Assembly (NCBI GenBank): GCA_015056155.1
Contig: SVGU01000007.1
Coordinates: 1 to 58,318, forward strand
Direction of reading: 5' to 3'
Origin: Clostridiales bacterium
GTDB lineage: Bacteria; Bacillota; Clostridia; Christensenellales; Aristaeellaceae
Length of the DNA stretch: 58,318 nt
This document shows, in pieces, positions 1 to 58,318 of the stretch. The position numbers and the translations under genes are program-made. Numbering within the stretch: position 1 is the stretch's first letter; every line of letters starts with the position of its first letter. The notes below the pieces were generated by a model. It saw only the letters and a program-made list of their open reading frames with translations, searched no databases and was not told where the DNA came from.

Positions 1-59
1 CTCTCCAGTGCCGAAAGTACTTGGCTGGACACGGCCCGGGAGGATAGGTCGCTGCCGGT
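1..59 (+). rRNA. rrf: 5S ribosomal RNA, 3' part
   Basis: The first 59 bases match the conserved 3' half of a Firmicutes 5S rRNA: a CTCTCCAG segment, GTACTTGGCTGG, and the terminal AGGATAGGTCGCTGCCGG. The 5' half lies outside the window. The tRNA gene that follows by about 11 bases fits the distal end of an rRNA operon. The exact 3' end is approximate. Confidence 0.9.
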
Positions 60-69
60 TCCCCTTTAT

Positions 70-141
70 TCCTCAGTAGCTCAATGGCAGAGCACCCGGC
101 TGTTAACCGGGTTGTTGTAGGTTCGAGTCCTACCTGGGGAG
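70..141 (+). tRNA. tRNA-Asn (GTT)
   Basis: A full cloverleaf can be drawn. The acceptor arm TCCTCAG pairs with CTGGGGA (one G-T wobble), the anticodon stem CCCGG/CCGGG encloses loop CTGTTAA with anticodon GTT, and the T arm contains GGTTCGAGTCC. No CCA is encoded. It lies directly behind the 5S gene and is probably part of the same transcript. Confidence 0.96.
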
Positions 142-145
142 CGTA

Positions 146-173
146 AACCAGTCGTTCACGCGGCTGGTTTTTT
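146..173 (+). terminator. Rho-independent terminator of the rRNA/tRNA transcript
   Basis: AACCAGTCG pairs with CGGCTGGTT (one G-T wobble) around a short loop and is followed directly by a run of six T. It sits just behind the tRNA. Confidence 0.85.
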
Positions 174-194
174 CGTTTGCGTTGATATAGATGG

Positions 195-243
195 GCGAGC
201 TGCTCGCGCAGATCAGATCTGTTGCGAAGCAGCTCGCTCTTTT
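195..243. terminator. Long near-perfect hairpin between convergent transcripts
   Basis: GCGAGCTGCT pairs with AGCAGCTCGC, and the interior CAGATC-A-GATCTG extends the stem almost to its centre, giving a hairpin of about 43 nt. TCTTTT follows on the plus strand. It separates the rRNA operon from the convergent DeoR gene. The minus-strand side has no T run, so termination is best supported on the plus strand. Confidence 0.7.
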
Positions 244-245
244 CG

Positions 246-1037
246 TTACTTGTTTTCCGGGGAATCGGGTTTGTCGGTGACAACGACGGAGACGCCGCTC
301 TCTTCCAGCAGCAGAAGCTCGTCCTCCACGCAGGTCCAGTCGGTGATCAGCGTATGGAAATCGGCGGCATCGCAGACCTTCACGAAGGAATCCGTACCGA
401 TCTTGCTGCCGGGCATCAGAAGAACCCGCTTCCGGGCGTTCTGGATCACCTGGCGCTGGAGGCTGGCTGTTTCGTCCGTACCGTTGGACAAGCCGAAGCC
501 TGCCGTCAGGCCGCCGCCGGTGATGATGGCCAGGTCGAAGTGCAGGCGGGACATGAAATCCCGCGCCATGCTGTCGACGATCGAGGCGGACGGGCGCATG
601 TGTCCGCCGGCCACGTACACGTCAATGTTGGTGAAGGGGCGCAGGCGGTTCGCGATGTCCACGTTGTTTACGACGATCGTGCACTTCAGCTCCTTTGGCA
701 GATGCCGCAGCATCAGGAAGCCGAAGCTGCCGCCGGTCAGGTACACCATGTCACCGGGGTTGATGAGGCTCACGGCGTGAGCTGCGATGGCGTCGTAGTT
801 GTCGTAAATCGGCATGTCATCGAAATTACGGTCCACGGGCGGGCGGATGCTGACCTGCTGGGGCTTGATGGCGCCGCCGTGCGTTCTCTTGCAAAGCCCC
901 TGTTGCTCCAGCGTGCGGAGATCCCGCCGGATGGATTCGGTCGAAACGTCGAATCGCTTGCTGAGCTCGGCGATGGAAACCATCCCGGATGCTTCGATCA
1001 TCTGGGCGATCTGCTGCTGTCGTTCTTCAGCGTACAT
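246..1037 (-). CDS. DeoR/GlpR-family transcriptional regulator
   Basis: 263 aa, the usual size for the family. The N-terminal winged helix-turn-helix carries the DeoR signature (RFDVSTESIRRDLRTLEQQG, residues about 28-47) followed by THGGAI. The remainder is a DeoRC sugar-phosphate sensor domain (ISOCOT fold) with the typical TGGS, NN and GG motifs. Such proteins usually repress carbohydrate genes and are released by a phosphorylated sugar. The ATG has an AGGAGG site 6 nt upstream and a consensus promoter at 1094-1122. The neighbouring GH43/GH5 operon is a plausible target, but that is inference. Confidence 0.93.
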   Translation of the reverse strand: MYAEERQQQIAQMIEASGMVSIAELSKRFDVSTESIRRDLRTLEQQGLCKRTHGGAIKPQQVSIRPPVDRNFDDMPIYDNYDAIAAHAVSLINPGDMVYLTGGSFGFLMLRHLPKELKCTIVVNNVDIANRLRPFTNIDVYVAGGHMRPSASIVDSMARDFMSRLHFDLAIITGGGLTAGFGLSNGTDETASLQRQVIQNARKRVLLMPGSKIGTDSFVKVCDAADFHTLITDWTCVEDELLLLEESGVSVVVTDKPDSPENK

Positions 1038-1093
1038 GTTTGCCTCCTGTTGAAATGGTTGTGGATGTGTGGTAAATACTTGCGCGCAAACTC

Positions 1094-1122
1094 ATAATAA
1101 CACACAAAACAACGTATGTCAA
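1094..1122 (-). promoter_or_regulatory. Sigma-A promoter of the DeoR gene
   Basis: On the minus strand: TTGACA (1117-1122), a 17-nt spacer, and TATTAT (1094-1099). The surrounding 1055-1170 segment is A/C-rich on the plus strand, with repeated CACACA and ACAACG words that could be autoregulatory operators. That last point is a guess. Confidence 0.8.
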
Positions 1123-1176
1123 CATATGAAAACACAAAAAACCACACACAACAACGATGTTATGTGTGGAGATGTG

Positions 1177-1869
1177 TTATTTCCGGCCGTACATGACCAC
1201 GTGGATGCCGCGCTCGAGCGCCGGGACGACCATCTCATGCAGATAGCTCTTGTCCGTCGCATCGCGGACGACGACGCCGGTGATTTTCTTATCGTCGAAA
1301 AGCGCCATCGTCAGCTCCTTGGAAAAGGGGCCGTCCATCGCGATGATGTTGCCCTTGGGGTAGCCGAGCTCCAGACAGGCGGCGACGGCCTCCGGCGTCG
1401 GGGTGATGCGGGGGAACAGGCGGGTCATGTTCGTATCCAGCGGGATGGGGAGCAGCGGATCGCGGCCGATGCCCAGGAGCATATTGCCCTTTTCGCGGAC
1501 GATGGCGTTGATGAGCGCTTCGTGGGTGTCGACCCACTCGACGCTCTCGCGCCAGGCATTCTCGATATTGTCGAACTGCACCTGCTCGCAGGGGATGCCC
1601 AGCTCCCTCGCGGCACGCTCGATATTCTGGCTTGCGGCGACTGCATAGGGGTGCGTTGCGTCCACGATGCGGTGAGGAGCGACGCTGCGGATATAGTCCA
1701 GCATGCCGTCGGCATCCAGCTTGCCCACATGGCAGATCGTGCCCGGCGGCAGCAGCGACCGGGCATATTCGGATGTGACGCTCATCACGATCTGCCGCCC
1801 GCGCTGGCGGAGCATGCGGGCCGTGCTGCGGCTTTCCGGCGTGTTGCCAAAGATCAGAACCCGTTCCAT
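1177..1869 (-). CDS. cobK: Precorrin-6A reductase-like protein (CobK/CbiJ family)
   Basis: 230 aa, close to the family length (about 240-260). The N-terminus VLIFGNTPESRSTARML matches the NAD(P)-binding start of CobK/CbiJ, and RIVDATHPYAV is the family hallmark motif. Near the C-terminus GVVVRDATDKSY fits the conserved end. The family reduces precorrin-6A or cobalt-precorrin-6A in corrin ring synthesis. No other cobalamin gene is present in the window, so it may be an orphan copy or serve another reductase role. It has its own promoter and a GGAGTG ribosome site. Confidence 0.85.
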   Translation of the reverse strand: MERVLIFGNTPESRSTARMLRQRGRQIVMSVTSEYARSLLPPGTICHVGKLDADGMLDYIRSVAPHRIVDATHPYAVAASQNIERAARELGIPCEQVQFDNIENAWRESVEWVDTHEALINAIVREKGNMLLGIGRDPLLPIPLDTNMTRLFPRITPTPEAVAACLELGYPKGNIIAMDGPFSKELTMALFDDKKITGVVVRDATDKSYLHEMVVPALERGIHVVMYGRK

Positions 1870-1897
1870 GAATACTCACTCCAAATCATCCATAACA

Positions 1898-1928
1898 CAA
1901 ACACGCCCAGCAGCAGGCTGCGCGTTTG
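1898..1928 (-). other. Leader hairpin upstream of the CobK-like gene
   Basis: CAAACACGC pairs with GCGCGTTTG (one wobble) in the 5' untranslated leader, about 30 nt before the start codon. It does not resemble a cobalamin riboswitch, which would be far longer. Function unknown. Confidence 0.4.
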
Positions 1929-1953
1929 CGGATATGAATTTCTGCTTACATTC

Positions 1954-1982
1954 ATTATAATGTTTGATGGATCGGTTGTCAA
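1954..1982 (-). promoter_or_regulatory. Sigma-A promoter of the CobK-like gene
   Basis: A perfect consensus on the minus strand: TTGACA (1977-1982), 17-nt spacer, TATAAT (1954-1959). Confidence 0.88.
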
Positions 1983-2097
1983 GCTAAAGGGCCGGATGGA
2001 ACAATATGACAGGCAGAAAAGGTCAAGACTTCAAAGCATTTCTTGTCTGCAGAGGGAATCTGACGGAATATGGCGCCTCAACGGCTGCAGATGGGGC

Positions 2098-2126
2098 TGG
2101 TCAAACGCGGCCAAAGCTGGTATAAT
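2098..2126 (+). promoter_or_regulatory. Promoter of the GH43-GH5-epimerase operon
   Basis: TGGTCA (2098-2103), 17-nt spacer, TATAAT (2121-2126), about 40 nt before the GH43 start. The non-consensus -35 suggests possible activator dependence. The 1983-2097 stretch upstream holds no recognisable gene. Confidence 0.75.
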
Positions 2127-2166
2127 GATGCACAGACCTCAATCGAATGACGAAAGAAAGCGGTGA

Positions 2167-3513
2167 ATGCAAATGCCAAACCCCATTCTGCCCCTGTGGG
2201 AGCACATCCCGGACGGCGAGCCCCGCGTGTTCGGCGACCGTGTGTATCTCTATGGCTCCCATGACCGCCCCCTGAGCGGCGATTTCTGCGACATCAAGCT
2301 GAAGGTCTGGTCTGCTTCTATTCATGATCTGGAACACTGGACCTGCCACGGCGACATTTTCCATGCGCAGGCCGACGAGGATCATCCGGCGGACGTGACC
2401 TGGTGCGACATGATGCCCTCCGACAAGCACATGATGTACGCCCCGGATGTGGTGGAGAAGGACGGCAAGTATTATCTCTTCACCTACATTTTCTATGACA
2501 AGGGCTGCGTGTCCGTCGCGGACAGGCCCGAAGGTCCCTTCCGCGTCATCAGCACCTACCAGTTTGCTCCGGAGGATGCGGGTGACGGCGGCGTGTACAA
2601 CGATCCCGGCGTGCTGGTGGACGATGACGGCCGGGTGTATGTGTACTACGGCTACGAGTATTCCCACATGAACGAGCTGGACCCGGAGACGATGTGCCGC
2701 GTGCTGCCTGGCAGCCTGAAGCTCCACGTGATCGACGACCGGGAGGAGGTGCCCGAGGAGCGGCGCTTCTATGAGGCCAGCTCGCCCCGGAAGATCGGCG
2801 ATACCTACTACATGATCTATTCGCCCCGCAAGGGCAGCCGCCTGGCCTATGCCACCTCCGACAAGCCTACCGGCCCCTTCACCTACCGGGGATACATTGT
2901 GGATAACTCCTCGGACTATCCCGGCGGCAATAACCACGGCTCCATCATGAAGGTGGGCGACCAGTGGTACATCTTCTACCACCGGATGACCAACGGCACC
3001 TGCTTCTCCCGTCAGGCGTGCGCGGAGCGGATCACCATCCTGCCCGACGGCACCATCCCGACGGTGGAGATGACGTCGCTGGGCTTCTCCAGCGCCCTCA
3101 ACCCCTATGAGGAGACGCCTGCCCACCGCGCCTGCGTGCTGCGCAAGGGCGGCATGATCAAGTACCTGAACGAGTTCCATACCGTCATCGACGAGCTTCG
3201 CGACGGCTCGACCATCGGCTACAAGTACTTCGACTTCGGCCAGGACTTCGACGGCACGAGCATGGAGCTGGTCATGGAGCTGCGGGGCCTGGGCGAACAG
3301 GGCCGCGTCACCGTCCACCTGGACGATGCGGAAAGCGCCCCCATCGGCGAGGGCGTCTTCACCGGCGACGATCAGCTGCTGAAGGTGAAGCTCCCCTGCG
3401 TCACCGGTCGTCATGCGGTGTTCTTCACCTTCCACGATGACCGCACGCAGCTCTCCTGGGGTCTGCACGACCGCTGCCTGACCCGCGTGGAGCGGTTTGT
3501 GTTCAAGAAGTAA
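2167..3513 (+). CDS. Glycoside hydrolase family 43 protein
   Basis: 448 aa with no signal peptide, so probably cytoplasmic. The N-terminal five-bladed beta-propeller has the GH43 pattern: VFGDRVYLYGSHD (catalytic base Asp), VYNDPGVLVDDDGRVYVYYG (pKa-modulating Asp) and FYEASSPRKIGDTYYM (general acid Glu), then HGSIMKVGDQWYIFYH. The last 130 residues look like a small beta-sandwich, possibly CBM6-like. The family includes alpha-L-arabinofuranosidases and beta-xylosidases, and the exact substrate cannot be read here. It is first in an operon with the GH5 enzyme (22-nt gap). An in-frame ATG at 2173 is an alternative start. Confidence 0.92.
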   Translation: MQMPNPILPLWEHIPDGEPRVFGDRVYLYGSHDRPLSGDFCDIKLKVWSASIHDLEHWTCHGDIFHAQADEDHPADVTWCDMMPSDKHMMYAPDVVEKDGKYYLFTYIFYDKGCVSVADRPEGPFRVISTYQFAPEDAGDGGVYNDPGVLVDDDGRVYVYYGYEYSHMNELDPETMCRVLPGSLKLHVIDDREEVPEERRFYEASSPRKIGDTYYMIYSPRKGSRLAYATSDKPTGPFTYRGYIVDNSSDYPGGNNHGSIMKVGDQWYIFYHRMTNGTCFSRQACAERITILPDGTIPTVEMTSLGFSSALNPYEETPAHRACVLRKGGMIKYLNEFHTVIDELRDGSTIGYKYFDFGQDFDGTSMELVMELRGLGEQGRVTVHLDDAESAPIGEGVFTGDDQLLKVKLPCVTGRHAVFFTFHDDRTQLSWGLHDRCLTRVERFVFKK

Positions 3514-3535
3514 TAATCGAATGGAGGCAAGTGAT

Positions 3536-5761
3536 ATGAAGCGTATTCTTTCCCTCTTCCTGTGCTTGATGACGGCGCTGTCCTGCGTGTCCTTCGCTTC
3601 TGCGGAGGATGCGGCGGCTCCCGTGATGGCCTTCCGCGACCTGAATGCGGAGGAGATCACCCGGGCGATGGGCCTGGGCTGGAACCTCGGCAACACCTTT
3701 GACGCCCATACTGCCTTCACCCCGGACGAGGTGCTCTGGCAGCCCACCTACACCACCCCCGGCCTGATCACGGCGGTGCATGACGCGGGCTTCTCTACCA
3801 TGCGCCTGCCCGTCACCTGGGGCACGATGATCGACGATGCGAACGACTATGCCATCAACGAGGCGTGGCTCAGCCGCATTCAGGACGTGGCGGACTATGC
3901 CGTGCGCCATGACATGTTCGTCATCATCAATATCCACCACGACGGCGCGGAGCAGACCGGCTGGCTGCGCGTGGCCGCCGAGGGCGAGCAGTTCGAGGCG
4001 GTGAAGGCGAAGTTCGCCGCAGTGTGGGAGCAGATCGCCCTGCGCTTCCGCGACTATGACGAGCACATCATCTTCGAATGCATGAACGAGGTCACCGGCG
4101 ACGACAGCACGCAGGAAGGCATCATCCGTGACTTCCGCCACATCGAGGAGCTGAACCAGCTCTTCGTGGACACCGTCCGCGCCACCGGCGGCAACAACGC
4201 CAAGCGCTGGCTGATGGTCGTGCCCCGCTACACCAACATCGTCAACGTCCTGAACGACGCCTACGGCTTCACCATGCCCAAGGATTCCTGCGAGCCGGCC
4301 CGCCTGATGCTGTCCGTGCATGACTACGACTGGGTCTTCGGCCTGCAGGAGAACATGAACGCGACCATCTGGAATCAGGACAAGGCGCTGTCCCTGATGA
4401 AGAACTTCCTCGCGCTGAAGGAGAAGTTCACCGACAAGGGCATTCCCGTGGTGCTGGGCGAATACGGCGCGGCCCACAAGAACAACGACGGCGCCCGCGC
4501 CTACTACTACGAGGCCATGACCCGCATGTCCGTCATGTGCGGCGTGGTGCCGGTGTGCTGGTCTGCCGGCTGGTACAACCTCAACGCCAAGCCCGCGGAT
4601 TACAGCATGTGCTTCTTCGACCGCAAGACGTATGAGCAGCCCTTCCCCGGCGTGGTGAGCGCGATGCTGCGCGGCTATCACCACCCCATCGAGGGCGACC
4701 TGCGCCAGAACATCCTCAACGGCCTGATGAAGTACGAGGAAGTCGGCAAGGCCCCCGAGGCGGCCGCCTACACCTCCGTTTCCACCAAGCAGAAGCAGGT
4801 CTTCCTTGAGTCCGGCGCGACGGCGGAGCTGAACATCACCGCTGAGCCTGCCAAGGCCAAGGACGTGCTGGTCTATATGTCCTCCAACCCCGAGGTCGTC
4901 AGCGTCAATCAGGGCGTGGTGACCGGCAAGGCGCCCGGCTCCTCCAAGGTGACGGTCATGAGCCAGTCCGGCAGCGCGAAGTGCGAGATCATCGTCATCG
5001 TCCGCAACGCCAAGGCGGACAAGCCCACCACCGCGATCAACGCTCCCGCGGACGTGCTGCTCAAGGCGGGCACCTCCGTGCAGATGGACGTCACCGTCGC
5101 TCCGGCGGATCACACGGACGAGCTGTTCTTCTTCTCCTCCGACAACCGTGTGGCCATGGTCAATCCGCTGGGCAAGGTTGTGGGCATCGCCGAGGGCAAG
5201 TGCACCATCACTGCCATCACCAGCACCGGCAAGAAGGTCAGCATCCCCGTGGAGGTCGAGGCGAAGAATGCGGCCCCCAAGGGCGGCGTGAACGTGGCGG
5301 TCGGCGCGTACTACAACGACCAGGAGCACGGCTACTACGGCAACGACGTTTCCGACACCGTGACCCTGATGGGCGATGGCACCTACACCATCACCTTTGA
5401 TTGCCAGAAGCACCTTTCCCAGGCCGCGAAGGATGCTGGCGTCACTGACCTGACCGGCATCGGCGCGCTGTACCTCTTCGACGTCAGCAGCAAGTCCGGC
5501 GTGCTGGCCTCCTGCGACATCCACTGGGACGAGATCGTCATCGACGGCGTGAAGATGACCATGAAGGAGCATGCGCCCAAGTCCGCCCTGAAGGCCAATG
5601 GCAAGCTGGACACCAACGATCCGCTCAACGCCTGGGACGGCTCCTATGTTGAGGGTGTGGTGGAGAACAAGACGACCTACAACGTCGAGTTCCCGGACGG
5701 CATGAAGCCGCAGGTCATCACCATCACCTTCACCATTTCCAACTGGGCATACGCAGAGTAA
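3536..5761 (+). CDS. Secreted GH5 endoglucanase with Ig-like (BIG2) domains
   Basis: 741 aa. A signal peptide (MKRILSLFLCLMTALS, cleavage near SFASA) is followed by a GH5 catalytic barrel, probably the GH5_4 type: GLGWNLGNTFDAH, RLPVTWG, acid/base Glu185 in FECMNEV, and nucleophile Glu309 in VVLGEYG. Two bacterial Ig-like (BIG2) modules follow at about residues 415-495 and 500-585. The last 150 residues are a beta-rich module that may bind carbohydrate. No dockerin or sortase motif was seen. Expected substrates are beta-glucans, xyloglucan or xylan. The start is chosen by GGAGG 9 nt upstream and by the signal peptide. Confidence 0.93.
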   Translation: MKRILSLFLCLMTALSCVSFASAEDAAAPVMAFRDLNAEEITRAMGLGWNLGNTFDAHTAFTPDEVLWQPTYTTPGLITAVHDAGFSTMRLPVTWGTMIDDANDYAINEAWLSRIQDVADYAVRHDMFVIINIHHDGAEQTGWLRVAAEGEQFEAVKAKFAAVWEQIALRFRDYDEHIIFECMNEVTGDDSTQEGIIRDFRHIEELNQLFVDTVRATGGNNAKRWLMVVPRYTNIVNVLNDAYGFTMPKDSCEPARLMLSVHDYDWVFGLQENMNATIWNQDKALSLMKNFLALKEKFTDKGIPVVLGEYGAAHKNNDGARAYYYEAMTRMSVMCGVVPVCWSAGWYNLNAKPADYSMCFFDRKTYEQPFPGVVSAMLRGYHHPIEGDLRQNILNGLMKYEEVGKAPEAAAYTSVSTKQKQVFLESGATAELNITAEPAKAKDVLVYMSSNPEVVSVNQGVVTGKAPGSSKVTVMSQSGSAKCEIIVIVRNAKADKPTTAINAPADVLLKAGTSVQMDVTVAPADHTDELFFFSSDNRVAMVNPLGKVVGIAEGKCTITAITSTGKKVSIPVEVEAKNAAPKGGVNVAVGAYYNDQEHGYYGNDVSDTVTLMGDGTYTITFDCQKHLSQAAKDAGVTDLTGIGALYLFDVSSKSGVLASCDIHWDEIVIDGVKMTMKEHAPKSALKANGKLDTNDPLNAWDGSYVEGVVENKTTYNVEFPDGMKPQVITITFTISNWAYAE

Positions 5762-5810
5762 TGCATATCACCGGGCTGCAGGCGGTCTGTCTGCGGCCCG
5801 GATGTGCATC
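5761..5810 (+). other. Intercistronic hairpin between GH5 and epimerase genes
   Basis: CCGGGCTGCAG pairs with CTGCGGCCCGG, and flanking ATGCATATC pairs with GATGTGCAT, giving a roughly 20-bp imperfect stem directly after the GH5 stop. No T run follows, so mRNA stabilisation or processing is more likely than termination. Confidence 0.55.
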
Positions 5811-5868
5811 CAACAGGCGGCGCGCCTCGCTGCGCATCGCCTGTCAGAACATGTAAGGAGGAGCATCC

Positions 5869-6624
5869 ATGCAGATCGGCGCTCAATTCTTCACCGTCCG
5901 CAACCAGTGCACCAATCTCGACGATTTCGCCCTGACGCTGCGCAAGGTGGCGGACATCGGCTACAAGACCGTGCAGATCTCCGGCACCTGCCCCTACGAG
6001 GCGCAGTGGCTGAAGGAGCAGCTGGACAAGAACGGCCTGCAGTGCGTGCTGACCCACATCCCCGTGCCGCGCCTGACCGGCGAAACGGCGCAGGTCATCG
6101 AGGATCACCGCGTCTTTGGCTGCGACAACATTGGTCTGGGCTGGTATGCCTTCGACGAATCGAAGGAGGATGCGAACTACGCTCATTTCATGGCGACCTA
6201 CCCGGCCATTGCCCGGGAGATCCGCGAGGGCGGGAAGTACTTCATGTACCACAACCACGATCAGGAATTCCAGCGCACGGCGGACGGCCGGATCGTGCTG
6301 GAGAAGCTGGCGGAGGAGATCCCGGCGGAGCTGATGGGCTTCACGCTGGATACCTTCTGGGTGCAGGCAGGCGGCGGCGACCCGGCTCAGTGGCTCGAGC
6401 GCCTGGCCGGCCGCGTCCCCGTCATCCACCTCAAGGACTTCTCCTACGGCAGGAAGATGGCTGTCGTCGGCGAGGGCAATATCAATTTCGACCGCGTCTT
6501 CCAGGCCGCCGAAGCCAGCGGCACCCGCTACATGCTCGTCGAGCAGGACGACTGCAACGGCGAAGACCCCATCGAGTGCCTCCGCAGGAGCTATCGGTAT
6601 TTGGTGAGCTGCGGGTTTGAGTAA
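5869..6624 (+). CDS. Sugar phosphate isomerase/epimerase (xylose isomerase-like TIM barrel)
   Basis: 251 aa, a typical length for the AP-endonuclease-2/IolE-type fold. Recognisable segments are MQIGAQFFTVRNQ, GYKTVQISG, YHNHDQEF (metal ligands), FTLDTFWVQAGG (Asp ligand), VIHLKDF and MLVEQDDCNG (Glu ligand). Enzymes of this fold isomerise or epimerise sugars or sugar phosphates and need a divalent metal. It is the third gene of the GH43-GH5 operon, so it probably acts on the released monosaccharide. Start is ATG behind AAGGAGG. The structured repeat copy A begins at the base after its stop codon. Confidence 0.88.
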   Translation: MQIGAQFFTVRNQCTNLDDFALTLRKVADIGYKTVQISGTCPYEAQWLKEQLDKNGLQCVLTHIPVPRLTGETAQVIEDHRVFGCDNIGLGWYAFDESKEDANYAHFMATYPAIAREIREGGKYFMYHNHDQEFQRTADGRIVLEKLAEEIPAELMGFTLDTFWVQAGGGDPAQWLERLAGRVPVIHLKDFSYGRKMAVVGEGNINFDRVFQAAEASGTRYMLVEQDDCNGEDPIECLRRSYRYLVSCGFE

Positions 6625-6974
6625 CAAGGGTCTTCGACCCTTGACCCGTTTTGGGGGAGTGTTTATTGTCTTTTCCTTTGCGGGGGTCACGGCGCACGAC
6701 AGGTGCGCCGCGACGCGCTCGTGCGGCAACGCCGTGTGGGGTTGTGCGCCCACCGTGCAAGGCACGGCGGATCACGGCTGCACTTCGGTGCAGCGTGGGG
6801 ACGAAGGTTTGTGCACCTTGTTGCGTTCACGTCGTCCATGCCAGCCTGCTTCCTTGATGTCGTGGGAGGCGGCCGGATAAGCGGGTTGATGCCCCCCTGC
6901 GGTGGGGTACGGGACTTACAGCCTCTGATGGGGTGGCGTGCTGATGCACGCATCACCCCCTGTAAGGAACGGCT
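6625..6974. repeat. Structured dispersed intergenic element, copy A
   Basis: About 350 nt shared with copy B at 35839-36224. Common parts are a leading AAGGGT-CTTCG-ACCCTT hairpin (from 6626), a seven-pair stem with loop GACAG (6691-6709), a long invariant GC-rich core, a CTGCAC-TTCG-GTGCAG hairpin (6778-6793), GGCGGCCGGATAAGCGGGT, and a closing GGGGTG-GCGTGC/GCACGC hairpin near 6930-6958. The GACAG stem differs from copy B by three compensatory base-pair changes. No protein-coding frame is conserved between copies. Coding strand of the RNA, if any, is not known. Confidence 0.8.
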
Positions 6975-6992
6975 ATACCTTTGGCAATCCAA

Positions 6993-7048
6993 TAAAAAAC
7001 ACGCTGCGGGCGCAGGGCTCTGTCCCTGAACGCTCGCAGCGTGTTTTG
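6993..7048. terminator. Bidirectional terminator (end of Hsp70 operon)
   Basis: ACACGCTGCG pairs with CGCAGCGTGT, with an inner CAGGG/CCCTG stem. T runs flank both sides (minus: six T; plus: TTTTGTT). It ends the minus-strand chaperone operon and any plus-strand read-through from copy A. Confidence 0.85.
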
Positions 7049-7052
7049 TTCC

Positions 7053-8072
7053 TTAATTCTGCGGCCTGGCGCTCCAGTAGGGCGCATCCGGCAAGTCGCG
7101 GTAGGCCGGTCTTCCGGCGATATGCAGCTGTCCGGCGGCGTCCAGGCCGGCTGCGACGGAGCTGTCCGCGCCCACGGCGATCAGGTCGCGCCAGCCCTGC
7201 GTTTCCGCGTCCAGCTTTGCGCCGAAGCGGCTGCGGGGTTTGCCGGTCGCCAGCAGCCGCCCGGATGCGGTCAGACCGAGGGCATAGTCCCTCGCGGCGG
7301 CGATGCTGACGATGGGCTCGTGCCAGTCCGGCTGGAGCGGCTCGCCGTTGATGCTGCCCAGCGCGAGCACCCTTCCCTCCGCGGTGAGGCCGAGGAGGTA
7401 GCCTTCCCCGGCTTCGATGGCGATCACGCCCTGCCAGGCGTCCGGGGCCAGACAGGTGCACACGCTGCCAGTTTCGGACAGCCGCCGTCCTGCCCGGAAG
7501 CACTCATCGGCCTGGGCGGCGGAGGCGATCAGCACCGTGCCGTCCCTGCGCAGCCCAGCGATATGCGCCGCGCCGGAGGCCAGCTGGGTCACGTCCGTCC
7601 AGAGGGAAAGCGCTTGCTCGAAGGGCGTGTACCCCCGCACGGTCACCCGGCCGTCGCGGATCAGGCAGGTCGCCTTGTCCATCGCATGCACGAAGGTCAC
7701 GCCGCTCAGGCCGTCCACCGCGCACTGCTGGAAGGAATCGTCGCCGGCGGCTTCCGCGTGGCCGTCCATGAACGCGGCCGCCCAGTGGGAATCGCTCATG
7801 GAAAACTGCCGCACGCCCTGCAGCACCCGCTCCCGCTCGAACTGGTTGTACAGCGTCAGGGTATGGCTGCGCGGGTCCAGCACGGCGAGCTTCTGCAGAC
7901 CGGGGATGAGCAGCTTTTCCGCTGTGGGGTGGGGCGGAACGAAGATGGACCGCCAGACATGCAGCGCCGTCTGGTCCGCAAAGCAGGTCACGGCGGCCGG
8001 GTCAAAGCCGCAGGCGGCGCAGACCTCCATTCGGTCCATGGCGGCGCCGCAGCCGGGGCAGGAAATGCGCAT
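7053..8072 (-). CDS. Zinc-ribbon protein with RCC1-like repeats
   Basis: 339 aa. The N-terminus has a two-CXXC zinc ribbon (CPGCGAAMDRMEVCAACGF). From about residue 145 onward there are four or five RCC1-type repeats ending in phrases such as HIAGLRRDGTV, YLLGLTAEGRVLALG, YALGLTASGRLLATG and SVAAGLDAAGQLHIAG, expected to form a beta-propeller. No enzyme motif was found. RCC1-like propellers usually bind proteins. It is the last gene of the Hsp70 operon, so it may be the target-recognition or scaffold partner. Start is ATG behind GGAGG. A longer frame upstream has no ribosome site. Confidence 0.72.
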   Translation of the reverse strand: MRISCPGCGAAMDRMEVCAACGFDPAAVTCFADQTALHVWRSIFVPPHPTAEKLLIPGLQKLAVLDPRSHTLTLYNQFERERVLQGVRQFSMSDSHWAAAFMDGHAEAAGDDSFQQCAVDGLSGVTFVHAMDKATCLIRDGRVTVRGYTPFEQALSLWTDVTQLASGAAHIAGLRRDGTVLIASAAQADECFRAGRRLSETGSVCTCLAPDAWQGVIAIEAGEGYLLGLTAEGRVLALGSINGEPLQPDWHEPIVSIAAARDYALGLTASGRLLATGKPRSRFGAKLDAETQGWRDLIAVGADSSVAAGLDAAGQLHIAGRPAYRDLPDAPYWSARPQN

Positions 8073-8119
8073 CGGTGCGCCTCCTTTCAGCGATGGGGTA
8101 CGGGGGGATGCGGGCATGC

Positions 8120-9796
8120 TCAGTCATCCTCGCGGACGAAGACCTCCGCCTTGCGCAGGACAGCGCCGTCCTCGCCGGCCATGCGGACGCCGGGCGTGCT
8201 GCAGGCGCGCACCTGATTGGCGGTCGTGTCCTCGAAGAGTGCCTCTTCGTTCACGGCGCGGCAGAGCGTATCGTCGTACGCGTCGCCCTCCGCGGGGGTG
8301 AAGAGCACCATGCCTAGGTCGCGCATGGCGGCCTCCAGGCTGATCAGAAGGCTGGCGCATTTCTTCTGCATGCTGCCGATGAGGCTGATGACCGCCGCGT
8401 CCTTTTCCGGGTCGAGGGCGACGAGCAGCTGGGAGGCCTCCTGCGCCAGACGGCGGTTCGTATAGGTGTACAGGCTGGCATAGACGCTGGTCAAACGGAC
8501 GGCGTCCTGCCTGAACAGCTGGGTGCGCCAGCCCTGCATTTCCTGCATCAGGCTGCCGGAGACGCCGCTGACCCGGACGGCGGAGGCGTCCATGGCTTCG
8601 GCCAGATCCCGGCGGGTCTGGGCGGTACGGTCCGCAGCCTCGCTGACGGACTGCACCAGCTCCCGCTTCATCTGCTCAAAGGCGCTCAGGAAGCCGTTCA
8701 GCTTCTCCTCCATCCCGGCGCGGACGCTGTCCACCCCGGTGACCATCGCGTCCTTGGCGCTGTGGAAGGCGCTGACGGAGGCTTCCAGCTGCTGGGTCAT
8801 GTTCCGCTGCATGGTGATGGAGCTTTCGCTCATGGCGCTGCGGACGTCCATGTAGGCGGCCGCGTCCACGGGGGCTGCGAACTCTTCCCGGAGCGCCTCG
8901 CGGGTCTGGGCGGCCTCCCTGCGGACATCGGCGACGAGGCGGGCGCGCATGGCAGCCTCCTGCTTTTCCAGCTCCGCTTCATGGGAGGCAAGGGCGGCGG
9001 CGAGGGCCTCCTCGTGCTTGCGGCGTGCTTCGGCGAGCTCTGCATCCAGCGCCTCCCGCGCCTGCGCAAGGGCGGCACGCTCCGCCTCGGCCTCCGCCTT
9101 CACGGCGTTTGCGCTGTCGATGATGGCCTGCGCCTGTGTCCCTGCTTCGTCCAGCAGCTTCTGCTTCTCATCGGAGACGGCCTGGCTGGCGGCGTTCTGC
9201 AGGGCGGCGCGGCTCTCTGCCAGCTCCCGCTCCAGACCAAAGACGCGGTCCGTCATTTCGGCGAGCTGGCTGTGCATGGCGGCCTTCTCCTCGTCAAAGG
9301 CGCTGATGCGGCCCAGGAGCGCCTTCTTGTGGGCGTAGAGCTGCAGGGCGCGGCACTGGTGGTGCAGCAGCCGCTCGTCGCGGATATCCACGGTGTAGCC
9401 GGGGGCCTTGGGGTCGGTGTAGAGCAGGCCGCCGGGGGAGCTGCTGAAGGCGCTGGTGTAGGGGATGGAGTGGGTGTTCAGCTTCGCCTTGGCGTCGGGG
9501 CTGAAGAGCGACGTGTGGACGTGCACCAGCGCGCTGTAATCCAGCACATGGATGGCCGGCAGCTCGCGCCGGAGGATCACCTGCATCAGCCAGCAGTCGC
9601 CGAACTGGTTGATGTCGTTGACGATGCTCTCGTACATCGCCTTCATGTAGCCGGTCAGCAGCTGGGTCTGGCTGGCAGCGTTGGTGCGGCTGACCGCGCC
9701 GAAATGCATGTATGTCTGCCGGTCGCGCCCGTTGTGGACGAGCTTGTGATACTCCTGATAGAGCTTGTAGGTATGATATTCATGCATCTGTGCCAT
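8120..9796 (-). CDS. Coiled-coil protein with C-terminal GrpE-like domain
   Basis: 558 aa. Residues 1-170 are a globular region of unknown fold. Residues about 170-330 form a long Ala/Glu/Arg-rich coiled coil, and a second helical stretch runs to about 470. The last 90 residues resemble the GrpE dimer-base and beta head: AMRDLGMVLFTPAEGDAYDD, then NQVRACSTPGVRMAG and VLRKAEVFV. Compare the GrpE pattern of R-x-LG, D-x-x-x-H-x-A, PG-x-x-L-x-G and R-x-A-x-V-x-V. GrpE proteins release ADP from Hsp70. Its place directly behind two Hsp70 genes supports the same role. Sequence similarity is weak, so the assignment is moderate. Confidence 0.65.
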   Translation of the reverse strand: MAQMHEYHTYKLYQEYHKLVHNGRDRQTYMHFGAVSRTNAASQTQLLTGYMKAMYESIVNDINQFGDCWLMQVILRRELPAIHVLDYSALVHVHTSLFSPDAKAKLNTHSIPYTSAFSSSPGGLLYTDPKAPGYTVDIRDERLLHHQCRALQLYAHKKALLGRISAFDEEKAAMHSQLAEMTDRVFGLERELAESRAALQNAASQAVSDEKQKLLDEAGTQAQAIIDSANAVKAEAEAERAALAQAREALDAELAEARRKHEEALAAALASHEAELEKQEAAMRARLVADVRREAAQTREALREEFAAPVDAAAYMDVRSAMSESSITMQRNMTQQLEASVSAFHSAKDAMVTGVDSVRAGMEEKLNGFLSAFEQMKRELVQSVSEAADRTAQTRRDLAEAMDASAVRVSGVSGSLMQEMQGWRTQLFRQDAVRLTSVYASLYTYTNRRLAQEASQLLVALDPEKDAAVISLIGSMQKKCASLLISLEAAMRDLGMVLFTPAEGDAYDDTLCRAVNEEALFEDTTANQVRACSTPGVRMAGEDGAVLRKAEVFVREDD

Positions 9797-9830
9797 GGTC
9801 GATGCTCCTTTTCAGTGGGGTGGAGGCGCG

Positions 9831-11360
9831 TCAGAGCTCCAGCAGGATCTCGTCCTTCATGCTGCGGCAGACGACGTGCAGGACATAATTCTCGTCCATG
9901 GAGAAGATCGCCCGGAACTCCTCGCCGGGGAACACATCCACCCGCAGCTTGCGCACGGTGATGTAATTCGTCGGACGCAGGCCGAGGGCTTCGTCCGCCT
10001 GGTCGAGGCTGCGGCAGAGCCAGTATTCGCCCCGGTGCTGGTATTTGAGGGTGATCTCCCGGCTCGTGCAGGGGAGGCGGGTGTTGAAGGGCAGGATCGT
10101 CTGCAGGCGGCCGTTCAGGAAGCTGTCGTCGTCCTCCAGCAGGATGCTGTAATCGTAGCCGGTGTACTTTTCCAGCATCGCGGGAGAGAAGGAATAGCGG
10201 GCAGCGCCGAAGGACACCGCCTGGCTGGGCCGGAAGGGCACGCAGGGCAAGCCGTAATCCGCCGCCAGCTCCTGCACGGCGCGACGTACGGCCGGGATCT
10301 GGCTGCAGCCGCCGCACAGCACGACGCAGTCGATATGCGTTTTCCGGCTCCGGGCGTCGCTCAGCAGCGCGTCCGTGACCTCCAGCGTCCGTTCGATCAG
10401 CGGGGCGATCATGTCCTCGAAGGCCGCGCGGGTCACCTGCAGGGTCACGGTCTCGTCGTCGGGCAGGGTGAATTCCTGCTCAAAGGCGTCCATGTCGCTC
10501 AGCTCGTTTTTCGCCTCGCCGGCCAGGGCATACAGACGGTCGCCGGAGGCCAGGGCGGACAGGAAGCCCTCGTCCGCCGCGCGGGAGGCGCGGAGCTGGG
10601 ACAGGAACAGGTCCCGCAGCGTGGCGTCCATGTCCTTGCCGCCCACGTCCGCGCCGTCGTGCTGGAGCAGCTCATAGGTGTTGGCGGCGGCATTGACGCG
10701 GGTGAGCGCCGTATCGAAGGAGCCGTGGCCGATGTCGTAGACCAGCGCGGTCATTTCGTCCCCGACGGAGGCGCCGGCGGTGAATTTCTGGTAGTGCAGA
10801 TAGTCCATGGCGGCAGCGGCGGGCTCCGGGATGACGCCGTGGAGCGTCAGGCGGCGGCCGTCCAGCTCGATCCCCTCCACGCAGGCGCGCACCTTGCTGA
10901 CATACTGGTCGCTGGCGCGGGGGTTGGCGAATTCCGAGGGAACGGCGAGCATCAGGTCGTAGATGGGCTCCCTGCCGATGGAAAGGCGGTGGGCATTGGC
11001 GACCATGACGGTCTCGCGGATGATGGCGGCGTAGATATCGCCGGTGCGGACGCTGACCTGCTGGTTCCGGGGGAGGCGGCAGACGATCTCCTCCTTGAGC
11101 AGCATGGTCTTCACTGCGCGGACCACGCCGCACAGGCCCTTGCGCAGCGGCGGCGCGTCCTTCCCGCGGGAAAGCCCCTGGGCGACGGTGATCGACCCGT
11201 CGGGGGCGATGTAGGCGTTGGTGGGGATGCCGACGGTGCTGAATGCGTCGGGCAGCATGGGGACAGGGTCCAAATGGATGGAGGCCGGATTGCGCGGGTC
11301 CACCTCCAGGACGGAGGCGTAGGCATAGGCATTGCCGATATCCAGACCATAGATCAGCAT
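9831..11360 (-). CDS. Divergent Hsp70-type ATPase (second of pair)
   Basis: 509 aa with an actin/Hsp70 ATPase fold. Phosphate-1 is GLDIGNAYAYASV (residues 5-17), phosphate-2 is LVYDIGHGSFDTALT, a conserved VIPEPAAAAMDY connects them, and the adenosine loop is VVLCGGCSQIPAV. Phosphate-2 has His where Hsp70s have Gly (DIGHGSFD rather than DLGGGTFD). About 110 residues follow the ATPase core, enough for a reduced substrate-binding beta domain but not for the helical lid. It lies 22 nt behind the first Hsp70 gene in one operon. It is not the housekeeping DnaK. Confidence 0.85.
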   Translation of the reverse strand: MLIYGLDIGNAYAYASVLEVDPRNPASIHLDPVPMLPDAFSTVGIPTNAYIAPDGSITVAQGLSRGKDAPPLRKGLCGVVRAVKTMLLKEEIVCRLPRNQQVSVRTGDIYAAIIRETVMVANAHRLSIGREPIYDLMLAVPSEFANPRASDQYVSKVRACVEGIELDGRRLTLHGVIPEPAAAAMDYLHYQKFTAGASVGDEMTALVYDIGHGSFDTALTRVNAAANTYELLQHDGADVGGKDMDATLRDLFLSQLRASRAADEGFLSALASGDRLYALAGEAKNELSDMDAFEQEFTLPDDETVTLQVTRAAFEDMIAPLIERTLEVTDALLSDARSRKTHIDCVVLCGGCSQIPAVRRAVQELAADYGLPCVPFRPSQAVSFGAARYSFSPAMLEKYTGYDYSILLEDDDSFLNGRLQTILPFNTRLPCTSREITLKYQHRGEYWLCRSLDQADEALGLRPTNYITVRKLRVDVFPGEEFRAIFSMDENYVLHVVCRSMKDEILLEL

Positions 11361-11382
11361 GTGGGATCAGCCTTCTTTCGGG

Positions 11383-12924
11383 TTACTGGAGCTCCTGCAG
11401 ACCGTAGTGCTTGTCGATGGTGTTCTGATGGTTCCGGGAATCGCGGACGATGGCCTGCAGCTGCCCCATGCGGTCCACGTACAGGCACAGGTCGACCTGA
11501 TAGCCGGCGGGCTTGGTTTCGCCGAAGTCGAGCACGAGGTCGATGCGGCCGCTGAAGTGCTCCGGGTCATACAGATCGGGGTCGCTGCGGTTGGCTTCGA
11601 CGATGGGGGTCAGGTCGGTGCGGCGCGACTCGGCGAGGCTGTAGGAGATCCAGCGGTCCTGCGCGGTGGGGATCTCCGTTCCGGCGGGGATCAGCACGTC
11701 CACGTACTTGCGGCCGCGGCTGTCGTAGATGTCCGCCACGCCGATGTCAAAGCGGGTGCGCTGGTGGAGGAGCTGCGTGGGCTCGTCCTTGCGGGGCTTC
11801 TGGTACGGCTCCGTCTCCATCACGCCGTAGCGCGCCGCGCCGTAGGCGATGGCCTGCTGGGGCTTGTAGATGATGATGGACTGGTCGTCATAATCGGGGA
11901 AGGCCTCCCGGAGCATCTGCATGATCAGCGGCATCTGGCTCTGGCCGCCGGTGAGGAGGATCATGTCAGGCTTGGGGACGTTGGGCTTGCGGGCGAGGTT
12001 GACGGTGCAGGCGATGGTGCGCTGGATCAGGCCGCGGACCTCGTTCTCGAATTCCTCCCGGGTGACGGACAGGTCGTAGGGCTCGCCGTAATCATCCTCC
12101 AGCATGGGGACGACCACGTCCTGCGTGGACAGGTCGCGCTTGGCGTCCTCGGCGGCGAGGAGCCAGTCTGCGGCGCGCCGGGGCGAGGGCGTCACGCCCG
12201 TCTTGCGGACGAAGAGGTTGAACATCGCCTCGTCGAACTTGCTGCCGCCCACGTCCTTCAGGCCGTCCATGTCCACCAGGTCGTAATACTCCAGCGTGTT
12301 GTTGATCCAGTTGCCCTTGACGTGGACGGTGACGCTGGCGACGTCGAAGGTGCCGCCGCCCAGGTCGTATACCAGCACGTTGTACTTGTCCCGGGGGTGG
12401 GGGAGGCTGCCCAGATAGGCCAGCGCGGCGGCGGCGGGCTCGCGGATGGTGCCCACGACCTTCACCGGCGTGCCGTCGGGCATCCGGGCTTCCTCCGCCA
12501 GCTGCACCAGATGCATCACCTGCGCCATGGTGAAGTGCACCGGGTAGGACAGGGCGATCTCGTTGGAGGTGGTCATGTAATTCTTCTGCATGGTATCGTT
12601 GGCGAGGTGGACGATGTGCTCGATCATCTTCGTGATGACCTGATCGTACTCGATCATTCTGCCGTCGATCTCCTCGCTGGTGCGGAAGCGGGTCTTGAGC
12701 AGATTCCGCCGGTTGGCCTTCGGGCTGGAGGTCGCGGCGATCTTTCCGTAGCGCTCGCCCAGCTTGCGCGAATAGAAGAATGAGGTGGGGATTCCGGCGA
12801 TGTAGGCGGGGTCTGCCGGAAGCAGCGACAGCTCCGTACCGCCGGTGCGGGTCTTTTCATTCATGTCCCGGACATAGGCGGGGAAGGAGTTCACGTTGCC
12901 AAAGTCGATGCCGATGATCGCCAT
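11383..12924 (-). CDS. Hsp70-type chaperone ATPase (first of pair)
   Basis: 513 aa. The nucleotide-binding domain spans about residues 1-385: phosphate-1 IGIDFGNVNSFPAYV (4-18), IREPAAAALAYLG (160-172), phosphate-2 VYDLGGGTFDVASV (185-198), and the adenosine loop LLTGGQSQMP (323-332). The last 125 residues include LIPAGTEIPT, which resembles the start of the Hsp70 substrate-binding beta domain (typically LIPRNTTIPT), but the C-terminal helical lid and EEVD-like tail are missing. DnaK is normally above 600 aa. The start is set by AGGTGA behind a promoter at 13048-13076, and longer in-frame extensions lack a ribosome site. No J-domain gene is adjacent. Confidence 0.88.
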   Translation of the reverse strand: MAIIGIDFGNVNSFPAYVRDMNEKTRTGGTELSLLPADPAYIAGIPTSFFYSRKLGERYGKIAATSSPKANRRNLLKTRFRTSEEIDGRMIEYDQVITKMIEHIVHLANDTMQKNYMTTSNEIALSYPVHFTMAQVMHLVQLAEEARMPDGTPVKVVGTIREPAAAALAYLGSLPHPRDKYNVLVYDLGGGTFDVASVTVHVKGNWINNTLEYYDLVDMDGLKDVGGSKFDEAMFNLFVRKTGVTPSPRRAADWLLAAEDAKRDLSTQDVVVPMLEDDYGEPYDLSVTREEFENEVRGLIQRTIACTVNLARKPNVPKPDMILLTGGQSQMPLIMQMLREAFPDYDDQSIIIYKPQQAIAYGAARYGVMETEPYQKPRKDEPTQLLHQRTRFDIGVADIYDSRGRKYVDVLIPAGTEIPTAQDRWISYSLAESRRTDLTPIVEANRSDPDLYDPEHFSGRIDLVLDFGETKPAGYQVDLCLYVDRMGQLQAIVRDSRNHQNTIDKHYGLQELQ

Positions 12925-13047
12925 GTTTGTCACCTCATGCCATGCTTGTGATGTGAAAGAAGCATTCCTGAACGGATCAACGCAGGAATGCCGCTGCTTT
13001 TGCAAAGGTTTGCTGTCAAAACCGGAATGGGCGGATGGATTGCCCCT

Positions 13048-13076
13048 ATTATACCATATCGGAAAAGGTTTGAAAA
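13048..13076 (-). promoter_or_regulatory. Promoter of the dual-Hsp70 operon
   Basis: Minus strand TTTTCA (13071-13076), 17-nt spacer, TATAAT (13048-13053) with an extended -10 TGG. A TTGACA lies 7 nt further upstream but at too long a spacing. No CIRCE inverted repeat (TTAGCACTC-type) was seen, so HrcA control is unlikely. The 12925-13047 leader holds nothing else recognisable. Confidence 0.72.
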
Positions 13077-13111
13077 GTGTCAATGCTGGCGGATATTGGC
13101 AGAAGCCGACG

Positions 13112-13147
13112 AAAAAAAGCATGCCTCCCGGAGGGGAAGCATGCCTG
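13112..13147 (-). terminator. Terminator of the TlpA-like gene
   Basis: On the minus strand GCATGCTTCCC pairs with GGGAGGCATGC around loop CTCC, followed by seven T. It insulates the Hsp70 operon from the gene upstream. Confidence 0.88.
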
Positions 13148-13160
13148 GAAAAAACGGAAA

Positions 13161-14879
13161 TCACAGCCGGCGGAGGGTGATGACGAGCTCCTCGCCGCTG
13201 ACAGGCACGAGGGTCGCGTCCGTGTCGCCCTCGTAGCCATCGGGAACGCGGAGCGTGTGGAGCTCCTGAACGGCGGTGGGCAGGGTGAAGGCGCACACGC
13301 CGTCCGCATCGGAGACGAATACCTGGCAGGTGCTCTCGTCACAGACCTGGCAGAGCACGCCCGCGACCGGGCTGCCGTCCTGATCGACGTAGCGCACGGT
13401 GTAGGCAAAGGGGCCGGCAGACGCGGCTTTATCCGCATACTGCCAGGAGCCGAGCGACATGAGGGACAGGAACAGCTCCAGGTTGCCCTCGTCCTGGAAG
13501 CAGATGGCGATCTGCATGCCCGCGCCCGTCACATCCGGGTACAGGCAGACGGAGGAGCAGACGTACCGGGTGGTCTCGGCGGAGTCGATGGGGGTGGACA
13601 TGGCATAGCCGCCGCCGGAGAGGCTCTGGGTGAGGGGCAGGATGGAGGAATCGTAGTTGGTGAAGAAGAAGGCGCGCTCCGGGTCGACGGAGGCGTCCAG
13701 CTCCGCGGTGAAGGAGACGGACGGACCGTTGGCGACGTAGAACTTCGCATCGCCGTAGGCGGCGGCCAGCGCGCCCTCGGGATCGTCGATCAGCACCTCG
13801 CGCATGCCGGGGGCGGCAGGGAGCAGTGCCGTGCGCTCCGCCGCGGCATGGACGGGAACTGCGGCCAGCGCAGCCTCGGCCTCGCTGCCGGTCAGGACAG
13901 CCACGGAATCGATCCAGACGGTATCCTCGCCGCCGTTGCCCCCGCCGTTCTTCTGGTAGATCAGGGAGACGGTCTGCGTGCCGTCCGTGACGACGGGGAA
14001 GGCGTAGGTCGTCCAGTCGTGGACGCCGCCGAAGTGCTTGACGCTCTCGCCATTCAGGCGGATCTCCAGCAGGTCGAAGACCTCCTCCGTGGAGGTGCGG
14101 AAGGTCACGGCGATGGCATCGCCGGCGGAGGCCGTGAGGAGGGCGTCCACCTGCGCGGCGGCGTTGATCTGCCCCTGATTCGTGGAGGCGGCGACGGTGC
14201 GGCCGTCCTTCTCCTGCACGGTCATGGGCCAGACATAGGCGCTGGCAGGGTTGACGGCAGCGTCCGCGCCCAGGGCGGCGGCGAGCTCCCCTTCGGGGCT
14301 GGCGACGGCGGTCGCTCTGGCCGGGGGAAGGCCGTCATAGACCGTGGAGGAGGTGTATTCTTCGCCCACGAAGGCGTCAAACAGCCGCACGAACAGATCC
14401 TTGCTGGTCATCGCGCCGGCGCCCCAGTAGCAGATGGCGCCGAAACGGTCGACGACGATGGTCGTGGGGATGGATGAGGCGCGCAGGAGCGAAGCCATGC
14501 CGACGGTATCCTGCGCGATGGGGAAGGTCAGCCCCAGCTTGGCGGCGAAGTCGGCCAGCACCGCGTCGGTGTCCGTGGATTCGCAGGACAGCGCGATGAT
14601 CTCCACCCGGTCGGAGTATTCGGCGTAGGCTTCCTGCATCGCGGGGAATTCGCTCCGGCAGGGCCCGCACCACGTCGCCCAGATGTTGATCAGGACGGCT
14701 TCTTTTTCTTTGAGCACTTCGGAAAGGGTGACGACCCGGCCGTCATAGGTCGTGACGGTGAAGTCGCGGATGGTTTCGCCCAGGGAGTAGGGCGCTTCGG
14801 ACTGCGAGGCGAGGGCGGCGCCGCCCATGCACAGGCATATGGCGAGGATCAGCGCGGCAAATGCTTTGAGCTGCTTCAT
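13161..14879 (-). CDS. Secreted TlpA-like thioredoxin with beta-rich C-terminal region
   Basis: 572 aa. A signal peptide (residues 1-25) precedes a TlpA/ResA-type thioredoxin domain with redox motif WCGPC at residues 70-74 and the cis-Pro region SSIPTTIVVD. The middle of the protein (about 220-500) is unusual for the family and beta-rich. The last 70 residues resemble a carboxypeptidase-regulatory-like fold (VDQDGSPVAGVLCQVCDEST) containing two extra cysteines. It probably exchanges disulfides outside the membrane. It is divergent from the CXXC/Fe-S-TlpA operon, suggesting a shared extracytoplasmic redox function. The start is fixed by GGGAGG and the signal peptide. Confidence 0.85.
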   Translation of the reverse strand: MKQLKAFAALILAICLCMGGAALASQSEAPYSLGETIRDFTVTTYDGRVVTLSEVLKEKEAVLINIWATWCGPCRSEFPAMQEAYAEYSDRVEIIALSCESTDTDAVLADFAAKLGLTFPIAQDTVGMASLLRASSIPTTIVVDRFGAICYWGAGAMTSKDLFVRLFDAFVGEEYTSSTVYDGLPPARATAVASPEGELAAALGADAAVNPASAYVWPMTVQEKDGRTVAASTNQGQINAAAQVDALLTASAGDAIAVTFRTSTEEVFDLLEIRLNGESVKHFGGVHDWTTYAFPVVTDGTQTVSLIYQKNGGGNGGEDTVWIDSVAVLTGSEAEAALAAVPVHAAAERTALLPAAPGMREVLIDDPEGALAAAYGDAKFYVANGPSVSFTAELDASVDPERAFFFTNYDSSILPLTQSLSGGGYAMSTPIDSAETTRYVCSSVCLYPDVTGAGMQIAICFQDEGNLELFLSLMSLGSWQYADKAASAGPFAYTVRYVDQDGSPVAGVLCQVCDESTCQVFVSDADGVCAFTLPTAVQELHTLRVPDGYEGDTDATLVPVSGEELVITLRRL

Positions 14880-14913
14880 GCAATAATACCTCCCAAATAG
14901 ATAGGTTATGCTC

Positions 14914-14942
14914 ATTATACGGGGGAATATGCCGCTTGTCAA
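14914..14942 (-). promoter_or_regulatory. Sigma-A promoter of the secreted TlpA-like gene
   Basis: A perfect minus-strand consensus: TTGACA (14937-14942), 17-nt spacer, TATAAT (14914-14919). Confidence 0.88.
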
Positions 14943-15014
14943 TCATACTTTTGCGCCGTTGCCTGTCCGGGCATGCTTCCGACCGGTCTGACGCTCCCTG
15001 CCACAAAGCGGCGG

Positions 15015-15044
15015 TTGCCTGTACGGCGGTGGATGTGCTATAAT
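15015..15044 (+). promoter_or_regulatory. Promoter of the CXXC/Fe-S-TlpA operon
   Basis: TTGCCT (15015-15020), 18-nt spacer, TATAAT (15039-15044), divergent from the promoter at 14914. Confidence 0.7.
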
Positions 15045-15085
15045 GGTTGGACAGAACCGGAATCGGACGAAGAAAGGGCGGATGC

Positions 15086-15541
15086 ATGATGACGAAGCTC
15101 CTGCCATGGCTGCGGCGGGCGACGGCGCTGGCGACCATTGCGCTGGCGGCGGTCATGTGCTGGCAGTGCATGGAGATCTACGCGGCAGGCATGCGGCCGG
15201 AAAACCTGGACGCGAACGGCGCGCGGATCGCGCAGATCTATACGAGGGAAGCGGTATCGCAGCGGCTTTCCGCTTTGCTGCTCCCGGCGGCGGGCTATGC
15301 GGCGCTGATCGCCGTGACGGCATGGGTCGGACGGAAGGCGTCCGACCGGCAGCCGGCGCGCAAAACGGGCCGCCGGACGGGCATGCGCGCCGGGCTGCGT
15401 CCGCAGGCGCGGCTGTGGGTGCGGCTTTCGCTGTATGCGGCGGCGATCGCGTTCATCGTGCTGGGTGTGATGAACGGCGGTCTGCGCGACGTGCTGGTGA
15501 AGGCGATCATGATCTGTACGGAGTGCATCGGCCTTGGGTAA
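15086..15541 (+). CDS. CD1871A-type CXXC membrane protein
   Basis: 151 aa with three predicted membrane helices (about residues 10-30, 60-80 and 110-135). The C-terminus AIMICTECIGLG carries the CXXC motif that defines the CD1871A family of Clostridioides. Members of that family are much shorter, so this one has an extra N-terminal membrane part. The gene overlaps the next by 8 nt, consistent with translational coupling. The CXXC pair probably passes electrons to or from the Fe-S/TlpA protein. That is inferred from context. ATG 15089 is an equally possible start. Confidence 0.78.
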   Translation: MMTKLLPWLRRATALATIALAAVMCWQCMEIYAAGMRPENLDANGARIAQIYTREAVSQRLSALLLPAAGYAALIAVTAWVGRKASDRQPARKTGRRTGMRAGLRPQARLWVRLSLYAAAIAFIVLGVMNGGLRDVLVKAIMICTECIGLG

Positions 15542-17000
15542 GGTCATCGGCTGGCTGAAGGATCATCTGCCCACCCAGCGCAGGCTGATCCAGCTGTACG
15601 CGGCCCTCCTGTACAACGCGCAGGTCAGGGGCTTCGTCACCGGAAAGATCTACACCGGCAGCGCCAAGGCGATGTGCGTGCCGGGACTCAACTGCTATTC
15701 CTGCCCCGGGGCTGTCGGGGCGTGTCCGCTGGGCGCGCTGCAGAATGCGCTGGCTGCGTCCGGGACGAGGGCGCCGGCGTATGTGCTGGGCGTGCTGATG
15801 CTCTTCGGGATGACGCTCGGACGGACCATCTGCGGCTTCCTCTGCCCGGTGGGGCTGATGCAGGAGCTGCTGTACAAAATCCCCACGCCCAAGGTGCGCA
15901 AGGGCCGCCTGACCCGCGCGCTCAGCTATGTGAAGTACGTCATCCTGGCGGTGTTCGTCGTCATTCTGCCCCTGTGGTATGCCCTGCAGCAGCTGGCGGT
16001 GCCGGCCTTCTGCAAGTACATCTGCCCCGCCGGTACGCTGGAGGGCGGCGTGGGGCTGCTTGCCCATCCGGCCAATGAGGACAGCTTTGCCATGCTGGGC
16101 GGGCTGTTCACGGGGAAATTCCTGATCCTGATGCTCATCGCGGCGGCCTGCGTGTTCATCTACCGCGCCTTCTGCCGCTTCCTCTGCCCGCTGGGGGCGA
16201 TCTACGGCCTGTTTGCCCGGGTGGCCGTCATCGGCGTGAAGGTCGAGGCTGCGAAGTGCGTCGACTGCGGCCGGTGCGTGGAGCACTGCGGCATGGACAT
16301 CCGCAGCGTGGGCGACCATGAGTGCATCCACTGCGGGGAGTGCATCGACGTCTGCCCGACCGGGGCGATCTCCTTCCGGGCGGGGAAGATCGTGCTGCAC
16401 GGACCGCAGCTGGACGGCGGAAAGCCCGTGCAGAAGCCGCGCCGCCGTGCGCGGTATGCGGCATGGGCGCTTGCCCTGCTGGCGCTGGCGGGCGTGATGA
16501 TCGCCGTCAACGTGCCGCAGCGTCCGGCGGACGACCCCATCCCGGAGGCGGTGGTGAACGAGCTGCCCGTGGGCAAGGAGGTCGGCATGGCCGCGCCGGA
16601 CTTCACCGTGCCGCTCTATGGCGGCGGCAGCTTCACCCTGAGCGAACACCGGGGCAAGACGGTGATCGTCAACTTCTGGGCGACGTGGTGCGGCCCCTGT
16701 GTGAAGGAGCTGCCGCACTTCGCGGAGCTGCTGGCAGAGCATGCAGACGGGGTCGAGGTCATCGCGATCCACTCTGACCTGGTGACGGAGGACGTGGAGG
16801 CCTTCCTGTCTGGCTTCGGCGTTGCGCTGCCCTATGCGCTGGACGGGGATGGCAGCGTCATCCGCAGCTACGGCGGCTCGACGATGCTGCCGCAGACCGT
16901 CGTGATCGACGCAGCCGGCGTGATTACCTACAACGCCGCGGGTTCCGTGACCCTTGCGCAGCTGGAAAGCCTCGTGCAGGCGGCGCAGGGCGGAAACTGA
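15534..17000 (+). CDS. Membrane 4Fe-4S protein fused to a TlpA-like thioredoxin
   Basis: 488 aa. Residues 1-340 form a NapH/CcoG-like polyferredoxin: GLNCYSCPGAVGACPLGALQ, CGFLCPVG and CRFLCPLG on membrane segments, then two 4Fe-4S clusters CVDCGRCVEHC and CIHCGECIDVCP. After a further membrane helix, residues 345-488 are an extracytoplasmic TlpA/ResA domain with CGPC at 386-389. In other Clostridia these are usually two genes. The layout suggests electrons move from cytoplasmic ferredoxin through the membrane to an external thiol. Start is TTG at 15534 with GGAG upstream, overlapping the previous stop. Confidence 0.9.
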   Translation: MGKVIGWLKDHLPTQRRLIQLYAALLYNAQVRGFVTGKIYTGSAKAMCVPGLNCYSCPGAVGACPLGALQNALAASGTRAPAYVLGVLMLFGMTLGRTICGFLCPVGLMQELLYKIPTPKVRKGRLTRALSYVKYVILAVFVVILPLWYALQQLAVPAFCKYICPAGTLEGGVGLLAHPANEDSFAMLGGLFTGKFLILMLIAAACVFIYRAFCRFLCPLGAIYGLFARVAVIGVKVEAAKCVDCGRCVEHCGMDIRSVGDHECIHCGECIDVCPTGAISFRAGKIVLHGPQLDGGKPVQKPRRRARYAAWALALLALAGVMIAVNVPQRPADDPIPEAVVNELPVGKEVGMAAPDFTVPLYGGGSFTLSEHRGKTVIVNFWATWCGPCVKELPHFAELLAEHADGVEVIAIHSDLVTEDVEAFLSGFGVALPYALDGDGSVIRSYGGSTMLPQTVVIDAAGVITYNAAGSVTLAQLESLVQAAQGGN

Positions 17001-17051
17001 GCTGAAGGAACCGTGATTCAAGATGAGCGCAATGCGCACGGAGGGAACGCC

Positions 17052-17834
17052 ATGCCGCTGTACACCGCAGTGATCGACCGGCCGCTGGGGTCGCGTCATC
17101 CGAAGCACCCCGATCTTCTCTATCGCGTCAACTACGGCTATGTCCCCGGCGTTCCGGCGGCAGACGGGGACGACCAGGACGTGTATGTCCTGGGGGTGGA
17201 GGAGCCGCTGACGACCTTCACGGGCGAACTCATCGCCGTCATCCGCCGCCGGGACGATGTGGAGGACAAATGGGTGCTTGCGCCCCGGGGCATGCGCTTC
17301 ACGGCGGAGGAGATCATGGCGCAGGTGCATTTTCAGGAGCAGTACTTCGATTCGTACTGCGTGCCGGACGACGCGCCGCTTCTCATCCGCCGGGCGGATG
17401 CGGACTGCATGGACGCGGCCCTGGCCATCCGCGCGGAATGCCTGCGGGAGGTGGGCTCCTTTCCGCCGGAGCATGCGTTTGCGCCGGAATTCATGGAGGA
17501 AACGCGCCGCTTTCTCATCGAGGCGGACCAGACGACGCTGATGGTCATGAACGGGGAGACGCCGGTCGCCTGCGCGACGCTGTGCTACAAGCGCTGCATC
17601 CCCACGCCGGGTCACCCGACTGGGCGGCGGGCGCATCTGATGAACGTCTACACCGCGCCGGGATACCGCCGGCGGGGACTGGCGCGGCGGCTGCTGACGC
17701 TGCTGCAGCGGGAGGCGGAGGCGCGGGGCGTGACGGAGATCACCCTGGACGCCACGGAGGACGGCCGCAGGCTCTACGAAAGCATGGGCTACGCGGCCAG
17801 CGACGAAGCGATGTTTCTGGACGTGGGAAGGTAA
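17052..17834 (+). CDS. Inorganic pyrophosphatase-like domain fused to GNAT acetyltransferase
   Basis: 260 aa. Residues 1-110 match a short clostridial family annotated as inorganic pyrophosphatase: VIDRPLGSRHPKHPDLLYRV, NYGYVPG, DGDDQDVYVLGV, DVEDKWVLAP and VHFQEQYFDSYC. Residues 115-260 are a GNAT N-acetyltransferase with HLMNVYTAPGYRRRGLARRL (acetyl-CoA loop) and LYESMGY. The two halves are normally separate genes. The substrate is unknown. ATG 17052 is chosen because GGAGGG lies 6 nt upstream. It is 51 nt behind the Fe-S/TlpA gene. Confidence 0.82.
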   Translation: MPLYTAVIDRPLGSRHPKHPDLLYRVNYGYVPGVPAADGDDQDVYVLGVEEPLTTFTGELIAVIRRRDDVEDKWVLAPRGMRFTAEEIMAQVHFQEQYFDSYCVPDDAPLLIRRADADCMDAALAIRAECLREVGSFPPEHAFAPEFMEETRRFLIEADQTTLMVMNGETPVACATLCYKRCIPTPGHPTGRRAHLMNVYTAPGYRRRGLARRLLTLLQREAEARGVTEITLDATEDGRRLYESMGYAASDEAMFLDVGR

Positions 17835-17840
17835 GGAAAG

Positions 17841-18566
17841 ATGGATATCATTCTGTGGATGCTGGCCGTGCTGGTCGGCTATTTCGTCAAGGGCATCGCG
17901 GGCATCGGCAACACGCTGGTGGTGACCGCCGCGATGGCCTATACCCGCACGAATGCGGAAATCACGCCGGTGGAGCTGCTGCTGTGCGTGCCGACCAATT
18001 TGCTGCTGGCGTGGCAGAACCGCCGGCACATCGACTGGCGTCTGGCCTTCCCGCCGCTGATGATGGTGCTGGCGGGGGACGTCGTGGGCGTGCTGCTGCT
18101 CAAGAACGTCAATGTGGACTCGCTGAAGGTGGTCTTCGGCGTGGTGCTGATCGTGCTGGGGATGGAGATGCTCTGGCGCGAGCTCCGGGGCGTGGCGGAG
18201 AAGAAGGCGCATCCGGCGGTGCTGGCGGCGCTGGGGCTTTCCGCGGGCGTGCTCTGCGGCCTCTTCGGCGCAGGGGCGCTGCTGGCGGCCTATTTCGCCC
18301 GTGTCACGCGGGACGACAAGGTGTACAAGGGCAGCATGTGCATGATCTTCGCGGCGGAGAACATCTTCCGCGTCGTGATGTGCATGGCGACGGGGCTTCT
18401 GACGGTGGAGACGATGAAGATCGCGGCTATCCTCGCCGTGCCGATGCTGGCGGGCCTCTTCGCGGGCATGAAGCTCTCCGGGCGCATGAATGCCCGGACG
18501 ATGCGGCTGGTCATCATCGGAATGCTGATGCTGTCCGGCGTGCCGCTGCTGCTGACGAATCTGTGA
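17841..18566 (+). CDS. TauE/SafE-family membrane transporter
   Basis: 241 aa with 7-8 hydrophobic helices. The N-terminal GYFVKGIAGIGNTLVV and the internal repeat ALGLSAGVLCGLFGAGALLAAYF are the two related TauE/SafE (DUF81) signatures. The family exports or imports sulfur-containing organic anions such as sulfite or sulfoacetate, and many members are uncharacterised. It begins 6 nt after the PPase-GNAT gene, so it is in the same operon. Confidence 0.9.
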   Translation: MDIILWMLAVLVGYFVKGIAGIGNTLVVTAAMAYTRTNAEITPVELLLCVPTNLLLAWQNRRHIDWRLAFPPLMMVLAGDVVGVLLLKNVNVDSLKVVFGVVLIVLGMEMLWRELRGVAEKKAHPAVLAALGLSAGVLCGLFGAGALLAAYFARVTRDDKVYKGSMCMIFAAENIFRVVMCMATGLLTVETMKIAAILAVPMLAGLFAGMKLSGRMNARTMRLVIIGMLMLSGVPLLLTNL

Positions 18567-18622
18567 TACGGCAGCCGGAGTCCCCTGCGGCTTAACGACA
18601 TTGATGCAAAGGAATGATCCGG

Positions 18623-19045
18623 ATGACGACACCCTACATTCACCGCGTCCATTATTACGAGACGGACCGCATGGGCGTGACGCACCACTCCAACTACATC
18701 CGCATGATGGAGGAGGCCCGGGTGGACTTCATGGAGCAGCTGGGCTGGCCCTATGCGCGCATGGAGGAGCTGGGCGTGATGTCGCCGGTGACGGCGGTGA
18801 ACCTGAAATACCACGCGCCCACGACCTTCGACGACCGGGTGGAGGTGCAGGTCCGGGTGAAGGCCTTCGACGGCGTGCGCCTGACCATCGGCTACACCAT
18901 GACGAAGCTGGGCGACGCGCCCGTAATGGTGCTCAGCGGCGAATCGGAGCATGTGTTCCTGAATGCGCAGGGGCGGTTCGTGCGGCTGAAAAGGGAGCTG
19001 CCGGACTTCCACCGGCTGCTGACGGAGCTGGCGGAGGAGGCGTGA
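18623..19045 (+). CDS. Hot-dog fold acyl-CoA thioesterase (YbgC/4HBT type)
   Basis: 140 aa, standard for the family. VHYYETDRMGVTHHSNYIRM contains the catalytic Asp and the GV-x-HHSNY pattern of 4-hydroxybenzoyl-CoA thioesterase/YbgC proteins. They hydrolyse short or medium acyl-CoA thioesters in the cytoplasm. ATG 18623 (MTTPY) is preferred over 18614 because AAAGGA then lies about 9 nt upstream rather than touching the start. Confidence 0.88.
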   Translation: MTTPYIHRVHYYETDRMGVTHHSNYIRMMEEARVDFMEQLGWPYARMEELGVMSPVTAVNLKYHAPTTFDDRVEVQVRVKAFDGVRLTIGYTMTKLGDAPVMVLSGESEHVFLNAQGRFVRLKRELPDFHRLLTELAEEA

Positions 19046-19184
19046 CGGCCGCATCCCTTTGCATATCAAAGGGAATCCTCAGGGAGGAAAGAGGGGTTCG
19101 GGCTTCCGGCGGCGAATTGATACAGGTGCCGGCTGTTATTTCATGATGCGCCGGTCAGGAAACGAAACAGTTGAGGTTATTGAT

Positions 19185-20591
19185 ATGAGCGAAGCAAAGC
19201 AGATCGGCGTGCTGGGCGCAGGCACATGGGGCATGGCGCTGGCACGGCTGCTGTATATGAATGGTCATGGGGTGACGGTGTGGTCGGCGCTGCCGGAGGA
19301 GATCGAGCGCCTGTCGGCCACCCGGATGCACCCCAACCTGCCCGGCATGACGGTGCCGGAGGAGATCGGATTTACCACGGAGCTGGAAACGGCCTGCCGG
19401 GGCAAGGATATCCTGCTGTTTGCCGTGCCGTCGGTGTTCGTGCGCCAGACGGCGCGGAAGGCGGCCCCCTTTATGCCGGACGGGCAGATCATCGTGGACG
19501 TGGCCAAGGGCATCGAGCCGGACACGCTGCTGACGATGACGGAGGTGATCCGGGAGGAGGTCTGCCGCGACGGCCGTCACGGCAACGTGAAGCTGGTCGC
19601 GCTTTCCGGCCCCACCCACGCCGAGGAGGTCGCGCTGGACATGCCCACCTCCATCGTGTCCGCCTGCCAGGACATGGAGGTGGCGGAGCTGGTGCAGGAC
19701 GTGTTCATGCAGAGCCTGCGGGACAGTGCCTCCTGCATGCGCACGTACACCAATTCGGACGTGCTGGGCGTGGAGCTGTGCGGCGCGCTGAAGAACATCG
19801 TGGCGCTGGCGGCGGGCATTTCGACGGGTCTTGGCTACGGCGACAACGCGAAGGCGGCGCTCATCACCCGCGGCATGGCGGAGATCACCCGTCTGGGCCT
19901 GGCGATGGGCTGCTCGGAGCAGACCTTCGGCGGTCTGGCGGGTATCGGCGACCTGATCGTGACCGCGACCTCCCAGCACAGCCGCAACAACCACTGCGGC
20001 GTCCTGCTGGGGCAGGGGATGAAGGCGGAGGACGCCATCCGCGAGGTCGGCATGGTGGTGGAGGGCGTCAACGCCCTGCCTGCCGCGATGCAGCTGGCGG
20101 AACGCTTCGGGGTGGATATGCCCATCGTCACCGGCGTGAACGCGGTGGTGCAGGGGCTGATGTCGCCGGCGGACATGGGCAATGCGCTCATGACCCGCGA
20201 CAAGACCCGCGAGGTGGACCAGAAGGACATGAACGCCCGCTTCCACAGCGCGCTGATGCGCCGCCGCATGCATGGGGAGACGCGGCGCGTGATGGTGGCC
20301 GGCACCTTCCCGATGCTGACGTACGAGGAGATCGCGTGGCTCAAGAGCGCCAAGGAGCTGGGCACGTGGCTGGCGGTGGCGCTGGTGGACGACGGCGACG
20401 AGAAGAAGCTCGCCGAGCGCACGGCGACGCTGTCCGCGCTGCGCTGCGTGGACCGTGTGATCCCGGTGAAGAATTGGGAGGCGCTGGCGGAGGCGATGCA
20501 GGCGCTGCGCATCGACGTGATGGCTGTGCGTACCTGGCAGGCGGAGCAGTTCGACGGCCGGGAGCTGAATGCCGAGGTCATCGTGCTCTGA
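19185..20591 (+). CDS. gpsA: Glycerol-3-phosphate dehydrogenase with TagD-like C-terminal domain
   Basis: 468 aa, about 130 longer than normal GpsA. Residues 1-335 are a complete NAD(P)-dependent G3P dehydrogenase: GVLGAGTWGMAL, FAVPSVFVRQ, LSGPTHAEEVA, catalytic Lys in CGALKNIVALAAGI, and GLAGIGDLIVTATSQHSRN. It supplies sn-glycerol-3-phosphate for lipids. Residues 366-468 resemble glycerol-3-phosphate cytidylyltransferase (TagD): VMVAGTFPMLTYEEIAWLKS, VALVDD and CVDRVIPVKNWE line up with the TagD pattern. The catalytic histidines of the HxGH motif are replaced (LTYEEI for LHYGHI), and the later RTxGxST motif is absent, so this part is probably non-catalytic. Start is set by GAGG 9 nt upstream. 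Confidence 0.92.
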   Translation: MSEAKQIGVLGAGTWGMALARLLYMNGHGVTVWSALPEEIERLSATRMHPNLPGMTVPEEIGFTTELETACRGKDILLFAVPSVFVRQTARKAAPFMPDGQIIVDVAKGIEPDTLLTMTEVIREEVCRDGRHGNVKLVALSGPTHAEEVALDMPTSIVSACQDMEVAELVQDVFMQSLRDSASCMRTYTNSDVLGVELCGALKNIVALAAGISTGLGYGDNAKAALITRGMAEITRLGLAMGCSEQTFGGLAGIGDLIVTATSQHSRNNHCGVLLGQGMKAEDAIREVGMVVEGVNALPAAMQLAERFGVDMPIVTGVNAVVQGLMSPADMGNALMTRDKTREVDQKDMNARFHSALMRRRMHGETRRVMVAGTFPMLTYEEIAWLKSAKELGTWLAVALVDDGDEKKLAERTATLSALRCVDRVIPVKNWEALAEAMQALRIDVMAVRTWQAEQFDGRELNAEVIVL

Positions 20592-20708
20592 GGTTTCACA
20601 TTTCGCAAACATTTTTTCAGCAATCCGGAAACATCCGCCTGCTAAGATCATATCGTCAGGGCGATGCTCCCTGCAAGGCAGGACGACGATGTGAAGGAGT
20701 GCAGCAAG

Positions 20709-21053
20709 ATGGCGAAGAGCAAGCTGGTCGAGACGAATGTGAAGATGGCAGAGAAGGTTTCCGAGGGCTTGAGGAAGATCGAGGACGGCGTTACGGACGG
20801 ATACCGCAAGATCGAGGACGGCGTGGTCGGCGGCTTCGGGAAGATTGTGGACGGCTTCGTGGACAAGTTCCTGGCCCGTGAGGGCGAAACGGTCGGGGAG
20901 GCGCGGGCACGGCTGGCGCAGGAGCAGAAGGTGCGCGAGGAGGCCTGCAGGGCCGAAATGGAGAAGCGTGCCGAAATGCAGCGGCAGCAGCTGGAAAAGG
21001 CGCAGGCGCTGGGCCGGGTGCAGATCGGCCAGCCGGAGATCCCCCACAAGTAA
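20709..21053 (+). CDS. Small repetitive charged protein (KIEDGV repeats)
   Basis: 114 aa with no membrane segment. Residues 20-60 repeat an 11-14 residue unit (LRKIEDGVTDGY, YRKIEDGVVGGF, FGKIVDGFVDKF) predicted to form an amphipathic helix. A highly charged helical tail follows (ARLAQEQKVREEACRAEMEK). Similar small proteins occur in Clostridia without an assigned function. It is preceded by AAGGAGTG and followed by its own terminator, so it is probably transcribed alone. Confidence 0.75.
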   Translation: MAKSKLVETNVKMAEKVSEGLRKIEDGVTDGYRKIEDGVVGGFGKIVDGFVDKFLAREGETVGEARARLAQEQKVREEACRAEMEKRAEMQRQQLEKAQALGRVQIGQPEIPHK

Positions 21054-21064
21054 ACAGCATGTAC

Positions 21065-21101
21065 GGTTCCCGGCGGTCAGGCGCTGCCGGGAGCCTTATT
21101 T
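21065..21101 (+). terminator. Terminator of the small repetitive protein gene
   Basis: GGTTCCCGGC pairs with GCCGGGAGCC (wobbles included), followed by TTATTT. Confidence 0.7.
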
Positions 21102-21125
21102 GCCGGGGAAATGCTTTCCGCCCCC

Positions 21126-21154
21126 TTGACGGCGGGGATGGTATCTGCTACTAT
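21126..21154 (+). promoter_or_regulatory. Promoter of the MATE transporter gene
   Basis: TTGACG (21126-21131), 17-nt spacer, TACTAT (21149-21154). Confidence 0.72.
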
Positions 21155-21222
21155 ACTGCATTGGCGTGAAAATGGTTTCATGCATCCGGCCGACGACGGC
21201 CAAAGGAAAGGCGGAGCTCCCT

Positions 21223-22614
21223 ATGCAGCAGGAAAGAAGCAGAATGCTCGGCGAAATGCCGATGAAGAAACTCGTTCCCACCATCGCGGTGCCGATCATG
21301 ATCTCCATGCTCGTGCAGGCGCTGTATAATATCGTAGACAGCTATTTCGTCGCCCAGTATTCCGCCACGGCGCTGAGCGCGGTGAACCTGGCGTACCCGC
21401 TGCAGATGCTGATGATCGCGCTGTCCACCGGCATGGGCACGGGTGTGAACAGCGTCATCAGCCGCCGCCTGGGCGAGAAGAACGGCCCGGAGGCGCGCCG
21501 CGCGGCGATGAATGGCCTGTTCGTCGAGGGCTGCGGATGGCTGCTGTTCGTGGTGGTCGGCCTGTTTGTGTCGCGGCCCTTTATCGCGGCCTTCACCGAC
21601 GATGCGCAGCTGATCGCAGAGGGCTCGGATTACCTGACCATCGTCTGCACCTGCTCCGTCGGCCTCTTCGGCGCGATCACCATGGAGCGCATGCTGCAGG
21701 CCTCCGGCAACACGATGGCCTCCATGATCACCCAGCTGGCGGGTGCGTTGGTCAACATCGCGCTGGATCCGGTGTTCATTTTTGTGTTTGACATGGGCGT
21801 GGTCGGCGCGGCGGTGGCGACGGTGATCGGCCAGATCGCGTCCTTCCTGCTGGGCTTTGTCCTCAACCAGAAGTTCAACGCGGAGCTCCGGCTGCGCTGG
21901 GATCATTTCCGCCCGGATCTGCGCATCATCCGCAGCATCTTCGTCGTGGGCTTCCCGGCGACGGTCGCCCAGGCGATCTCCTTCGTCCTGAACGTGGCGA
22001 TGAACGCGCTGCTCATGGGCTTCAGCACCGCGGCGATGAACGTGCTGGGCGTGTACTTCAAGCTGCAGTCCTTCATCTTCATGCCGGTCTTCGGCCTGAC
22101 CAACGGCATGGTGCCCATCGTGGGCTACAACTACGGCGCCCGCAGCCGCAAGCGCGTCTATGAGTGTGTGAAGGTGTCCCTGGCGTGGGCGATGACGATC
22201 ATGTTCCTGGGTATGGTGCTGTTCCTGGCGGCGCCGGAGTTCCTGATGGGCCTGTTCGACAAGGGCAGCGAGGCGGCGGCCGACCTGGCGGACGAGGCGA
22301 AGTTCGGCAGCATGGTGCAGATCGGCAGCGTCGCGCTGCGCGTCATCTCCAGCCACTTCCTGCTCGCTGCGGCGGGCATCACCCTGTCGACCGTCTTCCA
22401 GGCGGTGGGCAAGGGCAATTACAGCCTGATCATGAGCCTGTGCCGGCAGATCGTGGTGCTGCTGCCTGCGGCGTGGCTGCTGTCGAAGATCAGCCTGAAC
22501 GCCGTGTGGTGGGCGTTCCTGATCGCGGAGGCGGCGTCGCTGACGATCTGCCTGATCCTCTTTGTCCGGTGCGACCGGAAGCTGCTGCGTCCGCTGGATG
22601 CACAGAACAGCTGA
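21223..22614 (+). CDS. MATE-family efflux transporter
   Basis: 463 aa with about 12 membrane helices in two MatE repeats. The first opens with PIMISMLVQALYNIVDSYFV and SAVNLAYPLQM, typical of NorM/DinF-like MATE proteins. The second begins near FVVGFPATVAQAISF. These antiporters use Na+ or H+ gradients to expel drugs or metabolites. GGCGGAG lies 7 nt before ATG 21223. An upstream in-frame ATG at 21166 lacks a site. A hairpin without T run (22623-22654) follows the gene. Confidence 0.93.
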   Translation: MQQERSRMLGEMPMKKLVPTIAVPIMISMLVQALYNIVDSYFVAQYSATALSAVNLAYPLQMLMIALSTGMGTGVNSVISRRLGEKNGPEARRAAMNGLFVEGCGWLLFVVVGLFVSRPFIAAFTDDAQLIAEGSDYLTIVCTCSVGLFGAITMERMLQASGNTMASMITQLAGALVNIALDPVFIFVFDMGVVGAAVATVIGQIASFLLGFVLNQKFNAELRLRWDHFRPDLRIIRSIFVVGFPATVAQAISFVLNVAMNALLMGFSTAAMNVLGVYFKLQSFIFMPVFGLTNGMVPIVGYNYGARSRKRVYECVKVSLAWAMTIMFLGMVLFLAAPEFLMGLFDKGSEAAADLADEAKFGSMVQIGSVALRVISSHFLLAAAGITLSTVFQAVGKGNYSLIMSLCRQIVVLLPAAWLLSKISLNAVWWAFLIAEAASLTICLILFVRCDRKLLRPLDAQNS

Positions 22615-22746
22615 ATATGAACCGGCCCGGAGGCGTGACGAAGCGCTTCCGGGCTGTCTGCATGCTGGGATCGTTTACAACTTGCTGGAAGAACGGGACG
22701 GCGTGCTTCGTTATGTAGGCAAAGCGGTTTTCAGGGAGGATGGATT

Positions 22747-24420
22747 GTGAAGAAGCTGTGGATAACTTTTTTGCTGCTGGCGAGCCTGCCTGTGCTGGCG
22801 CTGGCGGATGCGGTCCCCGCGCCTGTCCGGGCGATGCTGGAGGAATATCATGGCGGCCTGATGCAGACGGACTATATCGGCTTCACGCTGCCGGACGGCC
22901 GGGAGGCGGGCTTTGCCATCACGGGCGGATACAGCCTGGAGGGCGTGGAGAAGGCCGGGGACGGCTGGCAATACACGCTGATGACCCATGTCATGACGGA
23001 AATGCGTCCGGCGCATTTCGAGCGCCCGGCGGGGACGGAGTATGCCTTCGCGATCGTATCGGAGGACGGGCGCAGCCGCCTGGAATACCGGTTTGACGGG
23101 GAGGAATTCCGCCTGGCCGGCTGGCGCTTCCCGGATGCTCCGCCGGTCGGGATCGCGGGCGATCTCCTGCGCTACGACCTGGGCACGCACACGGAGGAGG
23201 TCGTGCTGCCCGGCGGCGCGACGCAGCATCCGTGGCAGATGGAGGAGTTGCCCCTCACGCCGGCGCGCGCGCGGGAGCTGGCGGCCATCACGCAGGAAAA
23301 CGTGGCAGACCTGTACCCCGGCTACACCCTGCGCGGGTATACCGCCTACAACACCGGGACGGCGGCGGATGCGGCGTACAGCCGCGTCACGGACGGGCAG
23401 CTGCACATCCGCCGGGTCGGCTTTCTGGCCGGTGGCACGGCGCGGGTCACGGACTGCCTGCCGGTGCCCCTGTCGGAGGGGCTGCTCAGGCGGTTGCAGA
23501 CCGAGCCCTTTGAGACGCTGATCTGCTGCATGGCCGGCAGCGGCACTTTCCTGACGCAGGACGCCTTCGACCGGGAGCGCCTCGCGCTGTCGGCAGACGC
23601 GGTGCTTTTGGACAGCGAGGTGCAGGAGAAGAGCGTCATCGCCCTGGCGGAGGAGGACGGCGTGCGCCGCCTGTACGTCTGGGAGTGCGGGGCGGAGGGC
23701 TATGCCACCCGCAGGACGCTGCCGCTGCCGCAGGACGCATCGGCGGATCTGTTCCACGCCGGGGACGGCGAGGTGCAGCTTGAATGGAACGGGCAGGAGA
23801 GCGAGGCGTGCTTCCGGCGCGCCGCGGACGGCAGCTGGCTGCTGCAGTGGCTGTCGGATTACAGCGCATCGGGCGACCGGCACCTGTCTGCCTGCGCCTT
23901 TGGTGTGTGGGAGTATGGGCCCGACGGCGAGGAGGTCCTCCGGGTGGGCACGCTGGCGGGCCGCAGCCTCTTTGAGGCCGACCTGACGACCCTGACCGCC
24001 GGGGAGGCGCGTCTGGACCGCACCGGCTGGGCGGTGGTGAACAACCCCGACCCGGCGGACCGGCTGCACCTGCGCACGGAGCCCACGCGCAGCAGCCGCT
24101 CGCAGGGAAAACTGTACAACGGCACGCCCCTGCTCGTCCTGGGCAGCCGGGGCGGCTGGACGAAGGTGCAGCTGGGCCTTGGCACCAGTGCCCGCGTGGG
24201 CTGGATGATGACGGAATACCTCGCCTTTGGGGACGATATGGACCGGGTGAAGGCGGTCTGGCCGCAGCTGTGTTTCCGGGAGGAATATGAGGACAGCAAC
24301 CGTCTGGACGGCGGCTTCCGGGTCGTCGGCGTGGAGGGGGACGTGCAGTACCTCCTCCTGGGCGATGACGGCGAGGTGATGTATGTCCCGCAGCACTGGC
24401 TGTGGGAGGGTAACGGCTGA
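22747..24420 (+). CDS. Secreted protein with C-terminal bacterial SH3 domain
   Basis: 557 aa with a signal peptide (MKKLWITFLLLASLPVLALA). Residues 25-410 are not recognised. A bacterial SH3 (SH3_3) domain lies at about 430-500: LHLRTEPTRSSRSQGKLYNG, TPLLVLGSRGGWTKVQLG and VGWMMTEYL. Such domains usually bind cell-wall peptides, so the protein is probably wall-associated. The start is GTG with GGAGGA 6 nt upstream. It stands alone before a bidirectional terminator. Confidence 0.8.
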   Translation: MKKLWITFLLLASLPVLALADAVPAPVRAMLEEYHGGLMQTDYIGFTLPDGREAGFAITGGYSLEGVEKAGDGWQYTLMTHVMTEMRPAHFERPAGTEYAFAIVSEDGRSRLEYRFDGEEFRLAGWRFPDAPPVGIAGDLLRYDLGTHTEEVVLPGGATQHPWQMEELPLTPARARELAAITQENVADLYPGYTLRGYTAYNTGTAADAAYSRVTDGQLHIRRVGFLAGGTARVTDCLPVPLSEGLLRRLQTEPFETLICCMAGSGTFLTQDAFDRERLALSADAVLLDSEVQEKSVIALAEEDGVRRLYVWECGAEGYATRRTLPLPQDASADLFHAGDGEVQLEWNGQESEACFRRAADGSWLLQWLSDYSASGDRHLSACAFGVWEYGPDGEEVLRVGTLAGRSLFEADLTTLTAGEARLDRTGWAVVNNPDPADRLHLRTEPTRSSRSQGKLYNGTPLLVLGSRGGWTKVQLGLGTSARVGWMMTEYLAFGDDMDRVKAVWPQLCFREEYEDSNRLDGGFRVVGVEGDVQYLLLGDDGEVMYVPQHWLWEGNG

Positions 24421-24421
24421 C

Positions 24422-24462
24422 AAAACCGGAGGTCCGCGCGTCTTGCGTGAGCCTCCGGTTTT
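24422..24462. terminator. Bidirectional terminator between convergent genes
   Basis: AAAACCGGAGG pairs with CCTCCGGTTTT, so each strand ends in a T run. It serves both the SH3 gene and the radical SAM gene. Confidence 0.9.
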
Positions 24463-24474
24463 CGCTTTGTTCGG

Positions 24475-26142
24475 TTATGGCTCGATGGTCTGCACCTCGC
24501 CGCGCTGCGTGACGGGGTGCTTTTCCGTCCAGACGGCGATGGCGGCGCGCCCGTCGGTCAGCAGCGCCGCGCGGGGATGGCGGTGCTCCGGGTTCTGCCC
24601 GCGGTATGCCCGGACGACGCTCTTCAGCCGCGCCGCGTCGGGCAGGCACAGGAAGGGCGGCAGGTAGCCGGTGTTGTCCGTGGCGAGGCGGTCGAGCACC
24701 ATCGCGTCGCGCAGCGCATCCCCCGGGACGCCCAGGGACAGCAGCGTGTCGTGCACCATGCGGGTCAGCGCGTCCAGACTCCAGCGGCCGCGCTTCTGTG
24801 CCATGCGGCTGCCCAGCAGCAGGTACAGCTCGAAGGGCCGCATGCCCGTGTGCGTCAGGACGAGCTCCTCCGCCAGGGTGAAGCGGCCGCTGTTGTGGAT
24901 GCGCTCCACCGCCTCGGCGGCGTCGTGCAGGCGGCGCAGCTCCGCATAGGTGATCCACGGGGTCGAAAGGATCTCGTAGGGCGGGTCGGGGGCGTAGCGC
25001 TGGCCCCAGTCGCTCTCGCGCAGGCGGCTGCCGTGGATCAGTTTCAGGAAGCCCAGCTGCAGCTGGTGGGGCCGGAGCGAGAAGGCGAGGTCGAAGCTCT
25101 GCCCGAAGGTCGCGAAGTCCTCCTGGGGCAGTCCGGCGATCAGGTCGATGTGCAGGTGGACATTCCCGGGGGCGAGGATGCGGCGGACGTGGTCGACCAG
25201 GCGCGCCATGTCCGTATGGCGGTCGCAGGCGTCCAGCGTCGGTGCGTGGAAGGACTGCAGCCCCGCTTCCATCTGGAACAGCCCGGCCGGCGCGGAGGCC
25301 AGCAGGTCGAGGGTCTCGTCGTCGAACAGGTCGGCGGCGACCTCGAAATGGTAGCAGACTGCGCCGAGCTCCCCGCGCTGCCGGGCGCCGATCAGCCCCC
25401 GCAGGAGGAACTTCGTCCGCTCCCGGTGGCAGTTGAAGGTGCGGTCGATGAGCTTCACCGTGTCGCAGCCGCTTCTCCCGAGGCGGATGAGCAGCGCGAG
25501 CGCATCCTGCTGCGGCATGAACTGCACCGAGCGGTCGCATTCGCTGCCGCTGAGGCAGAAGGCGCAGGAGAACGGGCAGCCGCGCGAGGTCTCCACATAG
25601 GCCATGCGGCCGTTCAGGGCGGTCTGCCAGCGGCCGTCGTACAGGTCCGCGCGGGGGGCGGGCGCAGCCGCCGGGGCGGTGACGTGCAGGCCGCTTCCGG
25701 TGCGGAAGCACACGCCGGGGATCGCCGAGGGGTCGCCGCCCTCCGCCAGGCAGCGCAGCAGGGCGGGCAGGCTTTCCTCGCCCGCGCCGCGCAGCAGATA
25801 ATCGACGGGCGCCTCGCGGAAGGTCTCATCCACCGAGAAGGTCGCCTCCGGGCCGCCGATGAGGACGGTCATCTCCGGGTGCAGCGCCTTGACGCGCCGG
25901 ATGAGCCGCAGGGCGCACTCCCGGTTCCAGATGTAGAGCGATATGCCCAGCACATCCGGTGCGGTGGCGATCACGGCGGCGAGCAGGTCCTCCTGCGTGT
26001 CGTTGATGTTCAGGTCGCAGATAGTGACCTGCGCGCCGGGCAGGGCTTCCTCCACGGCGGCCTTGAGGCAGAAGGGGGCCAGGGGCATGTGGATGTACTG
26101 GCTGGCCAGGCCGGTCAGCGTCAGGCGAAGGGGTCTGGACAT
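24475..26142 (-). CDS. B12-binding/radical SAM protein with DUF4080-type C-terminus
   Basis: 555 aa. The N-terminal 130 residues look like a cobalamin-binding Rossmann domain (LTGLASQYIHMPLAP, VLGISLYIWN, VLIGGPEATF). The radical SAM core carries the CxxxCxxC motif in ETSRGCPFSCAFCLSG (about residue 195), and LIAGLPQEDF and QMEAGLQSF are typical of the B12-radical SAM group. The C-terminal 150 residues match the DUF4080 type. The reaction is unknown. It is transcribed divergently from the RsuA operon, sharing a -35 box with it. Confidence 0.9.
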   Translation of the reverse strand: MSRPLRLTLTGLASQYIHMPLAPFCLKAAVEEALPGAQVTICDLNINDTQEDLLAAVIATAPDVLGISLYIWNRECALRLIRRVKALHPEMTVLIGGPEATFSVDETFREAPVDYLLRGAGEESLPALLRCLAEGGDPSAIPGVCFRTGSGLHVTAPAAAPAPRADLYDGRWQTALNGRMAYVETSRGCPFSCAFCLSGSECDRSVQFMPQQDALALLIRLGRSGCDTVKLIDRTFNCHRERTKFLLRGLIGARQRGELGAVCYHFEVAADLFDDETLDLLASAPAGLFQMEAGLQSFHAPTLDACDRHTDMARLVDHVRRILAPGNVHLHIDLIAGLPQEDFATFGQSFDLAFSLRPHQLQLGFLKLIHGSRLRESDWGQRYAPDPPYEILSTPWITYAELRRLHDAAEAVERIHNSGRFTLAEELVLTHTGMRPFELYLLLGSRMAQKRGRWSLDALTRMVHDTLLSLGVPGDALRDAMVLDRLATDNTGYLPPFLCLPDAARLKSVVRAYRGQNPEHRHPRAALLTDGRAAIAVWTEKHPVTQRGEVQTIEP

Positions 26143-26181
26143 GGCGATCCTCCGGTGATCTGGGTGTTTTTTCTCTGAAAC

Positions 26182-26234
26182 ATTCTACCACAGATGCAGA
26201 TTCATTTGCAATTGCTTCCGTTCTCCTGTATAAT
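26182..26234. promoter_or_regulatory. Back-to-back promoters sharing one palindromic -35
   Basis: TTGCAA at 26206-26211 is its own reverse complement. On the plus strand it is 17 nt from TATAAT (26229-26234), leading to the membrane-protein/RsuA operon. On the minus strand it is 18 nt from TAGAAT (26182-26187), leading to the radical SAM gene. RNA polymerase could not occupy both at once. Confidence 0.72.
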
Positions 26235-26266
26235 AAGATGAATGAATGTCGAGAAAGGGGCTTTCT

Positions 26267-27172
26267 ATGAAGATCTGGAAAGCGGTCCGCGAAAGCCTGC
26301 GCGTTTATGCGCACAATTTTGCGGATCTGATGCTGGCATATCTGGTGCAGGTGCTGGTGCGGTGCATGTGTCTGACGCCGCTGCTGTTCCTGCTGACGGA
26401 GGAAATGAAGGGCCTGGCGTGGCTGTGCGTGCCGCTGTTTGTGCTGCTGGTGCTGCCGGCGCGGCAGAACTACGCCCTCGCGATGCAGGACATGCTCCAC
26501 GGCGGCTCCGTGTTCAGCGTGCGGCTCATCAGCGCGGAGAACTATCTCTTCAAGCTCTGGCGCGGCGTGATCGGGCTTATGAAGGCCGCTGTGTGGCTGG
26601 CGCTGCCGGTGCTGGCGGTCATGGTGATGTACGAGATCTACATGGGCGAGGGCGACCTCTCTGCCCAGGTGATGTCCCTGTGGGGGATCACGGAGCGGGA
26701 CGGCATCTCCGCGATGCGCTGGTTCCGCATGTTCGGCAGCGATACCATCGACGGCCTCAAGAACATCCTGCTGATCGTGGCCGGGCTGTTCATGCTGCCG
26801 GTGATCGGCTGCATGGTGCACTGCGGCGCGCGGCATGCCGTGGCGCTGGAGGACAGGAAGCTCCTGCGCGGCCAGCGGCTGAAGCTGTGGGTCATCTGGG
26901 TGCTGAGCCTGACGGTGTTCGTGCCGTTCGTGCTGGTCACGGGCGTGACGCTGGGCAGCAACCTGAAGCTGTTCATTTCCGGCTTTGCGGAGATGTTCCT
27001 GTCCAAGAGCTTCAGCATCCCGGAGATGGGCGAGCGGTTGTACCTGATCGCGGGCGCGTTCGTGCTGCTGTTCATCCCGATGGTGCCGCTCAAGCAGCTG
27101 ATGCCTGCGGTGGCGGTGCACCAGCAGATGCTCAGCCAGTGTGAGGAGATCAAGACAGATGTTGAGGCTTGA
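26267..27172 (+). CDS. Multipass membrane protein of unknown function
   Basis: 301 aa with about six hydrophobic segments and no motif recognised. The N-terminus MKIWKAVRESLRVYAHNFADL followed by helices resembles the general layout of DUF-type permease-like or YesL-like proteins, but no family is assigned. ATG 26267 is preceded by GAAAGGGG. It is the first gene of the operon and overlaps rsuA by 14 nt. Confidence 0.75.
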   Translation: MKIWKAVRESLRVYAHNFADLMLAYLVQVLVRCMCLTPLLFLLTEEMKGLAWLCVPLFVLLVLPARQNYALAMQDMLHGGSVFSVRLISAENYLFKLWRGVIGLMKAAVWLALPVLAVMVMYEIYMGEGDLSAQVMSLWGITERDGISAMRWFRMFGSDTIDGLKNILLIVAGLFMLPVIGCMVHCGARHAVALEDRKLLRGQRLKLWVIWVLSLTVFVPFVLVTGVTLGSNLKLFISGFAEMFLSKSFSIPEMGERLYLIAGAFVLLFIPMVPLKQLMPAVAVHQQMLSQCEEIKTDVEA

Positions 27173-27881
27173 CAGATGGCTGGTGACGCTGGGCGTCGGC
27201 AGCCGTTCGGAGGTGCAGAAGCTTGTCCGCCGGGGCGGCGTGAAGGTGAACGGCACGACCGTTACCGATCCCGGCAAGCAGGTGGATGAAAGCACCGCGT
27301 CCCTGCAGGTGCAGGGGCAGCCGCTGGACGGCCGGCTCACCCGGCATGTGATGCTCCACAAGCCAGCGGGGCTGCTGACCGCCGCGCGGGACAAGAAGCA
27401 GCCCACGGTGATGGACCTGCTGCCGGAAGCGTATGCGGCCATCGGCTGCATGCCCGTGGGGCGGCTGGACAAGGACACGACCGGCCTGCTGTTCCTGACG
27501 ACGGACGGGGAGCTGAATCACCGCCTGCTGTCCCCGGGGCGGCATGTGGACAAGACCTACCGCGCCGAAACGGACGGAGCGCTGACGCAGGAGCATGTGG
27601 ACGCCTTCGCGGTGGGGCTGCACCTGTCGGATTTTGACGCGCAGCCCGCGAAGCTGGAGATCATCGGGCCGGATACGGGGCTGGTGACCGTCCACGAGGG
27701 CAAGTTCCATCAGGTGAAGCGCATGTTCAGCGCCGTGGGGCGCGAGGTGACGGCGCTGCACCGGCTGAGCTTCGGGAGCCTGAGGCTGGATGAGACCCTT
27801 CCCGAGGGGGAGTGGCGCGAGCTGACGGAGGATGAGATCGCTGCGCTGTATGCCGATGCGCAGATGGAGGTGCCGACATGA
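27159..27881 (+). CDS. rsuA: 16S rRNA pseudouridine synthase, RsuA family
   Basis: 240 aa. An S4 RNA-binding domain (LDRWLVTLGVGSRSEVQKLV, residues 3-22, and GGVKVNG) precedes the catalytic domain with GRLDKDTTGLLFLTTDG, where the first Asp is the nucleophile. KFHQVKRMFSAVGREV is the usual C-terminal signature. E. coli RsuA modifies U516 of 16S rRNA. RluB/E/F relatives cannot be fully excluded. Start follows GAGGAGAT, overlaps the membrane-protein gene and is overlapped by the methylase. Confidence 0.9.
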   Translation: MLRLDRWLVTLGVGSRSEVQKLVRRGGVKVNGTTVTDPGKQVDESTASLQVQGQPLDGRLTRHVMLHKPAGLLTAARDKKQPTVMDLLPEAYAAIGCMPVGRLDKDTTGLLFLTTDGELNHRLLSPGRHVDKTYRAETDGALTQEHVDAFAVGLHLSDFDAQPAKLEIIGPDTGLVTVHEGKFHQVKRMFSAVGREVTALHRLSFGSLRLDETLPEGEWRELTEDEIAALYADAQMEVPT

Positions 27882-28495
27882 ACGACCAGTACTACACTGC
27901 CGACCCGACAAGCGAATCGAAGCCCACGCCCTGCGCGTTCCCTTACCGCGGATACGGGCTGAACTTCATGACGGACGCGGGTGTGTTTTCCAAGGGCGAG
28001 CTGGATGTGGGCTCGCGGCTGCTGCTGGATGCGCTGCCGGCGCTGGAGGGCGACGTGCTGGACCTGGGCTGCGGCTGGGGCGCCATTGGCGTGGCGATCG
28101 CCAAAGCGAACCGGAACGCCCGCGTGGTCATGGCGGATGTGAATCACCGCGCGCTGGGGCTGGCGAAGGAGAACTGCCAGCGCAACGGCGTGGCGGCGGA
28201 GGTCATCGAGTCCGACGGCATGAGCGCGCTGATGGAGCGCCGCTTCGACGCGGTGGTGACCAATCCGCCCATCCGTGCCGGAAAGCAGGTCATCTACAAA
28301 ATGTTTGCAGACGCAGCGAAGACCCTGCGCGGGGATGGCGCGCTTTATCTGGTCATCCGCAAGCAGCAGGGCGCGGAAAGCTGCGTGAAATACCTCAGAA
28401 CGCTGTACGGAGCCGTGGAGAAGCTGGACAAATCCGCCGGCTTCTGGGTGCTCAAGGCGACTGAACCGAAGGAGGAAACCGGCAATGAAGTTTGA
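27878..28495 (+). CDS. RsmC-like class I SAM-dependent methyltransferase
   Basis: 205 aa. SAM motif I is VLDLGCGWGAIGVAIA (about residues 60-75), motif II VVMADVNHRAL, and the catalytic TNPPIRAGK matches the NPPxxxG of small-domain (MTS) N2-guanine methylases such as RsmC. The family methylates G1207 of 16S rRNA. The ATGA overlap with rsuA suggests coupled translation and a shared rRNA-modification role. Confidence 0.88.
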   Translation: MNDQYYTADPTSESKPTPCAFPYRGYGLNFMTDAGVFSKGELDVGSRLLLDALPALEGDVLDLGCGWGAIGVAIAKANRNARVVMADVNHRALGLAKENCQRNGVAAEVIESDGMSALMERRFDAVVTNPPIRAGKQVIYKMFADAAKTLRGDGALYLVIRKQQGAESCVKYLRTLYGAVEKLDKSAGFWVLKATEPKEETGNEV

Positions 28496-29651
28496 TCAGG
28501 AGTATTTTGACGCGGGTCTGTACCGCATGGGCACGCGCTGCGAAAAGTGGGACGAGGCCCGCAAGGAGCACGGCGAGGACATGCTGCCCCTGTGGGTCGC
28601 GGATATGGACTTTCCCAGCCCGCCCGCCGTCCAGGAGGCCATCCTGCGCCGCGCCGGTCATCCGACCTTCGGCTACACGGCGGAGCTGGAGGACGACAAG
28701 CAGGCGCTGATCGACTTCTGGCAGCGCCGCCATGGCCTGACCATCGCGCCGGAAAGCCTGGTGATGATGCCCTGCGTGGTTACGGGCCTGAAGCTGGCGG
28801 CTCTGGCGCTGACGAAGCCCGGCGACGGGATCATCATCCAGTCCCCGGTGTACGGCCCCTTCCGCATGAGCGTCGCGGCAACCGGCCGCACGCTGCTGGA
28901 CGCGCCGCTGGTCCGCCAGCCCGACGGCAGCTACAGCATGGACCTGGCGGCGGTGGAAAGGCAGTGCCAGGCCGGCGCGAAGATGATGATCCTGTGCAAT
29001 CCGCACAACCCGGTGTCCCGTGCGTGGACGCGGGAGGAGCTGACGGCGCTGATCGGCGTGCTGAAGAAGTACAGCGTGCCGCTGGTGTCGGACGAGATCC
29101 ACGCGGACTTCGTGTATGCGCCCAGCACATTTGTGCCGGTGCTGTCCATCACGCAGGAGAATGTGATGTCCTTCTGCGCGGCGAGCAAGACCTTCAACCT
29201 GGCCGGCCTGATGCAGGCGGAATGCATCTGCCCCGATGAGGAGATGCGCAAGGCCTTCTGCGCTGAGATGGACAAGGCGGGCGTGCGCTCGGGCAACATC
29301 TTCGCCCTCGAGGCGACCCGCGCGGCCTATGAGCACGGCGACGCCTGGCTGGACGGCCTGATGGACTACCTCGCCGGCAACCGCGACCACCTCGCCGCGC
29401 TGGTGAAGGAGTACCTGCCCAGGGCCGTGATGACGCCCATGACCGCGACCTATCTGGCCTGGATCGACCTGACGGCCTATGGCTATGACGAGGCGGAGCT
29501 TGTCCGCCGCACCCATGAGGCCGGCGTGATGTTCACGATGGGCAAGTTCTTCGGCGACAGCGGCGACGGCTTTGCCCGCGTCAATATCGGCTGCCCCCGC
29601 CGCTACCTGACCGAGGGCGTGAAGCGTCTGGCGAAGGCGCTGGAGGGCTGA
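28485..29651 (+). CDS. MalY/PatB-type PLP-dependent C-S lyase
   Basis: 388 aa, a normal length. Fold type I aminotransferase features are LPLWVADMDFPSP (residues about 35-47), the ILCNPHNPVSRAW motif, VSDEIHADFVY, and PLP lysine in SFCAASKTFNLAGL. MalY/PatB enzymes cleave cystathionine or cysteine to give homocysteine, pyruvate and ammonia. It overlaps the methylase gene by 11 nt. Confidence 0.92.
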   Translation: MKFDQEYFDAGLYRMGTRCEKWDEARKEHGEDMLPLWVADMDFPSPPAVQEAILRRAGHPTFGYTAELEDDKQALIDFWQRRHGLTIAPESLVMMPCVVTGLKLAALALTKPGDGIIIQSPVYGPFRMSVAATGRTLLDAPLVRQPDGSYSMDLAAVERQCQAGAKMMILCNPHNPVSRAWTREELTALIGVLKKYSVPLVSDEIHADFVYAPSTFVPVLSITQENVMSFCAASKTFNLAGLMQAECICPDEEMRKAFCAEMDKAGVRSGNIFALEATRAAYEHGDAWLDGLMDYLAGNRDHLAALVKEYLPRAVMTPMTATYLAWIDLTAYGYDEAELVRRTHEAGVMFTMGKFFGDSGDGFARVNIGCPRRYLTEGVKRLAKALEG

Positions 29652-29654
29652 GGA

Positions 29655-30065
29655 ATGAGCATGATCCATTCGGCAGGCGCCGTGCTCTACACGGTGGTGA
29701 ACGGCCAGCGGCAGTATGTGCTCGTCCGGGAGAAGAACGGCAGCTACGGCCTGCCCAAGGGGCACGTGGAGCCGGGCGAGACGCTGGCGGAGACCGCCCT
29801 GCGCGAGGTGCGGGAGGAAACCGGCGTGACCGCCATCCTCCACACCCATGAGCCGGTGATGGTGGACGAATACCCCATCGCGGGCGGCGACGTGAAGCGG
29901 GTGAGCTGGTTCATCGCCCACTATGCGGAGCAGACCCCTGTGGCGGACCGGTCGCAGGTGCTGGGCGTGCTGGTGCTGCCCATCGACGCGGCGCTGAAAA
30001 CCCTGACCTACGGCAGCACCCGGGAGATCCTGCGCAAGGTCGACCGGCAGCTGGGTGCGGCGTAA
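29655..30065 (+). CDS. Nudix hydrolase (diadenosine tetraphosphatase-like)
   Basis: 136 aa. A complete Nudix box reads GHVEPGETLAETALREVREE followed by TGV. The opening SAGAVLYTVVNGQRQYVLVR and short length fit the Ap4A pyrophosphatase group. It begins 3 nt after the lyase gene and ends the operon. Confidence 0.9.
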   Translation: MSMIHSAGAVLYTVVNGQRQYVLVREKNGSYGLPKGHVEPGETLAETALREVREETGVTAILHTHEPVMVDEYPIAGGDVKRVSWFIAHYAEQTPVADRSQVLGVLVLPIDAALKTLTYGSTREILRKVDRQLGAA

Positions 30066-30080
30066 TCACAACAGAATCAA

Positions 30081-30115
30081 CGCCCCTCCTGCGGCTTGCG
30101 GCTGCGGGAGGGGCG
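30081..30115. terminator. Probable terminator hairpin between convergent operons
   Basis: CGCCCCTCC pairs with GGAGGGGCG. Only weak T-rich tracts follow (TGTTTATTT on plus). Confidence 0.6.
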
Positions 30116-30121
30116 AGGTGT

Positions 30122-31180
30122 TTATTTGAGGTCGAAGAGGTAATGAACGGGCGCGAGCGTGCCGTTCACGTCGCGCACCTGCAGCATCAGTTGCGCGGGC
30201 GCTTCCATTGAGGCGCCAAAGCCACCCTGCCAGATGCGCTGCTCGTCGATGTCGGAGGGGCGTTTGCTGCCGCCCATGCCCAGCACACCGCGGGGAAGTT
30301 CTTCGCCTTCGGCGGAGAGCAGGTCAAACCAGTGGAATCCCTCAGCCTTCACCTCGTTCGTGATGACATAGCGAGCCTCCCAATAGCTCTGCAGCGGGGT
30401 ACCGGTGACGGTCAGTCCTTCGATGCAGATGCCGTATTCCGGCAGGTCAAAGGTCTGGGAGCTGCGGACCTGCCACAGGGGAGCGGAAGCAGTCAGGATA
30501 ATATCCCTTTGAGCCTGATGGGATTCGCCGCTTTCCGCGTTGAGCTCGGCATACGTGACAGGGAGCGTCAGGGGATCGCCCTCTGCGTTGAGGGAGTACA
30601 TCACGGTGAGCGCATTGTCCCGCCATTCTTCCACACATGCAATGTCTGACTCGACGCCAAAGTGCATACTGGCGCTCAGGATGCGTGAACAGCCGCTGTC
30701 CCGGGCGTATTCCGCGATGGTGCGGGGGTCGGCCAGCATCGCGGCCTCGGTGGCGTAAGTAAGGCAGCCGTAGGGGTCGTCCGAACAGTAGCCCTCGGTG
30801 ATGAGGAAGGTCTGGTTGTCCTTCGCCCGCATCTCCACCATCAGGGACACGGATTTGCCGTCGTAAACGGCCTGCTTCACGTCAAAGGTGATGTGCTCCG
30901 TTTCACCGCGTGCCACATGGTTCTGTACGGCTTGGACAGCTTCGGGCAGCACGGTCTGCCCCATCTTCCGGGACAGGAAATCAAAGATTCCCATTTCGGC
31001 GGCCACTGCAGCGCCCGCCAGCAGCATCAAAAGCATCACCAGTACAACGCCAAGGCTCATTTTCTTCTTCACAGGCTTTTCCTCCTTTGCAGCCATGCGG
31101 ATGCGCCGCACGGCCTCGTCCGGGAGGTGCACGTCGGCGACATGCTCGGTCAGGATGCGGGTCAGGTCGCGTTCAGTCAT
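30122..31180 (-). CDS. Membrane anti-sigma factor (DUF4179-like)
   Basis: 352 aa. A short cytoplasmic N-terminus (residues 1-40, TERDLTRILTEHVADVHLPD) precedes a single membrane helix (LGVVLVMLLMLLAGAAVAAE, about 44-63) and a large extracellular beta-rich domain. This layout is typical of clostridial anti-sigma factors. The gene start overlaps the stop of the ECF sigma gene, with AGGAGG 8 nt upstream of ATG 31180. It probably holds the sigma factor at the membrane until an envelope signal arrives. The signal is unknown. Confidence 0.82.
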   Translation of the reverse strand: MTERDLTRILTEHVADVHLPDEAVRRIRMAAKEEKPVKKKMSLGVVLVMLLMLLAGAAVAAEMGIFDFLSRKMGQTVLPEAVQAVQNHVARGETEHITFDVKQAVYDGKSVSLMVEMRAKDNQTFLITEGYCSDDPYGCLTYATEAAMLADPRTIAEYARDSGCSRILSASMHFGVESDIACVEEWRDNALTVMYSLNAEGDPLTLPVTYAELNAESGESHQAQRDIILTASAPLWQVRSSQTFDLPEYGICIEGLTVTGTPLQSYWEARYVITNEVKAEGFHWFDLLSAEGEELPRGVLGMGGSKRPSDIDEQRIWQGGFGASMEAPAQLMLQVRDVNGTLAPVHYLFDLK

Positions 31181-31664
31181 TGTCTGCACCTCCTTCCCAT
31201 TGGATGCGAAGGCTCTTCAGGGCCTTCTGCAGTCGGTGAAAAGCGGTCGAGCGGGACAGGCCCAGCGTCTGCGCCGTTTCATCAAGGCTCATGCCGTGGT
31301 AGTAGCGCAGGATGACCACCTGCCGGTACTTGTCCGGGAGGGACTGCACGGTGAGCAGGAGCGTCCGGTCCTCCGTGACGGCGGGCAGGGGAAGCTCCTC
31401 CGGGGTGACGCTGCGGTCAGTCCGTCGGAACCATGACGTGCGGCGGATGTTGCGGCAGGTGTTGATGGCGATGCGGATGAGCCAGCTCCGGGGCGATGCG
31501 TTGTTACGCCCCTCGAATTGCGCCATCGATCTCCACGCCCGCAGGAAGGTCTCCTGCGTTGCGTCCTCTGCCAGCCCCCTGTCGCCCAGGTACAGGCAGC
31601 ATGTGCGGGTGATCAGGTCGCCATACTCCCGGAGCCATTCGGACAGGATCTCGTCATTGGTCAT
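31173..31664 (-). CDS. ECF-type RNA polymerase sigma factor
   Basis: 163 aa. Region 2 contains RGLAEDATQETFLRAWRSM (about residues 36-54), and region 4 contains LPDKYRQVVILRYYHGMSLD and AQTLGLSRSTAFHRLQKAL (the helix-turn-helix). Region 3 is absent, as in ECF sigma factors. ATG 31664 lies 9 nt behind AGGAGG. ATG 31670 is also possible. It is encoded in tandem with its presumed anti-sigma factor. Confidence 0.94.
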   Translation of the reverse strand: MTNDEILSEWLREYGDLITRTCCLYLGDRGLAEDATQETFLRAWRSMAQFEGRNNASPRSWLIRIAINTCRNIRRTSWFRRTDRSVTPEELPLPAVTEDRTLLLTVQSLPDKYRQVVILRYYHGMSLDETAQTLGLSRSTAFHRLQKALKSLRIQWEGGADND

Positions 31665-31694
31665 GGTCATCGGCCTCCTTTTTCGGCCATTACC

Positions 31695-31755
31695 GGGCAT
31701 GAAGCCCGGTGCTTTTCACCCAATAAGACACCTGGAAGGGTACGTTTTGTCCAAT
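31695..31755 (-). promoter_or_regulatory. Leader of the sigma-factor gene with a hairpin and possible ECF promoter
   Basis: On the minus strand, TGGACAAAA and, about 16 nt on, a GTCTTA segment could be an autoregulated ECF promoter. Between it and the start, ACCGGGC-TTCAT-GCCCGGT forms a hairpin (near 31695-31713). The promoter call is tentative. Confidence 0.35.
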
Positions 31756-31775
31756 GAGCGCATAAAAAGAATACT

Positions 31776-31805
31776 AAAAAAGACCGCCCGATCAACCAGG
31801 CGGTC
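31776..31805 (-). terminator. Terminator of the FakA-like mini-gene
   Basis: Minus strand GACCGCC pairs with GGCGGTC, then six T. It lies beyond the heptanucleotide repeat at 31821-31848. Confidence 0.85.
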
Positions 31806-31820
31806 ATGGAAAAACAAATT

Positions 31821-31848
31821 CAATTCCGAATTCCGCATTCCGAATTCC
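31821..31848. repeat. Heptanucleotide tandem repeat, locus 1
   Basis: Four consecutive 7-nt units: CAATTCC, GAATTCC, GCATTCC, GAATTCC. They lie between the FakA-like stop codon and its terminator. Related units occur at 32171-32184 and 52881-52912. Confidence 0.8.
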
Positions 31849-31872
31849 TAATTAACCGAAGCCTTCCTCGCA

Positions 31873-32133
31873 TCAGCCGTGCTGGCCCTCGGACTGGAGC
31901 TGCATGTTCTCCACCACGATGTCGTGGATCTCACCCAGGGTCGCGCAGTACTCCAGCACCTCCCAGGGCTTGTTGGTGTGGAAGTGGATCTTGATCAGCT
32001 CGTCATCGCCCACCGCCAGCAGGCAGTCGCCCTCGAAATGCTCGGTGATGTAGTCGAAGATCTCGTCTTCGTCCAGATCGTGCCCCTCGATGAGCAGCTG
32101 CGTGTCAAACTTGAACTCCAGAATCTCAGCCAT
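31873..32133 (-). CDS. Stand-alone FakA/Dak-like domain protein
   Basis: 86 aa, soluble. DLDEDEIFDYITEH, CLLAVGDDELIKIHFHTNKP, WEVLEYCATLGEIHDIVVEN match the C-terminal domain of the fatty-acid kinase subunit FakA/YloV (pattern GDxDLVKVHVHTNxPGKxLEY). The kinase (DAK2) domain is missing, and no FakB gene lies nearby. It may be a free-standing binding module. Function unknown. The ATG follows AAGGAGAATTGAC. It lies between polA and the sigma operon on the same strand. Confidence 0.78.
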   Translation of the reverse strand: MAEILEFKFDTQLLIEGHDLDEDEIFDYITEHFEGDCLLAVGDDELIKIHFHTNKPWEVLEYCATLGEIHDIVVENMQLQSEGQHG

Positions 32134-32170
32134 ATGTCAATTCTCCTTATGATCGTGTTGATATCCTGCG

Positions 32171-32184
32171 GAATTCCGCATTCA
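32171..32184. repeat. Heptanucleotide repeat, locus 2 (two units)
   Basis: GAATTCC followed by GCATTCA, the same unit type as at 31821 and 52881. It lies in the 145-nt gap between polA and the FakA-like gene, which otherwise holds nothing recognisable. Confidence 0.6.
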
Positions 32185-32278
32185 GTGGAGTATTCGTCAC
32201 AAATGGTAAATCTCCTGCTTTCGCAGCGGATTTACGGAAACTTCATTGCGGATTTTGCCCTGCAGCGGCGGCCGGGGA

Positions 32279-34906
32279 TTATTTCGCCTCGGCCCAGCTT
32301 GCGCCCTGATGCACCTCGGCGGACAGGGGTACGGACAGGGTGATGACGCTCTCCATCGCCTCCTGCAGGATGCGGGCGGCCTGGGGCGCTTCCTCCGGCG
32401 GGCATTCCAGCAGAAGCTCGTCGTGCACCTGCAGGATGAGGCGGCTCTGCAGCCCCTCGCGGCGCAGCGCCTCGTGCACGCGCACCATTGCCAGCTTGAT
32501 GATGTCCGCGGCGGTGCCCTGCACGGGGGTGTTCATGGCGGCGCGCTTGCCGAATTCGCGGGTCATGGCGTTGGGGGACTGCAGCTCGGGCAGGTAGCGG
32601 CGGCGGCCCATCAGGGTCAGGGCATAGCCGTTGACCGCGCCGTCCTCGGCGGCGGTGTCCATGAAGCGCTTCACGCCCGGGTATTTGGCGAAGTAGCGGC
32701 TGATGAAGGTGCGCGCCTCCTGCTGGGTGACGCCGGTGTTGCGGGAGAGACCGAAGGCGCTGATGCCGTAGATGAGGCCGAAATTGACCGCCTTGGCGCG
32801 GGAGCGGAGCGTCCCGTCCACCTCGTCCAGCGGCACCTCGAAGATCTCGCTGGCCGTGCGGGCGTGCACGTCCTGCCCGGTGCGGAAGGCGTCGAGCATC
32901 GCCTCGTCTCCGGAGAAATGCGCCATCAGCCGCAGCTCGATCTGGCTGTAGTCCGCGTCCAGCAGCACCCAGCCCTCCCGCGGCAGGAAGGCCTGACGGA
33001 TCTCGCGGCCCTCCTCGGTACGCACGGGGATATTCTGCAGATTCGGCTCCGAGGAGGAGATGCGCCCGGTCGCCGTCGCCACCTGATCGAAGGTGGAATG
33101 GACGCGGCCGTTGCTGCCGGTCAGGCGCAGCAGCCCCTCGATGTAGGTGGAGTTCAGCTTGGTCAGCTGGCGGTAGCGCAGGAGCGGGTCGATGACCTCG
33201 GGCGCAACGTCCCGCAGGTTCTCCAGCACCTCCGCGCTGGTGGAATAGCCGCGGCTGGTCTTCTTGCCGTGGGGAAGGCCCAGCTGGTCGAAGAGCAGAT
33301 CGCCCAGCTGCATGGTGGAATTGAGATTGATGGGCTTCACCGTCTGCCCGGCCATCCGGCTGCAGGCGGCGTAGAAGTCCTGCCTGGCCTCCTCGATCTG
33401 CGCGACGTACCGGTCGCCGAGCTGGCGCAGGAACGCCGTATCCACCGCAAAGCCCAGCACCTCCATGTCAAACAGCACGCGGGACAGGGGCATCTCGACG
33501 TCCTGCATCAGGTGCTGCATCTGGTCCTGCGCGATCCGCTGCATCTGCCATGCCGCGAGGGAGGCGACGCCCCGCGCGTCCTCCGGCAGCTCGCCGTGCA
33601 GCGCGGCGAAGGAGTAGCTCTTCTCCTGCGGGTTGATCAGGTATGCGCCCAGCATCGTGTCCCACTGGAACCGGTCCGGCAGCGGAAGCTGCATCCGGTG
33701 CAGCTGGTGCCACAGGCGCTTGCCGTCGTGGACGATGGCGGGATGCGCGCACAGCACCGGCGCCAGCAGGGCGAGCACCTCGGCCGGGTCGGGGCCGGGG
33801 TTCAGCAGATCGCCGCCCAGACCGATGGACGCCCATGCGCCGCTCTGTGCCGCGATGGACATGGCCGTCTCGCTGATGTACAGGGCGAGGGGATGAGCGG
33901 CTTCGGGCAGGGCGTTCAGCCAGGCAGAGAGGGCCTCCGCCGTGTCGATGACGGCGGGCTCGGAGAAGGTCAGCAGCACCGGCGCGGCAACATCGGCAGA
34001 GGCGCTGTCCGCGGGCTGCGGGCTTCCGGCGTCCGCTGCCGGGGAGGAGCCGCCCTCGCCTGCGATCCGCTTGATCAGCGCGTTCAGGCGCAGCTTCTTC
34101 AGCGCGGGGATGGCGTTTTTCAGGTCGGGGAGGGCGCATTCGGCCAGCGTGAAGGGCACCGGCGCATCCCGGCGGATGGTGGCCAGATCCTTGCACATGC
34201 GCGCCTGCTCCTGCCAGGTCTGCAGCTTTTCGCCCAGCTTGCCCTTGACCTCATGGGCATGAGCGAGGATGTTTTCCAGCGTGCCGTACTGGTGCAGCAG
34301 CTTCACGGCGGTCTTGTCGCCCACGCCCGGAACGCCGGGGATGTTGTCGCTGCTGTCGCCGGCCAGACCCTTCCAGTCCGTCACCTGCTCGGGGGAGAAG
34401 CCGTACTCCTCGTGCACGCGGGCGGGCGTGAACAGGATCGTCTCGCTGATGCCCTTGCGCGTGAACATCAGCTCCGTCCGGCCGTCCACCAGCTGCAGCG
34501 CGTCCCGGTCGCCGGTGAGCAGCAGCGGGCGCACGTCGGAGGCCTCGGCCTTCAGGGACAGCGTGCCCAGCAGGTCATCCGCCTCCCAGCCCATGAGGGT
34601 ATACCAGCGGATGCCCATATCGGTCAGCAGCTCCCGGATCGTGCGGAACTGCTGGCGCAGCTCATCCGGCGTGGCGGAGCGGCCTGCCTTGTAATCCGCA
34701 TAGGCGGTGTGGCGGAAGGTGGGGCCGTGCTCGTCAAAGCACACGGCGATGTAGCGGACCTCCTGCTCCCGGATGACCTTGAGGAGCATGTTCAGGAAGC
34801 CGTAGATCGCGTTGGTGTAGATGCCCTCCGCGTCCATGAGGGGAAGGGCGTGGTAGGCCCGGTGCATCAGGCTGTTGCCGTCTACGATCAGGAAGGTGTC
34901 TTGCAT
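32279..34906 (-). CDS. polA: DNA polymerase I
   Basis: 875 aa, full length. The N-terminal 5'-3' exonuclease (residues 1-290) has LIVDGNSLMHRAYHALP, GWEADDLLGTL, LTGDRDALQLV and GLAGDSSDNIPGVPGVGDKT. The central 3'-5' exonuclease domain has lost its DxE carboxylates (ALYISETA), so it is probably inactive, as in other Gram-positive enzymes. The polymerase domain has motif A DADYSQIELRLMAHFSGD, motif B RAKAVNFGLIYGISAFGLS and motif C QVHDELLLECP. It acts in repair and Okazaki fragment maturation. ATG 34906 follows GGAGGC. Divergent from the YlbJ-like gene. Confidence 0.97.
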   Translation of the reverse strand: MQDTFLIVDGNSLMHRAYHALPLMDAEGIYTNAIYGFLNMLLKVIREQEVRYIAVCFDEHGPTFRHTAYADYKAGRSATPDELRQQFRTIRELLTDMGIRWYTLMGWEADDLLGTLSLKAEASDVRPLLLTGDRDALQLVDGRTELMFTRKGISETILFTPARVHEEYGFSPEQVTDWKGLAGDSSDNIPGVPGVGDKTAVKLLHQYGTLENILAHAHEVKGKLGEKLQTWQEQARMCKDLATIRRDAPVPFTLAECALPDLKNAIPALKKLRLNALIKRIAGEGGSSPAADAGSPQPADSASADVAAPVLLTFSEPAVIDTAEALSAWLNALPEAAHPLALYISETAMSIAAQSGAWASIGLGGDLLNPGPDPAEVLALLAPVLCAHPAIVHDGKRLWHQLHRMQLPLPDRFQWDTMLGAYLINPQEKSYSFAALHGELPEDARGVASLAAWQMQRIAQDQMQHLMQDVEMPLSRVLFDMEVLGFAVDTAFLRQLGDRYVAQIEEARQDFYAACSRMAGQTVKPINLNSTMQLGDLLFDQLGLPHGKKTSRGYSTSAEVLENLRDVAPEVIDPLLRYRQLTKLNSTYIEGLLRLTGSNGRVHSTFDQVATATGRISSSEPNLQNIPVRTEEGREIRQAFLPREGWVLLDADYSQIELRLMAHFSGDEAMLDAFRTGQDVHARTASEIFEVPLDEVDGTLRSRAKAVNFGLIYGISAFGLSRNTGVTQQEARTFISRYFAKYPGVKRFMDTAAEDGAVNGYALTLMGRRRYLPELQSPNAMTREFGKRAAMNTPVQGTAADIIKLAMVRVHEALRREGLQSRLILQVHDELLLECPPEEAPQAARILQEAMESVITLSVPLSAEVHQGASWAEAK

Positions 34907-34979
34907 AACGATGCCTCCATGGCGAATATTCATCCCTTAGTATACCACGTTTTGCGCGGGAAAAAAAGGGGGGATCTTC

Positions 34980-35807
34980 ATGCGGCTTCTGCTGGCGGCG
35001 GCGATGGTGCTGCTGCTTTTGCGCGCGCCGCTGGTGATGGACGCGGCGGCCTCGGCGTGCAATCTGTTTGTTCGGGCGGTGCTGCCGGGGCTGCTGCCGT
35101 ACATGGTGCTGTCGCTGATGCTGGCGAGCCGCTTCGGCGGGGGGATGCCGCCATGGCTGATGGCGCTGCTGGGCTGGGGCGGCGGTTCGCCCACCGGCGC
35201 GAGGCTGCTGGCGATGGGCGGCCTGTCCGGGCGGCAGCGCGTGACGCTGGCGGTGGCGACGGCCACCATGAGCCCGATGTTCCTGCTGGGCACCTGCGGC
35301 AGGTGGCTGGGGTCGCCCGTGGCGGGTGCGGTGCTGCTGGTGAGCGTCGTGCTGGGCGGCGGTCTGACAGGCCTCGCGGCAGGCGCTGTCCGGCTGAAAC
35401 CGGCCGCCGCACCGGTGGAACCTGCTGGCCAGGCATCGCCGCTCACCCTTGGGCAGGCGGTGGACCAGACGGCCCGGACGCTGCTGCTTGTCTGCGGAAC
35501 GATGGCGCTCCTGCGGGTATTCGCGGCCCTCGGAGCATGGGTCATCCCGGCTGCCGCCCTGCCCCTGACGACAGTGCTGGAAGTGACCACCGGCGCAGAG
35601 TACCTCGCGCAAATGCCCTGGCCCCTGCCTTACCGGACAGCCGCCCTCGCCGGTGCGACCGGTTTCGGCGGCCTCGCCATCCTCCTCCAAAACCGCGCCC
35701 TCTACCCAAGGGGCCTCCTTACCCTCCCAGCCCAACTCTTCTGGCAATGCCTGCACGGGGCAATATCCTTCCTTCTGGCGCTCGGGGCGATGGTGATGGT
35801 GGCGTGA
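34980..35807 (+). CDS. YlbJ-like sporulation membrane protein (Gate domain)
   Basis: 275 aa, multipass. SACNLFVRAVLPGLLPYMVL and GGSPTGARLLAMGGLSGRQR with TATMSPMFLLGTCGRWLGS match the nucleoside-recognition/Gate layout of YlbJ (SpoVV), a Bacillus forespore-engulfment protein linked to dipicolinate transport. It is shorter than YlbJ (about 400 aa), so the match is to the conserved core only. It lies 73 nt from polA on the opposite strand, with GGGGGG before the ATG. The structured element copy B begins 31 nt after its stop. Confidence 0.68.
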   Translation: MRLLLAAAMVLLLLRAPLVMDAAASACNLFVRAVLPGLLPYMVLSLMLASRFGGGMPPWLMALLGWGGGSPTGARLLAMGGLSGRQRVTLAVATATMSPMFLLGTCGRWLGSPVAGAVLLVSVVLGGGLTGLAAGAVRLKPAAAPVEPAGQASPLTLGQAVDQTARTLLLVCGTMALLRVFAALGAWVIPAAALPLTTVLEVTTGAEYLAQMPWPLPYRTAALAGATGFGGLAILLQNRALYPRGLLTLPAQLFWQCLHGAISFLLALGAMVMVA

Positions 35808-35838
35808 GGGCGGGGGCCTCCGGCGGCCCGGGACTCTG

Positions 35839-36224
35839 CAAGGGTCTTCGACCCTTGACCCGTTTTGGTGTGTGGTTGTTGTCTGCTTTCTTGCGGGGGT
35901 CACGGGGCGTGACAGACGCCCCGCGACGCGCTCGTGCGGCAACGCCACGTGGGGTTGAGCGCCCGCCATGCAAGGCACGGCGGATCACGGCTGCACTTCG
36001 GTGCAGCGTGGGGATGAAGGCTTCATGCACCTTGTTGCGTTCGCTTTGGCTCGACTCTACGAGCGGAGCTCGCAGAGTCGAGCGTCGCCCATATCAGTCT
36101 TCTTCCTTGATGTAGTGGGAGGCGGCCGGATAAGCGGGTCGAAGCTCCCTGCAGTGGGGGACGGGAGTTACAACTTCTGATGGGGTGGCGTGCTGATGCA
36201 CGCATCCCCCCTCGAGGAGTGGCT
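35839..36224. repeat. Structured dispersed intergenic element, copy B
   Basis: About 386 nt, collinear with copy A at 6625-6974. The GACAG-loop stem is GGGGCGT/ACGCCCC (35904-35922) against GGCGCAC/GTGCGCC in copy A. The CTGCAC-TTCG-GTGCAG hairpin (35991-36006) is identical. Copy B carries an extra hairpin at 36049-36083 (GCTCGACTCT with AGAGTCGAGC, and inner GAGC/GCTC) that copy A lacks. It again lies in a gap downstream of a plus-strand gene and before a terminator. No gene is seen in 35808-36261. Confidence 0.8.
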
Positions 36225-36261
36225 GCCTTGCTGCCGTGCATCCATGTCCTCCGGTGTACAC

Positions 36262-36294
36262 AAAAAGGAGCCTGTTCATACGGAACAGGCTCCC
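36262..36294 (-). terminator. Terminator of the deacetylase-like gene
   Basis: GGAGCCTGTTC pairs perfectly with GAACAGGCTCC around CGTAT, followed by five T on the minus strand. Confidence 0.92.
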
Positions 36295-36306
36295 CGGAGC
36301 ACGAAT

Positions 36307-37680
36307 TTACTTGGCTGCTTCGACCATGGAGGCGAAATCCGGCAGGTTGTTCTCCAGCCAGGTTGCCCAGTACTCGTCGGTATAGACCATCGCTTCCTTG
36401 CCCATGGGCATGGGAGGCAGCTCGCGGCCGGAGGCGTAGATCAGCGCGCTGATCGGGATCACCTGCAGGCCGAGGGACTCATAGTAGGTCAGGCCGGCGT
36501 CCAGCGTATCCGGCTGGAAGTAGCCGTCCAGATGGCACAGCACGACCGAGCCGGGCTTGTAATCATTGCCGGTGGTGGCGCACTTGTAGATCTGCGCCTC
36601 GGTATACTTGCCGGTGGAATCGTGGTAGGTGGCGGACCACATCACGACCTCCATGCCCTCGCCGCGGGAGATGGAGGAGATGTTGCTGTTGTACTCGCCA
36701 TGCGGCGGGCGGAACAGGCGCGGCGTCACGCCCAGCAGCGCCTCGGCCTCCTCGGTCGGGATCTGCAGCTGGCGCAGCTGATTGTAGGAGTTGAGCTCCT
36801 TCATGTGCTTGTGGGTGTTGGAGTGGTTGGCGATCTCGTGGCCGGCCTCGTAGATGCGCCTGGCCTCCTCCGGGAACTCGCGCAGGAAGTAGCCCGTCAT
36901 GAAGAACGTGCACTTCACGTCATGCTTCTCCAGCACCTCGAGGATCACGTCGGTGTTGCGGCCGTTGAAGCCGCAGTCGATGCCGATGGCCATCAGCGGG
37001 GCCGGGGGATCCAGCTCCACAACGGCCTTCGCGGTCGGGTCGGCGATGGTGACATAGCCGTCGTCGATGGAGACCTCGTGCTCGCCCAGCCACACTGTCA
37101 CGTCATGGCGGCCCAGCATGCTCTCGTCCGGCGTGAGCTTGAAGGTCAGGCGGTTGTTGGCGTTGCCCCATTCCTTCTCCGCCAGCACCGTGCCGTCGGT
37201 GTCGCGCAGGGTGAAGGTGTTGTTGCCCCGGATGACGCTGGAGGGGTTGTTGCACTGCACGATCACGGACATGTCCTTGCCCACGTTGCCGAAGCTGACG
37301 GCCAGATAGAACTGCACCTTCGGCAGCTGGTAGAGGGTCAGCGTGTGCGCGGTGCCGCACTCATATTCGTCGCTCTTGCCGAAGGAGAAGGTGATCTTCG
37401 TCCGCTCCGTCACGACCTCCGTGGGGATCTCCACAGACGCGGTCGTCCGCCCTGCGGGGATCACGACGGTCATCGTCTTCCGGGTCGTGTTGTTGATGAT
37501 GTCCACGGACAGATCCTGGCTCTGCGCCTTGTTGATCTTCACGCCCAGCTCGTACTCAAAGCCGCCGTTGATCGTGCCGTTCTTGCTGGCAAAGGAGACG
37601 GTCGGCTTGCTGGCGGCCAGCGCGGTGGTGCACATCAGCACCAGGCACAGGGTCACGAGAGCGATCAGCAGTTTCTTCAT
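36307..37680 (-). CDS. Secreted polysaccharide deacetylase-like protein (CE4 fold)
   Basis: 457 aa. A signal peptide (residues 1-23) is followed by a 200-residue beta-rich region with Ig-like character, then a CE4 NodB domain from about 235: MAIGIDCGFNGRNTDVILEV, CTFFMTGYFL, HEIANHSNTHKHM (HSxxTH metal site) and LFRPPHGEYN. The usual TFDDG motif reads GIDCG: the base Asp is kept but the metal-binding Asp is Cys. VVLCHLDGYF covers the last His region. Activity on peptidoglycan or chitin-type sugars is possible but uncertain. ATG follows AGGAGG, with a promoter (TTTACA, 18 nt, TATAAT) about 40 nt upstream. Confidence 0.85.
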   Translation of the reverse strand: MKKLLIALVTLCLVLMCTTALAASKPTVSFASKNGTINGGFEYELGVKINKAQSQDLSVDIINNTTRKTMTVVIPAGRTTASVEIPTEVVTERTKITFSFGKSDEYECGTAHTLTLYQLPKVQFYLAVSFGNVGKDMSVIVQCNNPSSVIRGNNTFTLRDTDGTVLAEKEWGNANNRLTFKLTPDESMLGRHDVTVWLGEHEVSIDDGYVTIADPTAKAVVELDPPAPLMAIGIDCGFNGRNTDVILEVLEKHDVKCTFFMTGYFLREFPEEARRIYEAGHEIANHSNTHKHMKELNSYNQLRQLQIPTEEAEALLGVTPRLFRPPHGEYNSNISSISRGEGMEVVMWSATYHDSTGKYTEAQIYKCATTGNDYKPGSVVLCHLDGYFQPDTLDAGLTYYESLGLQVIPISALIYASGRELPPMPMGKEAMVYTDEYWATWLENNLPDFASMVEAAK

Positions 37681-37791
37681 CTGCGTTCCTCCTGTAAATG
37701 ACATATTCAAGATATTATAGCATGTTTTTGCGTCCGATGTAAACAGAAAGCTGACGAATTTACAATCCTGCGCGGCTGGATTTTGATTGTA

Positions 37792-37820
37792 TCCGACACG
37801 CTTCTGTGCTATAATGAACC
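37792..37820 (+). promoter_or_regulatory. Promoter of the serine hydrolase/AEC operon
   Basis: TTGTAT, a 17-nt spacer, then TATAAT near 37810-37818, about 35 nt before the gene. The minus-strand promoter of the deacetylase gene lies within 100 nt, so the two are divergent. Coordinates are approximate. Confidence 0.6.
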
Positions 37821-37848
37821 GAACAACACGATGGAGAGGAGCGATCCC

Positions 37849-38730
37849 ATGCCGATCGACCTGTCTGCTTTTTCTGAGAAGGCGCCGGCGCTGCGGGTGC
37901 TGAACCTGCGCGCGAGCAAGCACGGACGCCTCGTTGCCAGCCATGACTGGGACGAGGACTGCCGGAGGAACATCTACTCGGCCTCCAAGAGCTTCACCGC
38001 CATCGCCGTGGGCATCGCGCAGCAGGAGGGGCTGCTCTCCATCGACGAGCGGCTGACGGACGCTTTCGCGGGCGATCTGCCCGAATTTGTCAGTGAGCAT
38101 CTGCTTCAGGCACGCGTGCGCGACCTCCTGACCATGTGCCTCGGGCAGGCGCAGGGCTTCCTGATGGGGGCGCAGCGGCCCCTGTATCCGGAAACGGACT
38201 GGGTGAAGCTGGCGCTGCGTCAGCCCTTCTCGTATGCGCCCGGGACGCGCTTTGTGTATAACAACGTCGGCCCGTATCTGGCGGGCGTGCTGGTGCAGCG
38301 CCGGGCAGGGACGGACCTGGTCAGCTACCTGATGCCGCGCCTGTTCGGGCCGCTGGGGATCCACCGCCCCACGTGGGAGTGCGATCCGCTGGGCCTGACC
38401 TTCGGTGCGGGCGGACTGATGCTGACGGCCAGCGAGCTGCACCGCTTCGGCCTGCTCTGCCAGCAGGACGGACACTGGCAGGGGCGGCAGCTCGTGCCGG
38501 CGCAGTGGGTGCAGGCGTGCCTGCAGCGTCAGGCGGAGAACGGCACGCCCCACGGCTACGGCTACCTCTTCTGGGGCGGCGCGGATCAGGTGTTCCGTGC
38601 CGACGGCAAGTACGGCCAGCTGTGCTTTATCGACCGGCGCGGCGGCGCGGTGCTCACCCTGCTGGCGGAATGCCGGGATACCAAGGCGCTGATGGAGGCG
38701 GTACGGGAGGACCTGCTGCCGCAGCTGTAA
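37849..38730 (+). CDS. Serine hydrolase of the class C beta-lactamase/DD-peptidase family
   Basis: 293 aa, no signal peptide. The SxxK catalytic motif lies in IYSASKSFTAIAVGIAQQEG (about residue 45), the YxN motif is FVYNNVGPYLAG, and YGYLFWGG is near the third motif. Cytoplasmic members are usually esterases or peptidases rather than resistance enzymes. The start follows GAGGAGCG. The AEC transporter begins 15 nt downstream. Confidence 0.88.
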   Translation: MPIDLSAFSEKAPALRVLNLRASKHGRLVASHDWDEDCRRNIYSASKSFTAIAVGIAQQEGLLSIDERLTDAFAGDLPEFVSEHLLQARVRDLLTMCLGQAQGFLMGAQRPLYPETDWVKLALRQPFSYAPGTRFVYNNVGPYLAGVLVQRRAGTDLVSYLMPRLFGPLGIHRPTWECDPLGLTFGAGGLMLTASELHRFGLLCQQDGHWQGRQLVPAQWVQACLQRQAENGTPHGYGYLFWGGADQVFRADGKYGQLCFIDRRGGAVLTLLAECRDTKALMEAVREDLLPQL

Positions 38731-38745
38731 AGGAGACGACACGTC

Positions 38746-39702
38746 ATGGAGAACCTGATCACGTCCTTTGAAGCGGTGCTGCCGCTGTTTCTGTGCATCC
38801 TGCTGGGCATGTTCCTGCGGCGCATCGGCATGCTGGAGGAGAACGTCCGCCAGAGCCTGAACAAGCTGTGCTTCAAGGTGTTCCTGCCCATCTACCTGTT
38901 CAACAACATTTATGAAATCAAGGATATCAGCGCTGTTTTCGACCTGAAGCTGATCCTGTTTGCCTGCATCGGACTGCTGCTGACCTTCGTGGTGCTGATG
39001 ATGTTGGTCCCGCGGGTGGAGAAGGAGAATTCCCGCCGGGGCGTGATGATCCAGGCGATGTTCCGGTCGAATTTCGCGCTGTTCGGGCTGCCGCTGGCGG
39101 AGACGCTGTGCGGCGAGCTGAGCGGCCCCACGTCGCTGCTGCTGGGCCTGACGGTGCCGATCTACAACATCCTGGCCGTCATTTCGCTGGAGACCTTCCG
39201 CGGCGGCAAGCCCAACATTAGCAAGATGCTCCGGGGCATCGCGACCAATCCGCTGATCATCGCCTCGCTCCTGGGTCTGGTGTTCTACTTCTTCAAGATC
39301 CGCTTCGGCCTGGTCCTGCCGGAGGCGCTGCATAAGGCGACCATCGTCAAGCTCGGCAACGTGGCCACGCCCCTGTCCCTCGTGGCGCTGGGCAGCCAGT
39401 TCGTCTTCTCCAGCGTGCGGAATTTCCGCTTCCAGCTGTTCCTGACCGTGCTGGTGCGCCTGGTCATCCTGCCGCTGACGATGGTGGGCATCGGCGTGGC
39501 GCTGGGCTTCCGCAATGAGTTCCTCGTGCCGATCATGATCATGTACGGCGCGCCCACGGCGGTCTCCTCCTACCCGATGGCGCAGCAGATGGGCGGCGAC
39601 GGTGATCTGGCCGCGGCGTCGGTGGTGTTCACCAGCGGCTTTGCGATCCTGACCATCTTCCTGCTGATCTTCGGCCTCAAGTCCCTTGGACTGATTATGT
39701 AA
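38746..39702 (+). CDS. AEC (auxin efflux carrier) family transporter
   Basis: 318 aa with about ten membrane helices. VLPLFLCILLGMFLRRIGML, NKLCFKVFLPIYLFNNIYE and MYGAPTAVSSYPMAQQMGGD are typical of the family, which moves organic anions such as malate. In operon with the serine hydrolase. Confidence 0.92.
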   Translation: MENLITSFEAVLPLFLCILLGMFLRRIGMLEENVRQSLNKLCFKVFLPIYLFNNIYEIKDISAVFDLKLILFACIGLLLTFVVLMMLVPRVEKENSRRGVMIQAMFRSNFALFGLPLAETLCGELSGPTSLLLGLTVPIYNILAVISLETFRGGKPNISKMLRGIATNPLIIASLLGLVFYFFKIRFGLVLPEALHKATIVKLGNVATPLSLVALGSQFVFSSVRNFRFQLFLTVLVRLVILPLTMVGIGVALGFRNEFLVPIMIMYGAPTAVSSYPMAQQMGGDGDLAAASVVFTSGFAILTIFLLIFGLKSLGLIM

Positions 39703-39703
39703 C

Positions 39704-39756
39704 AACAAAAAACAGGGTATGTTACGGGGTGATCCTGAAACATACCCTGTTTTGTT
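39704..39756. terminator. Bidirectional terminator
   Basis: AAACAGGGTATGTT pairs with AACATACCCTGTTT, flanked by A- and T-rich runs on both sides. It serves the AEC gene and the convergent lipoprotein gene. Confidence 0.92.
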
Positions 39757-40643
39757 TATCTTTCGCAGGAATAGCGGATCAGCAGGCCGGTGTCCTCGTC
39801 AATGAGGGACAGCACCCAGCTGCGGCTGTCTGTGATCCCGGCTTCCTGCAGCGCCTGCGGGAGCCACGGGCTTCCGCGGCCGGGCATGACGCCGATGCGG
39901 TCCTCCCAGCGCCAGCGGTCGAAGGTCACGGAGGCGTCCGGGTACAGCTGCGGCCAGGCTTCCTCCTGCGTCGCCCGCATCAGGCGCGCCAGCTCCGGCT
40001 GCGTGATGCATCCCATAACCCACTCTGATTCCTTCGGGCAGGGGTTCGCCTCCGGGGAGACACAGGTGGCGGCAATGGCAACCGGCCCCGCCTGAGTCAC
40101 AACGGAATCTCCTGAAACATACCCGGTTGAATGGCCGCTGCTGTCCATGCACAGCCACCACGCGGCATCGGCGTCAAAGAAGCCCAGCGTCCAGATGTTG
40201 TTGGGTTTGCAATTGGGTAATGTATTGGGAAATGCGCTGCCCTCCCGGAAGTACCAGGCCTCGAAAACCGCATCATCCGCCGGAAACAGGGGTATCTCCG
40301 GATGGCAGGCGCGGATCAGGGCCGAAACGGTCTGGGCAGGGACGGCTTCCACATGCCAGCCCTGCGTCGTTTCCAGCCTTTCCAGTGCGAGGAGCCGCAG
40401 ATCGGTCGGGTCCTCGCGGCTGAAGTAGTGAGGCATGGCGAAGGCCGTCAGCCCGTCGCCCGTGCGGATCGCGTTGAAATCGTAGAGGGGGATCCCCGCC
40501 AGATGCAGTGCCGCCCGTTCCGCCTGCAGTCCGTCGCTATGCGGGGCGCAGGAGGCCGTCAGCAGCGCCGTCAGCAGGCAAAGAAGCGCCGCCAGACGGT
40601 TTTTTCTTTTGCGATTCCCGGCGCGGCCGGTCAATGCTCCCAC
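39756..40643 (-). CDS. Lipoprotein of unknown function
   Basis: 295 aa. A basic N-terminus (RAGNRKRKNR) and hydrophobic stretch lead to a lipobox LLTASC (Cys about residue 32). The mature part has conserved-looking Trp and Cys residues (WTLGFFDADAAWWLCMD) but no known domain. The start is uncertain: GTG 40643 overlaps the XRE gene by 13 nt, and TTG 40631 is an alternative. It is the last gene of the XRE/DUF2975 operon. Confidence 0.7.
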   Translation of the reverse strand: MGALTGRAGNRKRKNRLAALLCLLTALLTASCAPHSDGLQAERAALHLAGIPLYDFNAIRTGDGLTAFAMPHYFSREDPTDLRLLALERLETTQGWHVEAVPAQTVSALIRACHPEIPLFPADDAVFEAWYFREGSAFPNTLPNCKPNNIWTLGFFDADAAWWLCMDSSGHSTGYVSGDSVVTQAGPVAIAATCVSPEANPCPKESEWVMGCITQPELARLMRATQEEAWPQLYPDASVTFDRWRWEDRIGVMPGRGSPWLPQALQEAGITDSRSWVLSLIDEDTGLLIRYSCER

Positions 40644-40858
40644 TCCATCGGGTCGTCGGATTCCTCGAAGATGAGGATGTCGCCCGGCTGGCAGTGCAGC
40701 GCGCGGCAGATCGCGTCCAGCGTGGACATACGCACCGCCTTGGCGTGGCCGTTTTTGAGGATGGACAGGTTCGCCATGGTGATGCCGACCTTCTGGCTCA
40801 GCTCGGTCAGGGACATCTTTCGGCGCGCCATCATCACATCCAGGTCAACTCGGATCAT
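40631..40858 (-). CDS. Small XRE-family regulator (Cro/CI type)
   Basis: 75 aa, nearly all helix-turn-helix: VMMARRKMSLTELSQKVGIT, NLSILKNGHAKAVRMSTLDA and ICRALHCQPGDILIF. This is the YozG-like type commonly paired with DUF2975 membrane proteins. It lies in the same operon as two such proteins and probably autoregulates it. Confidence 0.92.
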   Translation of the reverse strand: MIRVDLDVMMARRKMSLTELSQKVGITMANLSILKNGHAKAVRMSTLDAICRALHCQPGDILIFEESDDPMEWEH

Positions 40859-40888
40859 ATCAGTGCCTCCTTGCTTGCTCTGCTGCCA

Positions 40889-41365
40889 TCATATCACATC
40901 TGCCTGCTCCGCTTCAAGGGCCATGGCGCGCTCCAGCAGCCGGCGCAGGATGAAGGCCAGCACGCCGATGGTCAGGAACATGCCGGGCAGGATGATTGCC
41001 TCGATCACCAGATAGACGTCCGGCGCGGCGATCAATGCCGGCAGGGCGCGCAGGCAGGTCACCGCAGCCATGAGCACCACGCAGATGCCGATCAGCCGGA
41101 GCGAGCGGCTGTTTTCGCGGGTGAAGGCCGTGCCGCCGCGGATCAGCCGCGTGCACATGCCCGCGAAGCTCACCCACGCCGCGACCCACAGGCCGCCGCT
41201 GATGACCGCCGCCGCGATGGCGACGACCGCACCGGCCGTCCCGGCGCCCTCGCACAGCGCAATGCCGCAGAACAGGCTCAGCCACACGCCCGCGATGATC
41301 GCAAGGACCGCCGCCGCGCGCAGCAGGATAAACAGAACCCTGGGGGAATCAAGCCACTTCAACAT
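40889..41365 (-). CDS. DUF2975 membrane protein
   Basis: 158 aa with four membrane helices. The loop RGGTAFTRENSRSLRLIGI between helices 2 and 3 and the C-terminal LRRLLERAMALEAEQADVI are typical of DUF2975. Function unknown. It lies between a second DUF2975 gene and the XRE gene. Confidence 0.82.
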   Translation of the reverse strand: MLKWLDSPRVLFILLRAAAVLAIIAGVWLSLFCGIALCEGAGTAGAVVAIAAAVISGGLWVAAWVSFAGMCTRLIRGGTAFTRENSRSLRLIGICVVLMAAVTCLRALPALIAAPDVYLVIEAIILPGMFLTIGVLAFILRRLLERAMALEAEQADVI

Positions 41366-41377
41366 CGAATCACCGCC

Positions 41378-41911
41378 TTATATCGTCAGATCCTGCTCGT
41401 CCTGCATGTCCACGGCGCGGCGCATCAGCACCTGAATGGCGCGGATCATCAGCGCAGCCGCCCAGGCCGCGAAGGACGGCAGCAGCCACCACACCGGCGA
41501 ACGGACGCCCCGCAGCCCCAGCAGCAGGCTGTCCATAAGCGGCTTGCCCAGGGGCAGCAGGAGCACGCCGATGACCGCGAAGGCCAGCGAGATCCGCCCC
41601 AGCGCGCGGACGTTCTTCTGCGTGAAGGCCGTCTCCTTCCGGACGCGGCCGCACACGAGGATAAATTCCGTCAGCAGCCAGAGGAGGCAGCCGCCCACGC
41701 CCGCGCTCAGGACGAGGACCAGCAGCGGGTCCCACCACAGCTCCCGCGGTACGTCGCGCAGGGATGCGGCCACTTCCTTGCCGATGAAGACCATCGCAGC
41801 GGCGACGATCGCCAACGCGCACAGCCCCATCAGCTGCACGAAGGTGAACATGACCGCCGGGCGCGACTCGTTCGCCGGCCGCAGCCCGTTCCGGGAAAAA
41901 AGATGCTTCAT
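41378..41911 (-). CDS. DUF2975 membrane protein, second copy
   Basis: 177 aa with four helices. RKETAFTQKNVRALGRISLA corresponds to the same loop as in the neighbour, and the end RAIQVLMRRAVDMQDEQDLTI is the DUF2975 tail. The two are diverged duplicates. It overlaps the upstream gene by 4 nt (ATGA type). Confidence 0.82.
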   Translation of the reverse strand: MKHLFSRNGLRPANESRPAVMFTFVQLMGLCALAIVAAAMVFIGKEVAASLRDVPRELWWDPLLVLVLSAGVGGCLLWLLTEFILVCGRVRKETAFTQKNVRALGRISLAFAVIGVLLLPLGKPLMDSLLLGLRGVRSPVWWLLPSFAAWAAALMIRAIQVLMRRAVDMQDEQDLTI

Positions 41912-42375
41912 ATGCATGCCTCCGATTCCTGTTGTTGCGTTATCCTCTGAAACAGGCTCCACAGCCCGTGCAGCACAAGCAGCGCCGCCAGCAGCAGCAT
42001 CTCCGTTTCCGGGATGACCTCCATCACGCCCGGATCGTCCGCGAAGGCGACGTAGGAGCGGTGCATGCCGTATCCGTGCACGGCGAGGGCTGCGATGAAG
42101 CCCGCCCACGACCACCGCCGCCATTTCAGCCGCACCGCCGACTGGACGAAGGCCGCCGCAAGCCCCAGCGAGCTCAGCAGCAGCCAGCTCCATCCGATGG
42201 GGTGGTCCATAACGGAAAGAATGTGGGTGGCGACCATCACCGCCGAAAACAGGCAGCCGGGGATGGTCAGCCACCGGGTCGCGCTGCGGACGGACGCCAG
42301 GCGCTCCTGCGCGGGCGTGAGGCGTTCATGGGACACGCGCCCCTCCAGATCCGGCTGGATGATCCTTCTTGACAT
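41908..42375 (-). CDS. Small membrane protein, first gene of the XRE/DUF2975 operon
   Basis: 155 aa with about four hydrophobic segments, starting with a soluble 35-residue N-terminus (MSRRIIQPDLEGRVSHERLT). No family recognised. ATG follows AGGAGG. Confidence 0.75.
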   Translation of the reverse strand: MSRRIIQPDLEGRVSHERLTPAQERLASVRSATRWLTIPGCLFSAVMVATHILSVMDHPIGWSWLLLSSLGLAAAFVQSAVRLKWRRWSWAGFIAALAVHGYGMHRSYVAFADDPGVMEVIPETEMLLLAALLVLHGLWSLFQRITQQQESEACI

Positions 42376-42401
42376 ACAAAAAGTCCTCCTGTCTGCTGTC
42401 A

Positions 42402-42430
42402 GCATAACACAGGAGGACAATGAATGTCAA
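42402..42430 (-). promoter_or_regulatory. Promoter of the XRE/DUF2975 operon
   Basis: Minus strand TTGACA (42425-42430), 17-nt spacer, TTATGC (42402-42407). Confidence 0.72.
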
Positions 42431-42480
42431 GTGAAATATATCGAAATACAATAAAGCTTACATTCCGGGCAGCAAGCGCA

Positions 42481-43284
42481 TCAGAGATCCTTGCAGGGGA
42501 AGAGGAGCGTCTGGTCAAGGAGCTCCGCGCCGAAGGAGCGCATCAGGCGGACCTGGGGCTGGCTGGCGCTCATGATGCGGGCGCGCACGTCCGTCACGCC
42601 CTCGTGCGCACAGATGGCCAGCGCGCGCTGCAGGAGCTTGCGGCCCAGCCCCCGGCGCTGATGGTCGGGGGTGATGTAGATGGCGGCGAGCTCAGCCGTG
42701 CCGTCGCCCCGGCCGGAAATGACGCACTCGCCCACCAGGTTCGGGCCGTACTTCAGGCCCAGCGCCACAAAGTGGGGGTTCGCCCGCAGGAGCTGCAGGT
42801 ACTGCAGGTTGATGTAGCTGATGCCGTTGCGGTTGAAGCGCTCGATCAGCTCTGCCTGCTCCTGCACGGTGTTCAGCGGGGTGGCGGCGAAGGCGCAGTT
42901 GAAGCTGTCGGGGCCTGCGTCCATGGGGAGCTGCAGGCGGACGAGATCCTCCGTGTTGCCGATGGTCAGGTCGTTATGGAGGTAGAAGTTCATTTTGCGC
43001 GTGTCGCCGGGGTTGACGGAGGTGTACATGCGCGCCGCCTCGCCGGGGTTCTGCTGGCGCAGCTGCCGGGCGCGGGCCACCAGCGCGCCGAAGATGAGGT
43101 ACTCCGCCTCGGGCGTGCAGTCCATGGTAAAGAAGATGTTCACCGGACGGTCGGGGTACACGACGGGCTGATACTGGTACATCACATAGCCATAGCCGGC
43201 CTGCACGCCCAGCTCGTTCACCGCGACGAACACGTCCTCCGGCGGGACGTTCATAAAGGGCTCCTGAGGATGCGTCACCTGCAT
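42481..43284 (-). CDS. GNAT-family N-acetyltransferase
   Basis: 267 aa. The C-terminal acetyl-CoA site is AAIYITPDHQRRGLGRKLLQ (about residues 205-224). The N-terminal half may be a second, degenerate GNAT-like lobe. Substrate unknown. It lies 22 nt behind the Lgt-like gene on the same strand. Confidence 0.86.
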   Translation of the reverse strand: MQVTHPQEPFMNVPPEDVFVAVNELGVQAGYGYVMYQYQPVVYPDRPVNIFFTMDCTPEAEYLIFGALVARARQLRQQNPGEAARMYTSVNPGDTRKMNFYLHNDLTIGNTEDLVRLQLPMDAGPDSFNCAFAATPLNTVQEQAELIERFNRNGISYINLQYLQLLRANPHFVALGLKYGPNLVGECVISGRGDGTAELAAIYITPDHQRRGLGRKLLQRALAICAHEGVTDVRARIMSASQPQVRLMRSFGAELLDQTLLFPCKDL

Positions 43285-43305
43285 GATTCGTAATTCCTTT
43301 CTGCG

Positions 43306-44409
43306 TTATACCTTGAACTTCCTGCGGCCGTCGTCGATGAGCACGGAGGCGAGCATCACCGCGATGGCTGCCGCCTGCATGCTGTACAGCAGGGTGTTGG
43401 CGGCGCGGATGCCGAATTTGCCGTCCAGACCGAACTCAACGAGGACCACAACGCCCACGGAAAGGAGGAACAGCGGGATGCGCGCGATGGTCCAGGGGGT
43501 CCAGCCCTTCGCCTTCACGCGGCGGATGATGCGCGCGGCGAGGATGAAGACCACCACGACCGCCGCCATGACCATGTTCAGGCAGACGAAGCCGAACTTG
43601 ATCAGCTCGTCGCCGCGCCAGGAATCCAGCATGATCTGCAGCACGCTGATGATGAGCAGACCCGTCTCGGCCGCGCGGCCGGCAGGGCCCTTGCGCAGCA
43701 GCACCGCCAGCGATGCGATCAGCGCGGCGGCGGCGGCAATCGCTTCATAGGCGTAGACCCGCAGCAGGGGGGAGCCCCACTCGTCCATGCCGGCGAAGGG
43801 CAGCATGCTCAGCGCCTCTGCCAAACGGTAGGACGCCATGCCCTGGGAGGTGAACTGCTCGCCGAAGCGGCCGCAGAGGATCAGCAGCGCCATGCCCGGC
43901 ACCAGAATGTCCAGCAGCTCCGCCAGGGAGGTGCGGGTGGCCTTCGATACCAGGAGCGCGCCCAGCAGACCGCCGAAGACCGCGCCGTACATGGTGTAGC
44001 CGCCCTCCCAGAACTGCACGAGGAAGGCCGCCGAGCCGCCCAGGTCATTGATGATGTAACTCCAGCGCACCGCGCAGAACAGCAGATGGCCGCAGACCAG
44101 CGCACAGGCGGCGCTCACCAGCGCCAGCGCCATGCCCTTCCACAGGCAGCCGCAGCGCTTCCAGCCCAGCACGGCCGTCAGCGCGATGGCGCCGGCGAGG
44201 CCCGCGGCGATGCAGATCGCGTAGGCCGGGATCGCGAAACCGGCGGGGTAGCCCCATTCGTCCACCGCGCCCACATACACGGGGGTATCCACCATCAGCG
44301 CGGGGGAGGAGGGCACCAGGAACAGCGCAGCCGCCACGGACAGGACCGCCGCTGCGACCAGGATGAGCTTCAGAGCCATCGGGGGCTTCTTACCTTGCAA
44401 TTCACACAT
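43306..44409 (-). CDS. lgt: Prolipoprotein diacylglyceryl transferase-like protein
   Basis: 367 aa with about eight membrane helices. GGYTMYGAVFGGLLGALLVS (Lgt motif around YG) and LLILCGRFGEQFTSQG (in place of the usual GRxGNFxNxExxG) place it in the Lgt family, which attaches diacylglycerol to the lipobox Cys. The conserved Asn of the signature is Glu here, and the protein is longer than usual, so it may be a divergent paralogue. Promoter TTGCAA-17-TATAAT at 44460-44488. Confidence 0.72.
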   Translation of the reverse strand: MCELQGKKPPMALKLILVAAAVLSVAAALFLVPSSPALMVDTPVYVGAVDEWGYPAGFAIPAYAICIAAGLAGAIALTAVLGWKRCGCLWKGMALALVSAACALVCGHLLFCAVRWSYIINDLGGSAAFLVQFWEGGYTMYGAVFGGLLGALLVSKATRTSLAELLDILVPGMALLILCGRFGEQFTSQGMASYRLAEALSMLPFAGMDEWGSPLLRVYAYEAIAAAAALIASLAVLLRKGPAGRAAETGLLIISVLQIMLDSWRGDELIKFGFVCLNMVMAAVVVVFILAARIIRRVKAKGWTPWTIARIPLFLLSVGVVVLVEFGLDGKFGIRAANTLLYSMQAAAIAVMLASVLIDDGRRKFKV

Positions 44410-44459
44410 ATTCGTATCTCCTGCATTTGCATTGGGCTTTGCACAATAGCCCATCATCC

Positions 44460-44488
44460 ATTATAGCCCTTTTCCCCGCCATTTGCAA
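44460..44488 (-). promoter_or_regulatory. Promoter of the Lgt-like gene
   Basis: Minus strand TTGCAA (44483-44488), 17-nt spacer, TATAAT (44460-44465). Confidence 0.75.
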
Positions 44489-44567
44489 GATGCTGCGGGA
44501 TTTGTTACGCATTTGGGACGCGGGGAAATGCCGCTGATGCGTCAGCGCGGCGCCGTGCAAGTTCCCC

Positions 44568-44596
44568 TTCCCACGGGGCGGTCCGTGTGGTATAAT
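44568..44596 (+). promoter_or_regulatory. Promoter of the radA operon
   Basis: TATAAT at 44591-44596 with an extended TGTGG upstream. The -35 (TTCCCA, 44568-44573) is weak. Confidence 0.6.
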
Positions 44597-44629
44597 AGAT
44601 CAGATAAAACGAAAGGGGGTCTGTGACCC

Positions 44630-46030
44630 TTGGCGAAGGAAAAAACGCTGTTTGCCTGCACGGCATGCGGCTTTGAGACGCCCAAGTGGGTGGGCAAGTG
44701 CCCGGGCTGCGGCGCATGGAATACGATGGAGGAGGCGGCGGTCATCACCGGCACAGCGGCTGGGAAGAGCGGGAAGATCGCTGCGAACCAGCGTCCGGGC
44801 ACCGGCGCGTCGCCGATGCTGCTGGGAGACATCCCGGAGGATGTGACGGTGCGCGTCTCCACGGGCATCGGGGAGCTGGACCGCGTCCTGGGCGGCAGCG
44901 CGGCGGACAATTCCGGCCTGGTCGAGGGTGCGCTGATGCTCATCGGCGGCGACCCCGGCGTGGGCAAATCGACGCTGCTGCTGCAGGTCTGCGCGAATCT
45001 GGCGCGCTCGGGCAAGCGCGTGCTGTACGTCAGCGGCGAGGAAAGCGCCAAGCAGATCAAGCTCCGCGCGAACCGTCTGGGCGTGACAAATATGCCCAAC
45101 CTGTATGTGCTGGCGGAAAACGCGCTGGATGCGGTGGAGGAAAAGCTGCGGCACCTGCAGCCGGATGTGGCGGTGATCGACTCGGTGCAGACGATGTACC
45201 GGCCGGACATGCCCTCCGCGCCCGGCTCGGTCAGCCAGATCCGCGAGTGCACGAGCCTGGTGATGCGCGTGTGCAAGGAGACGGGCATCGCCTGCTTCCT
45301 CGTCGGCCACGTGACCAAGGACGGCGCGATCGCGGGCCCGAGGCTGCTGGAGCACATGGTGGACGTGGTGCTCTACTTCGAGGGCGACAAGATGCAGGAG
45401 TACCGCCTGCTGCGCGCGGTGAAGAACCGCTTCGGCTCGGTCAATGAGCTGGGCGTGTTCCAGATGACCGGCGAGGGCATGGTGGAGGTGCTCAACCCCT
45501 CGGAGCAGCTGCTGTCCCGCCGGGCCAAGGGCGCCAGCGGGTCGGTGGTGTTCTGCGGGCTGGAGGGCTCGCGGCCGCTGCTGTGCGATGTGCAGGCGCT
45601 GGCCAGCCAGTCCTATTTCGGCACGCCCCGCAGGACGGTCGGCGGCGCGGATACCTCCCGCGTGGCGCTGCTGCTGGCGGTGCTGGAGAAGCGCGCGAAC
45701 CAGAAGACGTACAACCAGGATGTGTACATCAATGTGGCCGGCGGTCTGGAATTGTCGGAGCCGGCGGCGGACCTGGCGCTGTGTCTGGCGGTCGTGTCCT
45801 CCCTGCGGGATGAGGCGATCGGCGCGGACGTTGCGGTGATGGGCGAGGTCGGCCTGGCGGGCGAGGTGCGCGCCATCCCCCAGTGCGATCGGCGCATTGC
45901 CGAATGCAGGCGCCTGGGCTTCACGACCATCGTGCTGCCCCGGGAGAACCTCCGCCGCATCAAGGACGAGGAGGGCGTGAAGCTCATCGGCGTGGACACG
46001 GTGATGCAGGCCATCAGCGTGCTGTTCTGA
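44630..46030 (+). CDS. radA: DNA repair protein RadA
   Basis: 466 aa. Zinc finger CTACGFETPKWVGKCPGC (residues 10-27), Walker A GGDPGVGKSTLLLQV, the RadA-specific KNRFGSVNELGVF and a C-terminal Lon-protease-like domain with GGLELSEPAADLAL. RadA promotes branch migration in recombination. The start is TTG at 44630 behind AAGGGGG. No upstream ATG fits. It begins an operon with the PIN-TRAM gene, as in Bacillus. Confidence 0.96.
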   Translation: MAKEKTLFACTACGFETPKWVGKCPGCGAWNTMEEAAVITGTAAGKSGKIAANQRPGTGASPMLLGDIPEDVTVRVSTGIGELDRVLGGSAADNSGLVEGALMLIGGDPGVGKSTLLLQVCANLARSGKRVLYVSGEESAKQIKLRANRLGVTNMPNLYVLAENALDAVEEKLRHLQPDVAVIDSVQTMYRPDMPSAPGSVSQIRECTSLVMRVCKETGIACFLVGHVTKDGAIAGPRLLEHMVDVVLYFEGDKMQEYRLLRAVKNRFGSVNELGVFQMTGEGMVEVLNPSEQLLSRRAKGASGSVVFCGLEGSRPLLCDVQALASQSYFGTPRRTVGGADTSRVALLLAVLEKRANQKTYNQDVYINVAGGLELSEPAADLALCLAVVSSLRDEAIGADVAVMGEVGLAGEVRAIPQCDRRIAECRRLGFTTIVLPRENLRRIKDEEGVKLIGVDTVMQAISVLF

Positions 46031-46057
46031 GTTTATGGACGGACGAGGCGATCGGAA

Positions 46058-47170
46058 ATGATGAGATCAAAACAGATGCAGCGCCTGCTGCGGATCCTTG
46101 TGATGGGCGCGGGCGCGGGAGCCGGCGCGGCGGTCGCGTTCGGCTGCGTGCAGGTGTACCGGATGACCACGGCGCTGACGATGCCGCTGGGGCTGCTGGT
46201 GCTGCTGTACTGCGGGCTGGGCGCGGCGGGCATGCTGGCCGGATGGCTTGCGGCGCCCCGGATCGTGAAGTGGTGCGGCGAATGGATGGAGAGCGTGGAG
46301 CGGCAGCTGGACGCCCTGTCCACCGCGCAGCTGGCGTCCATGTCTGCAGGCCTGATCACGGGGCTGCTGATCGCGGCGCTGCTGACGCAGGTGCTCAACT
46401 ACCTGGGCGATTCGATATTCACGCTGGCGGCTTCGGCGGTCATGTACGTGGTGCTGGGCGCGACGGGCGTCTCCATCGGCAAGCGGCGCACGGAGGACTT
46501 CTCCGAGCTCCTGAGCAGCAAGGAGCCCCGCCGGGAGCGCCGCGCGAAGCAGCAGAATGATGCCGCAGCGCTGAAGGTGCTGGACAGCTCCGTGCTGATC
46601 GACGGCCGGCTGGAGGCGGTGCTGAAGACCGGCTTCCTGGAGGGCGAGATGCTGATCCCGGATTTCGTGCTGGCGGAAATGCAGAGCATGGCGGATTCCG
46701 CGGAGGAGGCGAAGCGGATCCGCGGCCGCCGGGGGCTGGACGCCGTGAAGCGCCTGCAGGAAGACCCGGCGGTGCGCCTCCGGGTGGAGGACACCGGCGA
46801 TCTGTCCCTGCAGGACGCGGATGTGCGGCTGATGGCGCTGGCGAGGGACATGGATGCGGCGCTGATGACCGGGGACTTCAACCTGAACCGGGCGGCCCGC
46901 GTGATCGGCGTCCGGGTGCTGAACCTGAACGACCTGGCGGTGGCGCTGCGGCAGGTGACGGCGGCGGGCGATGTGCTGTCCGTGCGCGTGACGAAGGAAG
47001 GCCGCGAGGCCGGTCAGGGCGTGGGCTACCTGGAGGACGGCACGATGATCGTGATCGAGGGCGGCCGCGAATGCGTGGGGCAGACGGTACGGGTCACGGT
47101 GACCTCGGTGCTGCAGACGAGCGCGGGCCGGATGGTGTTCGCCAAACGCAGCGCCCAGGAGGACAAATGA
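46058..47170 (+). CDS. yacL: Membrane PIN-TRAM protein (YacL type)
   Basis: 370 aa. Four membrane helices (residues 10-150), then a PIN nuclease fold with LDSSVLIDGRLEAVLKTGFL, VLAEMQSMAD and MTGDFNLNRAA carrying the acidic residues, and a C-terminal TRAM domain (GQGVGYLEDGTMIVIEGG). YacL proteins are putative membrane ribonucleases next to radA. IspD, the usual next gene in Bacillus, is not here. Confidence 0.92.
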   Translation: MMRSKQMQRLLRILVMGAGAGAGAAVAFGCVQVYRMTTALTMPLGLLVLLYCGLGAAGMLAGWLAAPRIVKWCGEWMESVERQLDALSTAQLASMSAGLITGLLIAALLTQVLNYLGDSIFTLAASAVMYVVLGATGVSIGKRRTEDFSELLSSKEPRRERRAKQQNDAAALKVLDSSVLIDGRLEAVLKTGFLEGEMLIPDFVLAEMQSMADSAEEAKRIRGRRGLDAVKRLQEDPAVRLRVEDTGDLSLQDADVRLMALARDMDAALMTGDFNLNRAARVIGVRVLNLNDLAVALRQVTAAGDVLSVRVTKEGREAGQGVGYLEDGTMIVIEGGRECVGQTVRVTVTSVLQTSAGRMVFAKRSAQEDK

Positions 47171-47661
47171 CGATGAAAAAGTGGATCAAGCCGCCCTTTG
47201 CGGTCATCGGCCTGGAGGGCAGGAAGCCGGAGGACGGCGAGGATATCGTCCGGCGGCTGTGGGAGGAGGCGAACCGCCGCTTCCCGGAGGTCGCGGGCCT
47301 TGCGAAGCTCCGCGATGACGGCAGCCTTGCGGGCGTGTGGGGCGCGATGACCGACGCGAGCCGCGCTTTCCGCCCGTGGGAGGACGGCTTCTCGCGGGGG
47401 CTGTACCTCGCCGGCGTGGAGTGCCGGGAGGACGCGGCTGCCCCGGAGGGCTGGACGCGCTGGGAGGTGCCGGGCTTTGAGTACCTCCGCGTGGAGAACG
47501 ACGGGCCGGAGGTCTTTTCCCGGACGCTTCTGGAGATGGAAGCTGCCGGCATGAAGCTGGCCGGCGCGGTGCAGGACTTTACCGACCCTGCGACCGGGCA
47601 GGGATACATGTGCTTCCCCATCCGCAGCCTGGATGCGGGGGAAGGCACGGAAGGAGTGTGA
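47167..47661 (+). CDS. GyrI-like effector-binding domain protein
   Basis: 164 aa. The AraC/GyrI-like SOUL-type fold is suggested by PPFAVIGLEGR, LAGVWGAMTD, YLAGVECRED and WEVPGFEYLRVEN. Free-standing members bind small cationic molecules or inhibit gyrase. The gene starts at ATG 47167, overlapping the yacL stop by 4 nt. Confidence 0.78.
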   Translation: MTMKKWIKPPFAVIGLEGRKPEDGEDIVRRLWEEANRRFPEVAGLAKLRDDGSLAGVWGAMTDASRAFRPWEDGFSRGLYLAGVECREDAAAPEGWTRWEVPGFEYLRVENDGPEVFSRTLLEMEAAGMKLAGAVQDFTDPATGQGYMCFPIRSLDAGEGTEGV

Positions 47662-47665
47662 CCTG

Positions 47666-48982
47666 ATGAAGCTGAATGTCCGGCGGACGGCGCTGGTGGG
47701 CATGGCCTTCCTGGCGATCAACGCCTTCTGGGGGCTGTATGATTTTGCGGTCCCGCTGATCCTGAAGAACACGTATGCGCTGGGGGAAACGGCCACCGGC
47801 GCGGTGATGGCGATGGACAATGTGGCGGCGCTGGTGCTGCTGCCGCTTTTCGGCGCGCTGAGCGATCGGCGCGGACGGCGCATGCCCTTCATCCTGTGGG
47901 GGTCGATGGCCGCCTCGGCGCTGATGGTGCTGCTGCCGGTTCTGGTGCGGCAGGGGATGATGGCGCAGGTGAAGGGCGAGGGGCTGGCGGCGTTCCTGCT
48001 GCTGCTGGGATTGCTGCTGATCGCCATGGGTACCTTCCGTTCGCCGACGGTCGCGCTGATGCCGGACGTCACGCCCAAATTCCTGCGCTCGAAGGCCAAC
48101 GCGGTCATCAACCTGATGGGCGCCATCGGCAGCGCGCTGTCCCTGGTGCTGACGAAGGTGCTGGTGGTGAAGACCGTGGACGCTGCCGGCGCGAGCGTGA
48201 GCGACTACACGTGGCTGTTCGTGTCCGTGGCGGCGCTGATGACCGTCTGCGCGTGGGTGGTGAAGCTCACCATCCCCGAGGAACGGCTGAAGGCGGAGGC
48301 CGATGCGATCAACGCGCATCTGGAGCAGCCGGAGCAGCAGGACGCGGCGAAAACGCAGGCCCGGAGGCTGACGAAGGCGGAAATGCGCTCGCTGGTGCTG
48401 ATCCTGCTGTCGGTCGCGCTGTGGTTCATGGCGTACAACGCGGTCACGACGGCCTTCAGCCGCTATGCGCTGGACGTCTGGAAGGTGGAGAACGAGGGCG
48501 ATGCGGCGACCTGCCTGCTGGTGGCGACTGTGGCTGCCATCGCCGCCTACTGGCCGGTGGGCATCGTTTCCAGCCACATCGGCCGGAAGAAGACGATCCT
48601 CATCGGCGTAGCGATGCTGATGATCTGCTTCGCGCTCGGCTGTTTCGAAAGGGAACTCAACCTCGTGTCATACGTGATGTTCCTGATGGTGGGCGTGGGC
48701 TGGGCGGCCATCGGCGTGAACAGCTACCCGATGGTCGTGGAGCTGGCGTCCGGGTCGGACGTGGGCAAGTATACCGGGTATTACTATACCTTCTCGATGG
48801 CGGCGCAGGTGCTCACGCCCGTGCTTTCCGGCGCACTGCTGGAGCATGTGGGCTACTGGACGCTGTTCCCCTATGCGCTGGTGATGGCCAGCTGCGCCTT
48901 CGGGACGATGCTGTTCGTCCGGCACGGCGACAGCAGGCCGGCGGCAAAAAACGGACTTGAAGCGCTGGATGTGGAGGATTGA
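47666..48982 (+). CDS. MFS transporter (SLC45/GPH-like)
   Basis: 438 aa with 12 helices. FGALSDRRGRRMPFILWGS is the MFS loop 2-3 signature, and RSPTVALMPDVTPKFLRSKA and GWAAIGVNSYPMVVELA resemble sucrose/SLC45-type transporters. ATG follows GGAGTG. In operon with the GyrI-like gene (4-nt gap) and the diesterase. Confidence 0.88.
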   Translation: MKLNVRRTALVGMAFLAINAFWGLYDFAVPLILKNTYALGETATGAVMAMDNVAALVLLPLFGALSDRRGRRMPFILWGSMAASALMVLLPVLVRQGMMAQVKGEGLAAFLLLLGLLLIAMGTFRSPTVALMPDVTPKFLRSKANAVINLMGAIGSALSLVLTKVLVVKTVDAAGASVSDYTWLFVSVAALMTVCAWVVKLTIPEERLKAEADAINAHLEQPEQQDAAKTQARRLTKAEMRSLVLILLSVALWFMAYNAVTTAFSRYALDVWKVENEGDAATCLLVATVAAIAAYWPVGIVSSHIGRKKTILIGVAMLMICFALGCFERELNLVSYVMFLMVGVGWAAIGVNSYPMVVELASGSDVGKYTGYYYTFSMAAQVLTPVLSGALLEHVGYWTLFPYALVMASCAFGTMLFVRHGDSRPAAKNGLEALDVED

Positions 48983-48984
48983 TG

Positions 48985-49830
48985 ATGATGTGGCTGATCG
49001 TGATCGTTGCGGTGTTGGCGCTGTTCGTGGCGGTGTATGCGTGGCTGGTGCTGCCGAATCTGCCCCGGCGGGATATTTCCGCGCTGCTGCCGTATGACTA
49101 TGCGCACCGCGGGCTGTGGAACACCAACGACCCCGGCGAAGCGACCCGCCCGGAGAACAGCCTGGCTGCCTTCCGCGCCGCGGCGGAAAAGGGCTATGGC
49201 ATGGAGCTGGACGTGCACCTGACGGCAGACGGGCATCTGGTCGTGCATCACGACGACAGCCTCAAGCGCCTGACGGGCGAGGACGTCGTCATCGGCCGGA
49301 GCACGCTGGCGCAGGTGCGCGCGTGCCACCTGCCCAACGGCGAACCGGTGCCCACCTTCGACGAGCTGCTGGAGACGGTGGCAGGCCGCACACCGCTGAT
49401 CGTCGAGGTGAAGGTGGAAAAGAACGCCGACGCCCTGAGCAAGGCGGTCTATGAGCGCATGCGGCGCTACGACGGCCTGTGGTGCATGGAGAGCTTCGAC
49501 CCGATGGCGGTCCGCTGGTTCCGCCTGCATGCGCCGGAGGTGATCCGCGGCCAGCTGGCCTTCAACGCCGCCGGAAAGGGCAAGACGTGGAAGCTGTGGT
49601 GGCGCAACATCGGCATCGCCTCCATGGTGCAGGACGTCTGGGCGCGCCCGGACTTCATCGCCTTCGATTTCAAGTCGGAGAAGAAGTGGTGCCTGCCGAT
49701 GTTCCTGCTGCGGCGGATGAAGCCGTGGTTCGCGGCGTGGACGGTCCGCTCGCAGGCGGACATGGATGCGCTGCGCGGCTCCTATGACCTGCAGATCTTC
49801 GAGAAATTCGAGGCAAAACGGCCCGAATGA
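48985..49830 (+). CDS. Glycerophosphodiester phosphodiesterase
   Basis: 281 aa. An N-terminal membrane helix (residues 1-25) anchors a GDPD TIM barrel: YAHRGLW (catalytic His-Arg), PENSLAAF, GMELDVHLTADGHLVVHHDD (metal Glu/Asp and second His) and IVEVKVEKN. It cleaves glycerophosphodiesters to sn-glycerol-3-phosphate. ATG 48985 is best spaced to GGAGG. Two flanking ATGs are possible. It ends the operon that includes the MFS transporter. Confidence 0.92.
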   Translation: MMWLIVIVAVLALFVAVYAWLVLPNLPRRDISALLPYDYAHRGLWNTNDPGEATRPENSLAAFRAAAEKGYGMELDVHLTADGHLVVHHDDSLKRLTGEDVVIGRSTLAQVRACHLPNGEPVPTFDELLETVAGRTPLIVEVKVEKNADALSKAVYERMRRYDGLWCMESFDPMAVRWFRLHAPEVIRGQLAFNAAGKGKTWKLWWRNIGIASMVQDVWARPDFIAFDFKSEKKWCLPMFLLRRMKPWFAAWTVRSQADMDALRGSYDLQIFEKFEAKRPE

Positions 49831-49837
49831 GCCGATG

Positions 49838-49872
49838 TCAACCCGACTTGACACGATTGTCAAGCCGGGTTG
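49838..49872. other. Long inverted repeat, probable terminator or operator
   Basis: CAACCCGACTTGACA pairs with TGTCAAGCCGGGTTG (one mismatch) around CGAT. It follows the diesterase gene and precedes the XRE gene by 60 nt. GCGTTTT follows, which fits weak termination. The TTGACA inside each arm also suggests a regulatory site. Confidence 0.65.
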
Positions 49873-49932
49873 GTAGCGTTTTGGGAGAAAATATGCTATC
49901 ATGAGCGCAATGAAAGGCGAGGAGGCATGGCG

Positions 49933-50475
49933 ATGACCATCGGAGAAAAGCTGCAGCGGCTGCGCAAGGCGCGGGGCTGGACGCAGGAGGAGCTGGCGGA
50001 GCGGGTCGGCGTATCGCGGCAGTCCCTGTCCAAATGGGAGGCGAACGCAGCGCTGCCGGACACGGCAAACGTGATCGCGCTGGCGGACCTGTTCGGCGTG
50101 ACGACGGACTATCTCCTGCGGGAGGACGCGGCCCCGCCGGTACGGACGGAATCCGGCGAGGCGGATGCGGCGGCGAAGCCGGGCCGTACCTGCTGGTACG
50201 CATCGCCCCGGGAGCTGGGAGGACGGCTGATGGTGGCCGGCGCGGCCATCGGGCTGATCGTGCTGCGGGTGCTCGCGTCGGTCTACCCGGTGCGGGTGGG
50301 CATTGACGGCCGGGAATACACAGGCTTTGCGGCTTTCCTGTATTATTACGATCTGTGGTGGGCGCTGTGGCTGATGGCGGCGGTGCTGCTGCTGGGGTTG
50401 GTGCAGTGGTTCTGGCCGTGGCTGGCGGCGCTGGCAAAGCGGTTCCGGGCGTGGCTGAAGAGAACGGTAAAATGA
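49933..50475 (+). CDS. Membrane-anchored XRE regulator
   Basis: 180 aa. Residues 1-65 are a helix-turn-helix (TIGEKLQRLRKARGWTQEEL, AERVGVSRQSLSKWE, ALADLFGVTTDYLL). Two membrane helices follow (about 100-120 and 135-160). The regulator is therefore tethered, and may sense membrane state. ATG 49933 is 7 nt from GGAGG. ATG 49927 is too close. Confidence 0.88.
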   Translation: MTIGEKLQRLRKARGWTQEELAERVGVSRQSLSKWEANAALPDTANVIALADLFGVTTDYLLREDAAPPVRTESGEADAAAKPGRTCWYASPRELGGRLMVAGAAIGLIVLRVLASVYPVRVGIDGREYTGFAAFLYYYDLWWALWLMAAVLLLGLVQWFWPWLAALAKRFRAWLKRTVK

Positions 50476-50482
50476 GCATACG

Positions 50483-50521
50483 AAAAGGGATCGCCCCGTA
50501 GCAGGAGCGATCCCTCATTTT
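50483..50521. terminator. Bidirectional terminator
   Basis: AGGGATCGC pairs with GCGATCCCT, with AAAA before and CATTTT after. Confidence 0.85.
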
Positions 50522-50529
50522 GTCTGTGA

Positions 50530-51228
50530 TTACTGCGCAGCAGCCACCGCGGTGATGTGGGTGTTGACGCCCTCGTACCAATACACGAAGCCGGTCACAT
50601 CCACCACGTCGCCAGCCTTCAGCGCGCCCACAGCCGCGTACACCTCGGTGTCGGGGCCGGTCAGGTAGCGCTCGACGCAGAAGCTGTAGTCCGCATCGCC
50701 GTAGGTCAGAGTGACGTAGATGTCGTCGCCGGGCTCGCCGTTCTTGTACTCGATGGCCTTCACGGTCATGCCCTTGAAGACGGCCAGCTGGTTCTGGTAG
50801 TTGATCAGCTCTTCGGTGCCCAGCACAGCGGTCAGGTCGACGGGAGCGGCGATGTAGCCGATGCCGCCGTCAACGAACTCGAAGGTGCCGTCCATGACCT
50901 CGACCTCGCCGGCCCAGGCGCCCTTGAAGCCGGTGACCTTGATCTTCGTGCCGGGGAGCATCTTGGCGGCGTCTTCTTCGGAGCAGGCCAGCTCATACAG
51001 GAAGTAAGCGCCCTCTTCATCGGCGGCGTAGACGGTGATCTTGTTGTCCCACCAGGACTGGGTCGCCTGCACGTAGCACTCGATGACGACTTCCGCGTCC
51101 ATCTCGGCAGCGGCGTACTCAGCATAGGTCATCACGCCCTCGGACTTCGCCTCAACGGCGGTCTCCGCCATGGCGCCGCAAGCCAGCAGCATCAGCATGG
51201 CCATCAGCATCGCAACGAACTTCTTCAT
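50530..51228 (-). CDS. Secreted OB-fold-like protein
   Basis: 232 aa. The N-terminus has a signal sequence that could end either at a lipobox-like LLAC or at AMA|E. Two repeats of about 90 residues (VVIECYVQATQSWWDNKITV and VYVTLTYGDADYSF-type segments with GTKIKVTGFKG and GDVVDVTGFVYW) look like OB folds. No catalytic motif. It lies behind the ABC transporter operon but has its own promoter. Confidence 0.72.
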   Translation of the reverse strand: MKKFVAMLMAMLMLLACGAMAETAVEAKSEGVMTYAEYAAAEMDAEVVIECYVQATQSWWDNKITVYAADEEGAYFLYELACSEEDAAKMLPGTKIKVTGFKGAWAGEVEVMDGTFEFVDGGIGYIAAPVDLTAVLGTEELINYQNQLAVFKGMTVKAIEYKNGEPGDDIYVTLTYGDADYSFCVERYLTGPDTEVYAAVGALKAGDVVDVTGFVYWYEGVNTHITAVAAAQ

Positions 51229-51272
51229 GATTGTTTCCCTCCAAATGTCGTTCTGTTTTGGGGTACAAGGGT

Positions 51273-51300
51273 ATTATACCGCAATTTGCTGAAAAATCAA
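51273..51300 (-). promoter_or_regulatory. Promoter of the secreted OB-like gene
   Basis: Minus strand TTGATT (51295-51300), 16-nt spacer, TATAAT (51273-51278). It begins within 6 nt of the binding-protein stop codon and no terminator lies between, so read-through is also likely. Confidence 0.72.
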
Positions 51301-51305
51301 TGGTT

Positions 51306-52919
51306 TCAGGTGTTCTTTGCCCGTTTTTGCTTTTTGACATATTCGGCGACCACATAGGCAATGATCGCGCACCACACCGCAGCGAGGGACGCCAGCAGGG
51401 CGATGGCCGTGGGGGGCAGGGGGCCGGTCTCTGCCTGACGGAGGCGGTAGAGGGTGGTCATCTTTTCGTACAGGTCATCGATGAAGGCGTCGTCGATGGT
51501 CTTCTTGCGGCGTACGCCCTTGGCGACCTCCTCGATCATCTGGCCGGAGGCGTCGCGCAGGGAGGTGGAGCCGTCGAACACCGGGGTCACGAAGGTGTCG
51601 TCCACATGGTCGATCAGCAGCTGCGTCGCCTCGAGCTTCACGTCGTAGTGCAGATCGTTGTCCGTGCCGGAGAGGGAGAGGTACTCCAGGTATTCCGGGG
51701 ACTGCTGCGCCTTGGTCGTCACGGGGACGTAGCCCTCGGTGCTGGCGTAGGTCATCTGCACGTCGTTGGTCAGCATGTACTGCATGAACAGCCAGGACGC
51801 CAGCACCTCCTGCGGGTCGTTCTTGTTGAACAGGCACATGGAGGGGCCCTGCGAGATCATCTGCGGGTTGGCGGGATCGACCTGCGGGATCATCATCACC
51901 TCGGTGTCGAAGGCGACCATGCTCTCCTCGGCGATGTCGATCAGCGGCGCGTCGGAGCCCATCCAGGTGGAGCCGGCGGTGGAGTCGATGGCGAAGATGC
52001 ACTGACCGGCGTTGAGCCAGTTGGCGGGGTAGCTGGAGATCTTGAAGGTGGAGAAGGCGCCGGACTTCACATGCGCAGCGACGGTCTTGAGCACGGCGCG
52101 GGTGTCGTCGCTGAAGATGAGGACGTCGCCGTTCTTCGTCGAGTAGCCCGCGTTCATCTGCCGCAGGAGCTGGATCATCATGTTGTCGGTGGACTTGTAG
52201 ATGAAGGGGATGAGGGTGGGCTGGCCGTTGACAAGGTAGTTGCCGTCCGCGTCTTTGGCCAGCGCGGCCTCGGAGACCTCCCAGACGAAGTCCCACGTCA
52301 GCACCTCCGGCAGGGTGTAGCCCAGCTTTTCCACGTAGGTGCGGTTGACGTAGCACACCTCGGTGGAGCGCATGTAGGGCACGGCATAGTGCTGCCCGTC
52401 CAGGACGCATTCGGCGAGGAACTGGGGGATCATCTCCCCGCGCGCGGGCCCGTCGAAGCGCAGCGCGCTGCCGCCCAGGCCGTACTCCGCATCCGCAAAC
52501 AGCGTATCCAGCGGCACGACGCAGTTGTTGCCCGTCAGGTAGGTCGCGATGTGGTCGGGGTATGTGATGCACACGTTGGGGGTCGAATCGGTGGCGATGT
52601 TGGTGATCACGTCCTGATAGATGCGGCCGTAATCGGTGTAGAGCTTGAGGTTGACCTTGATGTTGGGGTAGAGCGCCTCGAAATCGGCGATGGCGTCCTT
52701 GTAGATGTTCGCCTGGGTGACGTTGCTCTCGGTCTTCGCCCAGAAGCTGATCTCGTACGTGCGGCTTTCGTCAAAGGCCGCAGGCACCTCGAACGCACGC
52801 TTGTTCAGCGCCGTGTGGCAGCCCGTCATCAGCAGGCAGCACACCACCAGCACCGAAGCCAGCGCGCCCCTGCGGATCCAATTCCGGATTCCGGATTCCG
52901 AATTCCGAATTCTACTCAT
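51306..52919 (-). CDS. ABC sugar-binding lipoprotein with C-terminal membrane helix
   Basis: 537 aa. After an odd charged start (MSRIRNSESGIRNWIRRG) a hydrophobic stretch ends in lipobox LMTGC (Cys34). The mature part is a family-1 solute-binding protein (FEALYPNIKVNLKLYTDYGR, FADAEYGLGG, WLNAGQCIFAIDSTAGSTWM, LASWLFMQYMLTN). Unusually, residues about 505-528 form a C-terminal membrane helix (IALLASLAAVWCAIIAYVV) followed by basic residues, so the protein may be anchored at both ends. The first codons consist of heptanucleotide repeats. It overlaps the permease gene by 4 nt. Confidence 0.9.
   Translation of the reverse strand: MSRIRNSESGIRNWIRRGALASVLVVCCLLMTGCHTALNKRAFEVPAAFDESRTYEISFWAKTESNVTQANIYKDAIADFEALYPNIKVNLKLYTDYGRIYQDVITNIATDSTPNVCITYPDHIATYLTGNNCVVPLDTLFADAEYGLGGSALRFDGPARGEMIPQFLAECVLDGQHYAVPYMRSTEVCYVNRTYVEKLGYTLPEVLTWDFVWEVSEAALAKDADGNYLVNGQPTLIPFIYKSTDNMMIQLLRQMNAGYSTKNGDVLIFSDDTRAVLKTVAAHVKSGAFSTFKISSYPANWLNAGQCIFAIDSTAGSTWMGSDAPLIDIAEESMVAFDTEVMMIPQVDPANPQMISQGPSMCLFNKNDPQEVLASWLFMQYMLTNDVQMTYASTEGYVPVTTKAQQSPEYLEYLSLSGTDNDLHYDVKLEATQLLIDHVDDTFVTPVFDGSTSLRDASGQMIEEVAKGVRRKKTIDDAFIDDLYEKMTTLYRLRQAETGPLPPTAIALLASLAAVWCAIIAYVVAEYVKKQKRAKNT
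52881..52912. repeat. Heptanucleotide tandem repeat, locus 3 (inside coding sequence)
   Basis: Read on the minus strand: GAATTCG, GAATTCG, GAATCCG, GAATCCG, GAAT, that is 4.6 units of 7 nt, beginning 7 nt after the first base of the binding-protein start codon. Translated as IRNSESGIRN. Units match those at 31821 and 32171. Because 7 is not a multiple of 3, gain or loss of one unit would shift the frame. Confidence 0.82.
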
Positions 52920-53791
52920 CCCTTCGTGCCTCCTCTCGCCACGCCGGCCATGATCTTCTTGTGGAAGATGAGGAACAGCAGGATCAGCGGGATGGACACC
53001 GCGACCACCGCCGCCATCATCGCGGGGATGTTGTCGCGGCCATAGCCGCTTTCGCGGATGGTCTGGATGCCGTTGGAGACGAGGAACATCTCCGGCTTGT
53101 CGGTGATGATGCGCGGCCAGACGTAGCTGTTCCAGCATTCGATGACCTTCAGGATCAGGATCGTCACCAGCGTCGGGCGGCAGATGGGGATCATGACCTT
53201 GCCCAGGTACTTCAGGTCGCTGGTCGCATCCACCTTGGCGGCGTAGTACAGCTCATCCGGGATCTGCGCGAAGTTCTCCTTCAGGAGGTAGATGTAGAAC
53301 ACCGAGGACACCGACGGCAGGATCAGGCCGAGGAAGGTGTTGTCCAGGGAGGCGCTCTTCATGGTGACGAAGTTGGTGATCACGACCAGCTCGCTGGGGA
53401 TCATCATCAGCGCGAGGAAGAGCAGGAAGGCGATATCCTTGCCCGGGAAGCTCAGCCGCGCAAAGGCAAAGGCCGCCAGCACCGTCACCGCCAGCATCAG
53501 GATGGTGGTGACGACGGTGAAGATGAAGGTGTTGACGAAATAGCGCCCCAGATCGGCCTCGGTGAAGATCTGCAGATAGTTGGCCATGGTGGGGTTGGTG
53601 GTGAAGAGCTGCGGGACGATCTCCGCGGCGTAGGAGCCCTGCGTCTTGATGGAGGTCAGCAGCATCCAGTAGAACGGGAACAGCACCACCAGCGCCCATA
53701 CGCCCAGGAGGCCGTAGACGACGATGTTGCGGATGAGCGCGGTGCGCTTTGCACGCCGTTCGATGCGCTCGAAGTCCATGATCTTGCTCAT
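52916..53791 (-). CDS. ABC sugar permease, MalG/UgpE type
   Basis: 291 aa with six helices. The EAA-type loop is YYAAKVDATSDLKYLGKVMI, with KTQGSYAAEIVPQLFTTNPT in the first periplasmic loop. It forms the membrane channel with the gene at 53808. The stop overlaps the binding-protein start. Confidence 0.93.
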   Translation of the reverse strand: MSKIMDFERIERRAKRTALIRNIVVYGLLGVWALVVLFPFYWMLLTSIKTQGSYAAEIVPQLFTTNPTMANYLQIFTEADLGRYFVNTFIFTVVTTILMLAVTVLAAFAFARLSFPGKDIAFLLFLALMMIPSELVVITNFVTMKSASLDNTFLGLILPSVSSVFYIYLLKENFAQIPDELYYAAKVDATSDLKYLGKVMIPICRPTLVTILILKVIECWNSYVWPRIITDKPEMFLVSNGIQTIRESGYGRDNIPAMMAAVVAVSIPLILLFLIFHKKIMAGVARGGTKG

Positions 53792-53807
53792 CAGCGAGCC
53801 TCCTTTC

Positions 53808-54701
53808 TCAGTAGTGCACGTGCTTGCGGGACACCAGCAGGTTGATGCAGGTGATCGTCAGCACGATGACAAAGAGGATGATCGCGGCGGCGGAGGCGAA
53901 GGACGGATAGCCGCCGCCTGCCTCGTCGTAGAGCACCTCGTACACATAGCCGACGATCGTGTTCATCTCCGCCAGGTTCAGATCCTCGCCGAAGAGCGCC
54001 ACCGCGTCCGAGTAGGCCTTGAACGCGCCGATGAAGCCGGTGATGATCAGGTAGAACATGGTCGGGGAGATCATCGGCAGCGTCACCTTGCGGAAGATGC
54101 GCCAGCTGCTGGTGCCGTCCACGCGGGCGGCCTTGTAGTACGTTTCGTCCACCGAGGCCAGCGCGCTGGTCAGCACGAGGATCTTGAAGGGCAGCACCAC
54201 CCACACCGTGTACAGGCACAGGACGAGCATCTTTGCCCAGTAGGGGCCGTCGATGAAGTCGATGGGCTCCACGCGGAACAGCCCGAGGATCACGTTGATC
54301 AGGCCGGGGGCGGAGTCCGTCTTGTCAAAGAGGATCATGAACACCAGACCGACCGCAAGCGTATTGGTCACGTAGGGCAGAAAATAGACGGTCTGGAACA
54401 GCTCGCGGAGTCTGGGGATGGAGGACAGGCCGAGGGAGATCAGCAGCGCGAGCAGGGTGGAGGCGGGGACGGTGATGGCCACAAGGATGAACGTGTTCTG
54501 CACCGCCTGCATGAAATACGGGTCGCGCAGGACGTATTCGTAGTTGTACAGGCCGATGCCGTCCGCTGTCTGGGAAACGAAGTCGTAGCCCTCCTCGAAG
54601 GAGTACACGAACACGTCGATCAGCGGATACACCATGAACACGCCCAGGAAGAGGATCGCGGGCAGCAGGTAGAGCCAGCCCTTCCAGCTTTTGTTTTCCA
54701 T
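53808..54701 (-). CDS. ABC sugar permease, MalF/UgpA type
   Basis: 297 aa with six helices. Helix 1 is LYLLPAILFLGVFMVYPLID, and the EAA loop is YYKAARVDGTSSWRIFRKVT. Second gene of the operon, 9 nt behind the ATPase gene. Confidence 0.93.
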   Translation of the reverse strand: MENKSWKGWLYLLPAILFLGVFMVYPLIDVFVYSFEEGYDFVSQTADGIGLYNYEYVLRDPYFMQAVQNTFILVAITVPASTLLALLISLGLSSIPRLRELFQTVYFLPYVTNTLAVGLVFMILFDKTDSAPGLINVILGLFRVEPIDFIDGPYWAKMLVLCLYTVWVVLPFKILVLTSALASVDETYYKAARVDGTSSWRIFRKVTLPMISPTMFYLIITGFIGAFKAYSDAVALFGEDLNLAEMNTIVGYVYEVLYDEAGGGYPSFASAAAIILFVIVLTITCINLLVSRKHVHY

Positions 54702-54710
54702 GCGTCCTCC

Positions 54711-55811
54711 TTATGCCAGCGTGCAGTCGATACGCATTTCGTCCGCCTTGCGGAACAGCAGCACCTTTTCCGGGTCGATGGAGAAGCGGACGGTCTCCGC
54801 CTCGTCGTCCATGTGGCGGGCGGCGGGGGTGATGGCGCGCAGCTGCACGCCGTCCAGGGCTGCGTGGGACGCCACGACGGAGACGTCGCGGCCCATGATC
54901 TCCACGCCGTGAAGATCGCACTGCAGGGGGCCGTTTTCATCCAGGATGAAGCCCTCGGGGCGGATGGCGCACCAGACCTCCTGGTCCTCCGCGCCCTTCA
55001 CCGACAGGATCGCCTCCTTGCCAACCAGCAGCTTTCCGCCCGCGACGCGGCCGTGGAAAACGTTGATGGGCGGCGTGCCGAGGAAGCGGGCGACGAAGAG
55101 GTTCGCCGGGTCGTCATACACGCGCTGGGGCTTGCCGATCTGCTGGAGAACGCCGTCCTTCATCACGACGATGAGGTCGGAGATGGACATGGCCTCCTCC
55201 TGATCGTGGGTGACGAAGATGGTGGTGATCTTCGTTTCGCGCTGGATGCGGCGGATCTCCTCGCGGGTCTGCAGGCGCAGCCGGGCGTCGAGGTTGGACA
55301 GCGGCTCGTCCATCAGAAGCACGCGCGGACGCTTGACCAGCGCGCGGGCGATGGCGACACGCTGCTGCTGACCGCCGGAAAGCTCCGCCGGCTTGCGGTC
55401 CATGAGCTTGTCGATCTGCACCAGCTTCGCGGCCTCCAGCGCCCGGTCCTTCATCTCCTGCCGGGTGAGCTTGTCCTTGCCCTTGAAGTTTTCCAGCGGG
55501 AACATGATGTTCTTCTCCACCGTCAGGTGGGGGTAGAGCGCGTAATTCTGGAACACGATGCCCACGCCGCGGTATTCGGCGGGGATGCCCGTCACGTCGT
55601 CCTCGTCAAAGAGAATGCGGCCGTCGGTGGCCTTCAGCAGGCCGCAGATGAGGTTGAGCACGGTCGATTTACCGCAGCCAGAGGGGCCCAGCAGGCCGAC
55701 CAGCTTGCCGTCGGGGATCTCGAAGGTGAAGTCGTTCACGGCGATGACGTCGGGCTGATTCTTCGCCCGGTTCGGGAATTTCTTGGTCAGGTGATCAAGC
55801 GTGATTTTCAT
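54711..55811 (-). CDS. ugpC: ABC transporter ATPase, UgpC/MsmK type
   Basis: 366 aa. Walker A GLLGPSGCGKSTVLNLI, signature LSGGQQQRVAIARAL, Walker B VLLMDEPLSNLDA and H-loop FVTHDQEEAM. The C-terminal TOBE/regulatory domain (residues 240-366) is typical of ATPases shared by several sugar transporters. First gene of a four-gene operon. It could also power the neighbouring permease at 57854. The Ugp name reflects family only. Glycerol-3-phosphate is one of several possible substrates. Confidence 0.93.
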   Translation of the reverse strand: MKITLDHLTKKFPNRAKNQPDVIAVNDFTFEIPDGKLVGLLGPSGCGKSTVLNLICGLLKATDGRILFDEDDVTGIPAEYRGVGIVFQNYALYPHLTVEKNIMFPLENFKGKDKLTRQEMKDRALEAAKLVQIDKLMDRKPAELSGGQQQRVAIARALVKRPRVLLMDEPLSNLDARLRLQTREEIRRIQRETKITTIFVTHDQEEAMSISDLIVVMKDGVLQQIGKPQRVYDDPANLFVARFLGTPPINVFHGRVAGGKLLVGKEAILSVKGAEDQEVWCAIRPEGFILDENGPLQCDLHGVEIMGRDVSVVASHAALDGVQLRAITPAARHMDDEAETVRFSIDPEKVLLFRKADEMRIDCTLA

Positions 55812-55855
55812 TCGGTATGCCCCCTGATTGTCGTTTGCATATGGGATCAGCCTTT

Positions 55856-55884
55856 ATTGTACGCTTTGGTGCGGAGCAAGTCAA
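55856..55884 (-). promoter_or_regulatory. Promoter of the ABC sugar transporter operon
   Basis: Minus strand TTGACT (55879-55884), 17-nt spacer, TACAAT (55856-55861), about 45 nt before the ATPase start. Confidence 0.8.
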
Positions 55885-55909
55885 GAGAGGCAGGCGGATC
55901 GCCGGCAGC

Positions 55910-55939
55910 AAAAAAGCCGCAGCGAAAGCTCGCTGCAGC
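55910..55939 (-). terminator. Terminator ending the GH30 transcript
   Basis: Minus strand GCAGCGA-GCTT-TCGCTGC followed by GGC and six T. It lies just upstream of the ABC operon promoter. Confidence 0.78.
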
Positions 55940-56031
55940 GGAAACGGGAGTCCTGAGACAAACAGCCGCCCGCCCCCCACGCGAACGCAGCCGCAACCGA
56001 AGGAGCGCAACCCGATCGCGAAAACGGGAGT

Positions 56032-56079
56032 CCAGAGGGACTGCGTCCCTCTGGCGGGGTCCAGGGGCAGAGCCCCTGG
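56032..56079 (-). repeat. Pair of adjacent hairpins after the GH30 gene
   Basis: CCAGGGGC/GCCCCTGG (56061-56079) and CCAGAGGGA/TCCCTCTGG (56032-56054) stand side by side, touching the GH30 stop codon, followed on the minus strand by CCCGTTTT. Paired hairpins of this type recur after genes in gut Clostridia. They may be terminator-like repeats. Confidence 0.7.
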
Positions 56080-57528
56080 TCACTTGGTGAGGACGATGGT
56101 GACGACGGACTGCATGGGTACGGAGAGATCGGTCGTCTTGACGGCTCCGTTGTAGGTGCGGGCGAGGTCGCGGTAGTTGGAGGTCTCGTGAACTTCCATG
56201 GTCTTGTAGGCGCTGAAGTCGCCCTCCAGGGAGATGAACTGGTTGGTGTACTGGTCGTTGATGAGCACCAGCACCAGCTGCTCCCTGCCGTTCTTTTCGC
56301 CGGTGAAGGCGACAGGGTGCAGCCCCTTGCCGCCCTCTACGTCCACGCGGGTAAAGCCGGGGCGGATGAAGCGGGTGAAGTTGCCGTAGGCCCAGAGGCG
56401 CTTGAGGGGCACGATGGAGATGCTGCCGTCGCCGGCTTCGGTGGCGTAGATCAGACCGTCATGGTAGCCGCCGGGAGCGACGCCCACCCACGTGGCCCAG
56501 GAGACCACGTCCAGCACGGTCAGGTCCTCCTGCACGCACTTGGCCAGCACCAGCGCGCTGTCCATGCCGAAGTCGGAGCCGTTGACCATCTCGCACCACT
56601 CGGACATGCGCACCTTCTTCTCCGGGTAGAGCACGTCCATGAAGTTGCGGAAGGAGACTTTCGACTGGGTGTTGGACCAGTAGGAATGGCAGTCGATGGC
56701 GCCCATGTGCTCGCGGAGAACATCGTGCTCCATCAGGGCAGAGACGTACTGCGGGGTCTTGCCGCCCCATTCGCCGCTTTCGGGGCCGGAGAGCTCCACG
56801 CCGGCGAGGGCGGGGCGCTTCTGCAGCTCCTCAAGGAAGGCGAGGTACACCCCGGCGATCTCGTCAGGCTCAAAGTGGCAGCCCTCCTGCGAGCCGGTCC
56901 AGTCCCACTGGGGCTCGTTGATGGGGGAGATGAACTTGACCGGTACGCCCAGCTCAATGAAGTGCTCCGCCACGTCGCAGGCGTAGACCGCCCATTCGGC
57001 GTAGTTGGCGGGGTCGATGTTGTTCCGCTCGCCGCCGGGGGTCAGGTGGGCCCAGCCGTTCTTCGTCAGGCGCTCCAGGGGGCTGTTGAAGAAGAGCACG
57101 ACCTCCTCGCAGCCCAGGCGCGTTACCTCCTGCACGAACCACATCGCACCGGCGTCCTTCGACCAGTCGTATTCGCCGGGGGCGACCTCGAAGGACTGGG
57201 CGCGGCGGTTCGGATCGGTGTAGTTGCCGTTGCCGCTGTCAGCGGAGCCTGCGCCGAGGTTGTAGCGGTAGTTCGTCAGGCCGATGCCGTAGGTCGGGTC
57301 GAACAGCAGCGTCGCGATGCGCTGACGGTTGGTGCGCATGGTGTTCTGGTACTTCGAGTCCCACAGACCCACGTACTGCGACCACCATGCGCCGCTGGTG
57401 CCAAAGGATTCGATGGTCTGATAGGTCTTCGTTTCATCGATCTTCATGGTGACCTCCGCTAGGGCCGGCAGGCAGCAGGTCATCAGCAGCGCTGCTGCCG
57501 CCAGAAGTGTCAGAATTCGGGTTTTCAT
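56080..57528 (-). CDS. Secreted glycoside hydrolase family 30 enzyme
   Basis: 482 aa. A signal peptide (residues 1-24) precedes a GH30 barrel: YQTIESFGTSGAWWSQYVG, acid/base Glu205 in ISPINEPQWDW and nucleophile Glu310 in VRMSEWCEM. YWSNTQSK and SWATWVGVAPGGY are further barrel strands. The last 100 residues form the usual side beta-sandwich. It most resembles beta-1,6-galactanase or glucanase/xylanase members. The substrate is not certain. The start follows GGAGG and the signal peptide. No clear promoter lies in the 38 nt before the terminator at 57567. Confidence 0.92.
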   Translation of the reverse strand: MKTRILTLLAAAALLMTCCLPALAEVTMKIDETKTYQTIESFGTSGAWWSQYVGLWDSKYQNTMRTNRQRIATLLFDPTYGIGLTNYRYNLGAGSADSGNGNYTDPNRRAQSFEVAPGEYDWSKDAGAMWFVQEVTRLGCEEVVLFFNSPLERLTKNGWAHLTPGGERNNIDPANYAEWAVYACDVAEHFIELGVPVKFISPINEPQWDWTGSQEGCHFEPDEIAGVYLAFLEELQKRPALAGVELSGPESGEWGGKTPQYVSALMEHDVLREHMGAIDCHSYWSNTQSKVSFRNFMDVLYPEKKVRMSEWCEMVNGSDFGMDSALVLAKCVQEDLTVLDVVSWATWVGVAPGGYHDGLIYATEAGDGSISIVPLKRLWAYGNFTRFIRPGFTRVDVEGGKGLHPVAFTGEKNGREQLVLVLINDQYTNQFISLEGDFSAYKTMEVHETSNYRDLARTYNGAVKTTDLSVPMQSVVTIVLTK

Positions 57529-57566
57529 GAGTGCCTCCAACTTGGATGTTCGCTATGGAAATGTGG

Positions 57567-57606
57567 AACAAAACCCCCGCGCCGGTTGGGTCAACAGACG
57601 CGGGGG
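57567..57606 (-). terminator. Intercistronic terminator between ABC permease and GH30 genes
   Basis: Minus strand CCCCCGCG pairs with CGCGGGGG around a 17-nt loop, then TTTTGTT. It sits 38 nt before the GH30 start, where no separate promoter is evident, so it may reduce rather than abolish GH30 transcription. Confidence 0.75.
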
Positions 57607-57698
57607 CGGGCTCCCACCGGCAGCGCGGGCTCTGCCACCTCCCTCGGAGAAGGAGGCTGAGCGGTGGGGCGTGAGGGGTTGACTTGCCGGTGGGGCGG

Positions 57699-57845
57699 CG
57701 TCCGGAGTGGACAGGCGCGTGGGCCTGTTATGCCGTCCGCAGCCACCGGCGGAAAAACGGGGCTTTGCCAGAGGCGATGGCGTCCGGAGCTGACAGGCGC
57801 GTGTGCCCATCAAGCCGTCCGCAGCCACCGGCGGAAAAACGGGGC
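57699..57845. repeat. Tandem duplication of a 65-nt structured unit
   Basis: Two units of 65 nt (57699-57763 and 57781-57845), 82 nt apart, both opening CGTCCGGAG, sharing ACAGGCGCGTG, and ending GCCGTCCGCAGCCACCGGCG then GAAAAACGGGGC. Differences are concentrated in the middle. The 57607-57698 stretch before them has a CCTCCC/GGAGG-type hairpin. No gene is present in 57541-57853. Confidence 0.82.
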
Positions 57846-57853
57846 GAAGCCCC

Positions 57854-58318
57854 TTAGCCGACCAGACCGGAGGATTCGAGGTTCTCCACCAGCCAGCGCT
57901 GGGCGAAGAGGTACACGCACAGCAGCGGCACGAGGAAGATCAGCACGCCGGCCTGCTTGACGGCGTCGAAGGTCAGGTCGCTGGCCTTGGACAGACCGAA
58001 GAGGCGGGTGGCGGTGTCCTGCACGAAGCGCTTCTGGGTGTCGTTGTTGGCGAAGACCGTCGCCAGCTTGGTGCCCAGATAGGAGCCGTCAGGATCGAAG
58101 TAACGGGTGAAGTAGGTGTCGCCGTAGTTCCAGACGAAGGCGAGGATCGCGACGATGACGATCGCCGGGATCGCGTTGGGGATCATGATGTTGAAGTAGG
58201 TCTTGTAGAAGCCGCAGCCGTCGATCAGCGCCGCCTCCTCCAGCTCCTTGGGGATGTTCTTGAAGAACTGGCTGAAGATCAGGATCAGCAGGCTCTGGTT
58301 CACGCCGAAGCCCAGCAG
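57854..58318 (-). CDS. ABC sugar permease, C-terminal part (cut by window end)
   Basis: 155 codons visible, running off the window. The EAA loop LEEAALIDGCGFYKTYFNIM followed by two membrane helices identifies a carbohydrate ABC permease inner-membrane subunit. The remaining genes of its transporter must lie beyond the window. It is upstream of, and on the same strand as, the GH30 gene, so this is probably a second oligosaccharide-uptake operon. Confidence 0.9.
   Translation of the reverse strand: MLGFGVNQSLLILIFSQFFKNIPKELEEAALIDGCGFYKTYFNIMIPNAIPAIVIVAILAFVWNYGDTYFTRYFDPDGSYLGTKLATVFANNDTQKRFVQDTATRLFGLSKASDLTFDAVKQAGVLIFLVPLLCVYLFAQRWLVENLESSGLVG

Follow-up and report, generated by a model that had tools for sequence, protein, structure and literature searches.

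Two Hsp70 genes in one operon, followed by a gene for a long coiled-coil protein and another for a zinc-ribbon/RCC1 propeller, raise the question of what such a gene set is for. Descriptions of Hsp70 systems usually have a single Hsp70 working with one J-protein and one free GrpE, the domain that resets the Hsp70. The operon lies in the stretch of DNA analyzed here (the window; 58,318 nucleotides of contig SVGU01000007.1, from a Clostridiales bacterium of the Aristaeellaceae), and the original prediction, made from the letters of this stretch, had read it as a dedicated chaperone machine. The reading we favor is a dedicated, accessory Hsp70 machine, in which an Hsp70 pair is served by an exchange factor of GrpE type that doubles as a scaffold (probability roughly 0.6). 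The pairing of two Hsp70s with a GrpE-type factor of their own holds up against the structure model and the gene order, but the four genes proved to be only part of the system.

Operon Organization and Host Genome

The four minus-strand genes were found as open reading frames at the coordinates first proposed for them (Table 1). The site proposed as promoter is promoter-like, and is a candidate for the operon promoter by its match to the consensus. The proposed terminator is visible in the sequence as a long hairpin with a T run, and a hairpin scan listed its inner stem at 7014-7000. Between the operon and the upstream gene is another, 13-pair terminator-like hairpin (13146-13117).

Table 1. 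Features of the operon and its flanks in the window (positions on the forward strand; aa, amino acids).
Feature	Position	Strand	Basis or remark
Promoter-like site TTTTCA-17-TATAAT, TG ahead of second hexamer	13048-13076	minus	10/12 consensus matches
Hsp70A gene, 513 aa	11383-12924	minus	ORF; Pfam PF00012, 5.2e-22
Hsp70A nucleotide-binding domain	about 12924-11815	minus	boundaries approximate
Hsp70A beta substrate domain	about 11757-11386	minus	boundaries approximate
Hsp70B gene, 509 aa	9831-11360	minus	ORF; Pfam HSP70, 5e-29
Hsp70B nucleotide-binding domain	about 11360-10173	minus	
Hsp70B eight-strand beta domain	about 10151-9837	minus	predicted structure
GrpE-headed coiled-coil gene, 558 aa	8120-9796	minus	ORF; 0 Pfam families over cut-off
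N-terminal helical part, residues 1-160	9317-9796	minus	no Pfam match; conserved in distant relatives
Long coiled coil, residues 165-460 (helices 165-306 and 315-460)	8417-9304	minus	predicted structure
GrpE-like fold, residues 374-558	8123-8677	minus	end of long helix, helical bundle, six strands (496-554)
Zinc-ribbon/RCC1 propeller gene	ORF 7053-8117, 354 aa; probable start 8072	minus	PF13540, 4.3e-10
Zinc ribbon, two CXXC pairs	8007-8060	minus	sequence; Pfam Zn_ribbon_3 0.0047, below cut-off
Terminator, hairpin then T run	6993-7048	minus	long hairpin AAAACACGCTGCG...CGCAGCGTGTTTTTT
Thioredoxin-like (AhpC-TSA) flanking gene	13161-14942	minus	one side of variable site; outside operon
AP_endonuc_2 (sugar isomerase-like) flanking gene	5869-6624	plus	other side of variable site; common to genome G011

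The original prediction had also set the operon apart from the heat-shock operon by the absence of DnaJ and of a CIRCE element, and had called its Hsp70s non-housekeeping; both points are borne out. No CIRCE element occurs in the window (the best match, at 48629, has 6 mismatches in 18), a Pfam scan of the four operon proteins gave no match to the J-domain family, and none of the four contains an HPD motif. The host assembly (2.9 Mb in 158 contigs, 74% complete) has dnaK on contig C67, and a further, truncated copy next to grpE at one end of contig C26, so the window Hsp70s are not the housekeeping set. A heat-shock operon is thus ruled out by the missing CIRCE element, the missing J-domain family and the separate dnaK and grpE genes.

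Two Lidless Hsp70 Proteins

Both Hsp70s end at the beta substrate domain and are without the alpha-helical lid, in agreement with the original prediction. For Hsp70A this is seen in the profile alignment, in which the family profile aligns to residues 1-500 of DnaK and Hsp70A ends where DnaK residue 500 aligns; for Hsp70B it is seen in the predicted structure, which has strands and no helical lid at the C-terminal end. The absent lid thus marks a lidless Hsp70 subfamily and not a non-member. The catalytic lysine and the phosphate-2 aspartate are kept in every sequence compared (16/16 Hsp70A, 13/13 Hsp70B), while the phosphate-2 threonine is kept in 16/16 and 11/13, respectively, with serine in the Hsp70B of the window. 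The phosphate-1 threonine of the GTTNS motif is replaced by asparagine in 15 of 16 Hsp70A and 12 of 13 Hsp70B sequences, the one remaining sequence of each set beginning further in. In the tree, Hsp70A and Hsp70B fall into separate, fully supported clades (100/100 for the Hsp70A clade), and the two lidless proteins travel together as two co-inherited lineages.

A GrpE-Like Head on a Long Coiled Coil

A GrpE pattern had been claimed for the last 90 residues of the 558-aa protein. Profile and structure agree on the assignment, but its extent is about 185 residues (374-558, by structural alignment) rather than 90. The window protein does not reach Pfam PF01025 (12.0 bits against a cut-off of 25.8; E 0.17). 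A family profile of the GrpE-like C-terminus, compared with GrpE, outscores 200 permuted nulls; this comparison left out one row with a coiled coil and no head (L135_251), and 6 of the 20 GrpE loci fetched for it were not recovered by the ORF rule. When the PDB is searched with the family profile the first match is GrpE, and the six best structural matches of the predicted structure, compared by VIA-align only, are all GrpE. The C-terminus is therefore best described, at the level of the model, as GrpE-like: it is predicted to share the head and helical bundle of canonical GrpE, from which the window protein differs in about 370 extra N-terminal residues with no Pfam match over cut-off. The presence of the GrpE-like head in the model, together with the conserved gene order described below, gives good support to two dedicated Hsp70s that have a GrpE-type factor of their own.

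Residues 1-160 of the model are mostly of low confidence, and residues 166-430 contain a single proline. In profile comparisons of the N-terminal part, the window set (3 rows) scored 47.2 against a distant set (9 rows; best of 100 permutations 17.3) and the paralogs within the genus (9 rows) scored 91.6 against the same distant set (permutation best 21.4), with just 26.4 between the window set and the genus paralogs (permutation best 22.3). By these comparisons, conservation across the family extends to the N-terminal part (residues 1-160 or so).

Further candidates for the GrpE-like end were considered and set aside. A 149-aa ORF beside an Hsp70 of genome G282 (L050) looked likely by eye and is absent from the family-profile search at 1e-3, a re-search that is circular for the rows from which its profiles came and was used for this ORF and for gene borders only. 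Three weak Pfam GrpE leads (L102-L104, from genomes G006, G012 and G004) do not cluster with the family.

The Zinc-Ribbon/RCC1 Protein

The fourth gene had been described as a zinc-ribbon/RCC1-like propeller, and it does encode RCC1 repeats over cut-off (PF13540, RCC1_2; 39.6 bits against 22) along with two CXXC pairs, but its start is probably further in. A start at 8072, which would give 339 aa and which a AAAGGAGG site precedes, is more likely. The family profile of this protein matches BLIP-II, HERC1, UVR8, and RCC1.

Longer Operons in Relatives

A scan of 84,980 genomes returned 163 pattern matches, from which 19 loci were obtained; two of these (L142, 29% identity, and L143, 22%) were left out as generic Hsp70s. 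The 17 usable loci, 16 of which carry Clostridia-type names and one that of Olsenella, include two from a single MAG (L139 and L141) and two that look near-identical (L128 and L129). Hsp70B comes after Hsp70A in 13 of the 16 loci with Hsp70A. At L125 it comes after a second Hsp70A and an Hsp70A fragment, and at L127 and L129 it is cut by the contig end; L135 and L136 have Hsp70A without Hsp70B, and L139 ends at the contig edge. The GrpE/coiled-coil gene follows Hsp70B in 10 of the 10 Hsp70B loci whose contig reaches past it (in the 14 loci with Hsp70B, three contigs stop before the next gene and that of L134 stops inside it). The Hsp70A-Hsp70B-GrpE order of the window thus recurs in other genomes, as the original prediction would have it.

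The GrpE/coiled-coil gene is then followed by c2 (10/10), by c3, which has coiled-coil matches, c4, and c5 (9/9 each), and by c6 (8/8), c3 and c5 being further coiled-coil genes. When c2 was considered as a possible third, degenerate Hsp70, its profile scored 30.4 against Hsp70A (best of 100 permutations 22.9) and 25.0 against Hsp70B (27.1). L131 has an NrdG-like radical-SAM protein as c4 and an AAA+ protein as c6. An 834-aa piece of c6 from L126 matches SpoVK (4e-103), EccA (4e-90), and CbbX (1.5e-85), all below the curated cut-offs; unlike these, c6 is much longer, about 1,420-1,730 aa in the five loci read past it (one of them cut at the locus edge), and the one full copy scanned, that of L146, combines three AAA stretches with a trypsin-like domain at the C-terminus (2.5e-18). 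The c6 gene is absent from the window operon, and a search of the 74% complete host genome, run without a positive control, did not find it. In all five of these loci the gene after c6 encodes an RCC1 protein (three by Pfam, two by clustering), with 24-30% identity to the fourth gene of the window; CXXC pairs are present in four of these five, and the copy of L146, as called, begins later.

Where contigs allow, the gene order is Hsp70A, Hsp70B, GrpE/coiled coil, five further genes, and zinc ribbon/RCC1, and from this conserved nine-gene order the window holds genes 1, 2, 3, and 9. Culturable commensals with the long form include Flavonifractor sp. An92 and Eubacterium ramulus. The four genes do lie together in the window, as had been claimed, but as a four-gene unit they are incomplete, given the five more that relatives have between the GrpE and RCC1 genes. 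These comparisons suggest that the window operon corresponds to the beginning and the end of a larger machine for protein handling that is inherited patchily.

Distribution and a Variable Site

The Hsp70A/Hsp70B pair occurs in 1 of 18 genomes of the genus. Relatives of Hsp70A occur in 2 of 297 genomes of the order (matches below 1e-70) and, at E <= 1e-90, in 1 of 398 genomes of the phylum, which is the window's own. The GrpE/coiled-coil family is found in 9 of 250 genomes of the family, all nine within the genus of the window; the paralogs in these genomes are about 400 aa each, with no Hsp70A or Hsp70B in the stretch read around them.

At the site of the operon, genomes G007 and G010 keep the flank on the thioredoxin side and have only a stand-alone ORF for the N-terminal part (223 and 215 aa); their other flank has no match to the window in the stretch read. 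G011 has both flanks, at 69% and 55% identity, and between them two other genes, one of them 67% identical to the window gene 38746-39702; nothing at this site matches the four operon proteins. Because the content of the site differs among G007, G010, and G011, the operon, as far as sequence comparison goes, is exchangeable cargo, though its GC3 is native. The four genes have GC3 values of 0.876-0.924, close to the mean of 0.891 (sd 0.038) for the 46 called genes of the window, which speaks against recent arrival, and a recent acquisition was rejected on these grounds.

Phage and plasmid origins were likewise rejected, on the matches listed. None of the best 80 loci from viral contigs is above 33% identity to Hsp70A, and they were read as generic Hsp70s; 18 phage records match, with 23.8-27.1% identity in the best 10 of the 18. 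Plasmid records matching Hsp70A number 175, with 24.5-26.4% identity in the best 15 of the 175, and were also read as generic; no plasmid record matched a relative of the GrpE protein.

Comparison With Known Systems

The operon shares with the DnaK-DnaJ-GrpE system the Hsp70 ATPase fold with its beta substrate domain, and a GrpE-like fold, but it has two lidless Hsp70s, neither a J-domain family nor a CIRCE element, and a GrpE-like head that sits behind a conserved part and a long coiled coil. Among the matches listed in a full-text literature search, there is no description of this gene set, and the nearest is a study of GTPase-centred conflict systems (Kaur et al., 2020; PMC7159879). In that study, about 14% of GAP1-N2 neighbourhoods carry Hsp70 and GrpE, some have a second Hsp70 without the peptide-binding domain, and the FNIII proteins are typically fused to DnaJ or TPRs. 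The likeness to the operon lies in the Hsp70 with GrpE, the second Hsp70 in a subset, and the occurrence in Firmicutes and Actinobacteria. The operon differs in that Pfam gave no match to a GTPase (with zinc ribbons), FNIII, or DnaJ among those of its genes that were scanned, here and in relatives, that Hsp70B of the window is predicted to keep its beta domain, and that its GrpE is part of a long coiled-coil protein and is accompanied by AAA+, radical-SAM, and RCC1 partners. A PADLOC search with the four window proteins gave no family at E < 0.001 (best 0.0074), and ten proteins of the larger loci gave generic AAA, coiled-coil, trypsin, and TIR similarity only.

Proposed Mechanism and Alternatives

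On the grounds of homology, gene order, and co-inheritance, the simplest account is a private pair of Hsp70s equipped with a GrpE-type factor of its own. In such a machine, client segments would be bound in the beta domains of Hsp70A and Hsp70B under the control of ATP and, since these proteins have no lids, should be held only briefly. The 558-aa protein would serve as the private exchange factor: its GrpE-type helices would dimerise, its head would open the nucleotide-binding domain of Hsp70A, Hsp70B, or both and so release ADP, and the machine would be fixed to a place or a partner by the long coiled coil together with the conserved N-terminal part. GrpE would in that case be an architectural part, its head built into a large scaffold, and not a soluble helper. 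The zinc-ribbon/RCC1 propeller may act as an adaptor, for target selection or for docking of the machine, and in the longer operons clients would probably be handed to the CbbX-type AAA+ protein with its trypsin-like domain. More speculatively, the window may hold the pared-down form of an undescribed, horizontally spread machine, in which twin lidless Hsp70s, reset by a scaffold-built GrpE and without a dedicated J-protein, load a multi-AAA+/trypsin-like protein and are aimed by RCC1; its role would be selective protein destruction (or translocation, where VirD4-like motors are attached), plausibly against invaders.

A conflict (anti-invader) system, in which detection of an invader by the Hsp70 pair, or assembly of the pair on it, switches on proteolysis or translocation, is an alternative that we hold to be possible and rather doubtful. 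Its attraction lies in the patchiness of the pair (from 1 of 18 genomes of the genus and 2 of 297 of the order to 17 usable loci in the whole scan, a single Olsenella among them), in the exchange of content at the site between related genomes, and in the neighbors; the Hsp70/GrpE theme of PMC7159879 provides a described precedent. A gene of one HTH cluster is present in 7 of 17 loci (Pfam-scanned in one), TIR genes lie near L135 and L139, and c8, found in five loci, is TrwB/VirD4-like (2e-36) in L131, the one locus in which it was scanned with Pfam. In the Olsenella copy (L136/L151), Hsp70A is preceded by kinase-like (8e-7, just under cut-off), PP2C, and FhaA-like genes; behind it come those for the GrpE/coiled-coil protein, an FHA protein, and AbiEii. 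Nevertheless, PADLOC gives nothing specific, no nuclease or pore effector was recognised among the proteins scanned, records of phages and plasmids, like viral contigs, give only low-identity Hsp70s among the matches listed, or nothing, and the GC3 of the operon is normal for the contig.

An ordinary accessory stress-chaperone set, that is, a spare DnaK-GrpE copy that broadens folding capacity, would account for the core parts being chaperone parts, but it is unlikely given the missing J-domain family and CIRCE element, the two separate clades of lidless Hsp70s, the recurrent link to AAA+, radical-SAM, and RCC1 genes, and the rarity of the set. A cytoskeleton- or envelope-like structural device, built by assembly of the Hsp70/actin fold with coiled coils and with its nucleotide state under the control of the GrpE head, is improbable: the very long coiled coil of the model, the coiled-coil genes c3 and c5, and sub-cut-off matches to SF-assemblin (0.0031, coiled-coil protein) and MreB (0.00048, Hsp70A) point toward it, but no polymer-forming family is above cut-off and both Hsp70s keep the beta substrate domain, which actin-like filament proteins are not known to have.

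For the dedicated Hsp70 machine, the minimal form in the window, set beside the nine-gene form of its relatives, allows a core (Hsp70A and the GrpE scaffold) to be told from optional modules (AAA+/trypsin-like, VirD4-like ATPases, and kinase/phosphatase/FHA), and this separation makes what the Hsp70 feeds into testable module by module. Six of the 16 Hsp70A loci adjoin one or more genes of a divergent set that includes c8 (c8, c9, and c10 in five loci each, c11 and c12 in four each). The c12 protein of L131 weakly resembles TraG (0.007, below cut-off), and an HExxH motif was noticed by eye in c9.

Genes within and beside the longer operons

In the longer operons, five genes (c2 to c6) lie between the GrpE/coiled-coil gene and the RCC1 gene. 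In 10 of 10 loci, the GrpE/coiled-coil gene is followed by the first of these, c2 (∼310 aa; loci L125 to L141). The copies of c2 that were scanned have no Pfam match; the family has weak profile similarity to Hsp70A (score 30.4, vs. 22.9 for the best permuted comparison), and its similarity to Hsp70B is not beyond chance. In L131, c4 encodes an NrdG-like radical-SAM activase, and no glycyl-radical enzyme was recognized among the operon genes scanned. Adjoining the Hsp70 operon in L131, L128, L138, and other loci is a divergent gene set (c8 to c12). It encodes a VirD4-like ATPase, an HExxH-motif protein, two small proteins, and a further protein whose TraG-like match is weak; neither a relaxase nor a secretion channel was found among the proteins of this set that were scanned.

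Coordinates of genes in the window and in the compared loci
Feature	Location	Positions	Remarks
Thioredoxin-like gene	window	13161-14942	
Iron-sulfur (Fer4-type) protein fused to thioredoxin-like (AhpC-TSA) domain	window	15534-17000	
c4, NrdG-like radical-SAM activase	L131	15754-16326	NrdG model 9e-30, below model cut-off
Stand-alone N-part ORF	G007:C41, L047	10420-11091	223 aa; 45% identity to N-terminal part of window coiled-coil protein
Stand-alone N-part ORF	G010:C145, L048	9981-10628	215 aa; 39% identity to same part
GrpE-headed paralogs	G000:C82, L097	6618-7859; 9163-10212	
TIR-domain gene near Hsp70A locus	L135 (L152)	16347-19604	
TIR-domain gene near Hsp70A locus	L139	3385-5538	

The variable site and related genes elsewhere

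In the window, the gene for the Fer4-type/thioredoxin-like fusion protein adjoins the other thioredoxin-like gene, and both are kept beside the site in genomes G007 and G010 (in G011, the first part). At the corresponding site in G007 and G010, the thioredoxin-like gene adjoins a stand-alone N-part ORF, with no Hsp70A, Hsp70B, or RCC1 gene around it in the stretch read. Paralogs of the GrpE-headed protein in G000 have counterparts in eight other genomes of the genus; these paralogs (∼400 aa) retain the GrpE-like end, and none has an Hsp70 pair beside it in the stretch read. In three loci, a nearby gene is presumably ribonuclease Y, recognized without a family scan.

TIR-domain genes and the Olsenella neighborhood

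One of the two TIR-domain genes joins BspA-type leucine-rich repeats to TIR. In Olsenella sp. SW781 (L136/L151), the genes for Hsp70A and the GrpE/coiled-coil protein are embedded in a group of kinase-like, PP2C, FHA, and FhaA-like genes, and AbiEii lies downstream.
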